This document shows positions 1-64,000 of a stretch of DNA of 64,000 nt, in pieces. The position numbers and the translations under genes were made by a program. The notes beneath the pieces were generated by a model, which saw nothing but the letters and a program-made list of their open reading frames with translations, did no database searches and was not told the origin of the DNA. Positions within the stretch are counted from its first letter, which is position 1. Every line of letters begins with the position of its first letter. Source of the DNA: Tabrizicola sp. (GTDB taxonomy: Bacteria; Pseudomonadota; Alphaproteobacteria; Rhodobacterales; Rhodobacteraceae); NCBI GenBank assembly GCA_025458105.1, contig JALOTD010000012.1:1-64000 (forward strand). Reading direction: 5' to 3'.

Positions 1-1
1 G

Positions 2-604
2 GCGCAGGGGACAGAGTTCGACGAGTTGATCAACCTGTCCACGCTGCGGTCGATGACACAGGCCTATTACCACCCGGAGAATTTCGGGCATTTCGGCCTC
101 GCGCTGCGGAACTATGCGCATTTCACCAGTCCCATCCGGCGCTATTCCGACCTGATCGTCCACCGAGCGCTGATCTCGGCGCATGGCTGGGGGAAGGATG
201 GGCTGAGCGCCTGGGACGAGGAGAATCTTGAGGAGACGGGCAAGCTGATCTCGGACGCAGAACGCCGCAGCATGGCGGCCGAGCGCGACACGACGGACCG
301 TTACCTGGCGGCCTATCTGGCGGATCGGGTGGGAGCCGAGTTCGCGGGGCGCATCTCGGGCGTGCAGCGGTTTGGGGTCTTTGTCCGGCTGGACGAGACG
401 GGCGCTGACGGGCTGATCCCGGTGCGGGCGCTGGGGCGGGAGTTCTTTCATTACGATGACGCCAGCCAGACCCTGATGGGGTCGGCGGCGGAAGGGCGGC
501 AAGTACCAACCCCGGAAACCGGCGCAGGCGGCTGCCAAGCGGCGGCTGGTGCGCAAGCGGCGATAATCCCCGGCCTTTCGCGGGTTGGACGCCAATTATT
601 TTGA
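2..604 (+). CDS. rnr: Ribonuclease R, C-terminal part, frameshifted (5' end outside window)
   Basis: 3'-5' exoribonuclease of RNA turnover. The reading frame is already open at base 2. The end of the catalytic RNB domain is visible, with NLSTLRSMTQAYY and the family motif HFTSPIRRYSDLIVHR, followed by the first strands of the S1 RNA-binding domain (GRISGVQRFGVFVRL). After HYDDASQTLMG the frame becomes unrelated sequence and stops at 602-604. From 492 another frame reads KGGKYQPRKPAQAAAKRRLVRKRR and stops at 564-566, which is a normal basic RNase R tail. I infer that the second half of S1 was deleted with a frame change, or that the assembly is wrong here. The gene is convergent with dnaE2. 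The family assignment is firm; whether the protein works is uncertain. Confidence 0.85.
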   Translation, partial: AQGTEFDELINLSTLRSMTQAYYHPENFGHFGLALRNYAHFTSPIRRYSDLIVHRALISAHGWGKDGLSAWDEENLEETGKLISDAERRSMAAERDTTDRYLAAYLADRVGAEFAGRISGVQRFGVFVRLDETGADGLIPVRALGREFFHYDDASQTLMGSAAEGRQVPTPETGAGGCQAAAGAQAAIIPGLSRVGRQLF

Positions 605-701
605 GCGCGTTCCGCGCAAGCCTTTCGTCTCGTCGTCGGACTGCGCCTCTTCCTCGGGGTGCGCTCCGCGTGAGGGTATTGGGTGACGGGAAAGGGCTGA
701 G

Positions 702-3542
702 TCAGGCCGCGTCAAGGACGGGGCGCAGAAGGGCCATCGGATGGGCCAGCAGCGTCAGGCGCAGCGCGAGGTAATCTTCGACCACGGCCTCGCCCAGGGT
801 CATCTCGGGGAAGGTGACCGCAGGTTCGGCAATCGCCTCGCCCTCGATATCGCCGGAGAAGAGCGGCAGCGAAGGGCCGGGGGCAAGCGCCTCGGCCTCC
901 CACAACGCATCGCGGCGGGACAGGCCGAGCGTAGCAAAGGCATCGGCCTCGGCCAGGCGGGCGAGTGTTGCCGGGTTGACCCCGGCGCGGCGCCAGACAT
1001 CGGCCACCGCCTGATAGCCATTGCCGCGTGCGGCCACGATCCAACGCGCCTCGTCCTCAGCAATCCCCTTGATCTGCCGGAACCCCAGCCGCAGCGCCAG
1101 ATCCGGGGGCTGTCCGGGGCGGTCGGTCCACTCCATCACATTGTCCCACTGGCTGGCATTGATGCAGGGCGGCAGGACGGTGACCCCATGTTCCCGCGCA
1201 TCGCGGACGATCTGGGCGGGGGCGTAGAAACCCATCGGCTGGCTGTTCAGCAAAGCGCAAGCGAAGATGCCGGGGTGGTGGCGCTTGATCCAGGCGGAAG
1301 CGTAGACGAGGAGCGCGAAGCTCGCCGCATGGCTTTCGGGGAAGCCGTAGCTGCCGAAGCCTTCGATCTGGGCAAAGCAGCGGCGGGCGAAATCCGCGTC
1401 ATAGCCCTTGGCCAGCATGCCGCCGATGAAGCGGTCGTGGAATTCGCTGACATTGCCGTGCTTCTTGAACGTCGCCAGGGACCGGCGCAGGCGGTCGGCC
1501 TCGTCCGGGGTAAACCCCGCGCCGACGATGGCGATCTGCATCGCCTGCTCCTGGAAGAGGGGCACTCCCAGCGTCTTGCCAAGGACACGACCCAGCTCGT
1601 CCGAGGGGAAGCTGACCTGTTCCTGCCCGTTCCGCCGCCGCAGGAAGGGGTGCACCATGTCGCCCTGGATCGGGCCGGGGCGGATGATCGCGACCTGGAT
1701 GACGAGGTCGTAGAAGCATTTGGGCTTCATCCGGGGCAGGAAGTTCATCTGGGCGCGGCTTTCCACCTGGAAGACGCCCAAGCTGTCCGCCCGGCAGAGC
1801 ATGCGGTAGGTCTCCGGGTCCTCGGGCGGCAGCGTCGCCAGGGTGAAGCGCTGGTGATGGTGTTGCCCCAGAAGATCGAAGGCCTTGCGAATGCAGCTGA
1901 GCATGCCCAAAGCCAGGATGTCGACCTTCAGGATCTTCAGCGTATCGATGTCGTCCTTGTCCCAGGGGATGACGGTGCGGTCCTCCATCGTGGCGTTTTC
2001 GATGGGGCAAAGCTCATCAAGGCGGCCTTCGGTGATGATGAAGCCGCCGACGTGTTGGCTCAGATGCCGGGGGAAGCCCTGGATTTCGTCGATCAAGGCC
2101 ATGGTCTGGCGGAGGCGGCGGTCGGTGGGGTCAAGGCCGATTTCCTTCAGCCGCGTTTCCGTCACCGCGCCCGGGCCGCCCCAGCCCCAGATCTGGCTGG
2201 ACATGGCAGCGAGGGTGTCTTCGCTGAGGCCCATCGCCCTGCCGACCTCCCTCACCGCGCGTTTGCCGCGGTAGTGGATGACGGTGGCGCAAAGGCCCGC
2301 GCGTTGGCGACCGTATTTTTCGTAGATGTGCTGGATCACCTCTTCCCGGCGTTCGTGTTCGAAGTCGACGTCGATGTCGGGGGGTTCGTTCCGCGCCTCG
2401 GAGATGAAGCGTTCGAAGACCATGGTGCCGATTTCGGGGCTGACGGAGGTGACGCCCAGCGCGTAGCATACGACGGAATTGGCGGCGGAACCGCGGCCCT
2501 GGCAGAGGATGCCGCGTTTGCGGGCGAAGTCGACGATGTCGTGGACGGTGAGGAAGTAGGGCTCGTACTGCAGCTTGGCGATCAGGTCGAGTTCGTGGGC
2601 CATCTGGGCGTGCACGCGGTCTGGCGGGCCTTCTGGATAGCGCCAGTTGAGGCCCGCCTTGGACAGGCGCGCCAGGCGCTGGACGGCGCTTTCACCCCCG
2701 GTGACCTCAGAGGGGTATTCATACTGGAGTTCGTCCAGGGAGAAGGCGGCGCGATGGGCGATCTCTCCGGCGCGGTGGACTGCCGCCTCGTGGCCCGCGA
2801 AGAGGCGGAGCACTTCGGTCTGCGAGCGCAGGCGGCCTTCGTTGTTCGGCAGCGCCCGGCGGCCCAGCTTGTCGACGGGGACGCCCAGCCGGATCGCGGT
2901 GAGGACATCGGCCAGGCGGCGGCGGCAACCGTGGTGCAGGAAGGGCAGCGCGGTAGCGACTGTCGGCAGGCGCAGAGTGTTGGCAAGGCTGGCAAAGTGC
3001 TGAAAGCGGCTCTGGTCCTGCCCATCATAGTGCGGCGCCATCGCAAGGCTGATCTGCCCGGGAAAACGCTTTGCCAACTGCCGGGCATGGGACTGCCAAA
3101 GCTTCGGGTCGGTGGTCCCGCCCACGATGGCAAGCGTCAGGCGCTGGTCGGGGGGCAGGACCAGCATCTCCATCCCCTCGCCCCAGTCCAGAAGGTCGGG
3201 CAGATCAAGGTGGCAGTCACCCTTTTCGGCGCGCAGGCGACCCAGGCTGAGGAGGCGACAGAGCCTGCCCCAGGCCGCCCGATCGCGCGGCAAGCAGGTG
3301 ACCTGGAAGCCGTCGGTCAGGATGATCCTCGCCGCCGGGATCAGCCGGATGCGCGGTCCGCCGTCCCGCGCCAGTTCCCGCGCGCGGGTATGGGCCCGGA
3401 CGATCCCGGCAACCGAATTCACGTCAGCCACAGCCAAGGCGGGCATCCCCATTTCGGCGGCGCGTTCCATCATCTCCTCGGGGTGCGAGGCCCCGGTGAG
3501 GAAGGTGAAATTCGACAGCGCCGAAAGCTCGACGAAGGGCAT
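702..3542 (-). CDS. dnaE2: Error-prone DNA polymerase III alpha subunit, C-terminally short
   Basis: Translesion polymerase of the SOS response. I chose the ATG at 3542 (MPFVELSALSNFTFL, the usual DnaE2 N terminus with the PHP domain) although the frame is open to 3764. This gives 946 residues. PHP motifs come first, then the polymerase core (GRGSAANSVVCYALG, EPPDIDVDFEHERREEV, PHLSQHVGGFIIT-like segment). The protein ends at LRLTLLAHPMALLRPVLDAA. In the family this is normally followed by roughly 100-150 residues carrying an OB fold, absent here. An alphaproteobacterial SOS box lies about 20 bp upstream. The usual partners imuA and imuB are not adjacent; the upstream neighbour is a transglycosylase. 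Confidence 0.93.
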   Translation of the reverse strand: MPFVELSALSNFTFLTGASHPEEMMERAAEMGMPALAVADVNSVAGIVRAHTRARELARDGGPRIRLIPAARIILTDGFQVTCLPRDRAAWGRLCRLLSLGRLRAEKGDCHLDLPDLLDWGEGMEMLVLPPDQRLTLAIVGGTTDPKLWQSHARQLAKRFPGQISLAMAPHYDGQDQSRFQHFASLANTLRLPTVATALPFLHHGCRRRLADVLTAIRLGVPVDKLGRRALPNNEGRLRSQTEVLRLFAGHEAAVHRAGEIAHRAAFSLDELQYEYPSEVTGGESAVQRLARLSKAGLNWRYPEGPPDRVHAQMAHELDLIAKLQYEPYFLTVHDIVDFARKRGILCQGRGSAANSVVCYALGVTSVSPEIGTMVFERFISEARNEPPDIDVDFEHERREEVIQHIYEKYGRQRAGLCATVIHYRGKRAVREVGRAMGLSEDTLAAMSSQIWGWGGPGAVTETRLKEIGLDPTDRRLRQTMALIDEIQGFPRHLSQHVGGFIITEGRLDELCPIENATMEDRTVIPWDKDDIDTLKILKVDILALGMLSCIRKAFDLLGQHHHQRFTLATLPPEDPETYRMLCRADSLGVFQVESRAQMNFLPRMKPKCFYDLVIQVAIIRPGPIQGDMVHPFLRRRNGQEQVSFPSDELGRVLGKTLGVPLFQEQAMQIAIVGAGFTPDEADRLRRSLATFKKHGNVSEFHDRFIGGMLAKGYDADFARRCFAQIEGFGSYGFPESHAASFALLVYASAWIKRHHPGIFACALLNSQPMGFYAPAQIVRDAREHGVTVLPPCINASQWDNVMEWTDRPGQPPDLALRLGFRQIKGIAEDEARWIVAARGNGYQAVADVWRRAGVNPATLARLAEADAFATLGLSRRDALWEAEALAPGPSLPLFSGDIEGEAIAEPAVTFPEMTLGEAVVEDYLALRLTLLAHPMALLRPVLDAA

Positions 3543-3562
3543 GGCAGGGCGACTCAGGGCAA

Positions 3563-3577
3563 GAACATAAAAAGAAC
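3563..3577 (-). promoter_or_regulatory. LexA (SOS) box of alphaproteobacterial type upstream of dnaE2
   Basis: The plus strand reads GAAC, seven bases, GAAC, which is GTTC-N7-GTTC on the coding strand. This is the known alphaproteobacterial LexA operator. It ends 21 bp before the chosen dnaE2 start, so repression by LexA and induction by DNA damage are expected. Confidence 0.8.
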
Positions 3578-3701
3578 ATACTGCCATGGGTGTGCCAGGC
3601 AAGCCAGCGGTTCGCAGGTGGGGGCGGTTTTCAAGCGGAGCGCGTGCCGCGCATTCCTTTTGTCTCGCCTCTGCGCGCGAAGGGCGCGCAACCGGCTCGG
3701 T

Positions 3702-3745
3702 CTGGGGGGCGCTTCGCCCCCCAGCCCCCCCCCGAGGATATTTGG
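3702..3745. repeat. GC-rich intergenic hairpin repeat, possible terminator
   Basis: A perfect 10-bp stem (CTGGGGGGCG / CGCCCCCCAG, 3702-3711 and 3715-3724) with a 3-base loop is followed by a C run and GAGGATATTT. From general knowledge, this arrangement recurs in intergenic regions of Rhodobacteraceae. It lies just downstream of the transglycosylase gene and could end its transcript, although no U tract follows on that strand. Confidence 0.55.
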
Positions 3746-3760
3746 CGAAGGGAAAGACCC

Positions 3761-4981
3761 TCAACGCAGCAGGTCAAGCACGTCGAGGCTGGGATATCCG
3801 TCGGGCACCAGCCCCCGCGCCTTCTGGAAGGCCTTAACGGCCGCGACCGTCTTCGGCCCCATACGCCCATCGACACCGCCCGCATCAAACCCCGCACGGG
3901 TCAGGAGGTCCTGCAGCTCGCGCCGTTCATCCAGCGTCAGGGCGCGCAGATCGCGCGGCCAGCCGGACTGGATGGCAGGGCCGCCCGCAAGCCGGTCGGA
4001 CAGCGAGCCGATCGCCACGACATAGGCGTCTGCCGTGTTGTATTGCTCGATCACCTGGAAGTTCGGCCAGATCAAGAAGGCCGCACCGCGATGCCCGCCC
4101 GGCAAGAGGATCGAGCCCGGCCCGTGGTCCGGCAGGTCGGCGCCGAAGACCGTCCGCACCCCCATTGCCTGCCAGTCGGCCACGGGCTTGACCACCCGTT
4201 CCGTCGTCTGGTCATAGTCGAACCCTTCGGGCAGGCGCACTTCCACCCCCCAGGGCTGCCCCTTGGTCCAGCCCCAATGCCGCAGGTAGTTCGCGGTCGA
4301 GGCCAGCGCATCGCCTGGATCCTCGCCCCAGAGGTTCCGTTTGCCGTCGCCGTCGAAGTCAACGGCAAATTTCTCCCAGCTTGACGGCATGAACTGGGTA
4401 TGGCCGCTTGCCCCCGCCCAGCTGCCGGTAAAGGTCTCGACATGCCCGCCGCCCACGATCCGAAGGGCGGCGATGAGTTCCGCCTCGAAGAACGCCCCCC
4501 GCCGCCCCTCATAGGCCAGCGTCGAAAGCGACCCCAGAACCGGCAGGTCGCCCCGGTAGGTGCCATAGGCACTTTCCAGGCCCCAGACAGCGGCGACGAC
4601 TTCCTTCTCGACGCCATACTCGGCCTCGATCCGCTCCAGCAGGGCACGGTTCTTCTCGATGGCCTTCAGCCCCAGCGCCACGCGGTCCTCCGACACGGCG
4701 GTGTCCAGGTAGTCCCAGATCGTCTTGGTGAACTCGTTCTGGTTCCGGTCGCGTTCCACAACCTTTGCGTTGAACTCGACGCCGCGCAGCGCTGCATCAA
4801 ACGTCGCCGCCGAAATCCCTGCCGCCAAGGCCCGCAGACGAAAGTCGCTGATCCACGCCTCCAGCCCGGCTTGTGAGCCCATGTTGCCCTCTGTCGTTGG
4901 TATGGGGTCAGGCAGGATCGTCTGGCCCTGACACGGGGCCGAGATCAGGATCGAGAACGCCACTGCCATCCAGATTCGCAT
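3761..4981 (-). CDS. Secreted lytic murein transglycosylase (MltB/SLT_2 family) with peptidoglycan-binding domain
   Basis: Cleaves peptidoglycan glycan strands to 1,6-anhydromuropeptides in the periplasm. 406 residues. A hydrophobic signal peptide occupies about residues 1-20. The SLT_2 catalytic domain follows, with the catalytic glutamate in VWGLESAYGTYRG (E136) and the family segments GSWAGASGHTQFMPSSW and DFDGDGKRNLW. The C-terminal about 60 residues (LQDLLTRAGFDAGGVDGRMGPKT) form a PG_binding_1 repeat. Length and domain order are normal for the alphaproteobacterial subfamily. It is transcribed in the same direction as dnaE2 but separated from it by about 220 bp containing the SOS box and a hairpin, so it is probably a separate unit. 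Confidence 0.9.
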   Translation of the reverse strand: MRIWMAVAFSILISAPCQGQTILPDPIPTTEGNMGSQAGLEAWISDFRLRALAAGISAATFDAALRGVEFNAKVVERDRNQNEFTKTIWDYLDTAVSEDRVALGLKAIEKNRALLERIEAEYGVEKEVVAAVWGLESAYGTYRGDLPVLGSLSTLAYEGRRGAFFEAELIAALRIVGGGHVETFTGSWAGASGHTQFMPSSWEKFAVDFDGDGKRNLWGEDPGDALASTANYLRHWGWTKGQPWGVEVRLPEGFDYDQTTERVVKPVADWQAMGVRTVFGADLPDHGPGSILLPGGHRGAAFLIWPNFQVIEQYNTADAYVVAIGSLSDRLAGGPAIQSGWPRDLRALTLDERRELQDLLTRAGFDAGGVDGRMGPKTVAAVKAFQKARGLVPDGYPSLDVLDLLR

Positions 4982-5143
4982 TCTGACCCGCCCAAGTCTC
5001 CGCAGCGACCTGCCATCGCCTGCCTTTCTAACAGTCTGCCGGATTTGTGACGGGGATTACAGGGGGGTGTGCCCGCCGCATAATGGCCTTTTCATCCGGG
5101 CTGCAATACACACGGAACGACAGTCCAAGGCAGTGCGCGTCCG

Positions 5144-7327
5144 ATGACCCCCTATCCCCAGATCCGCGACCTTGTGCTGATCGGCGGCGGACATGCCCAT
5201 GCGCTGGTCCTGCGGATGTGGGCGATGGACCCTTTGCCCGGCGCGCGCCTGACGTTGATCAACCCCGATCCGGTCGCCCCCTATACCGGCATGCTGCCTG
5301 GCCTGATCGCGGGACACTACCAGAGGGACGATCTCATGATCGACCTGGTCCGGCTGGCCCGCTTTGCCGGGGCACGGCTGATCCTTGACCGCGCAACCGG
5401 TCTGGACCGCAGTTTGCAGCAGGTTCACCTGACGAACCGTCCGCCCCTGCCCTATGACCTCTGCTCGATCGACGTCGGCATCACGTCGGACCTGCCAAAT
5501 CTTCCTGGCGCGGCCAATGCCGTGGCCGCAAAGCCGCTTGGTGCCTATGCCACCGCCTGGGAGGCCTTCGTGGCGCGGGGCCTTGCTTTTCCCAGGATCG
5601 CCATTCTGGGGGCCGGCCTTGGCGGGGTGGAATTGGCCTTTGCCTCGATGCACCGGCTACAAACGGTCGGGGCCAGACCGACGGTCACGCTGATTGATCG
5701 GGCGACCACATTGTTGCCTGGACTGGGTAAAGCGGCACGGCGCAAGGTCTTGGCTCGGCTTGCACAGGCGGGGATCACCCTGCGCACCGGGGCGGAGGTC
5801 GCAGCCATCGGTGAAACCTCGGTTACCTTGGTAGGGGGAGAGGAGATCGGATCAGACTTCACTCTCACCGTAACCGGGGCACGCCCGCAGCCCTGGCTGG
5901 CTGAAACCGGCCTCGACCTTGACCGCGGATTTCTGGTCACCGACGCAGCCCTGCGCACGTCCGACCCGGCGATCTTTGCCGCCGGGGACTGCGCCACGAT
6001 CACTGGCAACCCACGCCCCAAGGCCGGGGTCTTCGCCGTCCGCGCAGCGCCCATCCTGACGGGGAACCTTCGCGCCGCTTTGGTCGGACAGCCCCTGCGC
6101 CCCTTCCGTCCGCAGCAGGATTACCTGAAGCTGGTGGCCCTGGGCGGGAAAGCGGCGTTGGCGGACAAATGGGGTTTTGCCGTAAGCGGACCCCGCCTGT
6201 GGCAGTTGAAGGATCGGATCGACCGCGCCTTCATGGACCGTTTCTCGGACTACCCGGCGATGCAGGCCCCCCCGGTTCCAGCCGTCGCCGTTCAAGGCCT
6301 GGCCGCGCATCTGTCGCGCCGCCCCCTCTGCGGCGGCTGCGGCGCAAAGCTGGGCCCAGAGACCTTGGCGCGGGCACTGTTGCATCTTTCGCCCCCCCAA
6401 CGGCCCGAGGTTCAATCTGGCCCCGGCGACGATGCGGCCGTGCTGACGACACCGGGCGGCGTCCAGGTGATGACGACGGACCACCTGCGCGCGCTTACCC
6501 ATGATCCGCGCCTGATGGCCCGACTGACCGCCTTGCATGCGCTGGGGGACATCTGGGCCATGGGGGCCTCGCCTCAGGTCGCTCTTTCGCAAATCATTCT
6601 GCCGCCACTGGGGCCGGATGTGCAGTCCCGAATGCTGGAAGAAATCCTGCAGGAGGCTGCCGCCACGTTCCGCGCAGCCGGGGCCGATGTCGTCGGCGGT
6701 CATTCCACCGAAGGGGCAGAGCTGACCATTGGATTTACCGTCACCGGGATCGCGAGTCGAGTGACGACAAAAGGCGGTGCACGCCCGGGGGATGCGCTTA
6801 TCCTGACAAGGCCCATTGGCTCTGGAACGATCCTCGCCGCCGAAATGGCGCTGGCGCGACCTGCCGGCCTGATGATGGGTGAGGTCTGGGACGCCTGCAT
6901 CCGTGAGATGAGCCTTCCGCAAGGCAAGGCCGCCGCGATCCTGGCCCCCGTCGCCAATGCGATGACCGATGTTACGGGCTTTGGCCTGGCCGGGCACTTG
7001 CTGGAGATTCTCGACGCCTCGGCGACCGCCGCCACGATCCGGCTGACCGACGTTCCGCTGATGGAAGGGGCCCTGGCCTTGACGAGGGCCGGACAGGGGT
7101 CGTCCCTGCAACCGGCGAACCTTGCAGCCGTCAGCTGGCGGATGACGGCGACTGAGGACGCGCGCGCGACCTTGCTGACGGACCCGCAAACCTGCGGTGG
7201 CCTGCTTGCAGCTGTGCCGGTCGCACAGGCTCAAGCCGTGCTCGCCGCCCTTGTGGCTGCAGGCTACAACGCCGCGATCATCGGCCAGATTGGCGAAGGT
7301 ACACCGCACCTGACTGTCTTGCCTTGA
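5144..7327 (+). CDS. selD: Fused NADH-dehydrogenase-like flavoprotein / selenide, water dikinase
   Basis: Makes selenophosphate from selenide and ATP, the selenium donor for tRNA 2-selenouridine and selenocysteine. 727 residues, about twice a stand-alone SelD. Residues 1-370 are an NDH-2-like FAD/NAD oxidoreductase: dinucleotide motif VLIGGGHAHALVL at the start, a second in ILGAGLGGVELAFAS, and the FAD motif IFAAGDCATI. Residues about 390-727 are SelD, with the active-site segment LCGGCGAKLG (C399 and K402 equivalent to the catalytic Cys and Lys), GPGDDAAVL and a C-terminal AIRS domain (NAMTDVTGFGLAGHLLE). The fusion is known in many bacteria. It is convergent with mnmH, which uses its product. 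Confidence 0.92.
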   Translation: MTPYPQIRDLVLIGGGHAHALVLRMWAMDPLPGARLTLINPDPVAPYTGMLPGLIAGHYQRDDLMIDLVRLARFAGARLILDRATGLDRSLQQVHLTNRPPLPYDLCSIDVGITSDLPNLPGAANAVAAKPLGAYATAWEAFVARGLAFPRIAILGAGLGGVELAFASMHRLQTVGARPTVTLIDRATTLLPGLGKAARRKVLARLAQAGITLRTGAEVAAIGETSVTLVGGEEIGSDFTLTVTGARPQPWLAETGLDLDRGFLVTDAALRTSDPAIFAAGDCATITGNPRPKAGVFAVRAAPILTGNLRAALVGQPLRPFRPQQDYLKLVALGGKAALADKWGFAVSGPRLWQLKDRIDRAFMDRFSDYPAMQAPPVPAVAVQGLAAHLSRRPLCGGCGAKLGPETLARALLHLSPPQRPEVQSGPGDDAAVLTTPGGVQVMTTDHLRALTHDPRLMARLTALHALGDIWAMGASPQVALSQIILPPLGPDVQSRMLEEILQEAAATFRAAGADVVGGHSTEGAELTIGFTVTGIASRVTTKGGARPGDALILTRPIGSGTILAAEMALARPAGLMMGEVWDACIREMSLPQGKAAAILAPVANAMTDVTGFGLAGHLLEILDASATAATIRLTDVPLMEGALALTRAGQGSSLQPANLAAVSWRMTATEDARATLLTDPQTCGGLLAAVPVAQAQAVLAALVAAGYNAAIIGQIGEGTPHLTVLP

Positions 7328-7372
7328 GATCGGCCCAAGGCCAGGTTCTTCAAGCAGATCAGCCCGGAGCGT

Positions 7373-8440
7373 TCAAAGCTTTGATGACCCGACCGTCACC
7401 CTTCGCACTGCCCCCGCAACGCGTTCGGCCAGGCCCGGTAGGTCAGAAGCGGCCAGACTGTGGGCCCGCACCTCGGCGACCGGGGCCGCCATCCGCTCGC
7501 GATGCTTGCCGTATCGCGGATCGTAATGACGCTCCATCAGACTGTCCGCCAGCGCCGTGAACTCACCGACGAGGGCCAGCCCCCGCCACTCCTCGATCAC
7601 GTCACGAGCATGCAAGGGCTTTAGCAGGTCCACAGTCGCTGACAGACGCGCCGGGTCGGCCGTCAGGTCCGCATAGGCCCGCACCAGATACTCGGCCCGC
7701 GCCGACCGCGACGCGGCAATCGCCACGCGCGGTGCCGCGACCATCGCTTTCCAGATCTCGGGCGGCAGGCGGCAATTCCCTATCTTCGAGCTTTCGGCCT
7801 CGACGACCACCGGCCGCGACGGATCAAGCCCTTCGAGCGCCAGCGCCAGCGCCCCCTCGAACGCCTTCTGCGACGGCTGCGCCCCGACCGCTCCGAACAG
7901 CGACCCGCGATGCCGCGCCAACCCTTCCAGGTCGATCACTTGCACGCCAAAGCCCGGCAGCAGGTTCAGCAACTCGGTCTTGGCCGACCCGGTATTGCCG
8001 TCCAAAACCACCACGGGCGCCCGCACCGGCGTGTCATAGACCGCCCGCACCACCAGCCCGCGCCAGGTCTTGTAGCCGCCCGCCAGCGTTTCGACCCGCC
8101 AGCCGATCTGGCTTAGAATCGTCGCAAAGGACCCCGACCGCTGACCGCCCCGCCAACAATAGACCAGCGGCCGCCATCCCCCCGTCTTGTCCGCCAGCGG
8201 CCCCTGCAGATGCAGCGCGGCGTTCTTGGCCACCAGCGCCGCGCCGATCTTGCGGGCGGAGAAGGGCGAGACCTGCTTGTAGATCGTCCCGACCCGGGCC
8301 CGCTCGGCATCATTCAGCACCGGCAGCGACATCGCCCCAGGCAAATGATCCTCGGCAAACTCGGCCGGCGCGCGGACATCGATGATGTCATCGAAACCTT
8401 GCGCGGACAGGTCGGACAGTCTGGTCAGGGTGATCGCCAT
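7373..8440 (-). CDS. mnmH: tRNA 2-selenouridine synthase
   Basis: Replaces sulfur by selenium in 2-thiouridine at the wobble position of certain tRNAs, using selenophosphate. The ATG at 8440 (MAITLTRLSDLSAQGF) gives 355 residues, the usual length; the open frame continues to 8653 but that extension is not family-like. An N-terminal rhodanese domain contains the catalytic Cys in LVYCWRGGQRSGS. A C-terminal P-loop domain has LDGNTGSAKTELLN and VVVEAESSKIGN. It ends 45 bp from the selD stop, tail to tail. No selA or selB is in the window, so selenium use for tRNA modification is the only use supported here. Confidence 0.93.
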   Translation of the reverse strand: MAITLTRLSDLSAQGFDDIIDVRAPAEFAEDHLPGAMSLPVLNDAERARVGTIYKQVSPFSARKIGAALVAKNAALHLQGPLADKTGGWRPLVYCWRGGQRSGSFATILSQIGWRVETLAGGYKTWRGLVVRAVYDTPVRAPVVVLDGNTGSAKTELLNLLPGFGVQVIDLEGLARHRGSLFGAVGAQPSQKAFEGALALALEGLDPSRPVVVEAESSKIGNCRLPPEIWKAMVAAPRVAIAASRSARAEYLVRAYADLTADPARLSATVDLLKPLHARDVIEEWRGLALVGEFTALADSLMERHYDPRYGKHRERMAAPVAEVRAHSLAASDLPGLAERVAGAVRRVTVGSSKL

Positions 8441-8528
8441 CACGGCTTTCTTACTTCTCCCGGCGGAAAGGTGCCAGAGCGGTCCATAACCCTGAAATCC
8501 CCACTCGCCCAAAGGCGCGGAATGGCGC

Positions 8529-9146
8529 ATGATTCGGTCCATGCGCAGCCTCGCCCTGATCCTGCTTCTGGCCTTGACCGGCCCGGCCCTTGCCGGGTCC
8601 GAGCCCTCGCGCCTGGCGGCGGCGGCGCGCGACCAGGTGGGCGTCACCGTCACCTATGATCCCGCCTATGTGACCCTTGATTTCCCGGGCGGCGATATCC
8701 CGCGCGACCGCGGGGTCTGCACTGACGTGGTCATCCGTGCCCTGCGCGACGGCTGGGGGATCGACCTGCAACTGGCCGTCAACCGCGACATGAAGGCCGA
8801 TTTCGCCGCCTATCCCGCGTTCTGGGGCCTGACCCGCCCGGATCACAACATCGACCATCGCCGCGTGCCGAACCTGCAGACGCTGTTCAGCCGGATCGGG
8901 GCCGAGGTGCCGCTGCAGGATGGCCCTGCCCCCTATCTGCCCGGCGATATCGTCACCTGGATGCTGCCAGGCAACCTGCCTCATATCGGCATCGTATCCG
9001 ACCGGCTGGGTCCGGATGGAACACCTCTCGTCCTGCACAACATCGGGGCTGGCGCGAAAGAGGAAGACATCCTCTTTGCCTTTCCCATGACCGGCCACTA
9101 CCGGATTGGGGCTGCGGCCGCAGATCGGCTGAAGTCCCTGCAATAG
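8529..9146 (+). CDS. Secreted DUF1287 family protein
   Basis: 205 residues. It starts with a signal peptide (MRSLALILLLALTGPALA). The rest matches DUF1287 (YijF-like): RDQVGVTVTYDPAYVTLDFPGG, DRGVCTDVVIRALR, NIDHRRVPNLQTLF and PGDIVTWMLPGNLPHIGIVSD. The Cys in GVCTD and His in LPHIGIVSD look like an NlpC/P60-type papain-fold pair, so a periplasmic peptidase or amidase role is possible but unproven. It is divergent from mnmH across an 88-bp gap. An inner ATG at 8541 is an alternative start. Confidence 0.85.
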   Translation: MIRSMRSLALILLLALTGPALAGSEPSRLAAAARDQVGVTVTYDPAYVTLDFPGGDIPRDRGVCTDVVIRALRDGWGIDLQLAVNRDMKADFAAYPAFWGLTRPDHNIDHRRVPNLQTLFSRIGAEVPLQDGPAPYLPGDIVTWMLPGNLPHIGIVSDRLGPDGTPLVLHNIGAGAKEEDILFAFPMTGHYRIGAAAADRLKSLQ

Positions 9147-9150
9147 GCCG

Positions 9151-9369
9151 CTAGTTCTTGAAGATACGCCGCGCGTTGTCCTTCAGGGTCGTTGGCTCCA
9201 TCTCATCCCGAATGCCGATCATCTCGAAATCCTTCCGCCATCGGTCCGGCGTGAACGCGAGCAAGTTGAATCCGAACTGAATCTTATGCTTGAGGATCGT
9301 GTTGGCGTAATGGGTGAAAAACGCTAGAAAGCATTTCGGCAACCAGGCAGACATGTTGAAATGCAGGTT
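9151..9369 (-). pseudogene. Amidohydrolase_2 family C-terminal remnant
   Basis: The last about 72 codons before the stop at 9151 read like the C terminus of a metal-dependent amidohydrolase: NLHFNMSAW, HYANTILKHKIQFG, FTPDRWRKDFEMIGI and LKDNARRIF. The expected catalytic Asp region after IQFG (usually GSDFP) reads GFNLL, so the active-site residue is lost. The upstream 3/4 of such a gene is absent; further upstream the frame is unrelated. This is a decayed fragment next to an IS scar. Confidence 0.6.
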
Positions 9370-9627
9370 CGGCTTGTGCTGAGCCGCCGCGCATTGCGTG
9401 CGCTTAGCCGGGCCAATCAACCTGAAAGGGATCAGGATGTCGGAATTGTCCACTGCCAGCCGCGCCACATTCTTGTTCGAATGGCGATAGAGCTTGTCTC
9501 CCGTTCGGCATCCATCCGGAAGAGCACCGCCGCGATTGTAAGCGCACGGCAATGGCCCGCTTTTCCAGGAACTCTTGGAGGCGCTCCCTGGCGTCCGGCG
9601 TGATCTCGGGTATAGACTCATTTATCT

Positions 9628-10205
9628 TCAAAGCCAGAACATGACGGTTGCTGCGAGTGCGCCGGCGGACAGGAAGGTGTTGGCGCATCAGTCATTGCAG
9701 GTTGCGACTCTGAGCCAGTTTTTCAGGTGGCCGAACATGATCTCGATGAGGTTGCGCCGTTTGTAGCGGCGCTTGTCACAGCGGACGGCCTTGCCGCAAG
9801 GCATCCGGCCTAGGATGCAGGGCTTTATCCCGTTGTCTTTCAACGCTTCCCTGAACCAGTCGGCGTCGTAGCCCCGGTCTGAAATCAACCATTCTGCATC
9901 GGGCAGGCTGCCCAGCAGGGCGGCGGCACCGGTGTAGTCGCTGACCCGCCGTCATAAAGACCTTCAGGGGCCGCCCCCTGGCGTCGGTTATGTCATGCAG
10001 TGTAGCGTTCAGCCCGCCCTTCGTGCGCGCGATCAGACGCCCGCGTTGGTCGTCGTCCCCCCTCTTTTCCTGCAGGCTCGAAGCCGTGCGGTGCGCCTTG
10101 AGCTGAGTCGCTTCAATCATGATGGTCTTCTCGTCGCTGCCCTAGGAGGCCAGTCCCTCCATCATCCTTGGGCCAACCCCGGTTCTCGCAGGCGCGATTG
10201 AACCA
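9628..10205 (-). pseudogene. Decayed IS5-family (IS427-like) transposase
   Basis: DDE transposase fragments on the minus strand: MIEATQLKAHRTASSL, GRLIARTKGGLNATLHDITD, ISDRGYDADWFREAL, RRYKRRNLIEIMFGHLKNW and CANTFLSAGALAATVMFWL. At least three lesions are visible. An in-frame TAG precedes GSDEKTIMIEA. A 5-bp loss of a tandem GGTCA after FMTAGQ shifts the frame near 9947. An in-frame TGA follows RVATCND where the family has Arg, consistent with CGA to TGA. The 5' third is not recognisable, and I could not identify terminal inverted repeats. Confidence 0.85.
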
Positions 10206-10536
10206 GTGGCGCTGCGCCTGCTCAACCTTACTGAGTTCGCGCAGGACACTTTGTTCTGCATGACGAATTGCTACCGGAATACTGTTTCATCCGCCTCGAA
10301 GGCGCCGACCTCCTGCCGGCGCGCCAAGGTTCGACGGATCCGAATGCCCACAGCGGGCAAAGACATATAGCCCGACAAGACCAGCAACCAGGTTCGGCAT
10401 TGCCGGATTTCCGCTTGCTGGGGACCCGCTACGGTTCAACCGGCTGGATTAAGGAGTGCTTTGTCGCCAGAATGCCTGCAGCTGTCCGACCCGGCAGCCG
10501 CCCTGGAACAAGCAGTTGGCCTCTCTGACACAGACA
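10206..10536. other. Unassigned stretch between IS remnant and polysaccharide polymerase gene
   Basis: No open frame with family resemblance on either strand. It probably contains the eroded 5' end of the IS element and the promoter of the following gene. I see no clear sigma-70 boxes. Confidence 0.5.
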
Positions 10537-11880
10537 ATGCCAAGACCACAGGATTCGACCGGTGCGGCGGCAACCGCCCCGATCATTCTGGTGCTTTTTC
10601 TACTCAGCCTGATTATGCCAAGTTACTTCTTTCTGGGTGGAATGCGACTGACACCAACCAGACTTCTCTTGCTGGCCACCTTCATTCCGTTGCTGATCCG
10701 GCTTCTGACCGGCGCTGCCGGACGGATACGGGCCAGTGACGTGTTTCTGATGCTGTTCAGTATCTGGATGGTCTTAACCCTGGTTTATCATCACGGCATG
10801 GAACGTTTCCCCTATGCGATGATCAGTGTAGTCGAACTGCTTGGCGGATACCTGATCGGTCGGGTGTTGGTGCGAAACGCTACCGATTTTACCTTGCTGT
10901 TCCGCTGCGCATTCTGGGTGCTTGTGGTCCTTTTCCCGTTCGTGATTGTCGAGCTGCTGACGGACCGCAACATCCTTCAAGAGATCTCACGTCTTGCCTT
11001 TCCGACCTACGTCAAGGCAGATTCTTCCTACGGTCGGATCGGGCTGAACCGCGTGATGGCCGGGTTCGAGCACCCGATTCTATACGGTTTGTTCTGCGCA
11101 GCGGTATTTGGCCCGATTCTCGCGGTCCTGAACCGCGGCCTGCTGTCCTGGATTTTATTGGTGCTGTTCCTGGGCTTCATGACGTTTGCATCCCTTTCTT
11201 CTGCCCCCTTGCTGGCTTTGGCCATTCAACTGGGCCTAATGGCATGGGGCTGGATGACAGGAGGCCGCTGGTGGGTGCTGGTGGCGCTTGGAACGCTGAT
11301 GTATGTGACCGTCGACCTACTGTCGAACCGGACACCGGTTACCATTCTTATCAACTATATCACTTTTGATCCAGGCACCGCTTGGACCCGCATCCTGATC
11401 TGGGAATACGGCTCGGCCGAAGTCTGGCGGCATCCATTTGTAGGCATTGGCATGAACGACTGGATCAGACCATCCTGGTTGACAAGCTCGGTCGACAACT
11501 TCTGGTTGGTGGTCGGGATGCGACATGGAGCTGTTGGCGCAGTGCTGGTGATGGCGGCGCTTGGAGCAAGTCTCTGGGCAGTCATGCGGGCAAAAGGGCT
11601 CGAAGGCCAACTAGCCCAACTGCGTCGTAACTATGTGCTGGCGCTCGTTGCAACCTATGTCGTGCTCTGCACTGTCCACATATGGGGCGACAGCAGTAGT
11701 ATGATTCTGCTCCTGATCGGCGCCGGTGTCTGGCTGTCTGAACCCGTCCACATCACCCGGACGCAAGCTGCAGTTCCGTCAAAGAGACCGGAAAGGACGC
11801 TTCCATACAGCAGGTTTCCGCTGAAAACGCGGCACTTACCCGCAAATGGTGCCGTTAGCCGCACTGAGACGCGTCGATGA
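10537..11880 (+). CDS. O-antigen polymerase/ligase-like membrane protein
   Basis: 447 residues from the ATG at 10537 ([15 protein letters not shown]). About eleven hydrophobic membrane segments are visible, the first at [18 protein letters not shown] large periplasmic loop ([33 protein letters not shown]) carries the RILIWE and HPFVGIG signatures of the Wzy_C/WaaL family. Such proteins polymerise lipid-linked oligosaccharide repeats or ligate chains. Here it most likely polymerises the exopolysaccharide made by this region. The next gene overlaps its stop in the open frame, but its likely true start is 86 bp downstream. Confidence 0.8.
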
Positions 11881-11966
11881 CACAACCTTGTCGCAATTCA
11901 GACGCTTCACAGCCCAGTTTCGCTCGCAGAGACAAACCTAAGAATTCGACACGCTGGAGTCCAAAG

Positions 11967-13619
11967 ATGAAAACAGTCGTCGCTTCGTTGGCCTTGATGG
12001 CCGCCCTGACCCAAACCTCACCGGTACTGGCTGCAACCTTCTACGTCGCTCCGAAAGGCGCAGCGGTTTCGGGCGTACCGGACGGATCGTTATCCAAGCC
12101 CTTCGCGACCGTCGCGGATGCCTTTGCAAGTGGCAGGGTAAGGGGAGGCGACACCATCCTGCTTAAAGATGGCTCGCATGGCGGACTAGCGTTGTACCAG
12201 ACGGCCTTCTCCGCTCCTGTCACTATTGCATCGCAGAACGACAAGAAGGCACATGTAGACTGGATTTCCATTCGCGGAGCTTCGTCAAATCTGACGTTTG
12301 AGCGATTGACGGTCTGGCCAACCGACATCGCCAGTGTTCCATCCAGGAACTTGGTCGAGACCTCTGGCGAAGCTTCACAGATCGTCGTCCGCGGCCTCGA
12401 TATCCGTAGCGCCTCGGATGCTGCGAACTATCTGCAATGGTCGGCAGCAACGTGGAACGCGCGAGTCGTGCACGGAATCAGTCTAGGTGGTAGGGGTGAC
12501 CTTGCCGAATCAAACCAGCTGACCGCCGTCTACACGGGCATTGTCTTGAACGGGGCCGGTTCAGTGGCGATCAATAATGTGGTTGATGGTTTCAACGGAG
12601 ATGCCCTCCGCCCGCTTGGCAATAACACCGTGTTGCGCGGTAACCTCGTCAAGAACTGTGTCGTCACCGACGAAAATCATGATGATGGCATACAGGGCTT
12701 CAAGTCTGGTGGGGGCGTGATTGCAGGGGTCGTGATCGAACGAAACACCATCTTGGAGTGGACTGCCGCTCCAACGCACCCGTTGCGCTGCAGCCTGCAG
12801 GGCATGTTCCTTTCCGACGCGACCTACGACAATTTGCTGGTCGCAAACAACCTAGTCGCTACTTCGCAGTATCATGGCATAACGCTGAGTGGCGGCCGCA
12901 ATTCCAAGATCGTCAACAATACTGTCGTGAATATAAAGGGCGAAACTGGGCCCTATCCATGGCTGAAGATTTGGGACACTCCGACGCCGGTAAATGTGCT
13001 CGTTGCCAACAATCTTGCAATGAGCTTGTCAGGACCGGCCGTCGGCGAGAGCGCACTGAAATTCCGCAGCAACTCGGTCATCGGTACCCCAGGCGCAGTA
13101 TTCGAGCAACCTGCATCGCAGAATTACTTTCCCAAGTCCGCAAGCGGGTTCATAGATTCAGCAGATGCTAAAGAAGCTCCTCTTCTAGACATTCTTGGCA
13201 TTCCACGGCCCTCCGGTGCTGCGCCAGACCGGGGCGCCTTTGAGGTCGTTCAGGGCAGCTCAACACCTACCCCTACCCCTACCCCTACACCTACACCTAC
13301 ACCTACACCTACCCCTACACCTACACCTACACCTACCCCTACACCTACCCCTACACCTACCCCTACACCTACCCCTACCCCTACTCCTACACCTACCCCT
13401 ACTCCTACACCTACCCCTACTCCTACCCCGATCCCTATTCCTATTCCTACACCTGTGCCGACACCCACTCCGGTGTCGCCGCCACCTGTGGCATCGCTTC
13501 CGGGTTTGCGACCACCCATTTTTGGGCTTCCAGTCCTGGCACCGCCGCCGGCAACAGCGCCCCGTCCAGTGTTCGGGAACAATATCTGGGATGTTATTCG
13601 TTTGATCACCGGCAGATAG
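11967..13619 (+). CDS. Secreted right-handed beta-helix protein with Thr-Pro repeat tail
   Basis: The ATG at 11967 ([23 protein letters not shown]) begins a clear signal peptide preceded by a GGAG; the frame is open upstream to 11877. 550 residues. After the signal comes [28 protein letters not shown], typical of pectate-lyase/chondroitinase-B-like parallel beta-helix proteins. Repeated short strands with Asn ladders follow ([31 protein letters not shown]). Residues about 430-490 are an almost pure Thr-Pro array, then a Pro-rich C terminus. It probably acts on or binds the secreted polysaccharide: a lyase, epimerase or surface protein. I cannot name catalytic residues. Confidence 0.75.
13263..13430 (+). 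repeat. Hexanucleotide tandem repeat coding for about 28 Thr-Pro units
   Basis: Imperfect tandem array of ACNCCT hexamers, 168 bp, in frame inside the beta-helix gene, with variation mainly at third positions (ACA, ACC, ACT). It continues as less regular Pro-x pairs to about 13480. The unit length is a multiple of three, so slippage changes tail length without frameshift. Confidence 0.9.
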
Positions 13620-13660
13620 CGCAAGTTGAAGCCTGAAAGACAAAGCTACCGATCCAGAGG

Positions 13661-13687
13661 TTGACGGCAGGCTATCTCTGCCGTTAA
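13661..13687 (+). terminator. Possible terminator hairpin after the beta-helix gene
   Basis: Stem TTGACGGCAG paired with CTGCCGTTAA (one G-T pair) and a 7-base loop, 42 bp after the stop codon. No U run follows, so intrinsic termination is only plausible. Confidence 0.35.
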
Positions 13688-13742
13688 CCGGGACTAAGTG
13701 AAAAGATCTGCCGGGTTAGGGTGTCTTGAAAGCCTGTGACGC

Positions 13743-15539
13743 ATGATAGTCGTTTATCGGCAAATCTTTGACCTGCTAGACCAAGCAGAGCGTCGTCAGT
13801 TCTATATCCTCTTGGCCCTGGTCATCCTGATGGCGTTGATCGACCTTATCGGGGTGGCTGCGGTTCTACCCTTCCTTGCGGTCGCTGCCGACCCCGCCAG
13901 GATCCACGAAAACGAGCTCCTGAGATGGCTTTACGAAGCAAGCGGGGTGACAACCGAAGCCGGTTTCATTCTGTTGCTCGGGGTCCTGGTGTTTTCCTTC
14001 ATTCTTTTCGGCCTTTCCGTAAAGTTGATCTCCCAGTATCGCATCATTCGCTTCAGTCACTTACGCAACCATAGCCTGTCGCGCGGCCTGCTCAGGCGCT
14101 ATCTGGCGCAGCCGTACGTCTGGTTCCTTGGCCAAAACAGCGCTGACTTGGGTGCGGCAATCCTTGCAGAGTGCGACAAGGTTGTAGGCTATGCCCTAAT
14201 TCCGGCAATGCGGGTTCTTGCGAACTTCGTTTCACTTGTCTTCCTCATCGGTCTGCTTGTGGCAATCAGTCCAATCGTTGCTGCCGTTGCGGCGCTCGGT
14301 GTCGGCGGGGCCTATGCAGTCATCTTCCTGTTTGTCCGCCACCGTCTTGGCGTTCTGGGTGACGATCTGGTTGCAGCAAACGCGGCGCGGCACCGGATGG
14401 CTCTGGAAGCGTTCGGCGGCATCAAGGATGTAAAGCTTCTGCATTTGGAAGGTCGCTACGCTGAGCGCTATGATGGTCCCTCATTGCTTTTTGCTGAGTC
14501 CTCGGCCTCCAGCCAAGTGATCGGAGAGCTTCCGCGTTTCCTTTTGGAGGCCGTAGCTTTCGGTGGGTTGGTCTTGATGATTCTAGCCCTATTGGTTCTA
14601 CAAGATGGGCGCCTGGCTGACATCTTGCCGATATTGGGCGTCTTTGGTTTCGCGGTTCTGAAGATCTTCCCATCCGTTCAGCAGATCTATCACAGTCTTA
14701 CGCTGATACGCTTTATTTCGCCAATGCTGACAAAGCTGCACAGAGACCTTACGGGTGGTGCGCTTCCAGCCGCAGCCGGACCATATGCCCCTTTTGCGAC
14801 ACCACTGCCCCTAAACGAAAAGTTGGAACTGCGGGATGTGCAGTTTTCATATCCAGGCGGAGCCACACCGACGTTGCAAGGTCTTACGCTGACAATTCCA
14901 GCGCTTAGCACTGTCGGCTTTGTGGGTGGAACCGGGGCGGGCAAGACCACGGCTATCGACATCATCCTTGGCCTACTGGTCCCAGACCAAGGAACGGTCG
15001 TTGTGGACGGGCAGACACTGACCGCAGAAAGCCGCCGGGCCTGGCAACGTTCCATTGGTTATGTCCCGCAACAGATATTCCTGATTGACGACAGCCTTGC
15101 CGCGAACATTGCCTTTGGAATCCCGCCAGAGCAGATTGATCGTGCGGCTGTCGAGCGTGCGGCCCGACTGGCTGAATTGCATGACTTCATCACTACAGAC
15201 TTGCCACAGGGCTACGATACGATTGTCGGCGAACGTGGGGTCAGGCTGTCAGGTGGCCAGCGACAGCGGATAGGTATTGCACGTGCGCTTTACCACGATC
15301 CGGGAATTCTTATCTTCGACGAGGCGACATCGGCATTGGATAATGTGACCGAGCGCGCTGTTATCGAAGCTGTCCGGAACATAGGCCACGCAAAAACCAT
15401 CATCATGATCGCCCATCGGCTGACGACAGTCCGCGACTGCGACACGATTTTCCTGCTTGAAGCTGGTCGATTGGCTGCGGAGGGAGATTTCGAAACACTG
15501 GTCGCAAACAACGCCGCTTTCCGAAAGATGGCATCCTAG
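13743..15539 (+). CDS. ABC transporter, fused permease and ATPase (oligosaccharide flippase-like)
   Basis: 598 residues. The N-terminal about 330 residues hold six hydrophobic segments of an exporter-type membrane domain. The ATPase domain from about 345 has Walker A GGTGAGKTT (about residue 396), signature LSGGQRQRIGIARALY (about 502), Walker B ILIFDEATSAL and the H-loop IAHRLTT. The layout matches MsbA/PglK-like half-transporters that flip lipid-linked glycans. Placed beside a polymerase and glycosyltransferases, it may export lipid-linked repeat units. The substrate is inferred from context only. Confidence 0.88.
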   Translation: MIVVYRQIFDLLDQAERRQFYILLALVILMALIDLIGVAAVLPFLAVAADPARIHENELLRWLYEASGVTTEAGFILLLGVLVFSFILFGLSVKLISQYRIIRFSHLRNHSLSRGLLRRYLAQPYVWFLGQNSADLGAAILAECDKVVGYALIPAMRVLANFVSLVFLIGLLVAISPIVAAVAALGVGGAYAVIFLFVRHRLGVLGDDLVAANAARHRMALEAFGGIKDVKLLHLEGRYAERYDGPSLLFAESSASSQVIGELPRFLLEAVAFGGLVLMILALLVLQDGRLADILPILGVFGFAVLKIFPSVQQIYHSLTLIRFISPMLTKLHRDLTGGALPAAAGPYAPFATPLPLNEKLELRDVQFSYPGGATPTLQGLTLTIPALSTVGFVGGTGAGKTTAIDIILGLLVPDQGTVVVDGQTLTAESRRAWQRSIGYVPQQIFLIDDSLAANIAFGIPPEQIDRAAVERAARLAELHDFITTDLPQGYDTIVGERGVRLSGGQRQRIGIARALYHDPGILIFDEATSALDNVTERAVIEAVRNIGHAKTIIMIAHRLTTVRDCDTIFLLEAGRLAAEGDFETLVANNAAFRKMAS

Positions 15540-15570
15540 TACGGATGGAACGTCTTGGCCGAAGATAGCA

Positions 15571-17034
15571 TCAGCCGGCTGTTGAAGGTGGTAACTGCAC
15601 GCTGATCACACGTAGCGGGGGTAAGACTTTGTCCGTGGCACCGGGACAGGGTTGAAAGATCTGGGAGCCATCGACGCGAATTTCGCCACCGGCCTGTACA
15701 GAAATCCCGCGAGCTATTGAATTCGAAGCCCCAAGAGCAGGACCCAGATCGACATCACCTCCAACAACCACTGCTATGTTCGACATGGTAAGTTGTGACG
15801 GCAAGGTCAGGTTGCCCGTGGTCATGACCATGCTTCGCAAGCGGGCATCGCAACGACCTGACGGATCGCCGATGCGTGCTCCGGGTTCCGCAGCGCTCAG
15901 CCCAGTTTCATCGGCGGTCGAAATGACCAAGGCACCTTCGATGCGGGTATGGTCACCAAGCCGGATTGTACAACTGGTTACCAGAGCAATGTCGCGCAAC
16001 GGCGGCGACTCGGCCCATTCTCCGACAATGATCTCGTCCTCGCCTCCGGTCTCGACCTCAGCTCCAGGCTGCTGGCAAAGTACCAAATAAACCAGACCTG
16101 GCGGATAGGCGCGCAAAAGTCGGAATCGAAATGCAGAAAGCTCGACGACGTCGCCGGTCTGCAATCCGCGCACGTCGACACCCACTTCCGCCAGCGGTTC
16201 CAGATCCTGCGCAATCGGGCGCGTGGCGAAGAACGCAGTCTTTTCGACGAACGACGACCTCGGGTCGGCAAAACCTGCCGCAAGGCGCGCCACATATGCG
16301 GCGGTATCCGTCATGATGAGGTTCACCTCGGTGATCCCCATGCAGCCCGCGCCCCTGCACGCCTCGCGACTGGGCAAGCTAAGACTTGGGACGCTAGAGT
16401 TGGGATTTCCTCCCATTGGGAGAACTAAAGCCTGCTGACTGTGTACACAAATCCCGTCGGTCGGCAGTGCGGTGCTGCCGCTCACCCCGATCTTGATGGG
16501 CCCATGGGCGAAAAGTCCTGTCGTGTTGCTGCAGCGGAACGTCGGAGTAACAGTCGCCATGCTGGAACCTCCAGCCGTCCTGCTGTCCAGGCCAAGCAGC
16601 GCCAAGACATAGGAAGAGATCGCAATGCGACCAGACCTGCTTTGCCGAAGTTTGACCAGAACGGCATTCGCAGAACTGCCTGAGTCCAGGTCGGAAAGGG
16701 TACCATTGTCCGGATCATACGACATGGATCGCACAACGATTGCCGGGTCAGTGCGCAAGCTTTCCGGATCAACCGACAAGTTCACGGCCGCAATCTTTAG
16801 CGCTGCAGCTTCTGCAGCCTCGGCTGTCTCGCCGCGCGCCAAGGCCGAGGCCCCAGCATGCGCAGCTGCATCCGCAGTAAACCTCAAGATAGCTTGGCTG
16901 CGATAGAGATTGGTCGCATCGATAACAATTAGCATGCACACCGCAATTGCAGCGAGAGAGATCAAGGCAAGGACTGTAGCCCCACCTGATTCGTCCCGCA
17001 GAAATGCGCGGGCCTTACCTGCCGAACCTCGCAT
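15571..17034 (-). CDS. TadG-like Flp pilus assembly protein
   Basis: 487 residues. The N-terminal segment DESGGATVLALISLAAIAVCMLIVIDATNLY is the single membrane helix of TadG-type proteins, followed by the helical ALRFTADAAAHAGASALA-like region (here AILRFTADAAAHAGASAL). The remainder is a periplasmic domain without motifs I can name. Its start codon overlaps the tadE-like stop as ATGA, so the two are translated together. No other tad genes (ATPase, prepilin, prepilin peptidase) are in the window. The pair may belong to a pilus locus elsewhere or be a specialised minor pilin set. Confidence 0.7.
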   Translation of the reverse strand: MRGSAGKARAFLRDESGGATVLALISLAAIAVCMLIVIDATNLYRSQAILRFTADAAAHAGASALARGETAEAAEAAALKIAAVNLSVDPESLRTDPAIVVRSMSYDPDNGTLSDLDSGSSANAVLVKLRQSRSGRIAISSYVLALLGLDSRTAGGSSMATVTPTFRCSNTTGLFAHGPIKIGVSGSTALPTDGICVHSQQALVLPMGGNPNSSVPSLSLPSREACRGAGCMGITEVNLIMTDTAAYVARLAAGFADPRSSFVEKTAFFATRPIAQDLEPLAEVGVDVRGLQTGDVVELSAFRFRLLRAYPPGLVYLVLCQQPGAEVETGGEDEIIVGEWAESPPLRDIALVTSCTIRLGDHTRIEGALVISTADETGLSAAEPGARIGDPSGRCDARLRSMVMTTGNLTLPSQLTMSNIAVVVGGDVDLGPALGASNSIARGISVQAGGEIRVDGSQIFQPCPGATDKVLPPLRVISVQLPPSTAG

Positions 17035-17444
17035 CAGATGGGCTCAAGCGCGTGTGAAACCGTGACAGAGAGCCGATCATTTAGCGCACGGCTCAGAACA
17101 CCAAAAGGGACAAGTTCGGCCAAGTCTGCCGTGACCCTCACCGTTACCGTTTGCGCCTCAGCATCCACTTGCACCAACACTTCAGGTGTGTAGCTGCCCT
17201 GACGCAGAAGATTAGAAGCAAAGACCTCTGCGGCATCTGCATCAAGGGCGTGTCGGGACACGATCCGTGCCGTCTGCAAGGATACGTCCATCATGTTCGA
17301 TTGCCGGACGAAGATTGACGCCGTATCGGTGGCAAGTACGATCAGACCCATGTAAACAGGCAAAAGTACTGTGAATTCAATGGTGGCGTTGCCCTCTTCT
17401 GCGGACAGGAACCCACGGACGATGCTTGCCAGGGTCTTCAACAT
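17034..17444 (-). CDS. TadE-like pilus assembly protein
   Basis: 136 residues from the ATG at 17444 (MLKTLASIVRGFLSAEEGNATIEFTVLLPVY), which has a GGAG about 7 bases upstream; the frame is open further to 17585. EEGNATIEFTVLLPVYMGLIVLATD is the TadE signature, comprising a prepilin-like Glu and a single transmembrane helix. Such proteins are minor pseudopilins of the Flp/Tad system in the inner membrane. It overlaps the downstream tadG-like gene by four bases. Confidence 0.75.
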   Translation of the reverse strand: MLKTLASIVRGFLSAEEGNATIEFTVLLPVYMGLIVLATDTASIFVRQSNMMDVSLQTARIVSRHALDADAAEVFASNLLRQGSYTPEVLVQVDAEAQTVTVRVTADLAELVPFGVLSRALNDRLSVTVSHALEPI

Positions 17445-17867
17445 GCCTTCTCCAGGTTGTGCGGCCACCGTTGCGAATCCTTCTTCAAAGAGTGCCATAG
17501 AATATGGCAACACAGCGGCATTGTGGAGAAGGGTGCCAGAATAGGCGGTCAACAGCCGAGACTGTTGCCCGGAAACCGTTGCCACACTGCTATGCGAGAC
17601 AGAGTTAGGGCGAAGATCGCATGAAGAGGCCGTTCAATAGCTCAACTTGTCCTCGCGTCGACTGGACTTTATCGGGGGTTTGTCTTGGGACAGGAAGTTG
17701 CTGCTCGCAAAGGTCTGGATACGCGGGGCAAGCTTGTCAATTATACCACGAAACCAATCGCCTAGAGGCCACCTACCGACGTATGGCTTGGGCGACAGGC
17801 GAAGTCTCAGACACGCAACCACTACACGGTTGTGTTGTTGCCTATGGCCAAAGCTTCGGACCTTCGC
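17445..17867. other. Intergenic stretch with no supported gene
   Basis: Presumably holds the tadE-like promoter. Short frames on both strands show no resemblance to known families or plausible ribosome binding sites. Confidence 0.5.
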
Positions 17868-18065
17868 TCAACCACGATTCCGGGTAAGTGCAATGGAAAT
17901 CGCTTCGCGAGGCAGACAGGCAACGACCAGGCCGTACAGAATGCCCACGAGACCGCCGCTTACATATGCCATCATTGCAGCAGCCAGACCACCACCAAAC
18001 AAAAGCACGCCGCCCGCTGTAAACACACCAGCGACCATTCCGATGACCACAAGCCCCAGTGCCAT
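17868..18065 (-). CDS. Small hydrophobic membrane protein
   Basis: 65 residues from the ATG at 18065, which has GGAGG about 8 bases upstream; longer readings to 18176 lack such a site. Two glycine-rich hydrophobic segments (MALGLVVIGMVAGVFTAGGVLLF and AAAMMAYVSGGLVGILYGLVVACL) suggest a two-helix membrane protein. The short polar tail ends in RNRG. The function is unknown. It is divergent from the glycosyltransferase gene. Confidence 0.55.
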   Translation of the reverse strand: MALGLVVIGMVAGVFTAGGVLLFGGGLAAAMMAYVSGGLVGILYGLVVACLPREAISIALTRNRG

Positions 18066-18273
18066 GTTCCAACCCTCCGCGCGAGCTGTGTGTCCTAGAT
18101 CACACAAGAATGCGGCCAAAACGAGGCTACAAGATGCATAACGCCTACAATTTGCATGATCTTGCCTAGCGACCATCGATCCTGGGCCATAGCTTGGCCC
18201 ATTTGCCGTGGTCGGCTAATCAGGATAGACCCGCGTACATCCGCTATGTGATTAATTGAAAACGGAGTTCTTT

Positions 18274-19460
18274 GTGGCAGCTCTCAGTCCAAACCGACGC
18301 ATCCTCATCTTGGTTGAGAACTTGCCAGTTCCGCTTGATCGACGCGTTTGGCTTGAAGCCACAACGCTTGTTCAGGCGGGCTACGAAGTCAACGTGATCT
18401 GTCCCACAGGACGCGGATGGGATAAGTCGTTCGAAATCATCGAGAATGTGCATATCTGGCGCTATCCTGAACCGCCCGAGGCCCATTCTGGTGCATTTGC
18501 CTACGCAAAGGAATGGGGTTTGGCGTTGTGGCACATGGCGCGCCTCATGCGCGTTGTTCGACGGGAACGGGGGTTCGACGTCATTCAGGGCTGCAATCCA
18601 CCCGACCTGCTGTTCCTGCTGTCCCTTTTGTGGCGGCCGCGAGGCATACGATTCCTGTTTGATCACCATGATGTCTGTTGTACAACATCATGCGACTGTG
18701 CGAACGACTGACCTTCGCCACTGCGTCCGTCTCCATCGCCACCAACGAAAGTTTCCGGCGCGTGGCCCTGCAGCGCGGCGGCATGAAGCCCGAAGATGTC
18801 TTTGTCGTTCGCTCTGCCCCCAGGATTGAGACTTTTCTGCCTGGCCCGGGCGACCCTTCTGTACGGCAGGGAGCGAAGACAGTGCTGGGCTATGTCGGTG
18901 TGATTGGTCAGCAAGAAGGTATGGACCTTCTCATTGCAGCTGTGGCGCATCTGGTAGGCGCGCTTGGCCATTCCGACACTCATGCCGTGATCGTCGGCTT
19001 TGGTCCTGCTCTGGAGGAGGTGCAAGCAGATGTCGCAGCGCGCGGTCTTTCAGGACACTTCACCTTTACAGGTCCGCTTTACGGAGAGGCCCTGCTGAAT
19101 GCCTTGAACGCCATTGATATTGGTGTTGCCCCAGATCCGAAAAACCCGATGAACGACATTTCTACCATGAATAAAGTCATGGAATACATGGCATTGGAAA
19201 AGCCAGTTGTGCAATTTGATCTGACCGAGGGGCGGGCATCAGCCGAAGAGGCCTCGCTCTATGCCGTGCGGAACGATCCTGTTGATTTCGCTGAAAAGAT
19301 AGCCTGGCTCATCGAGAGGCCGGATGAGCGTTTACGTATGGGTCGGTTGGGTCGCCGGCGAGTGATGGAGCGGCTGTCCTGGGCACATTCGGCACCGGCG
19401 CTTTTGGCGGCCTATGACCGGATATATGCTAAAATGGGACGACCATCTCTCTCTGTCTGA
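18274..19460 (+). pseudogene. GT4-type glycosyltransferase, disrupted by deletion with frameshift
   Basis: The first part (GTG at 18274 with GGAG six bases upstream; a TTG at 18256 is an alternative) reads RILILVENLPVPLDRRVWLEA to FLFDHHDVC and stops at 18711. The second part resumes in another frame from about 18678 with YNIMRLCERLTFATASVSIATNESFRR and continues to the end, with VLGYVGVIGQQEGMDLLI and a GT-B C-terminal domain. In this family FDHHDxCPELYxxKF normally precedes the resumed segment, so roughly 15 residues are missing together with the frame. Intact, it would add a sugar from a nucleotide-sugar to the EPS repeat. It may be inactive, or this may be an assembly error. Confidence 0.8.
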
Positions 19461-19519
19461 CAGTAAGTGCGGGCGAACAGTCGACACACCGAAGACGCCG
19501 CTGAATGAGGCCTGGTTGG

Positions 19520-20761
19520 TTACGGCCGCCATTCCATGTTGCGGCGCAGTTCAAGAAAGACAGTGTTTGAAGTTGCTTTGCCGCTGCCGTCCTCACTGCG
19601 GATGCGGTGGATCATCCCCGCGTCCAAGGTCCACTCATTGGGCAGGCTGTGGCTATAGGTTGCCGAAAGTGCCGCATTCCAAGTGGCTTCGCTGGTATCT
19701 GTTGCATCGGCTCCGCTCGCGTTCAATCCAAATTCTATGGACGACAGCCGAGTAAGCTCGTGGCTCAGCCCGAAACGGGCGGCGGTAACGACCGTTTCCT
19801 GATCATCGTCACCGGCGGACACATCATGGCGCAAGCCTACGCTAACGGTTCCCCTCGATAGCTCCTTTTGCCAGTCAAGCTGACCGGTTGGAGTTAGGTC
19901 GCCAGTAACGCCCCTTGTTACACCCAGGCTAAGGGACAAGGAACTGTCCGGCAGCTCCCAGCTTCGCTCAAATGAAAGGCCGCTGCGCGTTCCATCTTCG
20001 GTAGCTTCAGCAAAGACTGTAGCCAAGACGTAACCAGCCCTTTGGTCGCGCCTGAAGCTGAAATCGGAACGCACTGTCTTGCGGGCCGCTTCGCCTGCCT
20101 CGGCATAGCGCGACCAGCGCAGGCCTGTCGACACTTCGGTTGCCGGGTCGACACGAAAACGTAAGGACGCGCCCAGGTTGCTCCGGCGGCTATCTGACTC
20201 CGAGGTTGTGCCTGTATATGTCGTTTCGGTCACGCTTCCGCTTAGGTTGCCACCCCAAGGGCCGGCTTCTCCGAAGGCAAAGCTTACAGTGCCGCCTTTC
20301 TGACGCTGCGTGCCATCTCCAGTGACATCGCCGACGATATCGCCAGTATCGGGATCAAGGATCAGAGTTCGCAGACTGTCGAGATCATTTTCTCGCAGAA
20401 ATGCAGAAAGTTCGACTGCAGAGGTTGCTGCGATCCGCTTGAGGGACAAGTTCAGATTGGGGTCAACCAGCCCGTCAGGAGTATCATCGTCATTGTCCTT
20501 CGCCACGGTTCCGGCCACCGAAAACGATATTGCGCTCCGTCGGGTGGTGTCGGTTAGGCCGAAACTAAGACGAGAAGATGCGCGGGTCTGATCCGGCTCG
20601 GCCGGAACGGTCAATCCGGGATTTCTGACGTTCTCGAGCCGGGATGATATCCCGAAAGTCAGACGAAGCCCTCCCTCATCCTGCGCGGCAAGGGGCACTG
20701 CAACCACGGCCATCAGCCCCAGCCCCATTGCACATTCAGCGATTCGCACCTGTTTTCTCAT
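19520..20761 (-). CDS. Outer-membrane beta-barrel protein of EPS secretion locus
   Basis: 413 residues with a signal peptide (MAVVAVPLAAQ cleavage region). The mature part is a series of alternating amphipathic strands, such as GGLRLTFGISSRLENV, TVSFAFGEAGPWGGNLSGSVTETTY and WTLDAGMIHRIR, and ends in an aromatic-containing terminal strand (TVFLELRRNMEWRP). It resembles the outer-membrane proteins found next to Wza/Wzz-type genes in EPS clusters of exosortase-type loci. A role as EPS porin or secretin partner is inferred. It lies 50 bp upstream-to-downstream after the Wza-like gene, in the same direction and probably the same transcript. Confidence 0.65.
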   Translation of the reverse strand: MRKQVRIAECAMGLGLMAVVAVPLAAQDEGGLRLTFGISSRLENVRNPGLTVPAEPDQTRASSRLSFGLTDTTRRSAISFSVAGTVAKDNDDDTPDGLVDPNLNLSLKRIAATSAVELSAFLRENDLDSLRTLILDPDTGDIVGDVTGDGTQRQKGGTVSFAFGEAGPWGGNLSGSVTETTYTGTTSESDSRRSNLGASLRFRVDPATEVSTGLRWSRYAEAGEAARKTVRSDFSFRRDQRAGYVLATVFAEATEDGTRSGLSFERSWELPDSSLSLSLGVTRGVTGDLTPTGQLDWQKELSRGTVSVGLRHDVSAGDDDQETVVTAARFGLSHELTRLSSIEFGLNASGADATDTSEATWNAALSATYSHSLPNEWTLDAGMIHRIRSEDGSGKATSNTVFLELRRNMEWRP

Positions 20762-20810
20762 GCCCGCCTGGTGCCCTTTGGCACTGAGGGCCCGTCTTGG
20801 GCCAAGTCAG

Positions 20811-21431
20811 TTACTCGAACAGCTTTCTTTGTGGAACGACGATCACATCCCCATCCTGAACGATAGTCGCGCCTGCAGCGCTTGTTCCTTGTTCGATCGC
20901 ATCATAGCTAAGCGTCGTGATCTTTCCGTCCCGATGAAGTTGAACGCGTTTGGTCGCAGCGAATGGCGAAAATCCACCCATCTGGGCAAAGACTTGAAGC
21001 AATGTGGTCCCACGTTTGACCTCAAGCTTTCCAGGGTTCGCCGCTTCACCCATGACAAAAACTTCAATCAGAGCAGCAGCCTTCGTCCCATTTCCGCCCA
21101 AGGCCCGAGGTGGCGCAACTTGCTCCAAAGCAACAAAGACACTGGGCGTTGCGGCGAAATTCCCGCTGATCCGTGAGGCTAGGTCACTTTGCAGTTGCGC
21201 CAACGTACGGCCAGCCGCTGGGACACCGCCCGCAAGAGGGAAAGAAATGCTCCCGTCGGGGGACACCAGCGCTGTGCGGTTGAGACTTGGATCCTCCAGA
21301 ACCTCAATCCTCAGCACGTCACCAGGCCGGATCTTGTAGCCCTCCTGCGCAGAGATTTCCGACGTCATCGCCGACACGGCGACCACTGCGCAAATGACCA
21401 TCGCACAAAGGCTGCGAACCAACCGAATCAT
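20811..21431 (-). CDS. Wza/ExoF-like polysaccharide export lipoprotein-type protein
   Basis: 206 residues from the ATG at 21431 (MIRLVRSLCAMVICAVVAVS), with AGAGGAG upstream; an earlier ATG at 21458 lacks this. A signal peptide precedes the Poly_export domain: GYKIRPGDVLRIEVLEDPSLNRTALVSPDGSISFPLAGGVPAAGRT. A SLBB-like C-terminal part follows (VFVMGEAANPGKLEVKRGTTLLQVFAQMGG). The family forms the periplasmic/outer-membrane channel for polysaccharide. No lipobox Cys is obvious. It is flanked by the barrel protein and the sugar transferase on the same strand. Confidence 0.88.
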   Translation of the reverse strand: MIRLVRSLCAMVICAVVAVSAMTSEISAQEGYKIRPGDVLRIEVLEDPSLNRTALVSPDGSISFPLAGGVPAAGRTLAQLQSDLASRISGNFAATPSVFVALEQVAPPRALGGNGTKAAALIEVFVMGEAANPGKLEVKRGTTLLQVFAQMGGFSPFAATKRVQLHRDGKITTLSYDAIEQGTSAAGATIVQDGDVIVVPQRKLFE

Positions 21432-21688
21432 CCCTCGTCTCCTCTGAGCAGCGACCAACCGACGTCAAAAGGCTGGTCCAGCCGCTGTTTCCGTATTTCT
21501 AGCGGCCCTGAGCGTGCGTCGGAAGTCTATTCCCGCACAAGGCCCCTGGTCGCAGCCAAAAGTGGCTTAAGCGCACCTGTTTCTGCACCTGCGCTACTTT
21601 CCAAAGGGCTCAGCGACCCGCAAGTGAAGCGACACTGCTAGAATAGGGCTTTGAGATTCGTTGCAGTGAACGAGGAAGCAGAAAGACG

Positions 21689-22378
21689 TCAGCACCCTGT
21701 TCCGCGCGTGACAACCCGGACAGTGGCAGCAAGCAGCCGAAAATCAGTCGCCAGGGAAACCGTCCGCCAATACTCAAAGTCGTAGCTTGCACGCTCGGCA
21801 AACCCAGATTCATTACGGGCCGAGACTTGCCACAGGCCAGTAATTCCTGGCCGCAATGCGTAGTAGGCCTCGCCCGGATACAGTGCCTTCTGCGACACCA
21901 TCATTGGCCGCGGTCCGACGAGGCTCATATCGCCGAGCAAGACGTTCCAAAGCTGGGGCAGCTCGTCAAGCGAAGTGCGACGCAAAAGTCTGCCCAGATA
22001 GGTGATGCGCGGGTCGTGACGCAGCTTCTGACAATGGTCCCATTCGGCGCGCGCCAAGGGGTTTGCGGACAAGAAAGCGGCAAGCTTTTCGTCAGCATCA
22101 ACATCCATTGTGCGAAGCTTCCAAATTCGGTAGGTTCGACCGCCTTTGCCCACGCGCTCCTGACTGTAAAAGGGTTTTCCTCCATCCAACGCAACCAGGA
22201 AGGCAAGCACAAGAACCAGCGGCACGACGAAGGGCGCGGCGGCAATAACCAACAGCACATCTAGCGCAGGTTTAACAACCTCCAGGTAGAGCCCGCCACG
22301 ATCTCCGACGAGCCGGGACACGGCCTTGGCGGAAACGGTGCGGTGAGGCTGGTCGCGGAGTCTCTGAGGAACTGTCAT
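21689..22378 (-). CDS. Initiating sugar transferase (undecaprenyl-phosphate sugar phosphotransferase)
   Basis: 229 residues, short ExoY-like form. One membrane segment (DVLLVIAAAPFVVPLVLVLAFL) is followed by the PF02397 catalytic domain: PFYSQERVGKGGRTYRIWKLRTM, RRTSLDELPQLWNVLLGDMSLVGPRP and YALRPGITGLWQVSARNE. It transfers the first sugar phosphate to undecaprenyl phosphate and so starts assembly of the EPS repeat. It heads the minus-strand group (sugar transferase, exporter, barrel), divergent from the ATPase/Wzz/kinase group. Confidence 0.92.
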   Translation of the reverse strand: MTVPQRLRDQPHRTVSAKAVSRLVGDRGGLYLEVVKPALDVLLVIAAAPFVVPLVLVLAFLVALDGGKPFYSQERVGKGGRTYRIWKLRTMDVDADEKLAAFLSANPLARAEWDHCQKLRHDPRITYLGRLLRRTSLDELPQLWNVLLGDMSLVGPRPMMVSQKALYPGEAYYALRPGITGLWQVSARNESGFAERASYDFEYWRTVSLATDFRLLAATVRVVTRGTGC

Positions 22379-22820
22379 TTCAATTTTCGCTCAACTGTCA
22401 GGCAGTTACAGGTCCGATCCTGGGCCGATCACGCAGCTACCCGCCCTCAAGAAGGGGGCAGGTCCAATGTGTACTTCATCTTTGCTTTAGTTTTTTGGCA
22501 TTAACCCGACATTAACATCTGGACGCCCCGGAAGCCAACAAAATCGAGGGGCGCGCATGACGAATCCCGCTGGCACGTCATAAACCACGTCAAAGACATA
22601 GACAATCTCTTTGAGTGGCAAGATTGTTTCCTGTCCCGGCATCTGTTGCCGAAGGGAGTCGCACTTGATTCTGCATCTTTAAATAAGCAAGGGCATCCGA
22701 CTTAGCAATCTTGGGTTGTATTCCGTCCCCGACTTATCGCCGGAACGCAAAAACAGATTCGTTCTCAGATTGCGAGACTCCCTGTGCAGAAGAGGTCCTT
22801 ATCTGCTACATCCCCACCCC
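22379..22820. promoter_or_regulatory. Divergent 442-bp intergenic region between the two EPS assembly operons
   Basis: Lies between the divergent sugar-transferase and ATPase genes, so it should hold promoters for both. It is AT-richer than its surroundings, with the direct repeat ATTAAC at about 22500-22517. I see no confident sigma-70 pair or riboswitch-like structure. Confidence 0.4.
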
Positions 22821-23705
22821 ATGGAAAGTACGCTTGACATCTACACGGCGCACTTCGGTCTGTCCGAGCGGCCATTTTCACTGTTGCCCGACCCAGATTT
22901 TCTGTACTGGTCGGCGCAGCACCAGCGCGCCTTTGCAATGTTGGAGTACGGCATCCTGACCCGCGCGCCGATTACCGTGATCACCGGCGATGTCGGGGCT
23001 GGCAAGACCACCCTCTTGCAGCACCTGTTGCGCAAGGTTGGCCCTGAAGTGCGCATTGGGCTGGTCTCGAACGCGCACGGAAATCGGGGCGAGCTTCTGC
23101 GCTGGGTCCTCATGGCTCTTGGAGAGCCCGCCCCGGCTGCGGTGGGCTATGTAGACCTCTTCGCACAGTTCCAAGCTTTTCTGATTGCAGAGTACGCAGC
23201 AGGGCGCCGCGTGATCCTGATCTTCGACGAAGCGCAAAACCTTAGCCTTGAAAGCCTTGAAGAGCTTCGGATGTTCACCAACATCAACTCGGGAAAGGAT
23301 GAACTGCTGCAAGTTGTACTCGTCGGCCAGCCCGAGTTGCGAGCCATGATCCTACGGCCCGATCTGACGCAGTTTGCGCAGCGGGTGGCGTCCAGCTTCC
23401 ATTTGACGGCGATGGATATTGAGACGCTTAGGCACTACATTCGTCATCGGCTTGCCGTGGCTGGAGCCGACTACGAAGTCTTCAGCCCACTCGTGATGCC
23501 CATGATTCATGAGGCAACCCAGGGGGTTCCGCGGCTAGTGAACCAGCTTTGTGATTTGGCGATGGTCTACGCATACTCCAAAGGAAAACGACGGGTGCTG
23601 CAGACGACGCTGCAGCAAGTCCTTGATGATGGCGTGTTTTTCGGAGGAGGAGCGCTTGGCATCAGACCGTCGCCTCAACCATACGACCTGAACAAGGCCT
23701 ACTGA
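22821..23705 (+). CDS. ExeA/XrtA-associated-type AAA ATPase
   Basis: 294 residues from the ATG at 22821 (MESTLDIYTAHFGLSERPFSLLPDPDFLY), the canonical N terminus of the family. Walker A GDVGAGKTTLL (about residue 57), Walker B RRVILIFDEAQN and an ExeA-like C-terminal segment (HEATQGVPRLVNQLCDLAMVYAYSKGKR). Homologues sit in EPS loci of the exosortase type beside Wzz- and CpsD-like proteins and probably energise or regulate EPS assembly. It is followed by the Wzz-like gene after 4 bp, so it is the first gene of a three-gene unit. Confidence 0.85.
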   Translation: MESTLDIYTAHFGLSERPFSLLPDPDFLYWSAQHQRAFAMLEYGILTRAPITVITGDVGAGKTTLLQHLLRKVGPEVRIGLVSNAHGNRGELLRWVLMALGEPAPAAVGYVDLFAQFQAFLIAEYAAGRRVILIFDEAQNLSLESLEELRMFTNINSGKDELLQVVLVGQPELRAMILRPDLTQFAQRVASSFHLTAMDIETLRHYIRHRLAVAGADYEVFSPLVMPMIHEATQGVPRLVNQLCDLAMVYAYSKGKRRVLQTTLQQVLDDGVFFGGGALGIRPSPQPYDLNKAY

Positions 23706-23709
23706 AGTG

Positions 23710-25293
23710 ATGGACCTTAAGTTCTATTTATCTCGTTTTGTCCGGCGCTTGCCGTATTTTCTGCTTCTTGTGGTCATGGGCAGTACCCTGGGGGTGACGG
23801 TGGCGCGCATCCTGCCACCGGTCTATGTGGCTGAGGCCAGGCTGGTCGTCGAGAGCGAGCAAATTCCCGATGATCTGGCTGCTTCTACCGTTCGCACTGT
23901 TGCGACCGAGCAGCTACAGATCATCCAGCAACGCATCCTGACCCGAGATCGCCTTATCGATCTGGCCGAGCGGTTGCAGATTTATGCGCCAGCCCCGGGT
24001 GAGTCTGCGCCTGATCTGGAACGTGAAGAAATGGTACAGGATCTGCGCGAGCGGATCAGGATCGTCACCAGTGGTGACGGATTGTCTCAAGCGACCTTGG
24101 TATCCGTCACCTTCAAGGCGCGTACCGCTGAACTGTCTGCCGCTGTCACGAACGAAGTGGTGAACCTGATCCTTCAGGAAAACATAGCCATGCGGACCTC
24201 CGTCGCTGGTCAGACGCTAGAGTTCTTCAATCGGGAAGTAGGGCGGCTCGAACAGGAACTGGCGAAGCAGGCGGCCGAAATTCTGGACTTCAAGAACGCC
24301 AACAAGGATGCACTGCCAGACAGTCTAGATTTTCGCCGAGCTCAGCAGGCGGCAGCACAGGAGCGCTTGCTACAGCTGGACCGGGAAGCAGCAGTGCTTA
24401 AGGAACGCCGCACTCGCCTGATCCAGATTTACGAGCAGACCGGCCAGATCGTGGCCGAACCTACAACGAACCAGACCAACGAGGAACGGCAGCTTCAGGA
24501 GCTGCGCGAGGAAATGGCCCAAGCGCTTGCGGTGCTGTCTCCGGAAAATCCTCGGGTAAAGTTGTTGGCTACACAGATCGAGGCGCTTGAGAAGGCCATC
24601 GCAACTCAACTTCCGTTGGGTACATCGAGGCTGCAAGAAACCACCGATCTGTCGGTCTACGAGCTGCAGCTGGCCGATATCGATAGTCAACTTGATCTGA
24701 TTGCCTCACAGAGGACCCAGACCCAGATCGAACTTGACGCTCTGCGCTCCTCGATCGAGGCAACCCCAGCCAACGCTCTTGCCATCGACACGCTGGAACG
24801 CAACTACACGAACACTCGGGCTCAGTATGATCTGGCGGTTGCAAACCGCGCCCGCGCAGAAACCGGCGAAGTGATCGAAACTTTGGCGAAGGGGCAACGC
24901 ATCTCGATCGTCGAAGAAGCAATCCCGCCACTCAAACCTCAAAGCCCAAAGCGTAGGCTTATTGCTCTTGCCGGAGGGATGGGCGGCATCGCGCTGGGTC
25001 TTGGTTTCGTACTGCTTCTGGAGGTCATGAACTCATCGGTCAGGCGGCCGCAAGACTTAACCGCAAAGCTGGGCATCGCACCGTTTGCGACAATACCGGT
25101 CATGCGGACTACGGGCCAGGTCGCCAAGCATAGGGCAATCGTGATCGCGTCATTTGTGCTGGCTGCCTTGGCGATTTCCATGGGTCTCTGGGCGATTGAC
25201 ACCTACTATCAGCCGCTAGACCAACTCCTCAATCAATTACTCGGACGACTAGGCCTAGCCTATTCGGTTGTTCATCTGACCTCTGGGGCGTGA
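23710..25293 (+). CDS. Wzz/GNVR-type polysaccharide chain-length determinant
   Basis: 527 residues. The ATG at 23710 is preferred over the GTG at 23707. An N-terminal membrane helix (LPYFLLLVVMGSTLGVTVA) is followed by the Wzz domain (PPVYVAEARLVVESEQIP), a long coiled-coil periplasmic region (residues about 170-330, heptad-rich, with LQELREEMAQALAVLSPENPRVK), the GNVR-like linker and a C-terminal helix (LIALAGGMGGIALGLGFVLLLEVMN). A further hydrophobic segment lies near the end. It sets EPS chain length together with the kinase encoded next. No kinase domain is fused. Confidence 0.9.
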   Translation: MDLKFYLSRFVRRLPYFLLLVVMGSTLGVTVARILPPVYVAEARLVVESEQIPDDLAASTVRTVATEQLQIIQQRILTRDRLIDLAERLQIYAPAPGESAPDLEREEMVQDLRERIRIVTSGDGLSQATLVSVTFKARTAELSAAVTNEVVNLILQENIAMRTSVAGQTLEFFNREVGRLEQELAKQAAEILDFKNANKDALPDSLDFRRAQQAAAQERLLQLDREAAVLKERRTRLIQIYEQTGQIVAEPTTNQTNEERQLQELREEMAQALAVLSPENPRVKLLATQIEALEKAIATQLPLGTSRLQETTDLSVYELQLADIDSQLDLIASQRTQTQIELDALRSSIEATPANALAIDTLERNYTNTRAQYDLAVANRARAETGEVIETLAKGQRISIVEEAIPPLKPQSPKRRLIALAGGMGGIALGLGFVLLLEVMNSSVRRPQDLTAKLGIAPFATIPVMRTTGQVAKHRAIVIASFVLAALAISMGLWAIDTYYQPLDQLLNQLLGRLGLAYSVVHLTSGA

Positions 25294-25305
25294 TAGGAGA
25301 GTAAG

Positions 25306-26205
25306 ATGGAGAAGATTCAGTCTGCCATCGCAAAAGCACGTGCTGATCGGGCAGCCACGCGTCTGCACGATGACGTGCCAGCCGTGGAAACGCCAGTTCC
25401 AAAGCCGTCATATGGTCCCCCTGTACAGCATTCGACAAGGGTCGCATCGCGCATATTGACGACTTACCCAGATCAAGCCGTGGCTGCTGCGCTGACGGTG
25501 CGGTGGCGAGAGTTTCCGATCTTTGAGCCAGTGAAGGCGCACATGGCGCGGAACCATGTGGTAACGTTCACTGGCGCGCCAGACTCGGTCCATTTTGACG
25601 TGATGCGCACGCGGCTTTTGCAGCTGATGCGCGCAAACGGTTGGCGACGCGTAGCGATCACCTCACCTGGACCTTCCTGTGGAAAATCGACGCTGGCGCT
25701 CAATCTGGCCTTTTCATTCGGCAGACAGCCCAACTTGCGTACGCTTCTGCTTGAATTGGACCTGAGGCGCCCCTCACTGGCCCGGCTGCTTGGGTTGCGC
25801 AAACAGCACCATTTCTCTCGGGTGCTCGATGGCTCAGAGCAACTGCATGACAACGCCGTCCGTATCGGGACGAATCTGGCCATCGCGACACAGTCTGGCG
25901 CAGAGCCGCAGTCTGCAGAAATGTTGCACAGTCCAGCTGCGGGCACAACGCTGGATGCAATCGAAGCCAGCTATGACCCTGCGATCATGCTTTGCGACCT
26001 GCCGCCGGTCTTTGCCAGTGATGATGCGATGGCCATTATGGGCCATATGGACGCAGCGCTCATCGTTGCGGGCGCGGAAATGACCACCATCAGGGAAATC
26101 GACCGCTGCGAACGCGAAGTTGCTGATCAAACCAACGTTATCGGCGTCGTTCTGAACAAGAGCCGTTACCAAGAAAAAGACTTTGGCTATGACTATGGCG
26201 GTTGA
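25306..26205 (+). CDS. CpsD/CapB-like tyrosine autokinase
   Basis: 299 residues. P-loop ATPase of the BY-kinase/ParA type: Walker A SPGPSCGKSTLALN, Walker A' LLLELDLRRPSLARLL and a Walker B-like ILCDLPPV segment (here IMLCDLPPVFASDD). The C-terminal tail YQEKDFGYDYGG holds three tyrosines that could be the autophosphorylation cluster, shorter than in many homologues. It normally acts with the Wzz-like protein in the inner membrane to cycle EPS polymerisation. It starts 13 bp after the Wzz-like stop, preceded by TAGGAGAG. Confidence 0.88.
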   Translation: MEKIQSAIAKARADRAATRLHDDVPAVETPVPKPSYGPPVQHSTRVASRILTTYPDQAVAAALTVRWREFPIFEPVKAHMARNHVVTFTGAPDSVHFDVMRTRLLQLMRANGWRRVAITSPGPSCGKSTLALNLAFSFGRQPNLRTLLLELDLRRPSLARLLGLRKQHHFSRVLDGSEQLHDNAVRIGTNLAIATQSGAEPQSAEMLHSPAAGTTLDAIEASYDPAIMLCDLPPVFASDDAMAIMGHMDAALIVAGAEMTTIREIDRCEREVADQTNVIGVVLNKSRYQEKDFGYDYGG

Positions 26206-26357
26206 ACTCTGATTGGCACCTTAGCTGCGACGGAAAGGGATCTTCAGTTTGAGTGGTTAAGGAGGTTTTGACCACAACCAAACCGGTACAGTCTGTGGAA
26301 GACTTCGCCTTGAAGAAATCCGGCGGCATCACGACCGGCCAAGCTTCTTGATACGCA

Positions 26358-27314
26358 TCAATACCCGGCTAACCAATCGCGCCGATGCCTCCAGACATCT
26401 GCCCAATACGCTGCTCTGGCTCGCTTCTCTTCGCTCGAGGCCCACGCGAAGGGTCGCGATGCAGCAAAACGAACTGCCCCCCAAAGCCACATCAACCCGA
26501 CCCCGAACGGTACCTGCCAAGCGGGCCAGTGATCCCGAATCAGGGTCATGCGTGCCTTTGCGACCATCTGACGCTTTCGAGCAAGATTGCTACTTGAGGC
26601 GCCTTCCAGATGAACAATTTCAGCCTCGGGCGTGACCATTGGCTGAAAGCCCATCCGATGCGCGCGTAAGCACAAATCTGCCTCTTCGCCGTACATAAAG
26701 TACCGCAGGTCGAACCCTCCAAGTCTTGCCCAAATTTCGCGGCGGACAAGGAAGAAACAGCCCGAAACAATGTCCACTCGGCGTACGGTATCACGACCCC
26801 ACCCACCCATCGCCTCGGTGTTGAAGATGCTTGACCGCGGAAAGGCCGCCGTAAGTCCCACGGACATACAGAAAGCACTCCAGAGTGTGATGCGCTGCCA
26901 ACAGGATGCTAAGTTTAGACTTCCATCGGAAAAAACTGTGCGCCCACCCCAAATTCCGGCCTGCGGCTGCGCTTGTGCAAACTCTACAAGATTGTCCACT
27001 GCGCCAGGGTGGCATTCCGTATCAGGATTCAGCAGCAACAGGAATTCCGTCGTCGCGCAGGCAGCAACCATATTGTTCGCACGTGCAAAACCCAAGTTCT
27101 CGACCGAGCGAACTAGTTCGACCTGTGGAAAGTCCTGCGCCACTGCATCTGCCGACCCGTCGTTCGAAGCATTGTCGAACACGACCACTTTGAACTGCGT
27201 CACAAGGGTTGTTGAAAACAGGGTGCGTAACGCTGCCAGCGTCAGATCACGCGTGTTGTAGCTTACAATGATTACGGTAAGCTGTGGCTCAGCTAACTGA
27301 ACAGGCTTAGACAT
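26358..27314 (-). CDS. GT2-family glycosyltransferase (rhamnosyltransferase-like)
   Basis: 318 residues from MSKPVQLAEPQLTVIIVSYN (ATG at 27314; frame open to 27335). GT-A motifs: VIIVSYNTRDLTLAAL, FDNASNDGSADAV, the DxD-like region LLLLNPDTECHPGAVDNLV, and the acceptor-side segment YFMYGEEADLCLRAHRMG. A C-terminal hydrophobic stretch (FGVGLMWLWGAVRF) may tether it to the membrane. It transfers a sugar to the lipid-linked EPS repeat; donor and acceptor are unknown. It is convergent with the kinase gene. Confidence 0.88.
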   Translation of the reverse strand: MSKPVQLAEPQLTVIIVSYNTRDLTLAALRTLFSTTLVTQFKVVVFDNASNDGSADAVAQDFPQVELVRSVENLGFARANNMVAACATTEFLLLLNPDTECHPGAVDNLVEFAQAQPQAGIWGGRTVFSDGSLNLASCWQRITLWSAFCMSVGLTAAFPRSSIFNTEAMGGWGRDTVRRVDIVSGCFFLVRREIWARLGGFDLRYFMYGEEADLCLRAHRMGFQPMVTPEAEIVHLEGASSSNLARKRQMVAKARMTLIRDHWPAWQVPFGVGLMWLWGAVRFAASRPFAWASSEEKRARAAYWADVWRHRRDWLAGY

Positions 27315-27683
27315 CTGACTACCTCTGCAAGACAACTGGCTTGACGCTCTGCCAAGTGAAGGTGGCTTGAAGACTCAGCCCATCCAAGAGGCGCACAGCT
27401 ACAAAAAACCAGAAGTGGGGCCTTAAGATACATGCCATCATACCTTTACCACACCAAACTGCCTGTGGACAATCGACAAGCTCCAGTTGCGCCTATAGCC
27501 ACTCGTGATGAGATGTAGCAGCTGTCCCTCCAGTAACGGAATTGAAGAGTTACCAAGGGTCGAACGACGAACGGTTTCAGCTGTGATTGCATCAGTCGAC
27601 TTTCGCCACCCAGTTGCAAGAAACTCCGCCGACAGCCTCGCTATTTTTGGCCCGGACAGACGCTGATTCTCCATCGATGTAGA

Positions 27684-28073
27684 TTAAAAGGCATACTTGT
27701 CAGTTCTGCAAATGCAACCGGACTTGAAACCTTGGAAAAGCACACGTAACCCCAGCCGCCGATAGTCGCTTACATCCGAGGCTTCGCGGCTGCTGATGTC
27801 AGATGCCCGGCACAAATCCTTGAGAGGTCCATAAGCCAAACGTTTGCCAGAATCGTTCCGCAATGAGAAGAAGAGATTGCGACGGACGAGCAGGAAGCTT
27901 GAAGTGTCGAAACCGGTTATATGGGCAATAGTAGGGTACAGAAGCAACGCGCTTGCGCTGTGAGGCGTACTTAAACCACCATCCATACTGCCGCTCATCT
28001 TTTGGAGTGCTGGCTGAAGGCTGCATTTCAATAGAATCGATTTTCTTCTGATCCTGGGACGCCCGAAGTACAA
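27684..28073 (-). pseudogene. Possible remnant of a GT2 glycosyltransferase
   Basis: The frame reads ITGFDTSSFLLVRRNLFFSL and later ASDVSDYRRLGLRVLF, which loosely match the GT2 pattern of G-x-x-x-VRR followed by EDVDLxxRLRxxGYRVLF. The N-terminal nucleotide-sugar domain is missing, and no good start site is present. This is a hand comparison; the fragment may be coincidental. Confidence 0.25.
27982..27999 (+). repeat. Short dispersed repeat, copy 1 (copy 2 at 28821-28838)
   Basis: TCCATACTGCCGCTCATC here and TCCACACTGCCGCTCATC at 28821-28838 match at 17 of 18 bases in the same orientation, 839 bp apart. It may be a trace of a duplicated or mobile sequence in this gene-poor stretch. Confidence 0.5.
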
Positions 28074-29404
28074 TTAGGAAGAACAGGGCTCGATGATGCA
28101 GTCAGCTAATCCGATTTAGTTTCTCTTGCTTTCTATTTTTTTCAGTTTCTTCGGTATTTATTTCGATATTTTTTGGAAAGGAAAAGGCAGAGATTTAAGG
28201 TTTTCGGTTTGTGATATCTCCAGAAGGCAGACTTGTTTTCAGTTTGGCAGAAGATTGTCGCCTTTGCTTTACCAAGGATCAATCTAGCTCTCCTGATACG
28301 ATGCAGGCTCTTCTCTTGAATTGAAAAGACGACATGGCGCTGTTCTGCATCGAAGCGTAAAGAACCGCTTCATAGCTCAGCAGTATTATTGATCGCATTT
28401 TCACTACGTCGAACGATCTTCTTTGTCCTCATACCCTCATTTTAGACTGGAGGATGAGCGTGGAGTTCCGAAAAAGATCAAAACAAAATATCCGAGAATG
28501 CACCCCACGCGGATTGCCGCGCCCTTGCCGCTCCACCTATGGTCACTTTGTTCGTTTGCCGATATGGGTTCTTCCGGTCCGCGTCCAGACTTTGCAACCA
28601 TTTGGCCTGACGAGAGGGCAACATTTTACTGCATTCTGCTGCCTGTCGAATTGACAGACTTTGGCCAGGTCGGCCTTCTGAAACGTTGTGCAACCCCCAA
28701 TACATGGGCGAGCGTTTGTGCTGCGACCCGCACAGACAGAACACAAAGGTCGCAGACTGCGCAGTTCTGTAGCTTGACCTCGATTGCTCTGGCTTTCGCC
28801 AAGTGCCTGTCAGAATTTGGTCCACACTGCCGCTCATCCCCAGATGTTAAAGGGGCGAACAAACTCGTGCTTTTACCCTCAGCGGCCTGCGCGGCCTGTT
28901 GCGCGTCATGTGAACTGGAATGCCAACAAAGCGGCGAACCACGCTTGGCCAAGAGCTTAGATGTCGCTGGACATCGTGGCTTTTGGGCATCCGTAAGGTC
29001 TAAGCCTGAGACGCAAGTTATCTATTTCGGTCGAATGAGCAGGAAATCCTGCTGGTAAGGCCGAGGTGACGAACGGTAGCTAGTCGCTTGCCGGAAAGAG
29101 AATCAGCATTCTTGCTTTGCACCGACAGTATGGGGCCATTTTGTCGGCGACTATCTAGGCCGCCCGGTCTGGAGGACAGTTTGCAAGAAGAACTCCGATC
29201 TGCACAGCTTTTCGGCTACCTGAGGCCGCAATCGACCCTAGGTAGAAATCGAAATCAATACTTTCAACTTTTGGATGCACGATGCGGCAGCGCAGACGAC
29301 GCCTAGCAACAATCTTGAACGTCTGAGAGTTAAACTGGGCCCCAAAACACCATCTTGACCCGCTATGGATCAAGTGTGATGAGACTGGAGGATAACCGCC
29401 AATT

Positions 29405-29449
29405 ATGTTCATGATTGTTTTGCATGAGGGATGGTCGCACGCCCAATGA
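29405..29449 (+). CDS. Possible 14-codon leader ORF coupled to the megasynthase
   Basis: ATG at 29405, 13 bases after GGAGG (29387-29391), encodes MFMIVLHEGWSHAQ and stops at 29447-29449. The stop overlaps the ATGATG start region of the NRPS-PKS gene, which has no good ribosome binding site of its own. It could provide translational coupling. The evidence is only positional. Confidence 0.35.
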   Translation: MFMIVLHEGWSHAQ

Positions 29450-32400
29450 TGAGAACCGTGGACACTGAGTTTGGTTCGATTGTCACCGCTTTCGCCGCAA
29501 TGGCTGCGAGATATGGTGATTGTGACGCTGTCTTGGCCGACCAGACTGTCCATTCCTATGCTTGGTTGGACGCCCGGTCCCTGGCTATCGCGAATCAACT
29601 TCAAAAGCGGGGAGTCAAGCGTGGTTCGGTAGTGGGTATCGGTTCAGCGCCCGGGGCGGCAGCAATCGTCGCAACCTTGGCGGTGTTGCGAACCGGGGCA
29701 GCATATCTGCCACTACCCATGGGCTACCCGCCGGAGCGGCTTCAATCGATGCTGGAGAAGTCTGGCGTAAAGCAAGTTCTAGGTACCTGGTCCGGAGCTA
29801 CTGAGACGATCGAAACCCTGGATTTGGAAGCTCTTGCAGAGCAACCCGCCGCGGATGGCGATTCCCTGCCAGAGCCTGAGCCGGATGACCCCGCGTATGT
29901 GATGTTCACCTCGGGATCCACTGGCCAGCCGAAGGCTGTGGTCGTACCGCACCGGGCAGTGTTGCGTCTGGTTGTCGGACAAGACTTCATGCGCCTTGGT
30001 CCCGGAACGCGCATCCTGCAAGCCGCGCCGATGGCGTTCGACGCTGCGACGCTCGAAATCTGGGGGGCGCTCCTGACGGGTGGCACATTGGTCCTTCCGC
30101 CGGACGGTCCGCCCAGCCTGCGTGCATTGGGCAGTACTCTTCGGACTCACAAGATTGACACCCTTTGGTTGACAGCCGGGTTATTCCACGCGATGGCCGA
30201 CGAACGGCCAGAAGACTTTGCCCCACTGACCCAGCTCTTAACTGGCGGTGATGTCGTCTCGCCCGCAAGGGTGAAGCGTGTGCTGGAGGCATGCCCCGGC
30301 CTTAAGATCATTAATGGCTACGGGCCGACCGAGAACACCACCTTTACCTGCACACACACGATCACGACCGAGGACCTGGCCAGTGGACGCCCGTTGCCGA
30401 TCGGTCGGCCAATTTCTGGGACTGAGGTTTACGTGCTGGACGACGCGCTGAGGCCCGTGGCCGACGGCGCTGAAGGCGAACTCTGTGCTGCTGGAGCGGG
30501 CCTGGCGCTGGGGTACCTTGGCAGAGAAGACCTGACCGCCGAGCGATTTGTCGACGCACCCTTTTCCCCTGGACTGCGGCTCTATCGTACCGGTGATTTG
30601 GTGCGCTGGTCGGGCAACGTGCTGGAATTCCTGGGGCGGATCGACACCCAGGTCAAATTGCGTGGCTATCGGGTGGAGCTGTCGGCTATCGAGGCGGCGA
30701 TGGAAGCCTGCGTGGGCGTGCGGCAAGCGGTTGCCGTTGCCAGAGACGGCAGCGATGGGGCCGACCGGATGCTGGTGGCATACCATGTCGGTGGCGATGA
30801 ACGGACACTGGCTGCACATATTGCCGCGACACTGCCCGACTATTCCCGCCCGGCCCGTCTGGTGCCTTTGGATGAAATACCCCTTAACGCAAACGGTAAG
30901 TATGACCGCCGCGCCCTGGCTTTGCGTCCTCTCCCCACCAAGCCAGCCATACCAAATCATGTTACGACCTTGGGCAGCAGCATTGCTGCACAGATGGATG
31001 CCGAACTTACAAGTCTTCTGGGGGTCGACGGGCCCTTACCGCAGGACACCAGTTTCTTCGACCTTGGCGCATCGTCGCTGGTGGTCGTGCGCCTGCATGA
31101 ACGAATGCAGCGCTTGCTGGGCCGCGATTTCCCTGTGACCGACTTCTTCCGTCACGGGACGATCAAAAGCCTGTCGCGCCATCTGTCCGGTGCCACGACA
31201 CAGCCCGAACCTAGCCGCGCGGTGGCCAATGCGGCCCCGATTGCGATTGTCGCCATGGCAGGCCGCTTTCCTGGCGCACCCTCGGTCGAAGCGTTCTGGC
31301 AGGCGCTGACCGAGCGGCGCGAACTGATCTCGCATTTCACCCAAGACGAGCTTGATCGTCCGCTGGCCGAAGGGGAAGTACCTGCACGCGGAGTTCTCGA
31401 CAGATCAGAATGGTTCGACTCGCAACATTTCGGCCTGACCCCGCGCGAAGCCGATCTGCTGGACCCCCAGCACCGGGTTTTGCTGGAACTGGCGCAAGAG
31501 GTTCTGGACGCTGCCGGCCATGACCCCGAGCGTTTTCCTGGCCGTATCGGCATTTTTGCCGGGGCCAGCCAAAGCTCGTATCTCTTGAACAACATTGCCA
31601 GCGCTCCAGGGGCTGCCCGCGCGATTGCGGCGGGTTATCCGGTCGGTGACGCTGCAACAACCTTTGGCAATGACAAGGATTTCCTTTGCACCCGCATTGC
31701 CTACAAGCTGAACCTGCGCGGCCCGGCAGTGACGGTGCAGGCAGCCTGCGCGACTTCTCTTTTGGCCGTGGCCCAGGGCTGCGAGGCGTTGCGGTCGGGG
31801 GCTGCCGACATGGTTCTGGCAGGCGGGGTGTCAGTAACCTTCCCGGCACGGCGCGGATATGCCTATGCGGCCGAGGGCATGGCGTCGGCAGACGGACATT
31901 GCCGGACCTTCGACGCCGATGCGACCGGTACAGTTTTTGGCGATGGCGCCGGCCTTGTCGCCCTTCGACGACTAGATGAAGCGCTGGCCGATGGCGACCG
32001 GGTGATTGCCGTCATTCGCGGTTGGGCCGTAAACAATGATGGTGCCGACAAGGCGGGCTATGCCGCGCCCTCGGTTGCTGCCCAGTCTGCAGTGATCCAG
32101 GCGGCTCAGGCCTCGGCCGGAGTGACGCCGGACCAAATCGGCTATGTCGAGGCGCATGGGACCGGCACCGCACTGGGCGACCCGATCGAAGTGGCCGCCC
32201 TGGCCGAGGCCCTTGTCGGCGGCCAAGATATCTGGCTGGGCACGGCGAAGACCAATGTCGGGCATCTGGATATTGCCGCCGGTGTGACAGGCCTCATCAA
32301 GGCAGCGCTGACCGTTCAACATGGGAAAGCCACACCACTTCTGCATTTCCAAAGGCCGAATCCGCGGATCAACTTTGCCGCAACGCCGTTGCGCCCAGTT

Positions 32401-35400
32401 ACGGAACTGACCCCTTGGGGCGGCAAGGGCCGACGACTTGCGGGGGTTTCAGCCTTTGGCGTGGGCGGGACCAACGTCCATTTGATTCTGGAAGAAGCGC
32501 CGGAAACCAAGAGCCAACCCGCTCCCCACACAGGACGCGTTATAGTCCCGCTGTCAGCCTCAACCTCTGAAGCCTTGACTGCGCTGGGCACTGCGCTCTC
32601 CGGGTGGGCCGAAGCGCATCCCGACGCACAGATTTCAGAAGTCGCCGCCGCAATGGCCGCCCGCCGCCGCCACCGCTATCGCGCGGTTCTGGTGGCCGAC
32701 GGCATGGCAGAGCTGGCGATAGCGCCCCTTGCGCGGGGCCAGAGTGGGCCTGCAGCCCCGCTCACCTTCCTCTTCCCCGGTCAGGGCGCGCAACACCCGG
32801 GCATGGGAGCGGCCCTTTATGATACAGCACCCGCCTACCGCGCTGCTCTGGATCTGTGCACCGAAATCCTAAAGCCCGAACTTGGCCTGTCTCTGCGCGA
32901 TCTTCTGTATGATCGGGACCATCCGGCAATCGCTCAGCGGCTGCGGGCAACCTCTTTGGCTCAACCTGCCATCTTCGCCGTCAGCTATGCGCTGGCGCGG
33001 CAGTGGGAAGACTGGAGCATTCGCCCTGACCGTATGGCTGGCCATTCTGTCGGCGAACTTTCTGCGGCGACACTGGCCGGTGTATTCCGCCTCGAGGATG
33101 CCTTGCGCCTGGTTGCCCTGCGCGGCCGGTTGATGGACGACCTGCCAAGCGGGTCGATGCTGTCGGTCCGCGCGTCAGAAGAGGCGATCGCGCCCTACCT
33201 GGGTGGCGACATCGACCTCGCTGCCGTGAATGGTGGCACGGCCTGCGTTTTGGCCGGTCCGACCGAAGCCATCGCAGGTCTGGCTGAGCGGCTTCAGACC
33301 GAAGGCATCGTGACGCGCCAGCTGAATACCAGCCACGCTTTCCATTCGCAAATGATGGAACCGGCACTTGCGCCCTTCCATGCTGCGGTTGCGCAGGTCG
33401 CGCTGGCCGCCCCGTCCATTCCGATCATCAGTACGGTCACCGGCCAACCCCTGACCGCAGCCGAAGCGGTGGATCCCGGATACTGGTCGGCCCACATGCG
33501 ACGCCCAGTGCGCTTTTTTGGGGCGCTACAGCAGCTTTGGTCCGGGGGCCGCGGCCTGATGCTTGAGGTCGGGCCTGGCCGCACGCTGGCGACACTGGCC
33601 AATCAGGACCCTGCGCGCCGGACAGTGGCTCTGGCCAGCCTGCCTCATGCCGAAGCCGGCGACAATGCCGACCGAACGATGCGCGAGGCGTTTGGACTTT
33701 TGTGGGCAAATGGCCATTCAGTCGACTTCGCCAAGCTGCAGCCAATGGATCGCCGCGCCAGCGGATTGCCAAGCTACCCCTTCCAGCGCAAGCGCCATTG
33801 GGTTGAGCCTTGGAATGGTATCGTCGTCGATGCCGAAACACCGGCTGACGCGCCAGCATCTGTGGCCCCAGCGGAAGTCACCGCGGACACGGCCACAGCC
33901 GTGCGCGCCCTTCTGGCAGACCTGTCCGGTTACACCCCTGCCGATCTGCCGGGCGATGTGGGTTTCTTGGCCTTAGGGTTCGATTCCCTGATGCTGACCC
34001 AGGCGGCGCGAGAGATCTCACGTCGCTTCGGGCTGGACATCACGCTGCGAGAACTGATCGACGGTTATGGGAACATCAATGCGGTTGCCGCCCATATCGA
34101 TCAGAAAGGGCCCGCCAGAACCGCATTTTCTGCACCGCCTATCGCTGCACCGCCCGTGGCGGCCCCAGTCTCTGCTCCAACCACGCAGATCAACCGTGAA
34201 ACGCTGTCCATCACGCCGCGCCATCGCGACCATATCGACCGCCTTGTCGCCCGATTTACCGCTAAGACCGCGCGGTCCAAGGCGCTGACCGCACAGCACC
34301 GACCGCATTATGCCGACCCGAGGACGGCGTCAGGCTTTAACCGACTGTGGAAGGAGGCGGTCTACCAAATCGTCACCAACCGCTCCAAGGGCTCGCGCCT
34401 GATGGACGTCGACGGAAACGAATACATAGACATCCTGAACGGGTTTGGTCCGGGGTTTCTTGGCCACGGGGTGGCCCCCGTCAGCGACGCCGTGGCAAGG
34501 CAACTTGCGACCGGATTCGAAGTGGGGCCGCAATCGCAACTTGCGATGGAGGCGGCAGAACTGTTTTGCGCGCTGACCGGGGCCGAGCGGGCGAGTTTTG
34601 TCTGCACGGGGTCAGAGGCAGTGGCAGCAGCCATGCGCCTGGCCCGGACGGTCACAGGGCGTGACCGGATCGTTCTGTTTGCGCGTGACTATCATGGCAA
34701 CTTCGACGAGGTTCTGGTGCGGGCTGGCGGAACAGGTGCCACCTTTCCCATTGCCCCTGGTATCCCACGTGAGGCGGTGGGCAACGTCACCGTGCTGCCT
34801 TACGGCACGCCCGAAGCGCTGGACTACATCCGGTCGCAGGCGGGCAACCTGGCTGCAGTTCTGGTTGAACCCGTGCAAAGCCGCCGCCCCGAATTCCGCC
34901 CGGTCGAGTTCATCCGAGAACTGCGCAAGATCACCGAAACCCACGGCAGCCTATTGATCTTCGACGAGGTCGTGACCGGGTTCCGGATGGGACTACAGGG
35001 GGCGCAAGGACTTTACGGCGTCGAGGCCGATCTTGCCACCTATGGCAAGGTGGTCGGCGGAGGGATGCCGGTCGGGGTTGTGGCGGGCCGTGCGGCCTAT
35101 ATGGACACTTTCGACGGCGGTGCTTGGAACTTTGGCGACGATAGTTTCCCACAGGCGCCAGTGACCTTCTTTGCGGGCACCTTCGTGCGCCATCCGCTGA
35201 CCATGGCCGCGACCAAGGCAATGCTCGAACAGTTGCGGGACCTTCCGCCGCTGTTCTGGCAGTCGCTTGCGGCAAAGGGAGACCGTCTGGCAGGCCAGGT
35301 CGAACGCTGGTTCCGCGCGAACGACATGCCATTTGCAATCCCGCACTGCGGGTCGCTCATGTACCTTCGGATCGATGGCTCCGAACCTCTTGCGCCACTC

Positions 35401-38400
35401 ATCGGTACCCATTTGCGGGATCGCGGCGTGTTCATGCTTGAGGGCTTCCCCAGTTACATGACGGCGGCACATGACGACGAAGACATCGACCATGTCGTCG
35501 CCGCCATAAAGGATGCGGCTGAAGAGATGCGTGCCGATGGTCTGATCGGTCAGACCGAGGGACCGCCGCATGAGGCGCGCGTCACGGCCGCACCGCCGCG
35601 ATTGTCGCTACCGGATGGCGAACAGCGCATCCTGCGGATGATGTCCGCACCGGCTGGCCCGCTGGAACGGCCCAGCACCGAGGCGCAACGTGAGATCTGG
35701 TCGGCCGTCGCTTTGGACCCCTCGATTTCGACAGCATACAATGAAGGCGTGTCGCTGATCCTTGACGGGGCTATCGACAGCGCGGCGCTTGTCGCTGCGG
35801 TCCGTGCCACACTTGCCCGCCACGATGCGTTCCGGACGACCTTTACGCCCGATGGCTTGGGAATGCGCGTTGAACCGAAGAGACAATTCGACGTAGCGCT
35901 GCACGATCTGTCGGCATTGCCCCAGGCCGAACGGGACGCCGCGCTGGCCCAGCTTTTGCGCGATGAAGCTGAAACGCCTTTCGACCTGGAGCGCGGCCCC
36001 TTGGTTCGGTCCCGCCTGGTGACCGAAACGCCGACGCGCCATCGGCTGCTACTGACAGCCCATCACATCGTCTGTGACGGCTGGTCGATCGGTGTGGTGC
36101 TGACCGAGATCGCTGCACTTTACACTGGCCGAAATCTGCCGCCGCCACAGAGCATTCTGGACTTCGCCCGCGCCGAAGATGCGTGGAGCGTTACCTCCGA
36201 CGCAGCGAAAAGCCGCGCGTTCTGGACCGAAACCCTGGCTGGCCTTCCCCCGATATTGGACCTGCCCACCGATAAACCGCGCCAGGCTGATCGGGAACGT
36301 CACGGCACCAGGCTGGACATTTCCCTGGGGCCGGATCTGACCAAGCGCCTGCGCGCCCTTGCGCGGACGGTGGGGGTGACGCTGCCGGCGGTCCTTTTGG
36401 CGGGTTGGCGTGTCCAGATCGCCCGAGCCGCAGGTGTCTCTGACCTTGCCCTTGGTGTGCCCGCAGCCGGGCAACCGGCGCGCGATTTGCCCGGTGTGGT
36501 GGGCCATTGCATCAACCTGATGCCAGTGCGCAGCCGGGTCGATTGGCAAGCAGGCTTTGCCGTTCAAGCCAAGGCCGAGCAATCGGCGCTGCTTGCAGCG
36601 CAAGAACACCAGTTCGTCACCTTTGGTGCCTTGCTGCGCGATTTGCGTCTGCCCCGCGATCCAGCCCGGGTGCCACTTGTGCCCGTCATTTTCAATGTCG
36701 ACCCGCCTCTGGACCCCACAACCCTGGGCTTCGTCGGGGTGACAGCCCAGCTTCAAACCATTCCGCGCAAACAAGAGCATTTCGAGTTCGCACTGAACAT
36801 CGCCCCCACGGGTGACGGGGACATGGCGCTGGAATTGTCCTTCGCATCGGACCTTTATGACCCCGAGACCGCACAGGCCCAGCTTGCGGGCTTTGTCGCG
36901 GTGCTGGAGGCAGGCTGTGCCGACCCGAACGCGCCCCTATCGGTCGCGACCGCGGTTCCGGCTGCCTGGCTGGCGCCCGGCATCGGTGCTGAAGGTCCAA
37001 TCCCAGAAGGCGAAACGATCTGGACGCTGTTCGAGGCGCAGGCCAGCGCCAACGGTGATGGCCTTGCCCTTATCGACGGTGCGCGGCGCATGACCGCCGC
37101 CGAGCTGAAGACCGCTGCCGAGGCGCTAGCCGCGCGCATGGCCGCCCAGGGTGTTGGCCCTGGCAGTCGTGTCGGGCTTTGCCTGGATCGGTCGGTGCGC
37201 GCGGTCGTTGCCATGTTCGCGATCCTTCGACTTGGCGCTGCCTGGGTTCCGCTTGACCCGACAAACCCGGACGCACGCCTGCGCTTCATTGCCGAAAACA
37301 GCGGTGCCGCGCTGATCCTGACCACGGCCGCTCTGGCCGAGCGCATCGGCCTTCCGGCCGGTCGGGTGCTGGACCTGGATGCCAAAAATGGTGCGACCGC
37401 CCCCCTACCGCCGGTGCCGCGCGATGACCAGGCGATTGCCTATGTTGCCTACACCTCGGGATCAACCGGCCAGCCCAAGGGTGTCATGGGGCCGCACCGG
37501 CCTATGCTGAACCGCTTTGCCTGGATGTGGCGCAGCTATCCGTTTGAGCCGGGCGAAGTCCTGGTGCAAAAGACCGCGCTGTCCTTTGTGGATTCGATCT
37601 GGGAAATCTTCGGTCCCCTGCTGGCCGGGGTGCCCTTGGTTGTGATCCCGACCGAAACCGTCCGTGACCCCGCCGCGTTCATCCAGAGTTTGGCTGGGCA
37701 CTCTGCCACCCGGCTTGTTCTGGTGCCCTCGCTTTTGGACGCAATGCTTGAAACGGTTCCCGACCTAGGTGCGGCGCTGCCCAAGCTGCGGCTGGTCTTC
37801 GTATCGGGGGAGCGGCTGACCGGGCGGCTGGCGCGACGTTTTGCCAAAGCGGCCCCGCATATGCGTCTGATCAACCTTTATGGATCGTCCGAGGTTGCGG
37901 CCGATGTGACGGTTCAAGAGGTGGATGGCGACTTTGGCGAGTCCGTCCCGATCGGGTGGCCTTTGGACAATACGCGCCTGTATGTTCTGGATGACCTGCG
38001 CCGACCCGTCCAGCCGGGCCGTCCGGGCCGGCTGTTTGTGGGCGGCGCGGCGGTGGCTGCGGGGTATCATGGGCGCCCTGACCTGACGGCGGAACGGTTT
38101 GTGCCCGATCCCTTCGATGCAACTCGGGGCGCGGTGATGTTCGACACGGGCGACCGGGTGCGGTTCGACGTTGAAGGCAGGCTGCATATCCTGGGCCGAA
38201 CCGATGCCCAGATCGCCCTGCGCGGCTATCGGATCGAGCCGGGCGAGGTCGAGGCGGCACTGTGCAAACGCCCGGATGTCGGTGAAGCGGTGTTGGTCGC
38301 TGCCGGACCAGACGATGACAAAACGCTCGTTGCCTACATCACGGCGCGCAGCAAAACCGCGGCCCCCGATCCGATGGCACTGCGCAAAATCCTTGCCGGT

Positions 38401-39555
38401 CAGTTGCCCGGATATATGGTGCCGTCGCGCATCATTCTTCTGCCGGACATGCCGCTGAATCCCAACGGCAAGATCGACCGGCCCGCCCTGGCGGCCCTGC
38501 CAATGCCTCAGACAGAAGTCAGTGTATCGGAAGAACCGCCCGCGACCCCACTGGAGGCAGACCTGGCGGACCTCTGGGCGCGGCTTATGGGTCTGCCCTC
38601 GGTCGGGCGGCACGACAATTTCTTCGAATTGGGTGGCCATTCACTTCTGGCGGTTAAGGTCATGGCCCATCTCCGGCGCACCCGAGGGTTGGAACTTCCG
38701 ATTGCCAGCCTGCTCGCCCACCCTACCGTCGCCCAGCTTGCCACCCATGTCGACTCGCAGACTGAGTTGCGTACTGAAGATTGGGACAGCCTCGCCGCTC
38801 TAAGCGCGGGACCGAAAGATTCTGATGCGCGCCCGCTGTTTGTCGTCGGCGGGGTCGGCGGCAACGTCAACAATCTTTATGATCTGGGTCGTGCATTTGA
38901 CACAAAGCGCCCGCTGGTCGGTTTGCAGACCCGGGGTGTCGCTGGCCACACGCCACGCAACAGTCTTGTCGAGATGGCCGCCGATCATGTCCGCGATATC
39001 CGCCGCCATCAACCGCATGGGCCGTATTTGCTTGCTGGGTACTCGGGTGGGGCGTTCACCGCCCATGAAATCGCCCGTCAGCTGGAAGAAGCGGACGAGA
39101 CAGTAGCCTTCCTCGGTATCCTTGACATGTACGCCCCTGGCCATCCCCCGCCCCGTGGGCCCAGAGCACCATTCTGGAAGGGTGGCCCGGCCGGGTTCTG
39201 GAAACGGGCATGGCCCAAGCTGCATGCGGTCCTGACGCCCTCGCCCGTGCTGCGCCTGATCGAGCCATTTGCCCTTGATCACAGTCGACAGGTGCGTCTG
39301 GTCCGACACTGGATGAAAGCGGCGCAAAGCCACCGCCCGGGACGGATCAGCGCACCTGTCTGCCTTTATCTTTCGAAGGGAGATACACCCGATCCGGCCA
39401 TTGCGGCGGCTATCACACAGGGCTGGGAGAAGCTGGCAAATGGTGGGGTCAAGGTGCGATGGGTCGGTGGTGATCATCTGAGTATGCTACACGCCCCGCA
39501 TATCGAAGGGGTCGCCGCTGCGCTGGAAGACGACCTGAAGGACGCGTCTCAATGA
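29446..39555 (+). CDS. Hybrid NRPS-PKS megasynthase A-PCP-KS-AT-ACP-AMT-C-A-PCP-TE
   Basis: 3369 residues counted from the ATG at 29446 (29431 and 29449 are alternatives). Domains: A1 about 10-505 (FTSGSTGQPKA, D199 in FDAATLE, hand-read code near DALWLGGTFK, valine-like); PCP1 (S544 in LGASSL); KS 597-1030 (C768, H904, H940); AT 1105-1390 (S1201 in GHSVG, HAFH at 1297-1300, malonyl type); ACP (S1514 in LGFDSL); class-III aminotransferase AMT 1613-2040 (PLP Lys K1868 in ATYGKVVGGG); condensation domain 2075-2500 (HHIVCDG, H2207, D2211); A2 2525-3015 (V2715, D2716, W2719; code near the beta-alanine code VDWVISLADK); PCP2 (S3066); TE 3129-3365 (S3200 in GYSGG, H3344). No KR, DH, ER or epimerase. 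All core residues are present, so it should be active. Expected logic: aminoacyl starter, one malonyl extension, transamination of the beta-keto group, condensation with a beta-amino acid, release. Its stop overlaps the PPTase start. Confidence 0.95.
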   Translation: MMRTVDTEFGSIVTAFAAMAARYGDCDAVLADQTVHSYAWLDARSLAIANQLQKRGVKRGSVVGIGSAPGAAAIVATLAVLRTGAAYLPLPMGYPPERLQSMLEKSGVKQVLGTWSGATETIETLDLEALAEQPAADGDSLPEPEPDDPAYVMFTSGSTGQPKAVVVPHRAVLRLVVGQDFMRLGPGTRILQAAPMAFDAATLEIWGALLTGGTLVLPPDGPPSLRALGSTLRTHKIDTLWLTAGLFHAMADERPEDFAPLTQLLTGGDVVSPARVKRVLEACPGLKIINGYGPTENTTFTCTHTITTEDLASGRPLPIGRPISGTEVYVLDDALRPVADGAEGELCAAGAGLALGYLGREDLTAERFVDAPFSPGLRLYRTGDLVRWSGNVLEFLGRIDTQVKLRGYRVELSAIEAAMEACVGVRQAVAVARDGSDGADRMLVAYHVGGDERTLAAHIAATLPDYSRPARLVPLDEIPLNANGKYDRRALALRPLPTKPAIPNHVTTLGSSIAAQMDAELTSLLGVDGPLPQDTSFFDLGASSLVVVRLHERMQRLLGRDFPVTDFFRHGTIKSLSRHLSGATTQPEPSRAVANAAPIAIVAMAGRFPGAPSVEAFWQALTERRELISHFTQDELDRPLAEGEVPARGVLDRSEWFDSQHFGLTPREADLLDPQHRVLLELAQEVLDAAGHDPERFPGRIGIFAGASQSSYLLNNIASAPGAARAIAAGYPVGDAATTFGNDKDFLCTRIAYKLNLRGPAVTVQAACATSLLAVAQGCEALRSGAADMVLAGGVSVTFPARRGYAYAAEGMASADGHCRTFDADATGTVFGDGAGLVALRRLDEALADGDRVIAVIRGWAVNNDGADKAGYAAPSVAAQSAVIQAAQASAGVTPDQIGYVEAHGTGTALGDPIEVAALAEALVGGQDIWLGTAKTNVGHLDIAAGVTGLIKAALTVQHGKATPLLHFQRPNPRINFAATPLRPVTELTPWGGKGRRLAGVSAFGVGGTNVHLILEEAPETKSQPAPHTGRVIVPLSASTSEALTALGTALSGWAEAHPDAQISEVAAAMAARRRHRYRAVLVADGMAELAIAPLARGQSGPAAPLTFLFPGQGAQHPGMGAALYDTAPAYRAALDLCTEILKPELGLSLRDLLYDRDHPAIAQRLRATSLAQPAIFAVSYALARQWEDWSIRPDRMAGHSVGELSAATLAGVFRLEDALRLVALRGRLMDDLPSGSMLSVRASEEAIAPYLGGDIDLAAVNGGTACVLAGPTEAIAGLAERLQTEGIVTRQLNTSHAFHSQMMEPALAPFHAAVAQVALAAPSIPIISTVTGQPLTAAEAVDPGYWSAHMRRPVRFFGALQQLWSGGRGLMLEVGPGRTLATLANQDPARRTVALASLPHAEAGDNADRTMREAFGLLWANGHSVDFAKLQPMDRRASGLPSYPFQRKRHWVEPWNGIVVDAETPADAPASVAPAEVTADTATAVRALLADLSGYTPADLPGDVGFLALGFDSLMLTQAAREISRRFGLDITLRELIDGYGNINAVAAHIDQKGPARTAFSAPPIAAPPVAAPVSAPTTQINRETLSITPRHRDHIDRLVARFTAKTARSKALTAQHRPHYADPRTASGFNRLWKEAVYQIVTNRSKGSRLMDVDGNEYIDILNGFGPGFLGHGVAPVSDAVARQLATGFEVGPQSQLAMEAAELFCALTGAERASFVCTGSEAVAAAMRLARTVTGRDRIVLFARDYHGNFDEVLVRAGGTGATFPIAPGIPREAVGNVTVLPYGTPEALDYIRSQAGNLAAVLVEPVQSRRPEFRPVEFIRELRKITETHGSLLIFDEVVTGFRMGLQGAQGLYGVEADLATYGKVVGGGMPVGVVAGRAAYMDTFDGGAWNFGDDSFPQAPVTFFAGTFVRHPLTMAATKAMLEQLRDLPPLFWQSLAAKGDRLAGQVERWFRANDMPFAIPHCGSLMYLRIDGSEPLAPLIGTHLRDRGVFMLEGFPSYMTAAHDDEDIDHVVAAIKDAAEEMRADGLIGQTEGPPHEARVTAAPPRLSLPDGEQRILRMMSAPAGPLERPSTEAQREIWSAVALDPSISTAYNEGVSLILDGAIDSAALVAAVRATLARHDAFRTTFTPDGLGMRVEPKRQFDVALHDLSALPQAERDAALAQLLRDEAETPFDLERGPLVRSRLVTETPTRHRLLLTAHHIVCDGWSIGVVLTEIAALYTGRNLPPPQSILDFARAEDAWSVTSDAAKSRAFWTETLAGLPPILDLPTDKPRQADRERHGTRLDISLGPDLTKRLRALARTVGVTLPAVLLAGWRVQIARAAGVSDLALGVPAAGQPARDLPGVVGHCINLMPVRSRVDWQAGFAVQAKAEQSALLAAQEHQFVTFGALLRDLRLPRDPARVPLVPVIFNVDPPLDPTTLGFVGVTAQLQTIPRKQEHFEFALNIAPTGDGDMALELSFASDLYDPETAQAQLAGFVAVLEAGCADPNAPLSVATAVPAAWLAPGIGAEGPIPEGETIWTLFEAQASANGDGLALIDGARRMTAAELKTAAEALAARMAAQGVGPGSRVGLCLDRSVRAVVAMFAILRLGAAWVPLDPTNPDARLRFIAENSGAALILTTAALAERIGLPAGRVLDLDAKNGATAPLPPVPRDDQAIAYVAYTSGSTGQPKGVMGPHRPMLNRFAWMWRSYPFEPGEVLVQKTALSFVDSIWEIFGPLLAGVPLVVIPTETVRDPAAFIQSLAGHSATRLVLVPSLLDAMLETVPDLGAALPKLRLVFVSGERLTGRLARRFAKAAPHMRLINLYGSSEVAADVTVQEVDGDFGESVPIGWPLDNTRLYVLDDLRRPVQPGRPGRLFVGGAAVAAGYHGRPDLTAERFVPDPFDATRGAVMFDTGDRVRFDVEGRLHILGRTDAQIALRGYRIEPGEVEAALCKRPDVGEAVLVAAGPDDDKTLVAYITARSKTAAPDPMALRKILAGQLPGYMVPSRIILLPDMPLNPNGKIDRPALAALPMPQTEVSVSEEPPATPLEADLADLWARLMGLPSVGRHDNFFELGGHSLLAVKVMAHLRRTRGLELPIASLLAHPTVAQLATHVDSQTELRTEDWDSLAALSAGPKDSDARPLFVVGGVGGNVNNLYDLGRAFDTKRPLVGLQTRGVAGHTPRNSLVEMAADHVRDIRRHQPHGPYLLAGYSGGAFTAHEIARQLEEADETVAFLGILDMYAPGHPPPRGPRAPFWKGGPAGFWKRAWPKLHAVLTPSPVLRLIEPFALDHSRQVRLVRHWMKAAQSHRPGRISAPVCLYLSKGDTPDPAIAAAITQGWEKLANGGVKVRWVGGDHLSMLHAPHIEGVAAALEDDLKDASQ

Positions 39556-40229
39556 CCCTCAGCTTTCGTCATGCGCTTCCAACGCTTCCGCCCGGGCTTG
39601 CGCTGCGCATCTGTCGTCTGGACGATGACGGCGATATCGCGTTGCATCAGGCCGCATCTACTTTGGCCAAAGTTGAACTTGACCGAGCGGCAGCGTTTAA
39701 CTTTGATCGTGACCGAAACCGGTTCGTGCGCGCCCGTGGCTTTCTGCGGCGCGAGGTATCGGCCGTCCTGGGATACCATCCGGAAAAACTGGCCATTCGG
39801 ATCGGACCGCATGGAAAACCCTTTGTGGACGGTCATTCTCTGGGGTTCAATCTAAGCCATAGTGCCGGTTTAGCGGTCCTGGCACTGAATGCCGATGGGC
39901 CGGTTGGCGTTGACGTGGAGTCGCTTGCGCTGGTGCGAAACACGGCTGATCTGTGCGAGACCTGTCTTACCTTCGCCGAAAGAAACGCCCTTAAGGCGGC
40001 GCCAGACGCAAGCCGTGACTCACGTTTCCTGGCCTTTTGGACCGCAAAAGAGGCCGCGGTGAAACTGACGGGAACGGGCTGGAGTGTAGAGCCCAAGACC
40101 GTCGAATTGAGCCTGGTCGGAGGTCTTCCAATGGCAGTACAGACCCCACCTGCTCGCCTGATCTCCATCCCGGTTCCGGGACATCTGTGCTATATGGCTC
40201 TGCCCGCCAACGAAGAGGCGTCAAGGTGA
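39552..40229 (+). CDS. Sfp-type 4'-phosphopantetheinyl transferase
   Basis: 225 residues. Motifs of the Sfp/AcpT family: GKPFVDGHSLGFNLSHSAG, VGVDVESL (about residue 119, Mg-binding Asp) and FWTAKEAAVKLTGTG (about 162, with the KEA core). It attaches phosphopantetheine from CoA to the Ser of the three carrier domains of the upstream synthase. It overlaps the synthase stop (ATGA) and the methyltransferase start (GTGA), so all three are translated as one unit. A dedicated PPTase supports the view that the synthase is functional. Confidence 0.92.
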   Translation: MTLSFRHALPTLPPGLALRICRLDDDGDIALHQAASTLAKVELDRAAAFNFDRDRNRFVRARGFLRREVSAVLGYHPEKLAIRIGPHGKPFVDGHSLGFNLSHSAGLAVLALNADGPVGVDVESLALVRNTADLCETCLTFAERNALKAAPDASRDSRFLAFWTAKEAAVKLTGTGWSVEPKTVELSLVGGLPMAVQTPPARLISIPVPGHLCYMALPANEEASR

Positions 40230-41086
40230 GACAAGCGATACGCAACTTTGGCCGTGTGATCTACGGCACAGCTTTGGAGCGCCTGCGACCCGATCTTGTC
40301 CGCAAGCTGGACAGCGATATCTCCGGGCAGAAATCTCCGGGTGACGTCCAGGCAAAGGCCGCAATTCTTTATGCGCGCCTTCGACGTGCCAGGCTTTTTG
40401 GCAATCGGGCTGCGGCGGAAAGCGCGCTGCGGGCCTGGTGGCAGGCCGAGACGGCCGACTACTTCTATGATGGATATCGGGCTAGGTTCGACAAGTGGTT
40501 CTTCGGGCCGCACCAGATGCTGATTGAGAAGCTGTGCGACCATGTCGCTTCCGCCGGATTGACCGAGCTTATCGAGATCGGTTGCGGCGATGGCCGCGCA
40601 CTAGCCCACTGCGCCAAGCGCATGCCCGGTCTCAAGCGCCTGGTCGGGCTGGACGTCAACGCGGATATCATCGCCCGCAATCGCGCAACGCCCTTCGGCG
40701 ACCCGCGCATAGGCTTTGAGGCCGGAGAGGCTGGTGCCTGGATCGCAGCACGACCGGCGCCGGGCCGGGTCCTGCTCAGCTATGGAGGCGTGATGGAATA
40801 CCTTGCGCCGGAAACCTTGGCGGCTCTTCTGTCTGGGGTCGCCACCCATCGCCCGGCCGCTGTTGCACTGTGCGAGCCGGTTGCCCCGGAACATGATCTT
40901 GACCGCGAAACCGGGGCGATCATGTTCGGATATGAAAGTTCATTTTCTCATAACCATGCGTATCAATTGCAGGCGGCAGGGTTCAGCATTCTTTGGCAGC
41001 AAGAACTGCTATTGGATGGTATCCGCTGGATGATGATTGTCGCAGAAGCAGGAAAGCAGGATGCGGTCACTTCTTCAAAAGCATGA
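40226..41086 (+). CDS. SAM-dependent methyltransferase in the megasynthase operon
   Basis: 286 residues from the GTG at 40226, which overlaps the PPTase stop as GTGA; the longer open frame from 40037 lies inside the PPTase gene. The Rossmann motif LIEIGCGDGRALAHCA and the acidic segment VGLDVNADII identify a class-I methyltransferase. The N-terminal about 110 residues are charged and helical, without a named domain. The late segment GVMEYLAPETLAALL is common in this superfamily. It probably N- or O-methylates the synthase product; the acceptor is not predictable. Confidence 0.75.
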   Translation: MRQAIRNFGRVIYGTALERLRPDLVRKLDSDISGQKSPGDVQAKAAILYARLRRARLFGNRAAAESALRAWWQAETADYFYDGYRARFDKWFFGPHQMLIEKLCDHVASAGLTELIEIGCGDGRALAHCAKRMPGLKRLVGLDVNADIIARNRATPFGDPRIGFEAGEAGAWIAARPAPGRVLLSYGGVMEYLAPETLAALLSGVATHRPAAVALCEPVAPEHDLDRETGAIMFGYESSFSHNHAYQLQAAGFSILWQQELLLDGIRWMMIVAEAGKQDAVTSSKA

Positions 41087-41855
41087 AATCTGGGTCTTCT
41101 TTGCCCTGATCATCGTCGCAAACACTGTCTTCATTTTTGCGATTCACGAGGGTCACCTACCTTTCAAGCTCTACAATACCGGGCGCTTTCTGCTGCTCGG
41201 CGCTGTTCTGGTTGCTGTTGTTGCCTTGTCACGGGGCTTCGGCGGCGTGACGTCACTTCTGGCCCCGCTGACCCGGTGGCGCGTGTCACCGGCATGGTAC
41301 CTTTTTGCTGCGCTTTGGGCCGTCTCCTTGTGTAGCGTCTTCGTCATTGTCCATGCGGCAGTGACCGGGTCCTGGCCAGAGGCGTTCGCGCCGGGTCTTG
41401 AGACGATGCTCCAACCATCAGTGTTCCGGACCGTCCTTATTGGTGCCCTTATTGGAGAGATCGTTTGGGTCTCATACGCCTTTGCGCGTCTGGCACCGCA
41501 ACTTGGAACCATCGTAACGGCTCTCGTCGTAGGTACCGTCTGGACCGGTTGGTGGGTTCCGATCGCAATAATGAATGTCGGCGTGATCCCTGACTTGCCA
41601 CTGGTGGCATTGTGGATCAACATGATCGGCATCGCCCTGGTTTGCGGGATCGTCTACGGGCACACCCGCAGTGGTCTTCTGGTTCTTCTTTTGCAGTTCG
41701 GTGTGAACTCGTCGATCGTCGTGTTCCCAGTTTCGCCGTCCACAGGTGGCATATCGGTCTATTGGGCTTTTTCCATAGCATACCTTGCAGCAGCCTTGTT
41801 GCTTCTGATGCTGTGGCCCCCACGGCCAACCCCCGCTTTTGGCGAAAAGCACTAG
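41061..41855 (+). CDS. CPBP-like integral membrane protein with degenerate active site
   Basis: 264 residues from MRSLLQKHEIWVFF (ATG at 41061, overlapping the methyltransferase by 26 bp). About seven or eight membrane helices. The order of segments fits the CPBP (Abi) intramembrane protease family: GEIVWVSYAFARL at the EExxxR position and VGTVWTGWWVPIAI at the F-x-x-x-H position, with N in QFGVNSSIV. The second Glu and the motif-2 His are replaced, so protease activity is doubtful. It could be an immunity, transport or regulatory membrane protein for the operon product. This assignment rests on hand alignment. Confidence 0.5.
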   Translation: MRSLLQKHEIWVFFALIIVANTVFIFAIHEGHLPFKLYNTGRFLLLGAVLVAVVALSRGFGGVTSLLAPLTRWRVSPAWYLFAALWAVSLCSVFVIVHAAVTGSWPEAFAPGLETMLQPSVFRTVLIGALIGEIVWVSYAFARLAPQLGTIVTALVVGTVWTGWWVPIAIMNVGVIPDLPLVALWINMIGIALVCGIVYGHTRSGLLVLLLQFGVNSSIVVFPVSPSTGGISVYWAFSIAYLAAALLLLMLWPPRPTPAFGEKH

Positions 41856-42039
41856 ACCGTTGGGGAAACCGACACGTCCAAGGCCGCTTTTCCGCATAGG
41901 GACTATATGCTAGTCATGTCAGGGTAATGTATCGCTGTGGACAAGCGCTGAAACTGGCTAGGACCGTTCGACCTTGCAGGGGCGTCCGCATTTGCGTTCT
42001 GAGGCGCGAAGAATTCTTACGGGACTGTCGAGCTGACGA

Positions 42040-42822
42040 ATGAAGGCCTTTTGCATCAATCTTGACCGGCGACAAGACCGCCGTGACCGTATGTGGTCAG
42101 AGTTTCAGAGATTGGGGGTCGAGGTTGAGCGTGTAGCCGCCGTTGATGGCAGCCTTCCCGACTTCACCGCAATCACGGCTTCTCTCAAGCCTGGCGCAAG
42201 CGGGCTGCGTCTCGGACCTGGGGCCTACGCCTGTTTCCAAAGTCACCGGCTGTGCTGGCAGAAATTGCTGGAAAGCGGCGATCCGCATGCGATGGTTCTG
42301 GAGGACGATCTGATCATCGCCGAAGATTTCGCCCGTTTCCTGACCGATGGCTGGGTTCCCACAGATGCAGATGTCGTCAAACTGGAAACCCGCGAAGTTC
42401 GAGTGCAGCTGGATCGCCGGATCGTTCCCCTCAATCGTGGGCGTTATCTGGCACAGCTGCGGTCATCGCATTTCGGAACTGGCTGCTATGTGATCTCTGC
42501 CGTGGCAGCCGAGCGTCTGCACCGTCAGACTGAAACCGTTCTGGACGCCATCGACGAGGTGATCTTTGATGCGCGAAGCCCGGTTTTCAGGATGACCAGA
42601 ATCTATCAGATGGTGCCAGCACCAGTGATCCAGGGCGACCAGCGCCCCGGATCAAGCGTCAGCGCCGCCTGGGCGGCGACTTCGATCAACAACCGCTTTG
42701 GGCCTGGCGAGACGGCGGGCTCTGACGAGCTTTCGCTACCTGGACGCATTTTGCGGCGTCTGAAGGCCGAGGCTCGTGCAGCTTTGCACGGGACCCGCTA
42801 TACGTTTGTGGGTCACGGTTAA
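42040..42822 (+). CDS. Glycosyltransferase family 25 protein (LPS/EPS type)
   Basis: 260 residues. Begins with MKAFCINLDRRQDRRDRM, the GT25 signature, followed by RVAAVDGSLPDF, GAYACFQSHRLCWQKLLES, VLEDDLIIAEDF (DxD-like) and GTGCYVISAVAAERLH. GT25 enzymes add galactose or similar sugars to LPS, or modify other acceptors. It is on the same strand as the megasynthase operon but separated by 184 bp, so it may be part of either the natural-product operon or the EPS genes. The C-terminal 40 residues are basic. Confidence 0.85.
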   Translation: MKAFCINLDRRQDRRDRMWSEFQRLGVEVERVAAVDGSLPDFTAITASLKPGASGLRLGPGAYACFQSHRLCWQKLLESGDPHAMVLEDDLIIAEDFARFLTDGWVPTDADVVKLETREVRVQLDRRIVPLNRGRYLAQLRSSHFGTGCYVISAVAAERLHRQTETVLDAIDEVIFDARSPVFRMTRIYQMVPAPVIQGDQRPGSSVSAAWAATSINNRFGPGETAGSDELSLPGRILRRLKAEARAALHGTRYTFVGHG

Positions 42823-42871
42823 ACCCGCCGCCCGCCGCATATCAAAGCCCTTGACCCACGAGGCAACAACG

Positions 42872-43993
42872 CTATCGGGCAAATACTGATTGCAACGTTT
42901 GCGCACGTCGTGCGGCAACATCCGACCAGCCAAAACCCTGCACCAGGTTTCGGGCTGCTGTCCCCAGGTGTTGCCGTCGTTCGACCGAGGCCGCAAGACT
43001 TGCAAGGGCGTCAACAAACGCATCGGTATCAGCCGGATCGATGGATTCCATCACGCCTGGGGTATCTATCATTCGACCGCCACCTGCCCGAGAAGCAAGA
43101 ATGGGCAGACCATGCAATGCGGCTTCATAGGTCACAAGCGGATCGCCTTCCTCGATCGAAGGAATGACGAAAACATCTGCGCGGGCAAGCTGGGCATGCA
43201 CATCATTGACGAAGCCAACCGCCTCGACCCGGTCGCTGTCCAAAAGGTCGCGATAGCGGTCGCGGATTGCTGGTTCGATCTTGCCGACCAGCAAAAGCCG
43301 GTGCCGACCACCCAGGCGCGACCAGGCGTCCAGAAAATGGTGCATCCCCTTGCGTATGCAGGCAAAGCCGCAAAACACAAACACGATTCCATCTTGATCC
43401 CGGCGCGGTCGCCGAACTGGGGGAGCCAGCGCAAGATCAGTTCCATAGCTTGACGGCAGGATGCCGTGGCTCAGCGGAGAGTTCGCCAATGCTTCTTCAA
43501 CGCCCTTGCTCGGAGCAAATATCGCGCTGGCGCACTGGTACTTTTCTTCCTCTTCGCGAATACGGGCGTCAGTGATGCCATGCGCCGGCGCGGCACCAAA
43601 GGCATCATAGGCGGCATCGAGAACTCGCTTAGCGGCAGCCATGCGTGTGTTGATCCCCTCCAGAACGATGGGGACACCCCTCTTGTGCAAAGCGATGTGG
43701 GTCTGCAGCGACACACTCGGCCAAAGATAGGCAATGTCACCGTCGTCAACACTCTCGAGGAACTGTCGCTCTATCCTGCGAGACGCGGTCGCAGCAATCC
43801 AAGGGTACGGCAAGGCGGAAAAGACCGGCGGGACCGCAAGGCGCATCGGCAGATCTGGCGCGGCAGTCCGGCGTCGAACCGCGTGAACGTCAACCGGATA
43901 CCCCGCCCTGTGCATCCCCTGCAGGATACTAAGGCAAGTATGGCTTGGGCCTACTCCGTCACAAGCCATTGGAAGAAGTGTTCTCAACGGCAT
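42872..43993 (-). CDS. GT4-family glycosyltransferase
   Basis: 373 residues from MPLRTLLPMACDGVGPSHTCLS (ATG at 43993, placing the first beta strand at the start; the open frame extends to 44035). The N domain contains VLEGINTRMAAA. The GT-B C domain has FVFCGFACIRKGMHHFLDAW, VGKIEPAIRDRYRDLL, and the donor-binding segment FVIPSIEEGDPLVTYEAALHGLPILASRAGG with the E-x7-E pattern. It follows a GT2 gene on the same strand with about 110 bp between, and likely builds the same glycan. Confidence 0.87.
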   Translation of the reverse strand: MPLRTLLPMACDGVGPSHTCLSILQGMHRAGYPVDVHAVRRRTAAPDLPMRLAVPPVFSALPYPWIAATASRRIERQFLESVDDGDIAYLWPSVSLQTHIALHKRGVPIVLEGINTRMAAAKRVLDAAYDAFGAAPAHGITDARIREEEEKYQCASAIFAPSKGVEEALANSPLSHGILPSSYGTDLALAPPVRRPRRDQDGIVFVFCGFACIRKGMHHFLDAWSRLGGRHRLLLVGKIEPAIRDRYRDLLDSDRVEAVGFVNDVHAQLARADVFVIPSIEEGDPLVTYEAALHGLPILASRAGGGRMIDTPGVMESIDPADTDAFVDALASLAASVERRQHLGTAARNLVQGFGWSDVAARRAQTLQSVFAR

Positions 43994-44105
43994 GCCATTC
44001 GTTTGGCGCATTTGCGGAATCGCGTGCACTTTCATTCGTCCAAGTCAGATCCCCGATCGAACCCTTCACCAATGACCATGAACACGCAAAACCTTGAGTA
44101 TCTCA

Positions 44106-45005
44106 TCATGGTTTCTGTCGCCAGGTGACTTCAGCGTTGTGCCCCCTGAAAAGCATCACGCCAAGCATGGATTTGCTGCGATAAAGGCGGATTGCGCACA
44201 GGCAGGCGAAAGCTGTGGCGCGCTCTCGCAGTCCAGAAATCCGGCTTGATCGCAAGATCAAAGGGACCTCTTTCAGCGGCGATACGGCCATTGCCATGGC
44301 CCGAAGAAACCATTTCACCTTGCCCGCATTGGTCGTGGTTTTTTCGGGATAGTCGTGCGCGATATGGCGAGCCCATTTCTGCGCCAGTTCATGAAACGAC
44401 TTCCGGGCGGGATGATAGACAATCATCCTGGGCACATAGTCGATACGGTAGCCAAGCGCGCGCGCCCGTCGACCCCAGTCACGGTCTTCCGCAATGTCGA
44501 TACCACCAAATGGGCCGACGTGACGCAATATCTCTGCCCGCGTTGCCAAGTTGCCTGTCCCAGAATAGCCCTCGGCTATGTGTTGTTGGTTTCGGAAGGA
44601 AAAGATCGCCTCGTACGGCTCAAGGAAAGTCGGTTTTGCCGGGTCAGCATATCCGACGCGCACGTCTCCACCAATGATCTGGGTATCTGGCAGGCCAAAT
44701 CTTGCTTCAATGGCCGCCAGCCAGCCTGAATCTGCGTGGCAATCGGCATCGATGAAGGCCAGCACTTCCCCAACAGCCGACGCAGCCCCGGTATTGCGCG
44801 CAGGCCCCGGTCCTGGCGTCACTTCAGACAGAAGTTTCACGGTCGGAAATGCATCGCATACCGCTTGTGGCATGCGGTCGGATCCGTTGTCCACGACGAT
44901 AATCTCGACTTCGGCTGCATGGCCGGTCTGGCTTGTCAGCCGCTCAAGGCACTGCCGAAGGTAGTCTTCCTGGTTGAAATGCGGGACTATGACAGAGATA
45001 CGCAT
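44106..45005 (-). CDS. GT2-family glycosyltransferase
   Basis: 299 residues. GT-A fold motifs: ISVIVPHFNQEDYLRQCLERL, VVDNGSDRMPQAV, PGPGPARNTGAASA, LAFIDADCHADSGWLAAIEA (DxD) and GGIDIAEDRDWGRRARALGYRI (acceptor region with ED). A C-terminal hydrophobic and basic stretch follows. It starts 12 bp after the asparagine-synthase-like gene, so both belong to one minus-strand operon with the GT4 gene. Confidence 0.9.
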   Translation of the reverse strand: MRISVIVPHFNQEDYLRQCLERLTSQTGHAAEVEIIVVDNGSDRMPQAVCDAFPTVKLLSEVTPGPGPARNTGAASAVGEVLAFIDADCHADSGWLAAIEARFGLPDTQIIGGDVRVGYADPAKPTFLEPYEAIFSFRNQQHIAEGYSGTGNLATRAEILRHVGPFGGIDIAEDRDWGRRARALGYRIDYVPRMIVYHPARKSFHELAQKWARHIAHDYPEKTTTNAGKVKWFLRAMAMAVSPLKEVPLILRSSRISGLRERATAFACLCAIRLYRSKSMLGVMLFRGHNAEVTWRQKP

Positions 45006-45017
45006 AGCATGTAGGCC

Positions 45018-46889
45018 TCAAAAGAATTCTCTCATGAAAGTTTCAAGGGCGAAAAGCGACCAGAGGGTCTTTGAATGGTCAGTCCGACCGTTGGCATGTT
45101 CTTCAGCATAGCGCAGCACCTCACCGCGATTAAGGTAGTCGCGGGTCACGGCATCGCTGCCCAGCACCAGGTCATGGAACTGCGCGCGAAGCGGGCCTCG
45201 AAACCAAACGTCTACAGGCATCCGAAAGCCGTTCTTCGGACGTCGCAACACCGCCTCTGGCAACCGCGGGCGAAGTGCCTCGCGCACAATGCGCTTTGTC
45301 GTACGGCCCTTGATCCGCCAATGCTCGGGCAGACTTGACGCATATTCTGCCAGCCGGATGTCCATGAACGGCGCACGGCCTTCGATCGAAGCCGCCATTG
45401 TCATGCTGTCCATGCGCTCCAACAGGTTATCGGGTAGCCAGGACGTCTGGTCAAAGTGCAAAACACGCCGCAGAGGTGACGCATTGGCCGCAGCATTGAA
45501 TGGCATTCTGGATATCGACCGGGTGTGGGGCGGTCCGATCCACATCCGGCTACGTTCATCTGGGCTCACCGCGCCGAACCAGCGGACCATGCGCCGCTCG
45601 AAATCTCGCTCGCACAGCGCGCGGCCGGCAATCCCGATCCGACGCCCCGTGCCCGGGATCAGCGCCCCTGTAGCTTTCATTGCAAGCCCGGCCAGCGCTG
45701 CCAGTACGGATCCTGCGAAAGGTCCGGCAAAGGCTTCGGCCAAGTGCTTTGGATATCCCGCGAAAAGTTCGTCCGAGCCTTCGCCTGACAACACGACCTT
45801 TACGTGGCGAGCGGCTTCCATTGACATCATGTAGATTGGCAGGTCGGCCGTCTCGCTCATCGGTGCGCCGCGATGGCGGCTCAGCAGCGGCAGAAGACCA
45901 AGCATCTGGTCAACCTCCAGTTCGACAGGCGTATGAATAGTCCCCAGCAGCCGGGCTGTTTCGGCGGCTGCAGGCAGTTCTGCATCCGGATCGCCCCGGA
46001 AGCCGACCGAAAACGTCCGGATCTCGGGTACGCCTAGATGCCGAAGAGTGGCAACGATCGAGGTGGAGTCCAGTCCGCTGGACAGGAAGGCACCAATCGG
46101 AACATCCGCCCGCATCCGCAACCTGACGGCTTCATCGAAGACTTCCAGGAAACCCGCAACCGCGTCGGCGGGGACTGGCAGACGCCCGCCCCCCTCCGCC
46201 TCGGGCGGCGTCCAGTAGCGACGTTCCTGCCAAGCGCCATCCTGCCACCGGATCAGGCTTCCGGGGGCCAACTTTCGGATCCCGCGAAAAAAGGTGTTCG
46301 GTCCCGGCACGTAGCGCCAACACAGATATTCGTGCAGCGATTCATGGTCGAGTGTGGCCGTGATTCCCGGATAGTCGAGAAGGGCTGCGATCTCTGATGC
46401 GAAAACGATCCCTTCACCGCGGCTCTCCGCAAGGACGGAAAAGTACACGGGCTTCTTTCCGAACGGGTCGCGCGCCAGCGTAACCGAGTTGTCCGACCGG
46501 TCATGCAACGCAAAGGCGTACATGCCGCGAAACCTGTCAAGACTGGCTTGACCCCAAGCGCGCCAGGCCTCAAGAATGACCTCCGTGTCGGAAGACGTGC
46601 GCAAGACCGCCCCAAGCGCAAGCAGATCTGTCCGTATTTCCAGGTAGTTGTAGATTTCCCCGTTGAAGACGATGGTAAATCGACCATCGTGACTTTGCAT
46701 CGGTTGATCACCCGTTGCCAGATCGATGATCGAAAGCCGACGATGTCCAAGCGCGGCAGTGGTTCCATTCCCGAGCGGCATAAAGGCATGGCCATCGCCA
46801 TCCGGACCCCGGTGGCTGATGCGATCGGTCATCTTGCGAAGGATTGCATCGCTCTGCGCTAAACCGATCCAGCCCGCGATCCCGCACAT
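45018..46889 (-). CDS. asnB: Asparagine synthase-like glutamine amidotransferase of EPS locus
   Basis: 623 residues from the ATG at 46889 so that Cys2 of MCGIAGWIG becomes the N-terminal nucleophile after Met removal (the frame is open to 46901). Class-II glutaminase domain: ISHRGPDGDG, LGHRRLSIIDL, GDQPMQS, FNGEIYNYLEIR. Synthetase domain: PPi-loop SSGLDSTSIVA and SGEGSDELFAGYPKH. Homologues linked to EPS clusters are thought to amidate sugars or peptides rather than serve asparagine supply. Here it leads an operon with two glycosyltransferases. Whether it amidates the EPS or makes Asn cannot be decided from sequence. Confidence 0.88.
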   Translation of the reverse strand: MCGIAGWIGLAQSDAILRKMTDRISHRGPDGDGHAFMPLGNGTTAALGHRRLSIIDLATGDQPMQSHDGRFTIVFNGEIYNYLEIRTDLLALGAVLRTSSDTEVILEAWRAWGQASLDRFRGMYAFALHDRSDNSVTLARDPFGKKPVYFSVLAESRGEGIVFASEIAALLDYPGITATLDHESLHEYLCWRYVPGPNTFFRGIRKLAPGSLIRWQDGAWQERRYWTPPEAEGGGRLPVPADAVAGFLEVFDEAVRLRMRADVPIGAFLSSGLDSTSIVATLRHLGVPEIRTFSVGFRGDPDAELPAAAETARLLGTIHTPVELEVDQMLGLLPLLSRHRGAPMSETADLPIYMMSMEAARHVKVVLSGEGSDELFAGYPKHLAEAFAGPFAGSVLAALAGLAMKATGALIPGTGRRIGIAGRALCERDFERRMVRWFGAVSPDERSRMWIGPPHTRSISRMPFNAAANASPLRRVLHFDQTSWLPDNLLERMDSMTMAASIEGRAPFMDIRLAEYASSLPEHWRIKGRTTKRIVREALRPRLPEAVLRRPKNGFRMPVDVWFRGPLRAQFHDLVLGSDAVTRDYLNRGEVLRYAEEHANGRTDHSKTLWSLFALETFMREFF

Positions 46890-47081
46890 TGCTGCCTGCA
46901 CTCCTGACTTTCCGTGTGCAGACTATCGGTTTGGGCACCCCAGGGTCCAGCTAGATTGCTGGTGAAGGAACAAACAGAGCGTTAATTGACAAGGTGATGG
47001 GAAGGAAACGACACTCTGCGCCCAAGTCGTGGCATTTTCCGGTGCATATGCAGCACCTAAGCTAAGCCATCACCCAGGCAA

Positions 47082-48257
47082 TCACCTCTGCCCGGCCTTG
47101 TCTTGCAAGTCATGCGCGACCTTGCGAACTGCATCCAGCATCCCGCCCTGCGCGGTTGTCGGCTGCCAGCCCCGGCGCGTCAGAATACCGATCACGCGGG
47201 GGGCGTCGTCCAGCGGGACCCGCACCGCAACCAGCGCACCCAGCGCAATCTCGGGCCGCACCTGCAGCGCCGATATGAATCCCAGGTGGTCGGACTGTGC
47301 CAACAGTTCCCGCATCAGGATCAGCGACCCTGTCTCCACCAGACTGGCCGGAGCCTCAGGGAACAGCGCCGCGAAGGCTGCCCGACCCGGGGTGCCTTCG
47401 GGCGGAAGAACCCAGGGGTACCCTGCCAAACCTGCATTCGTACGCGACTTCTCAGCAGGATGTCCAGGACGACAGACCACGGCCATCCGGTCTTCCAAAA
47501 GTGCCTCCTGCGTCAGGTCCGGCACCACCTCCCCCGGCCGCAAGGCTCCGATCAAGAAGTCGATCTCGCCCCGCCGAAGGCCCAACAGTAACTCACGAAA
47601 CGGCCCCTCCACCACCTTCACCCGCAATGTCGGCCGTTCCACACGGAACCGAGCCAACGCCGGACCTAGTAGGCTAGACCTCGAAAGGGGCATCCCCCCA
47701 ATCACGATCCGCCCCACCTCCCGCCCCTGCATTTCGGCCAGGTCAGCCCAGGCCTGATCCATTTCAGCCTGCAGGAGCCGCGCTGCAACCGCCAGCCTTT
47801 GTGTGGAGCGGGCCGCAATCACACCATGGCGTGTACGATCAAACAGTGCCCGGCCTGCTTCTCCTTCTATCTGCGCAACTGCCCGATGAACTGTCGGCTG
47901 CGCCACTCCCAGCCGACGCGCTGCTTCCGAGAAGCTTTCGGCCTCCACGACCGCTACCAATGCCTGCAACTGCGCCATCGTTGCCGTCAGCACCAACCGG
48001 GGGGCCAGATCGGCCAGCGCCGTATCCAGCACCGATAGTGCCCGGTCGATCCGTTCGATCAGCCTAAGCCCCGCTTCTGTCGGCAATAATCCCTGTGGTC
48101 GCCGGTCGAAAAGTCGTAGCCCCACCTGCCGTTCCAACCCCGCCACGGCGAGTGTTACCGCAGGTTGCGTCAGCCTGGTCGCGCTTGCTGCTCTCGCTGC
48201 AGACCCCGTGCGCCCGATGTCGCGGATGATCCGCAGGTGGCGTAAGCTTGGCGTCAT
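47082..48257 (-). CDS. LysR-type regulator with two helix-turn-helix domains
   Basis: 391 residues, longer than the usual about 300. The first LysR HTH covers residues 3-62 (LRHLRIIRDIGRTGSAARAA, TRLTQPAVTLAVAGLERQVG, LRLFDR). A second, LysR-like HTH covers about 93-152 (LVAVVEAESFSEAARRLGVA, QPTVHRAVAQIEGEAGRALFDR). A LysR substrate-binding domain follows (GRIVIGGMPLSRSSLL, LRRGEIDFLIGALRPGE). It overlaps the dehydrogenase stop (ATGA), so both are cotranscribed, divergent from galB. By context it senses an aromatic ring-cleavage intermediate and controls the catabolic operon. Confidence 0.88.
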   Translation of the reverse strand: MTPSLRHLRIIRDIGRTGSAARAASATRLTQPAVTLAVAGLERQVGLRLFDRRPQGLLPTEAGLRLIERIDRALSVLDTALADLAPRLVLTATMAQLQALVAVVEAESFSEAARRLGVAQPTVHRAVAQIEGEAGRALFDRTRHGVIAARSTQRLAVAARLLQAEMDQAWADLAEMQGREVGRIVIGGMPLSRSSLLGPALARFRVERPTLRVKVVEGPFRELLLGLRRGEIDFLIGALRPGEVVPDLTQEALLEDRMAVVCRPGHPAEKSRTNAGLAGYPWVLPPEGTPGRAAFAALFPEAPASLVETGSLILMRELLAQSDHLGFISALQVRPEIALGALVAVRVPLDDAPRVIGILTRRGWQPTTAQGGMLDAVRKVAHDLQDKAGQR

Positions 48258-49063
48258 TTCAACGCCTTGAGCACGGCATCGGCACGAGAGCCGAAGTCAT
48301 CGCCCCCCGGCTCCACGAGCCCCGCCAGATGTGCCTGCCAGTCAGCTGTCGCTGCCGCCATCCGATCCGGCAGCCCCAGATCTCGCAGGGTCACTGCCAC
48401 CTCCTCCATCTCCGCCGCCCGCCGCGCGCCGTGAACCAACATCCGTTCAAGGTTGTAGGCCCCCCGCGCCAGCCAGTCGATCCCGGGGTCCGATGCCTGC
48501 AAGGACGCGATCACTGCCTGATCGACCCCTGCTTTCCGCGCCGCAAGGAAGCTTTCCGTCGTCAGCGCCTCCAGCCCTTTCACAATCACCGACCGCAACA
48601 TCTTGATGGATGACGCCTGCCCGACAACTTTGCCAGCCACCACCGGCTTCATCCCTAGCGGCGCCAAGGCATCTATCGCAGCCTGAGCGTGGGGACCAGA
48701 GACCAGCATCGGCGTCTGGTGCAGGCGTGGATGGATCGGCGCCATGATTGCCAAATCGACATACCGGCCCCCAGCCGCCTGGATCGTCCCAGCCGCCCGC
48801 AGTTTTGTGCCGGGAGAGCAGGAATTCCCGTCCAGCCACAACGCCCCCGCCGCCAGGTGCGGGGCCGCCGCTTCGGCCGCCGCCACCGCCTGATCTGCGG
48901 TGACCAGGCAGAAGATCACTCTCGCCCGGGCCAGCCCATTCAATTCGCCAATGATCACACCCTCCAGCGGGTCGACATGCTTGAGGTCATGCGCCACGCA
49001 AGAACGGCTGAGCCCTCTCGCGATAGCCCGCCCAGCCTCGCCAAAACCCTGGAATCCAAGCAT
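48254..49063 (-). CDS. NAD(P)-dependent dehydrogenase of 6-phosphogluconate DH type with DUF1932
   Basis: 269 residues from MLGFQGFGEAGRAIA (ATG at 49063). Two ATGs at 49072-49075 follow GGGAGGAG too closely but are alternatives. Rossmann motif GFQGFGEAG, then IFCLVTADQAV, LWLDGNSCSPGTK (substrate loop) and IKMLRSVIVKGLEAL with the conserved Lys of the beta-hydroxyacid dehydrogenase family. The C-terminal DUF1932 region starts at about 190. In this catabolic context it could oxidise the hemiacetal or semialdehyde product of ring cleavage, a step done by LigC-type enzymes elsewhere. That is inference. Confidence 0.75.
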   Translation of the reverse strand: MLGFQGFGEAGRAIARGLSRSCVAHDLKHVDPLEGVIIGELNGLARARVIFCLVTADQAVAAAEAAAPHLAAGALWLDGNSCSPGTKLRAAGTIQAAGGRYVDLAIMAPIHPRLHQTPMLVSGPHAQAAIDALAPLGMKPVVAGKVVGQASSIKMLRSVIVKGLEALTTESFLAARKAGVDQAVIASLQASDPGIDWLARGAYNLERMLVHGARRAAEMEEVAVTLRDLGLPDRMAAATADWQAHLAGLVEPGGDDFGSRADAVLKALK

Positions 49064-49133
49064 TTCCGTCATCATCTCCTCCCGGACAAAGCTTGAAAAC
49101 CATCGTGTCGTCCTGGCCTTTCTTCCAGTTACT

Positions 49134-49148
49134 ATAGCACAAACTTAT
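49134..49148. promoter_or_regulatory. Possible LysR-type operator between dehydrogenase and galB
   Basis: ATA-N9-TAT within an AT-rich patch in the 159-bp divergent gap, containing a T-N11-A core (49135 and 49147) as expected for LysR-type sites. This is weak evidence based on position and symmetry. Confidence 0.3.
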
Positions 49149-49222
49149 ACCCATCGACGTATTTCTGAATTGGCCTTTCCTGGCCTCCGGTCCAGACCCG
49201 ACGCCAAGACAGGAGACGGACA

Positions 49223-49969
49223 ATGACCGATCAGAAGACCACGCCCAAGACCGCCCTCGTCATCAGCGCCCATGCCGCCGACTTTGTCTGGCGCTGCGGC
49301 GGGGCCATCGCGCTGCACGCTGCAATGGGCTATCGCGTCACCGTGGTTTGCCTGTCTTTCGGCGAACGCGGCGAAAGCGCAAAGCTGTGGAAACAGCCGG
49401 GCATGACGCTGGAAAAAGTCAAGTCAGCCAGGCGGTTAGAATCAGAACTGGCTGCGAAGAAGCTGGGGGTCCATGACCTGATCGCCTTCGATCTGGGTGA
49501 CTATCCGCTAGAGATCGACCGCGCCGCCAAAGACCGCCTGACAAGCGTCATGCGCGCAGTCCAGCCAAACTTCATGCTGTCGCACAGCCAGTACGACCCC
49601 TACAACACCGACCATATGCTGACGACGCAGGTGGTCCTTGAATGCCGGTCCACGGCGCAGGCCTGGGGCCACAATCCTGGTGAGCAAGTCCTTGGCGCGC
49701 CTCAGCTTTACCTGTTCGAGCCGCACCAGACCGAGCAGATGGGCTGGAAGCCCGACACCTTCCTCGACATCACACCGGTCTGGGACCGCAAACGTGAGGC
49801 CATCGAATGCATGGCCGGGCAGGAACATCTGTGGGAGTTCTACACAAGGGTCGCGCAGAATCGGGCGAACCATTTCACCCGTAACTCGGGCGGGCAATCA
49901 GGCGGGCGGGCCTGCCAGTATGCCGAAGGCTTCCAGTTGATCTTCCCGCGCACGGTGGATGAGCTATGA
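49223..49969 (+). CDS. galB: 4-oxalomesaconate hydratase, PIG-L (GalB) type
   Basis: Hydrates 4-oxalomesaconate to 4-carboxy-4-hydroxy-2-oxoadipate in gallate and protocatechuate 4,5-cleavage degradation. 248 residues. The PIG-L fold metal motif is replaced by the GalB form: KTALVISAHAADFVWRCGGAIALH. Family-specific segments include CLSFGERGESAKLW, FDLGDYPLEIDR, LSHSQYDPYNTDH, LYLFEPHQTEQMGWKPD and CMAGQEHLWEFY. GGAGA precedes the ATG. It is the first gene of the plus-strand catabolic operon, and its stop overlaps the dioxygenase start by four bases. Confidence 0.9.
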   Translation: MTDQKTTPKTALVISAHAADFVWRCGGAIALHAAMGYRVTVVCLSFGERGESAKLWKQPGMTLEKVKSARRLESELAAKKLGVHDLIAFDLGDYPLEIDRAAKDRLTSVMRAVQPNFMLSHSQYDPYNTDHMLTTQVVLECRSTAQAWGHNPGEQVLGAPQLYLFEPHQTEQMGWKPDTFLDITPVWDRKREAIECMAGQEHLWEFYTRVAQNRANHFTRNSGGQSGGRACQYAEGFQLIFPRTVDEL

Positions 49970-50878
49970 CCGACGTCGCACATCTCGGACATGTCGAGAT
50001 CTACACCGACCGCTTCGAGGAAAGCCTTGATTTCTTTACTCGGGTCTATGGACTGAAGATAGCTGGCCAGGACCGTAGCAGTGCGTACCTGCGGGCATGG
50101 GACGACTATGAGTACCACAGTCTAAAGTTGACCCGGCACCACACCACCGGGGTCGGACATATCGGCTACAGGGTCAGCAGTCCCGAAGCGTTGGACCGGC
50201 GGGTCACGGCGATGGCTGGAGGGCGACCTGGGGCATGGCCGCGCTTTCCGGTTCGAGGACCCCTTCGGCCATGTCTTTGAACTCTATTGGGACACCGTGA
50301 AGCTAAAGGGGCAAGGGGCCGACGCGCCCGCGCTGAAGAACACCTCGTCCGCCTTTACCGGTGTCGCGCCTCGACGACTCGATCACCTCAATCTCCTTTC
50401 AGCTGACGTCCGCGAATTTCGCCGGTTCATGGAGACCTGTCTTGGCAGCCGGGTGACCGAGATGATCCAGTTGGACAATGGCCGGATCGGCGGTTGCTGG
50501 TTCACGGTCAACAACAAGACCTATGACCTTGCCTGCACCGAAGAACACGGAGGCGGGCATGCGCGGCTGCACCATGTCACCTACGCCACCGACCAGCGCG
50601 AGGATATCTTGCGGGCAGCCGACATTTTCCTCCAGCACGGCGTCCATATCGAGACCGGTCCGCACAAGCATGCGATCCAGGGCACGTTCTTCCTGTACGT
50701 CTGGGAACCCGCCGGCAACCGGGTGGAATTGGCCAACGCGGGTGCGCGCCTGATCCTTGACCCCGATTGGGAACCCGTCGTCTGGACCGAAACCGAACGC
50801 AAGAAGGGTCAGGCCTGGGGGTTGAAGACGATCGATACCTTCCACACACACGGCACCCCTCCGGTCAGGAATGACTGA
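49966..50878 (+). pseudogene. VOC-family extradiol ring-cleavage dioxygenase, frameshifted
   Basis: The first part (49966-50280) reads VAHLGHVEIYTDRFEESLDFF to RRVTAM and then leaves the family. From about 50221 another frame gives LEGDLGHGRAFRFEDPFGHVFELYW and continues to the stop at 50878. About ten residues seem lost together with the frame. The C-terminal domain keeps the three expected iron ligands of type-I extradiol dioxygenases: His in RRLDHLNLL, His in RLHHVTY and Glu in GNRVELAN. Intact, it would meta-cleave a catecholic acid feeding the 4-oxalomesaconate steps. It may be inactive in vivo or an assembly error. Confidence 0.8.
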
Positions 50879-50879
50879 G

Positions 50880-51551
50880 ATGTCAGTCGTCGTCCAAAAC
50901 ATCGAACGCGCCGCGCCGCATGTCATCGACGGCCTCGCCCGGGCAGGCGTGGCCACCGTGCACGAGGCACAGGGCCGCAAGGGTTGTCTGCAAAGCCACA
51001 TGCGACCGATCTGGTCTGGAGCTCAGGTGGCAGGGTCTACCGTCACAATCAGCGCGCCTCCTGGAGACAACTGGATGATCCATGTCGCCATCGAGCAGCT
51101 TCACCCCGGCGACATCCTTGTGCTTGCCCCAACAAGTCCTTGCGACACCGGCTATTTCGGCGACCTTCTGGCGACATCCGCCCTGGCTCGCGGCTGCCGG
51201 GGCCTGGTGATCGAGGCGGGCGTCCGCGACGTGCGCGACCTGACGGCGATGGGCTTTCCGGTTTGGTCGAAGGCGATCAGCGCTCAGGGCACGGTAAAGG
51301 AAACCCTGGGCAGCGTGAACGTCCCAATTGTGTGCGCCGGGCAGGCGATCCATCCTGGCGATGTGATTGTGGCCGATGACGATGGCGTCGTTGTCGTCAG
51401 ACGCGACGAGTCAGAGGAAGTTCTGGCCAAGGCCGAGGCCCGACTGGTCGCCGAGGAAGCCAAGCGCAAACGGCTTGCGTCAGGGGAACTGGGTCTGGAC
51501 ATCTACAGCATGCGGCCCGCGCTTCAGGCGAAGGGTTTGAAATATGTCTGA
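50880..51551 (+). CDS. ligK: 4-carboxy-4-hydroxy-2-oxoadipate aldolase / oxaloacetate decarboxylase (RraA-like)
   Basis: Splits CHA to pyruvate and oxaloacetate, the last step of the pathway; also decarboxylates oxaloacetate. 223 residues from the ATG at 50880 ([20 protein letters not shown]); 50871 is possible. RraA/HMG-aldolase family motifs: [63 protein letters not shown] (metal-site Arg-Asp) and [16 protein letters not shown]. Called ligK, galC or proA in different species. Its stop overlaps galD. Confidence 0.92.
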
Positions 51552-52605
51552 CGGCATCCCCTGCCTATGGATGCGGGGGGGGACGTCAAAAGGCGCATAC
51601 TTCCTCGCACGCGACCTGCCGGCCGATCCCAAGTCCCGGGACGATCTGTTGTTGCGGGTCATGGGCAGCCCAGACCCCCGACAGATCGACGGGATCGGCG
51701 GCGGCGATCCGCTGACTTCGAAAGTCGCCATCCTTGGTCCGCCTACGCGGCCAGACGCCGATGTGGATTACCTGTTCCTGCAGGTCTTTGTCGATCAGCC
51801 GTTGATAAGCGATGCGCAGGGCTGCGGGAACATCCTTGCGGCCGTGGGGCCCGCGGCGATCGAGCGTGGGCTGGTCCCAGTGAAGGGAAATCAGACCGAA
51901 GTCCGCATCCATATGGTCAACACGGGCGAAGTCGCATTGGCTCGCATTAAGACTCCGAATGGTAAGGTCAGTTATCTTGGCCAAACAGGAATAGACGGCG
52001 TTCCCGGGTCCCATGCCGCAGTGGCACTGATGTTCCGAGGTATCGAAGGGTCGAAGTGTGGCGAGCTGCTTCCGACGGGGCGAGAGGTGGACCGGATCGA
52101 CGGCGTGGACTGCACGCTGATCGACAACGGGATGCCTTGTGTCGTGATGCAGGCCCGGGCTTTTGGTCTGACTGGAAAGGAAAGCCCCGAACTTCTGGAA
52201 AGCGACGCCGACCTGACGGCCCGAATCGAGACCATCCGACTAGAGGCGGGGCGCCTCATGGGTCTTGGTGACGTAATCCATCAGTCGGTGCCAAAGATGA
52301 TGCTGGTCTCGGACCCTATAGCGGAGGGGGCGATCCATACCCGGTCCTTCATCCCGCGCCGGGTCCATGCCGGGATTGGTGTCTTTGCGGCGGTGACAGT
52401 GGCGACGGCTTGCCTGATGCCCGGCTCGCCGGCCTGGTCAGTCGCACGACGACCCGAAGACGGGCGATACCGGATCGAACACCCGACCGGCGCGGCGGAG
52501 GTCTATCTCGATTTGGATACGAACGGTCGGGTTGCCGGGGCAGGCGTCATTCGGACGGCGCGGAAATTGTTCAGTGGCTTCGTTTTTCCTTTAGGAAGCC
52601 ACTGA
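51544..52605 (+). CDS. galD: 4-oxalomesaconate tautomerase (PrpF family)
   Basis: Converts the enol/keto forms of oxalomesaconate for the hydratase. 353 residues. PrpF/GalD features: [17 protein letters not shown] (first active-site region), [14 protein letters not shown] (with Cys), [14 protein letters not shown] and [21 protein letters not shown] (second Cys region). It overlaps the aldolase gene by 8 bp, last gene of the galB operon. PrpF proteins of other specificity exist, but this neighbourhood makes GalD the best call. Confidence 0.9.
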
Positions 52606-53139
52606 AGGCGGGCCTTCTCCGGCCCCGACATCTGACACAACCCCCTCCAGCCCACGTCGCCAGGAGCTGCTTTGCGGCCAACCCTGCTGTCAGACCCGGC
52701 AGGTCCTGATGGCGCGCCACTACAGCCGCTGAGCGTTGACACATGTTCTTGCAAGTAAGCGGGAATAGGTGGGAACAGCCGGTAGCAGGTGAAAAGGTGT
52801 GACAGGGCGGGGGGTTAGAGGGGCCGGGGTGGTAGATGGTGTGGCGAATGGAATGTCAGCACGGACGGGCTGGGAAGCCGGGCTGGCGGCGGCGGGATGT
52901 GGCGAGGGGTGTCTGGAGGCCGAGGTGGCAAAGGGCGTTTAAACCCAAGTAAAAAAGGGGTTGAAGGCCGATATAGGCGGCCTTGCGCGGGCAAAACGGG
53001 CCGTCGAACGGTCCCGGAACATGCAAATGAGGGTGCGAGTTCGATTGTCCAGTTGCATGTTTGTGCTAAAGGACTGAAAGCGCAGGATTTTGTAGTGAAA
53101 TACCGGTGTCCTGCCCGAGCTGCAACATGCAAACGATTT
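52606..53139. other. Junction between host catabolic operon and prophage left end
   Basis: No supported gene. The part near 52610-52740 looks like host flank; 52960-53139 carries three ACATGCAA sites and borders phage genes. The exact prophage end (expected to begin 5'-TG with a 5-bp target duplication, as in Mu) cannot be set from this window because the right end is absent. Confidence 0.5.
53016..53133. repeat. Three ACATGCAA sites near the prophage left end
   Basis: GGAACATGCAAA (53016-53027), its inverse in GTTGCATGTTTG (53052-53063) and TGCAACATGCAAA (53121-53133). Spacing over about 115 bp resembles an array of transposase or repressor sites. The same half-site, with one base change (TGCAACGTGCAAA), forms the palindrome at 57482-57511. 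Confidence 0.45.
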
Positions 53140-53430
53140 TCAGGGGTTCAGTGCGTCGACCGCGCGTTTTGCATCGATGTACCGGTCGGTAGATCCTCCA
53201 AGAGCGCAGAGCGACAAGGCAACCCGCAAAGCGTGTGGTCGTGCATCTTCACCGTACTGCCGGTCCAGCGTCCGAAGCCGTGCGTCACCGCGACCGGCCT
53301 CGCAGTCGACCGCAGCCTCGGCATAGGCGTCGGCGACAGCGGCAGAGCGCAGATACCACACTCCACCGCCAGCCGCGGCAAGGACAGCGACCGCAGCCGC
53401 ACCGATAGTCTGAGCGTTCGTCAAAGGCAC
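53140..53430 (-). CDS. Small membrane-anchored phage protein of unknown function
   Basis: 96 residues if the GTG at 53430 is used (TTG at 53424 is possible). An N-terminal hydrophobic helix (IGAAAVAVLAAAGGGVWYL) is followed by a polar segment with two Cys (VDCEAGRG, LSLCALGGS). It overlaps the stop of the lipoprotein gene upstream on the same strand. I do not recognise the family. Position outside the repressor suggests a lysogenically expressed gene. Confidence 0.5.
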   Translation of the reverse strand: MPLTNAQTIGAAAVAVLAAAGGGVWYLRSAAVADAYAEAAVDCEAGRGDARLRTLDRQYGEDARPHALRVALSLCALGGSTDRYIDAKRAVDALNP

Positions 53431-53675
53431 AGGTAAAGGTGCTCCAGCTGGTAGTCGTTCACCATACGCGATGAGGCGTATTCTGCCGTTCGCTTCCCGC
53501 CCTTGTTGCAGATGCGAAGGGCCTCGGCATCTGTGATATCGCTCCTCACCCCCTCACCCGCCCAGTTCGTCATGGCGATCTTCACGCTGTCGCCATTGTA
53601 GTCCGATACCAGCGGCTCACCGGCCGGAACGCAGGCTGACAGGGTGAGGAGGGCAGGAAAGGCAAGGTTTCGCAT
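53421..53675 (-). CDS. Small predicted lipoprotein of prophage
   Basis: 84 residues from the ATG at 53675, preceded by AGGAG 7 bases upstream; the open frame runs to 53744. LAFPALLTLSACVPAG is a signal peptide with a lipobox (LSAC). The mature part has two further Cys and ends in HLYLCL. Unknown function. Together with the next gene it forms a two-gene minus-strand unit between the prophage end and the repressor, a place where superinfection-exclusion or fitness genes are often carried. Confidence 0.55.
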   Translation of the reverse strand: MRNLAFPALLTLSACVPAGEPLVSDYNGDSVKIAMTNWAGEGVRSDITDAEALRICNKGGKRTAEYASSRMVNDYQLEHLYLCL

Positions 53676-53774
53676 GAAAGCTCCTGAGATCAAGGGATTC
53701 GGTCGGTAGAAGGGTGCTGCGCACCTGGAGCCCTGGTCAAGCAATCAATGGTTAAGATCGGACAGGATTAGGCG

Positions 53775-54452
53775 TCAGATCTTGCCCTTCAGGGGCACGA
53801 TCTGGCCGAGCCAGACGACGCGGCCGACAAGGCCCATCAGGGTGGTAGATCTTGCGTCGAGGATTCGGGCTGGGCCGTCCGGTGTGGTGGGGTGAATGAC
53901 GGCCTGGTCCCCCGCGAAGGTCATCCTAGCGACCAACACGCGCCCAGCTTCCCGCAGACACCAAAGGCCAGGGCCGGACCGGGTACCGATGCGGGTGTCG
54001 ATGAGGGCGACGACCTCATCCCCCGGATGCGGCGAGATCTCGTAACGGTCGGGAAGGATCGCCTGCAAAAAGTCAGGCACGAGCTGGTGACGTTCCAGCC
54101 AGACCCGCGAGAAGGCGACAGGCGCGCTGCCTGAGCCTGGTCCGGCACCGTGCCATGGGATGGTCAGGAAGCCGGAAGGCGGCGCAGTGCCATCATCGTT
54201 AGTACCGACGACTGGAGGGGCGTCCAGGACAGCCATCTCCTGCTTTGTTCCGATCCTTATTTCCAGGCCGAGGGCATCACAGATTTCCTTTGTGCGGGCG
54301 AGTGTGGGCCCGGCCTGCTTTTCGGACCGGAGCACGTTGCGAATGGCGTCTGGCGGCAGGCCAGCCGCGTTCTCCGCTGCAAAAGCGTTCAACCGAAGCT
54401 CGGCCAAGCGATCACGAATCAGATCGCTGAAAGTTTGAACAAAGGTTTCCAC
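53775..54452 (-). CDS. Phage repressor (HTH plus S24-like C-terminal domain)
   Basis: 225 residues. The N-terminal about 70 residues form an XRE-like HTH (LRLNAFAAENAAGLPPDAIRNVLRSEKQ, TLARTKEICDALGLEIRIG). The C-terminal half follows the LexA/S24 fold pattern: HPGDEVVALIDTRIG, GLWCLREAGRVLVARMTFAG, GLVGRVVWLGQIVP. The catalytic Ser (expected in a SMxPT-like spot; here AILPDRYEI) and the Lys (expected as VVKR; here LVARM) are not seen, so RecA-stimulated self-cleavage is unlikely. It is divergent from the Ner-like gene over an operator cluster and is likely the lysogeny repressor. Confidence 0.82.
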   Translation of the reverse strand: METFVQTFSDLIRDRLAELRLNAFAAENAAGLPPDAIRNVLRSEKQAGPTLARTKEICDALGLEIRIGTKQEMAVLDAPPVVGTNDDGTAPPSGFLTIPWHGAGPGSGSAPVAFSRVWLERHQLVPDFLQAILPDRYEISPHPGDEVVALIDTRIGTRSGPGLWCLREAGRVLVARMTFAGDQAVIHPTTPDGPARILDARSTTLMGLVGRVVWLGQIVPLKGKI

Positions 54453-54465
54453 GACTCGGGATTAT

Positions 54466-54529
54466 TACCGAATGAAATAGCGCTTGACTATCGGTAGCCG
54501 TACCGGTTAGCTGCTCGGTATCAACACCG
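54466..54529. promoter_or_regulatory. Prophage switch: cluster of CGGTA/TACCG half-sites with early promoter
   Basis: TACCG at 54466, CGGTA at 54492, TACCG at 54501, CGGTA at 54516 and CACCG at 54525. Two pairs form inverted repeats (CGGTA-N4-TACCG and TCGGT-N6-ACCGA). TTGACT at 54484-54489 with TTAGCT 17 bp later could be the early promoter overlapped by these sites. Confidence 0.5.
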
Positions 54530-54542
54530 AATGGCGGGCGGT

Positions 54543-54803
54543 ATGGAAACCCTTACCCTACTGAGACTGGCAGAAACCTTTTGTGCCCATGATGGCCGCA
54601 AGCTGTCGACGATCTCGACCTACGCGAGCGGCGACGGCAAGAAACTGTCGCATCTGAAGAAGGGCGGCGGCTGCACCGTCAGGGTCGCGATGAGGATGTT
54701 GGACTGGTTCGACGCGAACTGGCCCGCCGACCTTGCCTGGCCTGCTGACATCCAACGCCCGAGCTGTGGCGCGAAGTCGTCGCGCGCTCGGAGGGCTGCG
54801 TGA
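54543..54803 (+). CDS. Ner/Cro-like small DNA-binding protein
   Basis: 86 residues from the ATG at 54543 (METLTLLRLAETFC; ATG at 54531 is possible). Helical N-terminal half with LSTISTYASGDGKKLSHLKKGGGCTVRVAMRML, compatible with an HTH, and a basic C terminus. Position directly right of the operator, divergent from the repressor, is that of Ner/Cro in transposable phages. Family assignment is by position more than by motif. Confidence 0.55.
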   Translation: METLTLLRLAETFCAHDGRKLSTISTYASGDGKKLSHLKKGGGCTVRVAMRMLDWFDANWPADLAWPADIQRPSCGAKSSRARRAA

Positions 54804-54835
54804 TGCCCCATCCCTTAACCACCTGGAGACCTGCC

Positions 54836-55252
54836 ATGACCAAGATTCTTGCTGCCCTGCGGCGGCTGGGCGACGCATGGGAGAGCGAGCTGATTGCGGC
54901 CGCCCTCCTGTTCGCCGTCATCCCTGTGATCCTATCCCTGGGGGGGCGCGAAATGAACGCCCTTTCCCCCAAGGCGATGCTGACTGACCTGGAGCTGATC
55001 CAGGCCGTCCGCGAGAAAGCGGACTTTGCCGAGGCCGAGATCGAGGCTGCGTTCCGGTTCCGCGAGGGCGCTGCCGTGCGCGAGTGGCACCTGGAGCGGG
55101 CCGATACCGCCACAGTCGAGCTTCTGGGCTTGATCAACGGGCCGCAGTACCGGGCGGTTTGGGATCGGATGGTAGATTTCGCAAACAAACCGGCCCGCGA
55201 GGAGATCTGCAAGAACCTCGCAGAATTCGTTCGCCGGGAGGCAGTCGCATGA
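54836..55252 (+). CDS. Phage early protein with N-terminal membrane segment, unknown function
   Basis: 138 residues from the ATG at 54836, with GGAG 8 bases upstream. A hydrophobic stretch (LIAAALLFAVIPVILSLGG) near the start is followed by an acidic helical region (DLELIQAVREKADFAEAEIEAAFRFREG). No family recognised. It overlaps the next gene by ATGA. Confidence 0.6.
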   Translation: MTKILAALRRLGDAWESELIAAALLFAVIPVILSLGGREMNALSPKAMLTDLELIQAVREKADFAEAEIEAAFRFREGAAVREWHLERADTATVELLGLINGPQYRAVWDRMVDFANKPAREEICKNLAEFVRREAVA

Positions 55253-55731
55253 GCGCGCGCATGACCCTTGCGGCCCTGGTGGTCGCTGCAGCCACCTGCC
55301 CCGTTGCCGCCGATGACGATCCAGTCTTCAAGAACAGCGACTGGGTGATCGAGACCGCGACCAGCCTGACGATCATGTCCGACGGCGGTGGCAACATCGA
55401 CGATTATGCCGACCTGATTGCCGATCTGGGCAGGACCGAGGTGCGCATCCTGGGCAGCTGCAAGTCGAGCTGCACCATGTTTCTGGGCATGCCAAATGTC
55501 TGCGTGTCACCGGATGCCGTGTTCGGGTTCCATGGACCGCGGTCGGGTGACCAGAGCATTCGGTACCTTCTGAGCCTGGTCGACAAGATCGCCAGCCACC
55601 ATCCCGAACCGATCGCCGAAAAGTTCCGGTCGGATTGGGGTCTGACGCGGGATTTCACCTGGCTCACCGGAGCTGAGGTCTTGGCGATGGTGCCCGGCTT
55701 GAAGACGTGTGGGACGGAGGGCCAGCGATGA
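55249..55731 (+). CDS. Secreted ClpP/crotonase-fold-like phage protein
   Basis: 160 residues with a signal peptide (MTLAALVVAAATCPVAADDD). The segment VRILGSCKSSCTMFLGMPNVCVSPDAVFGFHGP resembles the ClpP-like pattern in which a Ser in CASACT precedes a His in GFHGP, as in secreted ClpP-like proteins of alphaproteobacteria. The usual upstream SPGG substrate loop is absent. It could be a periplasmic protease or a non-catalytic relative. It overlaps genes on both sides and is part of the early operon. Confidence 0.5.
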   Translation: MSARMTLAALVVAAATCPVAADDDPVFKNSDWVIETATSLTIMSDGGGNIDDYADLIADLGRTEVRILGSCKSSCTMFLGMPNVCVSPDAVFGFHGPRSGDQSIRYLLSLVDKIASHHPEPIAEKFRSDWGLTRDFTWLTGAEVLAMVPGLKTCGTEGQR

Positions 55732-56012
55732 ACGCCCCGGTCATCGACCTGACCCGCCGCATGGTCGCGCAGTCAGAGCGCGCACGGCTTGCGGGCTTTT
55801 TGCATGCCGCTGCCGAGGCCGAGCGCTGCGCCACGATTTCTGACAGCTTCGACACCTCGGCAACCATCGACAGCCGGGCTGCCAGGGACGCCGCCGTCGC
55901 CAGCCTGGTGGCCGACGAGACTCTGTTGCGGCTGGCCCGAGACCCGGGTCTTGCCACGTTCCTGGGCCTGATCCTGGAGCAGTTGAACGGCATCGCGGAG
56001 GGACGGCTATGA
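55728..56012 (+). CDS. Small phage early protein, unknown
   Basis: 94 residues from MNAPVIDLTRRMVAQSE (ATG at 55728). Mostly helical, Ala-rich, no membrane segment or cysteine motif. Overlaps neighbours by four bases on both sides. No family recognised. Confidence 0.55.
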   Translation: MNAPVIDLTRRMVAQSERARLAGFLHAAAEAERCATISDSFDTSATIDSRAARDAAVASLVADETLLRLARDPGLATFLGLILEQLNGIAEGRL

Positions 56013-56242
56013 GCGGTGCGCCTGTTCCCGAGGCCTGGACCCGGCTGGTAGGTCACCATCGCGCCGCCCAGGTGGCGCAGGACCAGATGAAGGATCCCGG
56101 TGCCACCCAGATCGCGCGCGACGATGCGACGATCCGCTATGCCCGCGCCTGTGACGCGATGGTGGCCGAGATGACCCGTTTGTCCGAGAGCCACGAGCTG
56201 GGCCGGATCACGATGCTGCTGGCCCGGAAGGAGCGGCGGTGA
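56009..56242 (+). CDS. Small phage early protein, unknown
   Basis: 77 residues, helical and charged (AARQ-type composition, ARDDATIRYARACDAMVAEM). Start overlaps the preceding stop as ATGA. No motifs recognised. Confidence 0.55.
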   Translation: MSGAPVPEAWTRLVGHHRAAQVAQDQMKDPGATQIARDDATIRYARACDAMVAEMTRLSESHELGRITMLLARKERR

Positions 56243-56562
56243 TGGGCATGGAGAAGTTCAGCAAGCCGGGCCTTGGGAAGTGGCGGGTTGTGCAGAAGGC
56301 CGAGGAGGTCTTTGAGGTTCGCACACCCGACAACGCGGTCTATGGCCGCTACAGCTCGCTTTCGCAGGCCGCCGCGACCGCGTCCACCCGGCAGAAAGAG
56401 ACTGATCTGGCTGCACGCCGCAAAACCCGTGCCTGCATGTGCTGCACGGAGCCCTTCCAGAGCGAGGGCATCCACAACCGGTTGTGCAGCCGCTGCCGGT
56501 CGAAGGAGGCCGACAACTGGAACCCCTACGGCCTGGCCCCCCGGAGCGGACGAGCGAAATGA
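56242..56562 (+). CDS. Small phage protein with four-cysteine zinc-finger-like motif
   Basis: 106 residues from the ATG at 56242 (a GTG at 56239 is possible). The N-terminal part GKWRVVQKAEEVFEVRTPDNAVYGRYSSLSQAAA resembles a small beta domain. The C-terminal part has CMCCTEPFQSEGIHNRLCSRCR, where CxxC and CxxC could bind zinc as in treble-clef or DksA-like fingers. A regulatory or nucleic-acid-binding role is possible. Confidence 0.6.
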   Translation: MGMEKFSKPGLGKWRVVQKAEEVFEVRTPDNAVYGRYSSLSQAAATASTRQKETDLAARRKTRACMCCTEPFQSEGIHNRLCSRCRSKEADNWNPYGLAPRSGRAK

Positions 56563-56813
56563 GCGCGATCGGCCGGATCCATGCTGCCAGCCTTTCCAGT
56601 CCCCGGCTGCGCCGGTTGCTGAAGGTGCTCGGGACCGGCCAGACGCTGACCACGCTGGATATCGTGCGGCGGGCCAAGGTGATGGCGGTCAGCGCCAGCA
56701 TCTCGGAGCTGCGCGTCCACAGCGCGGAAATCACCTGCGTCCGGCAGGCTGCCCCCAGCGGAGTGGGCACCTGCTTCTACTACACCATGACGAAGGCACC
56801 TGACCTGAAATGA
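56559..56813 (+). CDS. Small winged-helix-like phage protein
   Basis: 84 residues from MSAIGRIHAASL (ATG at 56559, overlapping the previous stop). LTTLDIVRRAKVMAVSASISELRVHSAEITCVRQ looks like a helix-turn-helix with wing, as in helix-turn-helix domains of phage-encoded replication or regulatory proteins. Not assigned further. Confidence 0.5.
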   Translation: MSAIGRIHAASLSSPRLRRLLKVLGTGQTLTTLDIVRRAKVMAVSASISELRVHSAEITCVRQAAPSGVGTCFYYTMTKAPDLK

Positions 56814-57082
56814 CCCTACCGGAAGACGCGCGATCGGTACTCAACTATGTGGACTGGACCCTCGGTCAGCTTTGCCTGATCGTGGGCGACCTCTGCAGAG
56901 AAGCTCACATGTCCGATGAGGACATCAAGGATATCCTTTCCCAGGGCAACTCCGATCACCTCGAAATCATCAGCGATGAGGCTGACTCAGCTCTCTTGAG
57001 AATCGAGCAAATCGTCACCGAAGCACGGCTCTCGATCCAAACCCTCGTCGCTACCTATCGGGCGGAGGCTGATCGTGGCTGA
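56810..57082 (+). CDS. Small acidic phage protein, unknown
   Basis: 90 residues, acidic and helical (SDEDIKDILSQGNSDHLEIISDEADSALLRIEQIV). Overlaps both neighbours. Codon use looks less GC-biased than flanking genes. No family recognised. Confidence 0.55.
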   Translation: MTLPEDARSVLNYVDWTLGQLCLIVGDLCREAHMSDEDIKDILSQGNSDHLEIISDEADSALLRIEQIVTEARLSIQTLVATYRAEADRG

Positions 57083-57935
57083 ACGTATGCCTTCCTTCAG
57101 CGAAGTGGCGCTTGCAGACATCCGGGTGCCGGCCGACCGGCTGCGTCCGATCAGCGAGGCTAAGGTCGCAGCCCTGATGCAAGTGATCGAGGAAGGCGTG
57201 TTCCTGGGCGCGATCACCGTGCGCCGGCTCGGCAAAACCAACACCCTGATCGATGGGGCGCACCGGCTGGAAGCTGTGCGGCGCCTGGGCCGGGAGACGA
57301 TCCGCGCCGACGTGCTGGACTGCAGCTCCAGCGAGGCACGACGGCTGGAAGTGACCGGCAACCTGACTGCCGGAATGACGCCTGTTCAGGACGCCATCTT
57401 CCTTGGCGTCTATCAGGACGAATACGAAAAGCTGCACCCGGAGACGAAGCGTGGCGTGGCCGGTGCGCTCGCGAAGAACGGTCTGCAACGTGCAAATTTG
57501 CACGTTGCAGAACTCGTCGCCGAGAGCCGCCAGATCACTCCAGCGCAGGTGCGCAGGATTATCGCTGCTGGGCGCGCCCTGACTCGCGACGAGCGTGCCG
57601 CCCTTCAAGCTGCGCGCCACAAGATCCCGATGAGCGAGGTCGAGAAGCTGGGCAAGATCGGCGATCAGCCGCTCCGGGCCCTGGCTGTCGAAGCGCTGCT
57701 TGAGGGCAAGAAGGTCGCCACGGCCATCCGCGCCGCGAAGGCCGAGGCGGGCGGTGAAGCCCCCGTTAAGGACCCGGCTGAAGAGGCCTTCACGGCTCTT
57801 TCCAAGGCCTGGGCACGGGCGCCGATGGCCGCGAAGAATCGGTTCCTGATGCAGTACCGCCACGAGGTTTGGGAAGCCCAGAACAAGGGCGAGCCGCTGG
57901 CCAACTTCCTGGAACCGGAGGGGGATGAAAAGTGA
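57075..57935 (+). CDS. ParB-like nuclease-domain protein of Mu-like phage
   Basis: 286 residues from the GTG at 57075 with GGAGG upstream. The ParB/Srx domain covers about residues 10-100: LADIRVPADRLRPISEAKVAALMQVI, then ITVRRLGKTNTLIDGAHRLEAVRRLG (GAHRLEA is the ParB nucleotide-binding type motif), then VTGNLTAGMTPVQDA. The middle contains a helix-turn-helix-like region and the rest is Ala/Lys-rich helical. It lies directly before the MuA gene (overlap of 4 bp). A perfect 30-bp palindrome lies inside the gene. ParB-like proteins of this type are found in Mu-like phages; the role could be DNA spreading or centromere-like binding. Confidence 0.8.
   Translation: MAERMPSFSEVALADIRVPADRLRPISEAKVAALMQVIEEGVFLGAITVRRLGKTNTLIDGAHRLEAVRRLGRETIRADVLDCSSSEARRLEVTGNLTAGMTPVQDAIFLGVYQDEYEKLHPETKRGVAGALAKNGLQRANLHVAELVAESRQITPAQVRRIIAAGRALTRDERAALQAARHKIPMSEVEKLGKIGDQPLRALAVEALLEGKKVATAIRAAKAEAGGEAPVKDPAEEAFTALSKAWARAPMAAKNRFLMQYRHEVWEAQNKGEPLANFLEPEGDEK
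57482..57511. promoter_or_regulatory. Perfect 30-bp palindrome within the ParB-like gene
   Basis: Left arm TCTGCAACGTGCAAA, followed directly by its exact reverse complement, with no spacer. It encodes GLQRANLHVAE in frame. Length, perfection and location in a ParB-type gene suggest a protein binding site (parS-like or repressor-like). Half-sites similar to it occur at the prophage left end. Confidence 0.65.
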
Positions 57936-60073
57936 CCCTCACCCCCGCCCAGGAATGGTGGACGCCTGCGCAGATCGCCGAGAGCGGTCTGCCGGACCTG
58001 CCGAAGACCCGGCAGGGCGTTGACGCTCTGGCAGACCGGCTGAACTGGCGCGGAGCCAGCAAGTTCGCGCGCCGTCGGGCGGGCAAGGGCGGGGGCTGGG
58101 AGTACAGCTGGAAGCTCTTCCCGAACCGGGCCCAGCAGGCGCTGATCAAGCAGGCCGTAGCCCCGAAGGCCGCTGCCGCCCGCGCCCGTGACGAGGTCTG
58201 GGCCTGGTACGAGGGCCTGCCGCAGACTGTGAAATCCAAGGCCGAGGCGCGACTTCTGGTGATCCAGAAGGTCGAGGCGCTGGAACCCGGCATCGGGCGG
58301 TTCCTGGCTGTCGAACAGGTGGCGCAGATGGATCAGGTCGGGGCGCGCACGGTCTGGTCGTGGTTCGCCATGATCGAGGGGATCGCGGTGCATGACCGGC
58401 TGGCTTACCTCGCGCCCCGGAACCGCGCCGCCGAGAAGCGGCCCCGCGCCAAGGAGTGCAGCCCGGAGTTCGTCGAGCTTCTGAAGTCGGACTATCTGCG
58501 CCTGGAAGCCCCGCCCTTCACCGACTGCTATCGCCGCGCCGTGCGGGTGGCCAAAGAGAAGGGCCTGGACATCCTGCCCGAGCGGACCATGCGGAGGCAT
58601 CTCGACGCGGCCGTCAGCCGGGTGACCCAAGTGCTGGCGCGGCAGGGCGTCGATGCCGTCAAGCGGCTCTTCCCCTCTCAGGTCCGGGACAAGACCTGTC
58701 TTCAGGCCTTGCAGGCGGTGAACGCCGACTTCCACAAGTTCGACGTTTTCGTCCGCTGGCCAGCCGTCGGCAGCGAGCCCGGCCTTGTCACGCGGCCCCA
58801 GATGGTCGCGTTCCAGGACATCTATTCGGGCCGCATCCTGGCCTGGCGGATCGACCAGACGCCCAACTCGACTGCCGTCATGCTGTGCGCGGGCGACATG
58901 ATCGAGGCCTGGGGCATCCCGGAGCATGTCCTCCTAGACAACGGGCGCGAGTTCGCAGCGAAGGCCATCACCGGCGGCGCTGCCACCCGGTTCCGGTTCA
59001 AGGTCAAGGAAGACGACATTCCGGGCCTCTTCACGGCGCTTGGCTGCACGATCCACTGGGCCACGCCCTACAGCGGCCAATCGAAGCCGATCGAGCGCGC
59101 CTTCCGGGACATGTGCCAGTCCATCGCAAAGGACCCGCGCCTGGCTGGGGCCTACACCGGCAACACGATCGACGCGAAGCCCGAGAACTACGGCAGCCGC
59201 GCGGTGGAGCTGGAGGAGTTCCTGAAAGTCGTCGCCGAGGGGATCGAGGAGCACAATGCCCGCGAGAACCGCCGGTCAGAAGTGGCCTTCGGGCGGTCTT
59301 TCAACGCGGTCTTCGACGAAAGCTATGCGACCGCGCCGATCCGCAAGGCGACCGAGGCGCAGCGCCGGTTGTGGCTGCTGGGGGCCGAGGGCCTGCGGGC
59401 CGATGCCAAGAGCGGGATGATCCGCTTCCAGGGGAACGAGTTCTGGGAGCCCTGGCTGACAGAGTTCGCGGGCCATCGAGTGGTGATCCGCTTCGCCCCA
59501 GCGGATCTGTGGTCGGGCATCCATGTCTATGCCCAGGACGGGGCCTATCTCGGCCATGCCGCGTGCCGGTTGAAGGTCGGCTTCTTCGACATGGACGAGG
59601 CGCGCATCCATGCCCGCGCACGGTCGGCTTGGCTGAAGGCTCAGAAAGCCGAAGTCGAGGCACATCGGACACTGACGGCCATGCAGTTGGGGATGACCGT
59701 GGACGCGCTGTCCACCGCGCCTGTGCCCAGGGTCGAGGCCAAAGTAGTGCGCGCACAGTTCGGCAAGGCGCTACCCGAGGCTCCGGCCCGGCCCAGCGGG
59801 TCGCCGCCGATCGACGAGGCGACCTTCGATCGCATTCAGGCGGGCGTTGTCGCCAATCTGGACGCCGCACGGGCAGGCAAGACCCCTGCCGCGACGGCCG
59901 AGGAAACCGCACGCGACCGGTTCCGCCGGGCCTTGGACATCGAACGGAAGCTGGAGGCAGGTGAACCCGTCACGCGGGACCAAGAGCGCTGGCTCTCGGT
60001 CTTCCAGAACACCTCGGAATACCGGTCGGAGCGTCTGCTCTGGGACGATTTCGGGGACGCGATTTTCGGATGA
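57932..60073 (+). CDS. Mu-like transposase A
   Basis: DDE transposase that cuts the phage ends and joins them to target DNA. 713 residues. The N-terminal HTH region (EWWTPAQIAESGLPDLPKTRQGVDALADRL) is the Mu-type DNA-binding domain. The catalytic core has D266 (VNADFHKFDVFVRW), D336 (LLDNGREFAAK) and E388 (QSKPIERAFRDM), with FRFKVKEDD between as in MuA. A beta-barrel domain follows, and a C-terminal tail (about 620-713) that would contact MuB. All catalytic residues are present. The stop is 59 bp before MuB. Confidence 0.94.
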   Translation: MTLTPAQEWWTPAQIAESGLPDLPKTRQGVDALADRLNWRGASKFARRRAGKGGGWEYSWKLFPNRAQQALIKQAVAPKAAAARARDEVWAWYEGLPQTVKSKAEARLLVIQKVEALEPGIGRFLAVEQVAQMDQVGARTVWSWFAMIEGIAVHDRLAYLAPRNRAAEKRPRAKECSPEFVELLKSDYLRLEAPPFTDCYRRAVRVAKEKGLDILPERTMRRHLDAAVSRVTQVLARQGVDAVKRLFPSQVRDKTCLQALQAVNADFHKFDVFVRWPAVGSEPGLVTRPQMVAFQDIYSGRILAWRIDQTPNSTAVMLCAGDMIEAWGIPEHVLLDNGREFAAKAITGGAATRFRFKVKEDDIPGLFTALGCTIHWATPYSGQSKPIERAFRDMCQSIAKDPRLAGAYTGNTIDAKPENYGSRAVELEEFLKVVAEGIEEHNARENRRSEVAFGRSFNAVFDESYATAPIRKATEAQRRLWLLGAEGLRADAKSGMIRFQGNEFWEPWLTEFAGHRVVIRFAPADLWSGIHVYAQDGAYLGHAACRLKVGFFDMDEARIHARARSAWLKAQKAEVEAHRTLTAMQLGMTVDALSTAPVPRVEAKVVRAQFGKALPEAPARPSGSPPIDEATFDRIQAGVVANLDAARAGKTPAATAEETARDRFRRALDIERKLEAGEPVTRDQERWLSVFQNTSEYRSERLLWDDFGDAIFG

Positions 60074-60132
60074 GGGGAGCCGCCGGGGGCGGGCAAACAC
60101 CCCACGGCGGCGAGTAGTGAGCAGGAGAGAAA

Positions 60133-60906
60133 ATGACAGGAACTGGGGAACTTTACAATACGGTCGCGCCCTTGGCGAACGTGACGCGCCTGGTGGCACT
60201 TGTAGACCGGTGCCAGAACCGGGGTCCGGGACTTCCTGGACTTGGCTGCTTTTTCGGGCGCGCCGGTTTGGGCAAGACCACGGGCGGGATCTACGTCACG
60301 AACACGATGAGCGCCTGCCACGTCGAGGCGTTGCCTTTCGGCGGGCTGAAGAAGCTTCTGGAAATGATCGTGACCGAGTTGGGGCTGCGTCCGAAGCGTT
60401 TGATCCCCGACATGTTCGACCAGGCTGCCGCAGAACTGGCCGTGACCGGCCGCCCGCTGATCATCGACGAGGCCGACCACATCCTGGCGACCAAGACGAT
60501 CGAGGCTGTCCGCAAGCTGCACGACGTCTCTGGCGCACCGGTGATCCTGATGGGTGAGGAGCTGCTGCCACAGAAGCTGCAGGCTTGGGAGCGGGTTCAT
60601 GGCCGCATGCTGGCCTGGGTCGAGGCTGAGCCGGGCACCATCAAGGACGTTGAGCATCTGGCGCGAGTCTATGCGCGGGACGTCGAGATCGTGCCCGAGC
60701 TGCGAGAGGCGGTCCTGACGGCCTCTCGGGGTTCGATCCGCTACATCAGCACCAACCTTGCTGCCATCGCCGAGTTCGCGGCGGTGCGCGGTCTGGTCCG
60801 CATGACCCTGGCCGACTGGGGCAACGGGGCCTTCCACACTGGCGAGCCGCCGGTCCTGCGGCGCGGGGCTGTCCCTGCCGTGGCGCGGAAGGGGAGGGCG
60901 GCATGA
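60133..60906 (+). CDS. MuB-like AAA+ target-DNA-selection ATPase
   Basis: 257 residues. Walker A GRAGLGKTTGG (about residue 45), Walker B GRPLIIDEADHI (about 110), sensor segment VILMGEELLPQKL. It is shorter than Mu B (312 residues) and begins nearly at the ATPase domain, so it may lack the N-terminal HTH. It binds target DNA, activates transposase A and gives target immunity. It overlaps the next gene by four bases. Confidence 0.9.
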   Translation: MTGTGELYNTVAPLANVTRLVALVDRCQNRGPGLPGLGCFFGRAGLGKTTGGIYVTNTMSACHVEALPFGGLKKLLEMIVTELGLRPKRLIPDMFDQAAAELAVTGRPLIIDEADHILATKTIEAVRKLHDVSGAPVILMGEELLPQKLQAWERVHGRMLAWVEAEPGTIKDVEHLARVYARDVEIVPELREAVLTASRGSIRYISTNLAAIAEFAAVRGLVRMTLADWGNGAFHTGEPPVLRRGAVPAVARKGRAA

Positions 60907-61451
60907 CGCACGATTGGACCAAGGACGCAGAATCGATGGCAGAGGCAGCCTTTGCCCTGGCCTGCACGCTCGACCAGTTTGGCTACACAGACCTGGCCCG
61001 GCGCATGGACAAGTCGTCGACCTGGGCCCGAAACCGGGTACAGGCCTGGATCAAGGCCGGTCTTCTGGAGGAAGTCCCGGCGGACGAGGGTGCCCCATGG
61101 CAATGGCGAGTGAAGGACAGCGCGAGGCAGGCGTTGCAGGTCCGCGCCCGGTCGCCTGAGGACAATCTCTGGACCGCAATGCGGCAGATGAAGAGCTTCA
61201 GCCCACGCACCTTGGCGGCCCATGCGACAACCGAGACCGTCGCGATTTCATTGGAGAACGCCCAAGCGTACTGCCGCGCTTTGCTTGGTGCGGGCTATCT
61301 GGCCGTAGCCCGGAAGGCCGTCCCAGGCAGGACCGAGCCGATCTACCGGCTGATCCGCAACACCGGCCCCCGTCCGCCGCGCGAAAAGCGAGTCCGCGCC
61401 GTAATCGACGCCAACACCGAGCAGACCATCGTGATCGGGGGTGGCCAATGA
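60903..61451 (+). CDS. Phage early protein with winged-helix-like segments
   Basis: 182 residues. LDQFGYTDLARRMDKSSTWARNRVQAWIKAGLLEEVP and FSPRTLAAHATTETVAISLENAQAYCRALLGAGYLAV both read like winged-helix halves, so a tandem wHTH DNA-binding protein is likely. Homologues occur after MuB in Mu-like phages of alphaproteobacteria. Role unknown. Confidence 0.6.
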   Translation: MTHDWTKDAESMAEAAFALACTLDQFGYTDLARRMDKSSTWARNRVQAWIKAGLLEEVPADEGAPWQWRVKDSARQALQVRARSPEDNLWTAMRQMKSFSPRTLAAHATTETVAISLENAQAYCRALLGAGYLAVARKAVPGRTEPIYRLIRNTGPRPPREKRVRAVIDANTEQTIVIGGGQ

Positions 61452-61822
61452 GCGCCGACATGATTGCGATGGCCGAAGAGGCCTGGGGTGCGCCCTTGCC
61501 CGACTGGATCCGTGCGCTGGCCATCGCCTGCGGCCGTTCCAGCCAGTCGAAGGTCGCAGCCCAGCTGGACCGGTCGCCTGCCGTCGTCAGCACCGTCCTG
61601 CGCAAGAAGTATGCCGGGTCCTACGAGCGGATCGAGGAGCGGGTCAGGGGCATACTCATGGACGGGCGGGTCGAGTGCCCGGCCCTGGGGCAGCTTCCCA
61701 GCCACGAATGCCAGGACTGGCGGGAGAAGTCCAAGACCTTCGCCCCCGGCAATCCGCTGCGCACTCGTATGTTCCGGGCCTGCCAGCGCTGCCCGGTCTT
61801 CAAGGGGGAGGGAGAGGCATAA
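61448..61822 (+). CDS. Phage helix-turn-helix regulator with C-terminal cysteine cluster
   Basis: 124 residues. SSQSKVAAQLDRSPAVVSTVLRKKYAGSYERIEERVRG is an HTH of the XRE-like or similar type found in Mu-like prophages. The C-terminal half has Cys at VECPALG, HECQDW and ACQRCPVF, probably a metal-binding cluster. The stop overlaps the start of the next gene (TAATG). Confidence 0.65.
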   Translation: MSADMIAMAEEAWGAPLPDWIRALAIACGRSSQSKVAAQLDRSPAVVSTVLRKKYAGSYERIEERVRGILMDGRVECPALGQLPSHECQDWREKSKTFAPGNPLRTRMFRACQRCPVFKGEGEA

Positions 61823-62325
61823 TGGGACCTGCACTTTTTGGGGTAATTCACACGTTGAGCCCGCAACGCCAATCGCCACCCTCCAAGCCGTCGATCAGCC
61901 AGTTGATCCGAGCCTATGCACGTCTTCTGGGTCTTTCCGTCGATGACCTGACCGGACCAAGCAAGGCTGCGGTCATCAGTCATCATCGGCACCGGCTGAT
62001 GTACCTGATCCGGCAAATCGATCCGACAGCGTCCTACACGCTGATCGGTCGCTATCTGGGCGGGCGCGACATGGCCACTGTCCATGAGGCCGTCCGCAAG
62101 GTCGGCTATGGCGCTAACGCTGACCGCATGCTGGCCGACCAACTGGTCGAGACAGCACGGCAAGTCGTGCAGGAGGCCCACGAGGAGGCATCGACAGAGC
62201 GACAGGCGAGGCCCTGGCAGCTGCTTGCGGCGATCCAGGTCCTTCACGACGGCGAGCTGACCGACGCCGAGGCCCGCAAGGCAGCGCTGTCCTTCCTGAG
62301 CCAGCTGGAGGGTGCCAATGGCTGA
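61822..62325 (+). CDS. Phage protein with DnaA domain-IV-like DNA-binding region
   Basis: 167 residues from the ATG at 61822. Residues about 25-95 match the DnaA C-terminal domain: ISQLIRAYARLLGLSVDDL, HRLMYLIRQIDPTASYTLIGRYLGGRDMATVHEAVRKV, where GRDMATV corresponds to the DnaA-box signature GRDHTTV. There is no AAA+ ATPase part. The remainder is charged helical. It may bind DnaA-box-like sites to regulate phage or host replication. Domain call by hand comparison. Confidence 0.7.
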   Translation: MGPALFGVIHTLSPQRQSPPSKPSISQLIRAYARLLGLSVDDLTGPSKAAVISHHRHRLMYLIRQIDPTASYTLIGRYLGGRDMATVHEAVRKVGYGANADRMLADQLVETARQVVQEAHEEASTERQARPWQLLAAIQVLHDGELTDAEARKAALSFLSQLEGANG

Positions 62326-62551
62326 GGTGCCCCACAACCCGAAGACCCTGCGCCAGGTGATAGAAGGTGCCTCTCGCGCGGTCGGAAAAATCGACATGCA
62401 CGGCCTGCGCGGCATCACTGGCCTGTCGATCACCGAAATCGAGGACATGGCCCTGGCGCTGGTCGCCCTGGGCCTGATCGCCACCCCGCCGGGCGAAGCC
62501 CCGCCCGACACCCTGATCCTGACCCGAAAGGAGGCCCAAGATGGCCAGTGA
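62318..62551 (+). CDS. Small phage protein, HTH-like, unknown
   Basis: 77 residues from the ATG at 62318 with GGAG 8 bases upstream. LRGITGLSITEIEDMALALVALGLIA could be a small winged helix. Overlaps both neighbours. Confidence 0.5.
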   Translation: MAEVPHNPKTLRQVIEGASRAVGKIDMHGLRGITGLSITEIEDMALALVALGLIATPPGEAPPDTLILTRKEAQDGQ

Positions 62552-63194
62552 GTTCAAACCCGCGCCGATCCCCACCGGGCGCATCACCATCGACGGGACC
62601 GAGCGGATCATAGACGCCAAAGGCGGCTACCTGCCCGTCTCGACCGTCAAACCCGCCGACCTGCTGATCGACCAGACCGTGCGCAGCATCATGGGCTGGA
62701 TGGTCGCGGCCAGCGAGCAGATCGCCCGGCTGAAGGCCCACACCTTCGAGGACATTGGCGCGCTGGAGGCGCTTCTGGCCGAGCAGTATGGCGCGACCCT
62801 GGGCGGCAAGAAGGGCAACATGACCCTGACCAGCTTTGACGGCTGCCTGAAGGTGCAGGTCCAGGTCGCAGACCGACTGACCTTCGGACCCGAGCTTCAG
62901 ATCGCCAAGACCCTGCTGGACGAGTGCCTGAACGAATGGGCAGCCAGCGCCCGGCCCGAGTTGCAGGCCATCGTCACCCGCGCCTTCAACACCGACAAGG
63001 AAGGCCAGATCAACCGGGCCGAGATCTTCACCCTGTTGCGGCTGGAAATCGAGGACGCGCGCTGGAAAGAGGCCATGCGGGCGATCCGCGATGCGATCCG
63101 GGTCGAGGGCACCCAGACCTACATCCGCGCCTACCGCCGCGACAGCGCCGACCAGCCCTGGCACCCCGTGACCATCGACATGGCGAAGGCCTGA
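62541..63194 (+). CDS. DUF3164 family phage protein
   Basis: 217 residues. IIDAKGGYLPVSTVKPADLLIDQTVR, GKKGNMTLTSFDGCLKVQVQVADRLTFGPELQIAK and IRAYRRDSADQPWHPVTIDMA are features of DUF3164, a protein conserved in early regions of Mu-like phages. Function unknown. Preceded by AAGGAGG. Confidence 0.8.
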   Translation: MASEFKPAPIPTGRITIDGTERIIDAKGGYLPVSTVKPADLLIDQTVRSIMGWMVAASEQIARLKAHTFEDIGALEALLAEQYGATLGGKKGNMTLTSFDGCLKVQVQVADRLTFGPELQIAKTLLDECLNEWAASARPELQAIVTRAFNTDKEGQINRAEIFTLLRLEIEDARWKEAMRAIRDAIRVEGTQTYIRAYRRDSADQPWHPVTIDMAKA

Positions 63195-63197
63195 GCC

Positions 63198-63338
63198 ATG
63201 GCAGACGCGTACTTGCCTGTCTGGATACATGACCTGCCCGCAGACTTCGTCTGCCAGCCCGACGGCCAACTCAGGCTGAAGGTCGCAGATGCCGTTGCCA
63301 AGGGAACGGTGAAGGTCGTTGCCGGGCCGCTTCTCTGA
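63198..63338 (+). CDS. Very small phage protein (46 aa), unknown
   Basis: ATG at 63198 three bases after the DUF3164 stop. Encodes MADAYLPVWIHDLPADFVCQ and ends KVVAGPLL. Reading direction, tight spacing and codon pattern fit the operon. No motif. Coding status is probable, not proven. Confidence 0.45.
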   Translation: MADAYLPVWIHDLPADFVCQPDGQLRLKVADAVAKGTVKVVAGPLL

Positions 63339-63347
63339 CATGTGCGC

Positions 63348-63431
63348 GTGGACATCAAACGTCCCTACTGGAGGCCAGAGAACGACCCGGCCCAGCCGCA
63401 ACGCGCCACGCTGGAGGCTTATCATGGCTGA
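63348..63431 (+). CDS. Possible 27-aa phage peptide
   Basis: GTG at 63348 encodes VDIKRPYWRPENDPAQPQRA and stops at 63429-63431, overlapping the next start. No clear ribosome binding site. Low confidence. Confidence 0.25.
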   Translation: MDIKRPYWRPENDPAQPQRATLEAYHG

Positions 63432-63552
63432 GGCCTTCGCGTTCTTCCTGGCCTGCACCGCCTTCGGCATCCTGCTCGGCCGCAGCTGGGACGCGGCCGC
63501 GCTGGCCCTGTGCCTGGCCTTGCTGATCGCGGTCACCCAGACCGTTCAGTGA
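63424..63552 (+). CDS. Small membrane phage protein (42 aa)
   Basis: ATG at 63424 with GGAGG seven bases upstream. Two hydrophobic stretches (FAFFLACTAFGILLG and AALALCLALLIAV) indicate a membrane hairpin. Unknown function. Confidence 0.5.
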   Translation: MAEAFAFFLACTAFGILLGRSWDAAALALCLALLIAVTQTVQ

Positions 63553-63559
63553 CCCCATC

Positions 63560-63579
63560 CCCGGCGGTGCGCCGCCGGG
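63560..63579. terminator. GC-rich hairpin between small ORFs and HU gene
   Basis: Perfect stem CCCGGCGG / CCGCCGGG with loop TGCG. No U run. It may separate the early operon from the HU transcript or act as an attenuator. Confidence 0.35.
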
Positions 63580-63624
63580 TCAACCCCGCGCCAGTGAGGC
63601 GCTGCCACCAGAGGAAGACCTGAC

Positions 63625-63891
63625 ATGACCGTGTCCAAAGGAAAACTGATCGACGACCTGGCCGAAACCCAGGGCATGACGAAAGCCGCCGCAGGCGCCT
63701 GTGTGGATGCCCTCCTGAACCTGATCCGGGGCGGTGCCGCCGCCGGAGAGAAGGTGATCATCCAGGGCTTCGGCACCTTCGAGATGAAGACCCGAGCCGC
63801 CCGCACGGGCCGGAACCCGCAGACCGGCCTGCCGGTCGACATCCCGGCCTCAACCACGATGACCTTCAAGGCTGCCAAGCCCAAGGCCTGA
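63625..63891 (+). CDS. HU/IHF-family DNA-bending protein encoded by the prophage
   Basis: 88 residues. MTVSKGKLIDDLAETQGMTKAAAGACVDALLNLI is the dimerising helical part, and GFGTFEMKTRAARTGRNPQTG the beta-arm with the proline tip typical of HU. In Mu the host supplies HU and IHF for transpososome assembly; here a phage copy may do so. AGAGGAAG precedes the ATG. Confidence 0.9.
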   Translation: MTVSKGKLIDDLAETQGMTKAAAGACVDALLNLIRGGAAAGEKVIIQGFGTFEMKTRAARTGRNPQTGLPVDIPASTTMTFKAAKPKA

Positions 63892-63898
63892 TCCTTTG

Positions 63899-63923
63899 CC
63901 CCCGGCCCTGCCTGGGCCGGGGG
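63899..63923 (+). terminator. Hairpin downstream of HU gene
   Basis: Perfect 10-bp stem CCCCCGGCCC / GGGCCGGGGG with loop TGCCT, eight bases after the HU stop. No U tract, so the terminator call is tentative. Confidence 0.45.
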
Positions 63924-63947
63924 TGCTGCCACAAGGGGACGAACACC

Positions 63948-64000
63948 ATGGTTGCCTACAGTTTCAAACCGCGTTTCATCGAGCCGATCCGTCAGGGTCT
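63948..64000 (+). CDS. Start of a further phage gene, cut by window end
   Basis: ATG at 63948 opens MVAYSFKPRFIEPIRQG with the frame open to the end of the window. This N terminus resembles that of a small conserved protein in Mu-like phages, but too little is visible to name it. Confidence 0.5.
   Translation, partial: MVAYSFKPRFIEPIRQG

Follow-up and report, generated by a model that had tools for sequence, protein, structure and literature searches.

An accessory operon for an amino-acid-primed, aminotransferase-containing PKS-NRPS between polysaccharide genes of Tabrizicola sp.

The window (the whole stretch of 64,000 nucleotides that was analyzed) carries what we read as the accessory operon of an amino-acid-primed PKS-NRPS with an embedded aminotransferase (AMT), whose product is likely to have a role in the cell envelope, a reading to which we give a probability of about 0.6. 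The envelope role is considered likely because the operon sits between polysaccharide genes, and the product could be either a polysaccharide substituent or a small molecule inherited with the polysaccharide.

Domain organization of the synthetase

The synthetase is encoded by a single intact open reading frame without internal stops, and its ten domains lie in one polypeptide, as follows.

29431..39555 (alternative start 29446), + strand: hybrid NRPS-PKS, A-T-KS-AT-T-AMT-C-A-T-TE, 3374 aa
29479..30930, + strand: A1, code DALWLGGTF, predicted valine-like (Pfam, code alignment to a GrsA segment)
30973..31215, + strand: carrier domain 1, LGASSL (Pfam, motif)
31234..34110, + strand: KS, AT (HAFH) and carrier domain 2, LGFDSL (Pfam, motifs)
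34231..35640, + strand: AMT class III (Aminotran_3), GKVVGGG (closest solved chain MycA 6kfm)
35653..36960, + strand: Condensation domain, HHIVCDG (Pfam, motif)
37018..38520, + strand: A2, code VDWVFSLAD, predicted beta-alanine-like (Pfam, code alignment)
38533..39552, + strand: carrier domain 3 and thioesterase with the Ser nucleophile motif GYSGG (Pfam, motifs)

The Pfam matches are all above cut-off and comprise AMP-binding (two stretches), PP-binding (three stretches), Condensation, the N and C parts of ketoacyl-synt, Acyl_transf_1, Aminotran_3, and Thioesterase. The sampled active-site motifs are all present, with LGASSL, LGFDSL, and LGGHSL at the carrier serines, QAACATSL in the KS, GHSVGE and HAFH in the AT, the PLP-lysine motif GKVVGGG kept in the AMT, HHIVCDG in the C domain, and GYSGG in the TE. 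HAFH points to an AT of the malonyl type. A first-pass annotation of this DNA had described a complete domain order in a single polypeptide with visible catalytic residues, which these matches and motifs bear out. It placed the gene at 29446-39555; the end is correct, whereas 29446 is the second in-frame ATG of a frame already open from 29431, and either could be the start used. A frameshift or pseudogene is ruled out by the stop-free reading frame and the intact motifs.

The codes of the A domains come from an alignment with a segment of GrsA. Asp at position 235 marks A1 as an amino-acid A domain, and the fatty acyl-AMP ligase loading typical of the iturin family was not found at A1, in agreement with the earlier claim that an amino acid and not a fatty acid is loaded as the starter. 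The two codes fit a valine-like substrate for A1 and a beta-alanine-like substrate for A2, as had also been proposed, with codes for Gly and beta-Ala among the references.

Relatives and distribution

The AMT tree comprises 74 rows, with L143 left out (AMT of 259 aa) and the single iturin-type row (BamA, L140) serving as the root. The window falls into clade W (12 rows, support 99), the probable sister of which is clade E (34 rows); the support for both as one clade is 89 and is not starred. The single-ORF order is shared with nine other clade W loci (L009, G839, L011, L013, L014, L015, L051, G120, and G144, where L010 and L017 are counted as G839 and G120). Neither blastp nor phmmer picked up the TE of L015, and the one of L013 gave only a weak call (25%), but both have the motif GYSFG. 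Since this ten-domain single ORF recurs in Ruegeria, Amylibacter, Aliiroseovarius, an alphaproteobacterial MAG, and a Thiotrichales MAG, chance or an assembly error is ruled out. The first-pass annotation was unaware of relatives with this domain order. A2 differs between clade W members, so the product is not constant within the clade.

With E up to 1e-100, a close AMT is found in 21/394 genomes of the family, and with E up to 1e-90 in 20/398 genomes of the phylum and 26/390 of the order, these samples being overlapping and including the window's genome; this distribution rules out a single-strain oddity. None of the five listed genomes of the same genus has one, and the operon is accessory. 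Fifty plasmid records have a close AMT, of which 20 were hand-picked and examined. A viral origin was considered, but a single scan of viral_contigs turned up no relative.

The operon and its proposed chemistry

The synthetase heads an operon of overlapping genes, whose further members had been passed over in the first-pass annotation.

39552..40229, + strand: Sfp-type phosphopantetheinyl transferase (PPTase), start overlapping the synthetase stop by 4 bases
40226..41086, + strand: SAM methyltransferase (VEIGCGDG), start overlapping the PPTase stop by 4 bases
41061..41855, + strand: polytopic membrane protein, weak Rce1/CAAX-like match below cut-off

Among the 12 clade W loci, nine have a PPTase, eight a homologue of the methyltransferase, and five a homologue of the membrane protein. 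The methyltransferase has a SAM-enzyme fold, and its nearest PDB entries are mixed (METTL6, ChlM, NNMT, and others) and point to no substrate class. TIGR04325 matches all four tested methyltransferases from clade E or Variovorax and matches neither that of the window nor the three others tested from clade W. The membrane protein was rejected as a CAAX protease, its match being under the cut-off and a five-row alignment lacking EExxxR; its predicted model is poor (pLDDT 54.8). The 2-kb spacer that precedes the operon holds no RNA element with an E value up to 0.1, and promoter and terminator scans stayed at chance level.

In the route that we propose, A1 would load a valine-like amino acid, KS-AT would extend the chain by one malonyl-derived C2 unit, and the AMT would convert the beta-ketone to an amine, yielding a beta,gamma-diamino acyl chain, to which C-A2-T would append a beta-alanine-like unit before release by the Ser-type TE. 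The transamination of a carrier-bound beta-ketothioester is suggested by analogy with MycA, of which PMC3870968 and PMC3547906 give descriptions. The PPTase would arm the carriers of the synthetase, and the methyltransferase probably methylates the chain or the product. If the codes hold, the product would be a small cationic pseudo-tripeptide with the formula C10H21N3O3 in its linear unmethylated form.

Polysaccharide genes around the operon

Polysaccharide genes flank the operon on both sides, a setting that the first-pass annotation had overlooked.

10456..11880, + strand: Wzy_C/O-antigen-ligase-like protein (31.1 bits against a cut-off of 31.7)
20811..21458, - strand: polysaccharide export protein (Poly_export, SLBB), above cut-off
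21689..22378, - strand: sugar transferase (Bac_transf), above cut-off, the sole one found in the 90%-complete assembly
22716..26205, + strand: XrtA-type ATPase, Wzz-type chain-length protein, and tyrosine autokinase-like protein, matches below cut-off
26358..27335, - strand: glycosyltransferase family 2
42040..46901, right of the operon: GT25 (+), GT4 (-), GT2 (-), and asparagine synthase-like amidotransferase (-)

Sugar-transferase and export genes, as expected of a Wzx/Wzy locus, are present, with a Wzz-like gene indicated by sub-cut-off matches only. All XrtA-type models score under their NCBIfam cut-offs and Pfam Wzz just under its own, and the marker scan found no flippase in the window. 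The GC3 values are 0.57-0.67 in the polysaccharide genes and 0.59-0.65 in the genes for the PPTase, methyltransferase, and membrane protein, compared with a range of 0.70-0.78 for four genes that lie at 47.1-52.6 kb; the synthetase, at 0.687, is closer to this right flank than its neighbours are.

Linkage to polysaccharide genes and possible roles

Within the window's family, Bac_transf lies within 20 kb in 10 of the 18 usable AMT-hybrid loci (window included), compared with 1/23 other condensation-domain loci (p 3.3e-4) and an expectation of 0.46/18 from gene density. Without the window and three controls on contigs below 8 kb, the counts are 9/17 and 1/20 (p 0.002). This PF02397 count, from which G022, G091, and G139 (contigs below 6 kb) were dropped, is free of marker-choice bias. 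The linkage stems mainly from clade E and not from the window's clade W. In the marker scan, clade E lies in an exopolysaccharide-cluster setting in 31/34 loci against 1/22 control NRPS loci (p 3e-11) and 1/29 other AMT loci, with markers that derive from the loci of these two clades, including the window itself, a bias favoring them over controls, and with clade E delimited on a tree where its linkage already showed. The scans omit G469 (3.3-kb contig), and c_G015C20 belongs to the 23 family-count controls and not to the 22 scan controls.

Clade W is linked in 2/12 loci in the same scan and, on stretches of at least 35 kb, in 2/6 against 1/11 controls (p 0.51), which is not above control and for the window lowers the odds of polysaccharide decoration and raises those of a free molecule or a chance neighbourhood. 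Bac_transf is found within 20 kb in 4/12 clade W loci (window, L051, L009, and L012) and within 36 kb in 6/12, and is absent from the contigs of L011, L013, L014 (20.7 kb), L015, G144, and G388.

The product may be a free small molecule, secreted or intracellular, that acts as a signal, inhibitor, or metal ligand and whose genes ride the polysaccharide island, for which we see slightly less than even odds. L011, L013, L014, L015, and G144 keep the synthetase without polysaccharide genes in reach, some of them together with the PPTase or methyltransferase, and the accessory nature of the operon, with no close AMT in the five listed same-genus genomes, points the same way. However, a scan of flanking ORFs at L009, L011, L013, L014, and G144 found no transporter family (two L011 ORFs matched no family at all), though the window itself has an ABC exporter-like gene at 13743, 14 kb away. 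A vicinal diamine is able to chelate copper, and in Variovorax sp. RA8 and in Spirosoma an AMT hybrid is found next to copper-handling genes, although these are two loci from another AMT branch.

Alternatively, the peptide could be attached to the exopolysaccharide. The releasing domain, or else a neighbouring glycosyltransferase or acyltransferase, would then transfer the diamino-acyl peptide onto the lipid-linked repeat unit, at one of its amino or hydroxyl groups, before this unit is exported and polymerized. The case for this comes largely from clade E, where linkage persists on stretches of at least 35 kb (26/27 against 1/11 controls; 19/20 for unpicked genome hits only) and is missing in L016, G757 (contig end), and G346. 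The gene content of the clade is conserved across several gene orders and down to 48% AMT identity (20 groups at 80%), and of the 14 loci with a GINT1-like glycosyltransferase gene, 13 have it directly beside the C-T-TE gene and in the same orientation, even where the pair is inverted. Cys replaces Ser in all 32 aligned terminal thioesterases (G711 and L016 are not among these C-T-TE proteins), and a DILQ (glycine-type) A domain occurs in 31/34 loci, with a variable A1. The polysaccharide genes on either side of the window operon would also suit such a role. On the other hand, the clade E linkage may reflect few inherited events, as an independent-pairs test had two pairs only and no power, and the window has a Ser-type TE in cis (GYSGG) and the code VDWVFSLAD, with neither a separate Cys-type C-T-TE protein, a DILQ A domain, a GINT1 match, nor a detected flippase. 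We regard decoration as rather unlikely for the window. The wider proposal of an enzyme family that builds short diamino-acid peptides to decorate exopolysaccharides is tentative, with the odds against it; clade E would be the clear case and the window a sister form, ending in beta-alanine and working in an XrtA-like polysaccharide locus.

Still less probable is a chance neighbourhood, in which the islands of this group gather polysaccharide and NRPS genes independently; the partial linkage of clade W and a synthetase GC above that of its neighbours, here and in 5/5 other loci compared, would suit it, but the rarity of linkage among other condensation-domain loci and the excess over gene density speak against it.

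If the polysaccharide link is functional, assembly-line enzymes would make surface-sugar substituents, a single pathway would combine modular peptide/polyketide synthesis with the assembly of surface polysaccharides, and a lineage-variable first residue could alter charge, adhesion, and phage or predator recognition. Even without the link, the synthetase, PPTase, and methyltransferase would form a small complete system for a beta,gamma-diamino acid made by an embedded aminotransferase, and the relatives supply natural variants that differ in the starter, in the second residue, and in how the chain is released.

Comparison with known systems

The closest solved AMT is that of MycA from mycosubtilin synthesis (6kfm, E 3.6e-113, over query residues 2-445). 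As in the MycA/McyE kind of hybrids with an integrated beta-aminotransferase, the class III AMT of the window follows the KS and sits between the carrier and the C domain, an arrangement common to MycA, ItuA, and BamA of the iturin family. The BamA AMT is 42.8% identical to that of the window. These three proteins load a fatty acid and continue into a long peptide, as also seen in the BamA locus, whereas the window's synthetase has A-domain loading of an amino acid, an AT in cis, and a TE after one further residue. Proteins of the McyE/NdaF type (KS-AT-ACP-AMT-C-A-PCP) share the KS-AT-(T)-AMT-C-A-T core and differ in the starter; the Planktothrix and Nostoc plasmid examples, which we take to be of this type, have AMTs 42-44% identical to that of the window and lie outside clades E and W on the tree.

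The neighbourhood resembles XrtA-like exopolysaccharide loci in its Bac_transf, Poly_export, Wzz-like, autokinase-like, XrtA-type ATPase, and amidotransferase genes, but differs in the operon in its middle and in XrtA-type matches that are all sub-cut-off. The Pseudovibrio paper (PMC5563371) deals with colibactin-like hybrids, and the word polysaccharide is absent from its text. A narrow full-text literature search found no characterized product of this architecture.

The first-pass annotation was right in calling the synthetase an amino-acid-primed AMT hybrid but overstated its rarity, as relatives with the same order exist and such hybrids were tabulated as orphans with predicted products only in 2013 (PMC3870968). 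Table 2 of that paper includes the orphan A-CP-KS-AT-CP-PLP1 hybrids of Pedobacter heparinus, Thiorhodococcus drewsii, and Salinisphaera shabanensis, in which, as in the window's synthetase, a ketide extension primed by an amino acid precedes an embedded aminotransferase of the GSA type. A ten-domain single gene ending in a TE is absent from the 15 Aminotran_3 rows of this table, and the synthetase of the window is a variant of a kind already known.

Synthetase operon and predicted product

The first-pass annotation had described a complete assembly line in one polypeptide with its catalytic residues visible, and both points hold for this hybrid NRPS-PKS synthetase. All Pfam domains lie above their cut-offs in the order A-T-KS-AT-T-AMT-C-A-T-TE, with AMT being the embedded class III aminotransferase, and the motifs of the three carriers, KS, AT (HAFH), the AMT lysine, C, and TE were all found.

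29431-39555, + strand, synthetase ORF (3374 aa, single, intact)

Each gene of the operon overlaps the next: by 4 bases at the junction of synthetase and PPTase, by 4 between the PPTase and a SAM methyltransferase gene, and by 26 between the latter and a membrane-protein gene. The operon thus runs from 29431 to 41855. It is preceded by a 2-kb spacer of low GC content (27336-29430, 50% GC), in which no recognised RNA family or clear promoter was found and whose two small ORFs are without a Pfam match.

Alignment to a GrsA segment gives the codes DALWLGGTF for the first A domain (A1) and VDWVFSLAD for the second (A2), which lie near the valine and beta-alanine codes, respectively. A table in PMC3547906 has DALFIGGTFK predicted as valine. 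The best match of the AMT among solved structures is that of MycA, which is reported in a passage of PMC3870968 to place a glutamine-derived amine onto a carrier-bound beta-ketothioester. By analogy, the line would make 3,4-diamino-5-methylhexanoyl-beta-alanine (C10H21N3O3, 231.158), the same formula as in the first-pass annotation.

Related loci and the AMT tree

Searching genome contigs with the window AMT yielded 21 loci. The single-ORF order is common to L009 (Ruegeria), L010, L011, L013, L014, L015, and L017 and is also found in L051 (Aliiroseovarius), G144, and G196, while the synthetase of L012 is interrupted by a contig end. The TE has no blastp or phmmer call in L015 and a weak one in L013, with GYSFG found in both.

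In the 74-row AMT tree, rooted on its sole iturin-type row, the window falls into a clade of 12 rows with a support of 99 (clade W), adjoined by its probable sister of 34 rows (clade E); their union has a support of 89 and is not starred. G196 is placed outside clade W, and both cyanobacterial rows fall outside the union. The A1 code DA[LF]WLGGTF occurs in 6/12 clade W loci (window, L051, L011, L013, L015, and G839, the tree's counterpart of L010). A2 is beta-alanine-like in four (window, G839, L011, and G120, the counterpart of L017), valine-like in four (L051, L009, L013, L015), and of another type in L014, G144, and G388; a single A domain is seen in L012. Accessory methyltransferase, PPTase, and membrane-protein genes accompany 8/12, 9/12, and 5/12 loci. 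None of the five same-genus genomes listed has a close AMT.

Shortly downstream of the Ruegeria synthetase operon lies a polyketide-type KR-DH-carrier-TE protein (L009 17725-21411). On another branch, AMT hybrids of Variovorax sp. RA8 plasmid 3 (L129) and Spirosoma linguale pSLIN02 (L131) adjoin copper-handling genes (copper or multicopper oxidase, copper P-type ATPase, cupredoxin); a vicinal-diamine product of such hybrids could bind copper.

Linkage to polysaccharide genes

Within the window's family, a Bac_transf sugar transferase gene (PF02397) lies within 20 kb of 10/18 usable AMT-hybrid loci, window included and three further genomes with contigs under 6 kb left out, versus 1/23 control loci with other condensation domains, sampled from 198 family genomes (Fisher p 3.3e-4). 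Gene density alone would give 0.46 of 18 (P 2e-12). When the window is removed along with the three controls whose contigs are shorter than 8 kb, the counts become 9/17 versus 1/20 (p 0.002).

A marker scan, in which a locus scored positive when two or more of four marker types (sugar transferase, flippase, Wzz/kinase, and export) were present, was positive in 31/34 clade E, 2/12 clade W, 1/29 other AMT, and 1/22 control loci. The markers were derived from loci of clades E and W, and the control stretches were shorter. On stretches of at least 35 kb, the counts are 26/27, 2/6, 0/11, and 1/11, and 19/20 for clade E loci taken unpicked from genome searches; clade W does not differ significantly from the controls (p 0.51). 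Bac_transf lies within 20 kb of 4/12 clade W loci (window, L051, L009, L012) and within 36 kb of 6/12, adding G120 and G839. Based on these counts, clade E is strongly linked to polysaccharide genes, whereas for clade W the link is no more than suggestive.

The clade E linkage is in part inherited, and an independent-pairs test gave just two pairs. Clade E gene content is nevertheless retained across several gene orders and down to 48% AMT identity (20 groups at 80%). Polysaccharide genes flank both sides in 24 of 37 loci (the 34 of clade E, the window, L051, and L009). Only one control NRPS locus, G126:C6 (near 230219), has a sugar-transferase and Wzz/kinase gene in its vicinity.

Putative release proteins of clade E

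Clade E synthetases usually terminate with a carrier domain, and a separate gene nearby encodes a C-T-TE protein (L130, L132, L133, L053, L134-L137, and related G loci). Its TE was called by Pfam in the three proteins tested (L052, L053, L132) and by alignment in the others. All 32 aligned C-T-TE proteins carry Cys in place of Ser at the TE nucleophile, and in 20 of them the HHxxxDG motif of the C domain is without its second His. An A domain with the glycine-type DILQ code is found in 31/34 loci; the A1 code varies widely. Of the 14 loci with a GINT1-like glycosyltransferase gene, 13 have it directly adjoining the C-T-TE gene in the same orientation, even where these two genes are flipped with respect to the synthetase; the assignment is by Pfam for L053 and by similarity to the L053 protein for the others. 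For a polysaccharide to be decorated with peptide, release would have to take place next to a glycosyltransferase, as this arrangement would allow. At the level of the family, we give a probability of about one in three to the reading that the assembly-line products decorate polysaccharide.

By marker scan, 23/34 clade E loci have a homologue of a TIGR04325-family methyltransferase; NCBIfam confirmed family membership for four proteins, that of the Variovorax locus L129 among them.

TIGR04325-family methyltransferases
L132 13874-14665
L130 30004-30819
L133 137-1003
L129 26581-28259

Polysaccharide setting of the window

To the left of the operon are export, sugar transferase, XrtA-type ATPase, Wzz-like, autokinase-like, and GT2 genes, the sugar transferase being the sole PF02397 gene found in the assembly; to the right are GT25, GT4, GT2, and an asparagine-synthase-like amidotransferase. 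The surrounding genes have GC3 values of 0.57-0.67, and the three accessory genes of the operon (PPTase, methyltransferase, and membrane protein) have values of 0.59-0.65. The synthetase itself is at 0.687, compared with 0.70-0.78 for four genes at 47.1-52.6 kb. This pattern fits a genomic island with its right border near 47 kb. The Wzz-like protein is 42-43% identical in three of five same-genus genomes, with none in the other two (E up to 1e-20).

Comparison with known systems

Unlike clade E, the window has no separate Cys-type C-T-TE protein, DILQ A domain, or GINT1-like glycosyltransferase, and it is therefore a relative of the clade E form, not a member. Among the matches listed in a narrow full-text search of non-subscription papers, none described an NRPS-PKS line coupled to a polysaccharide locus. 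Amino-acid-primed AMT hybrids as such were already tabulated in 2013, in a table of PMC3870968 that gives their products as predictions only.
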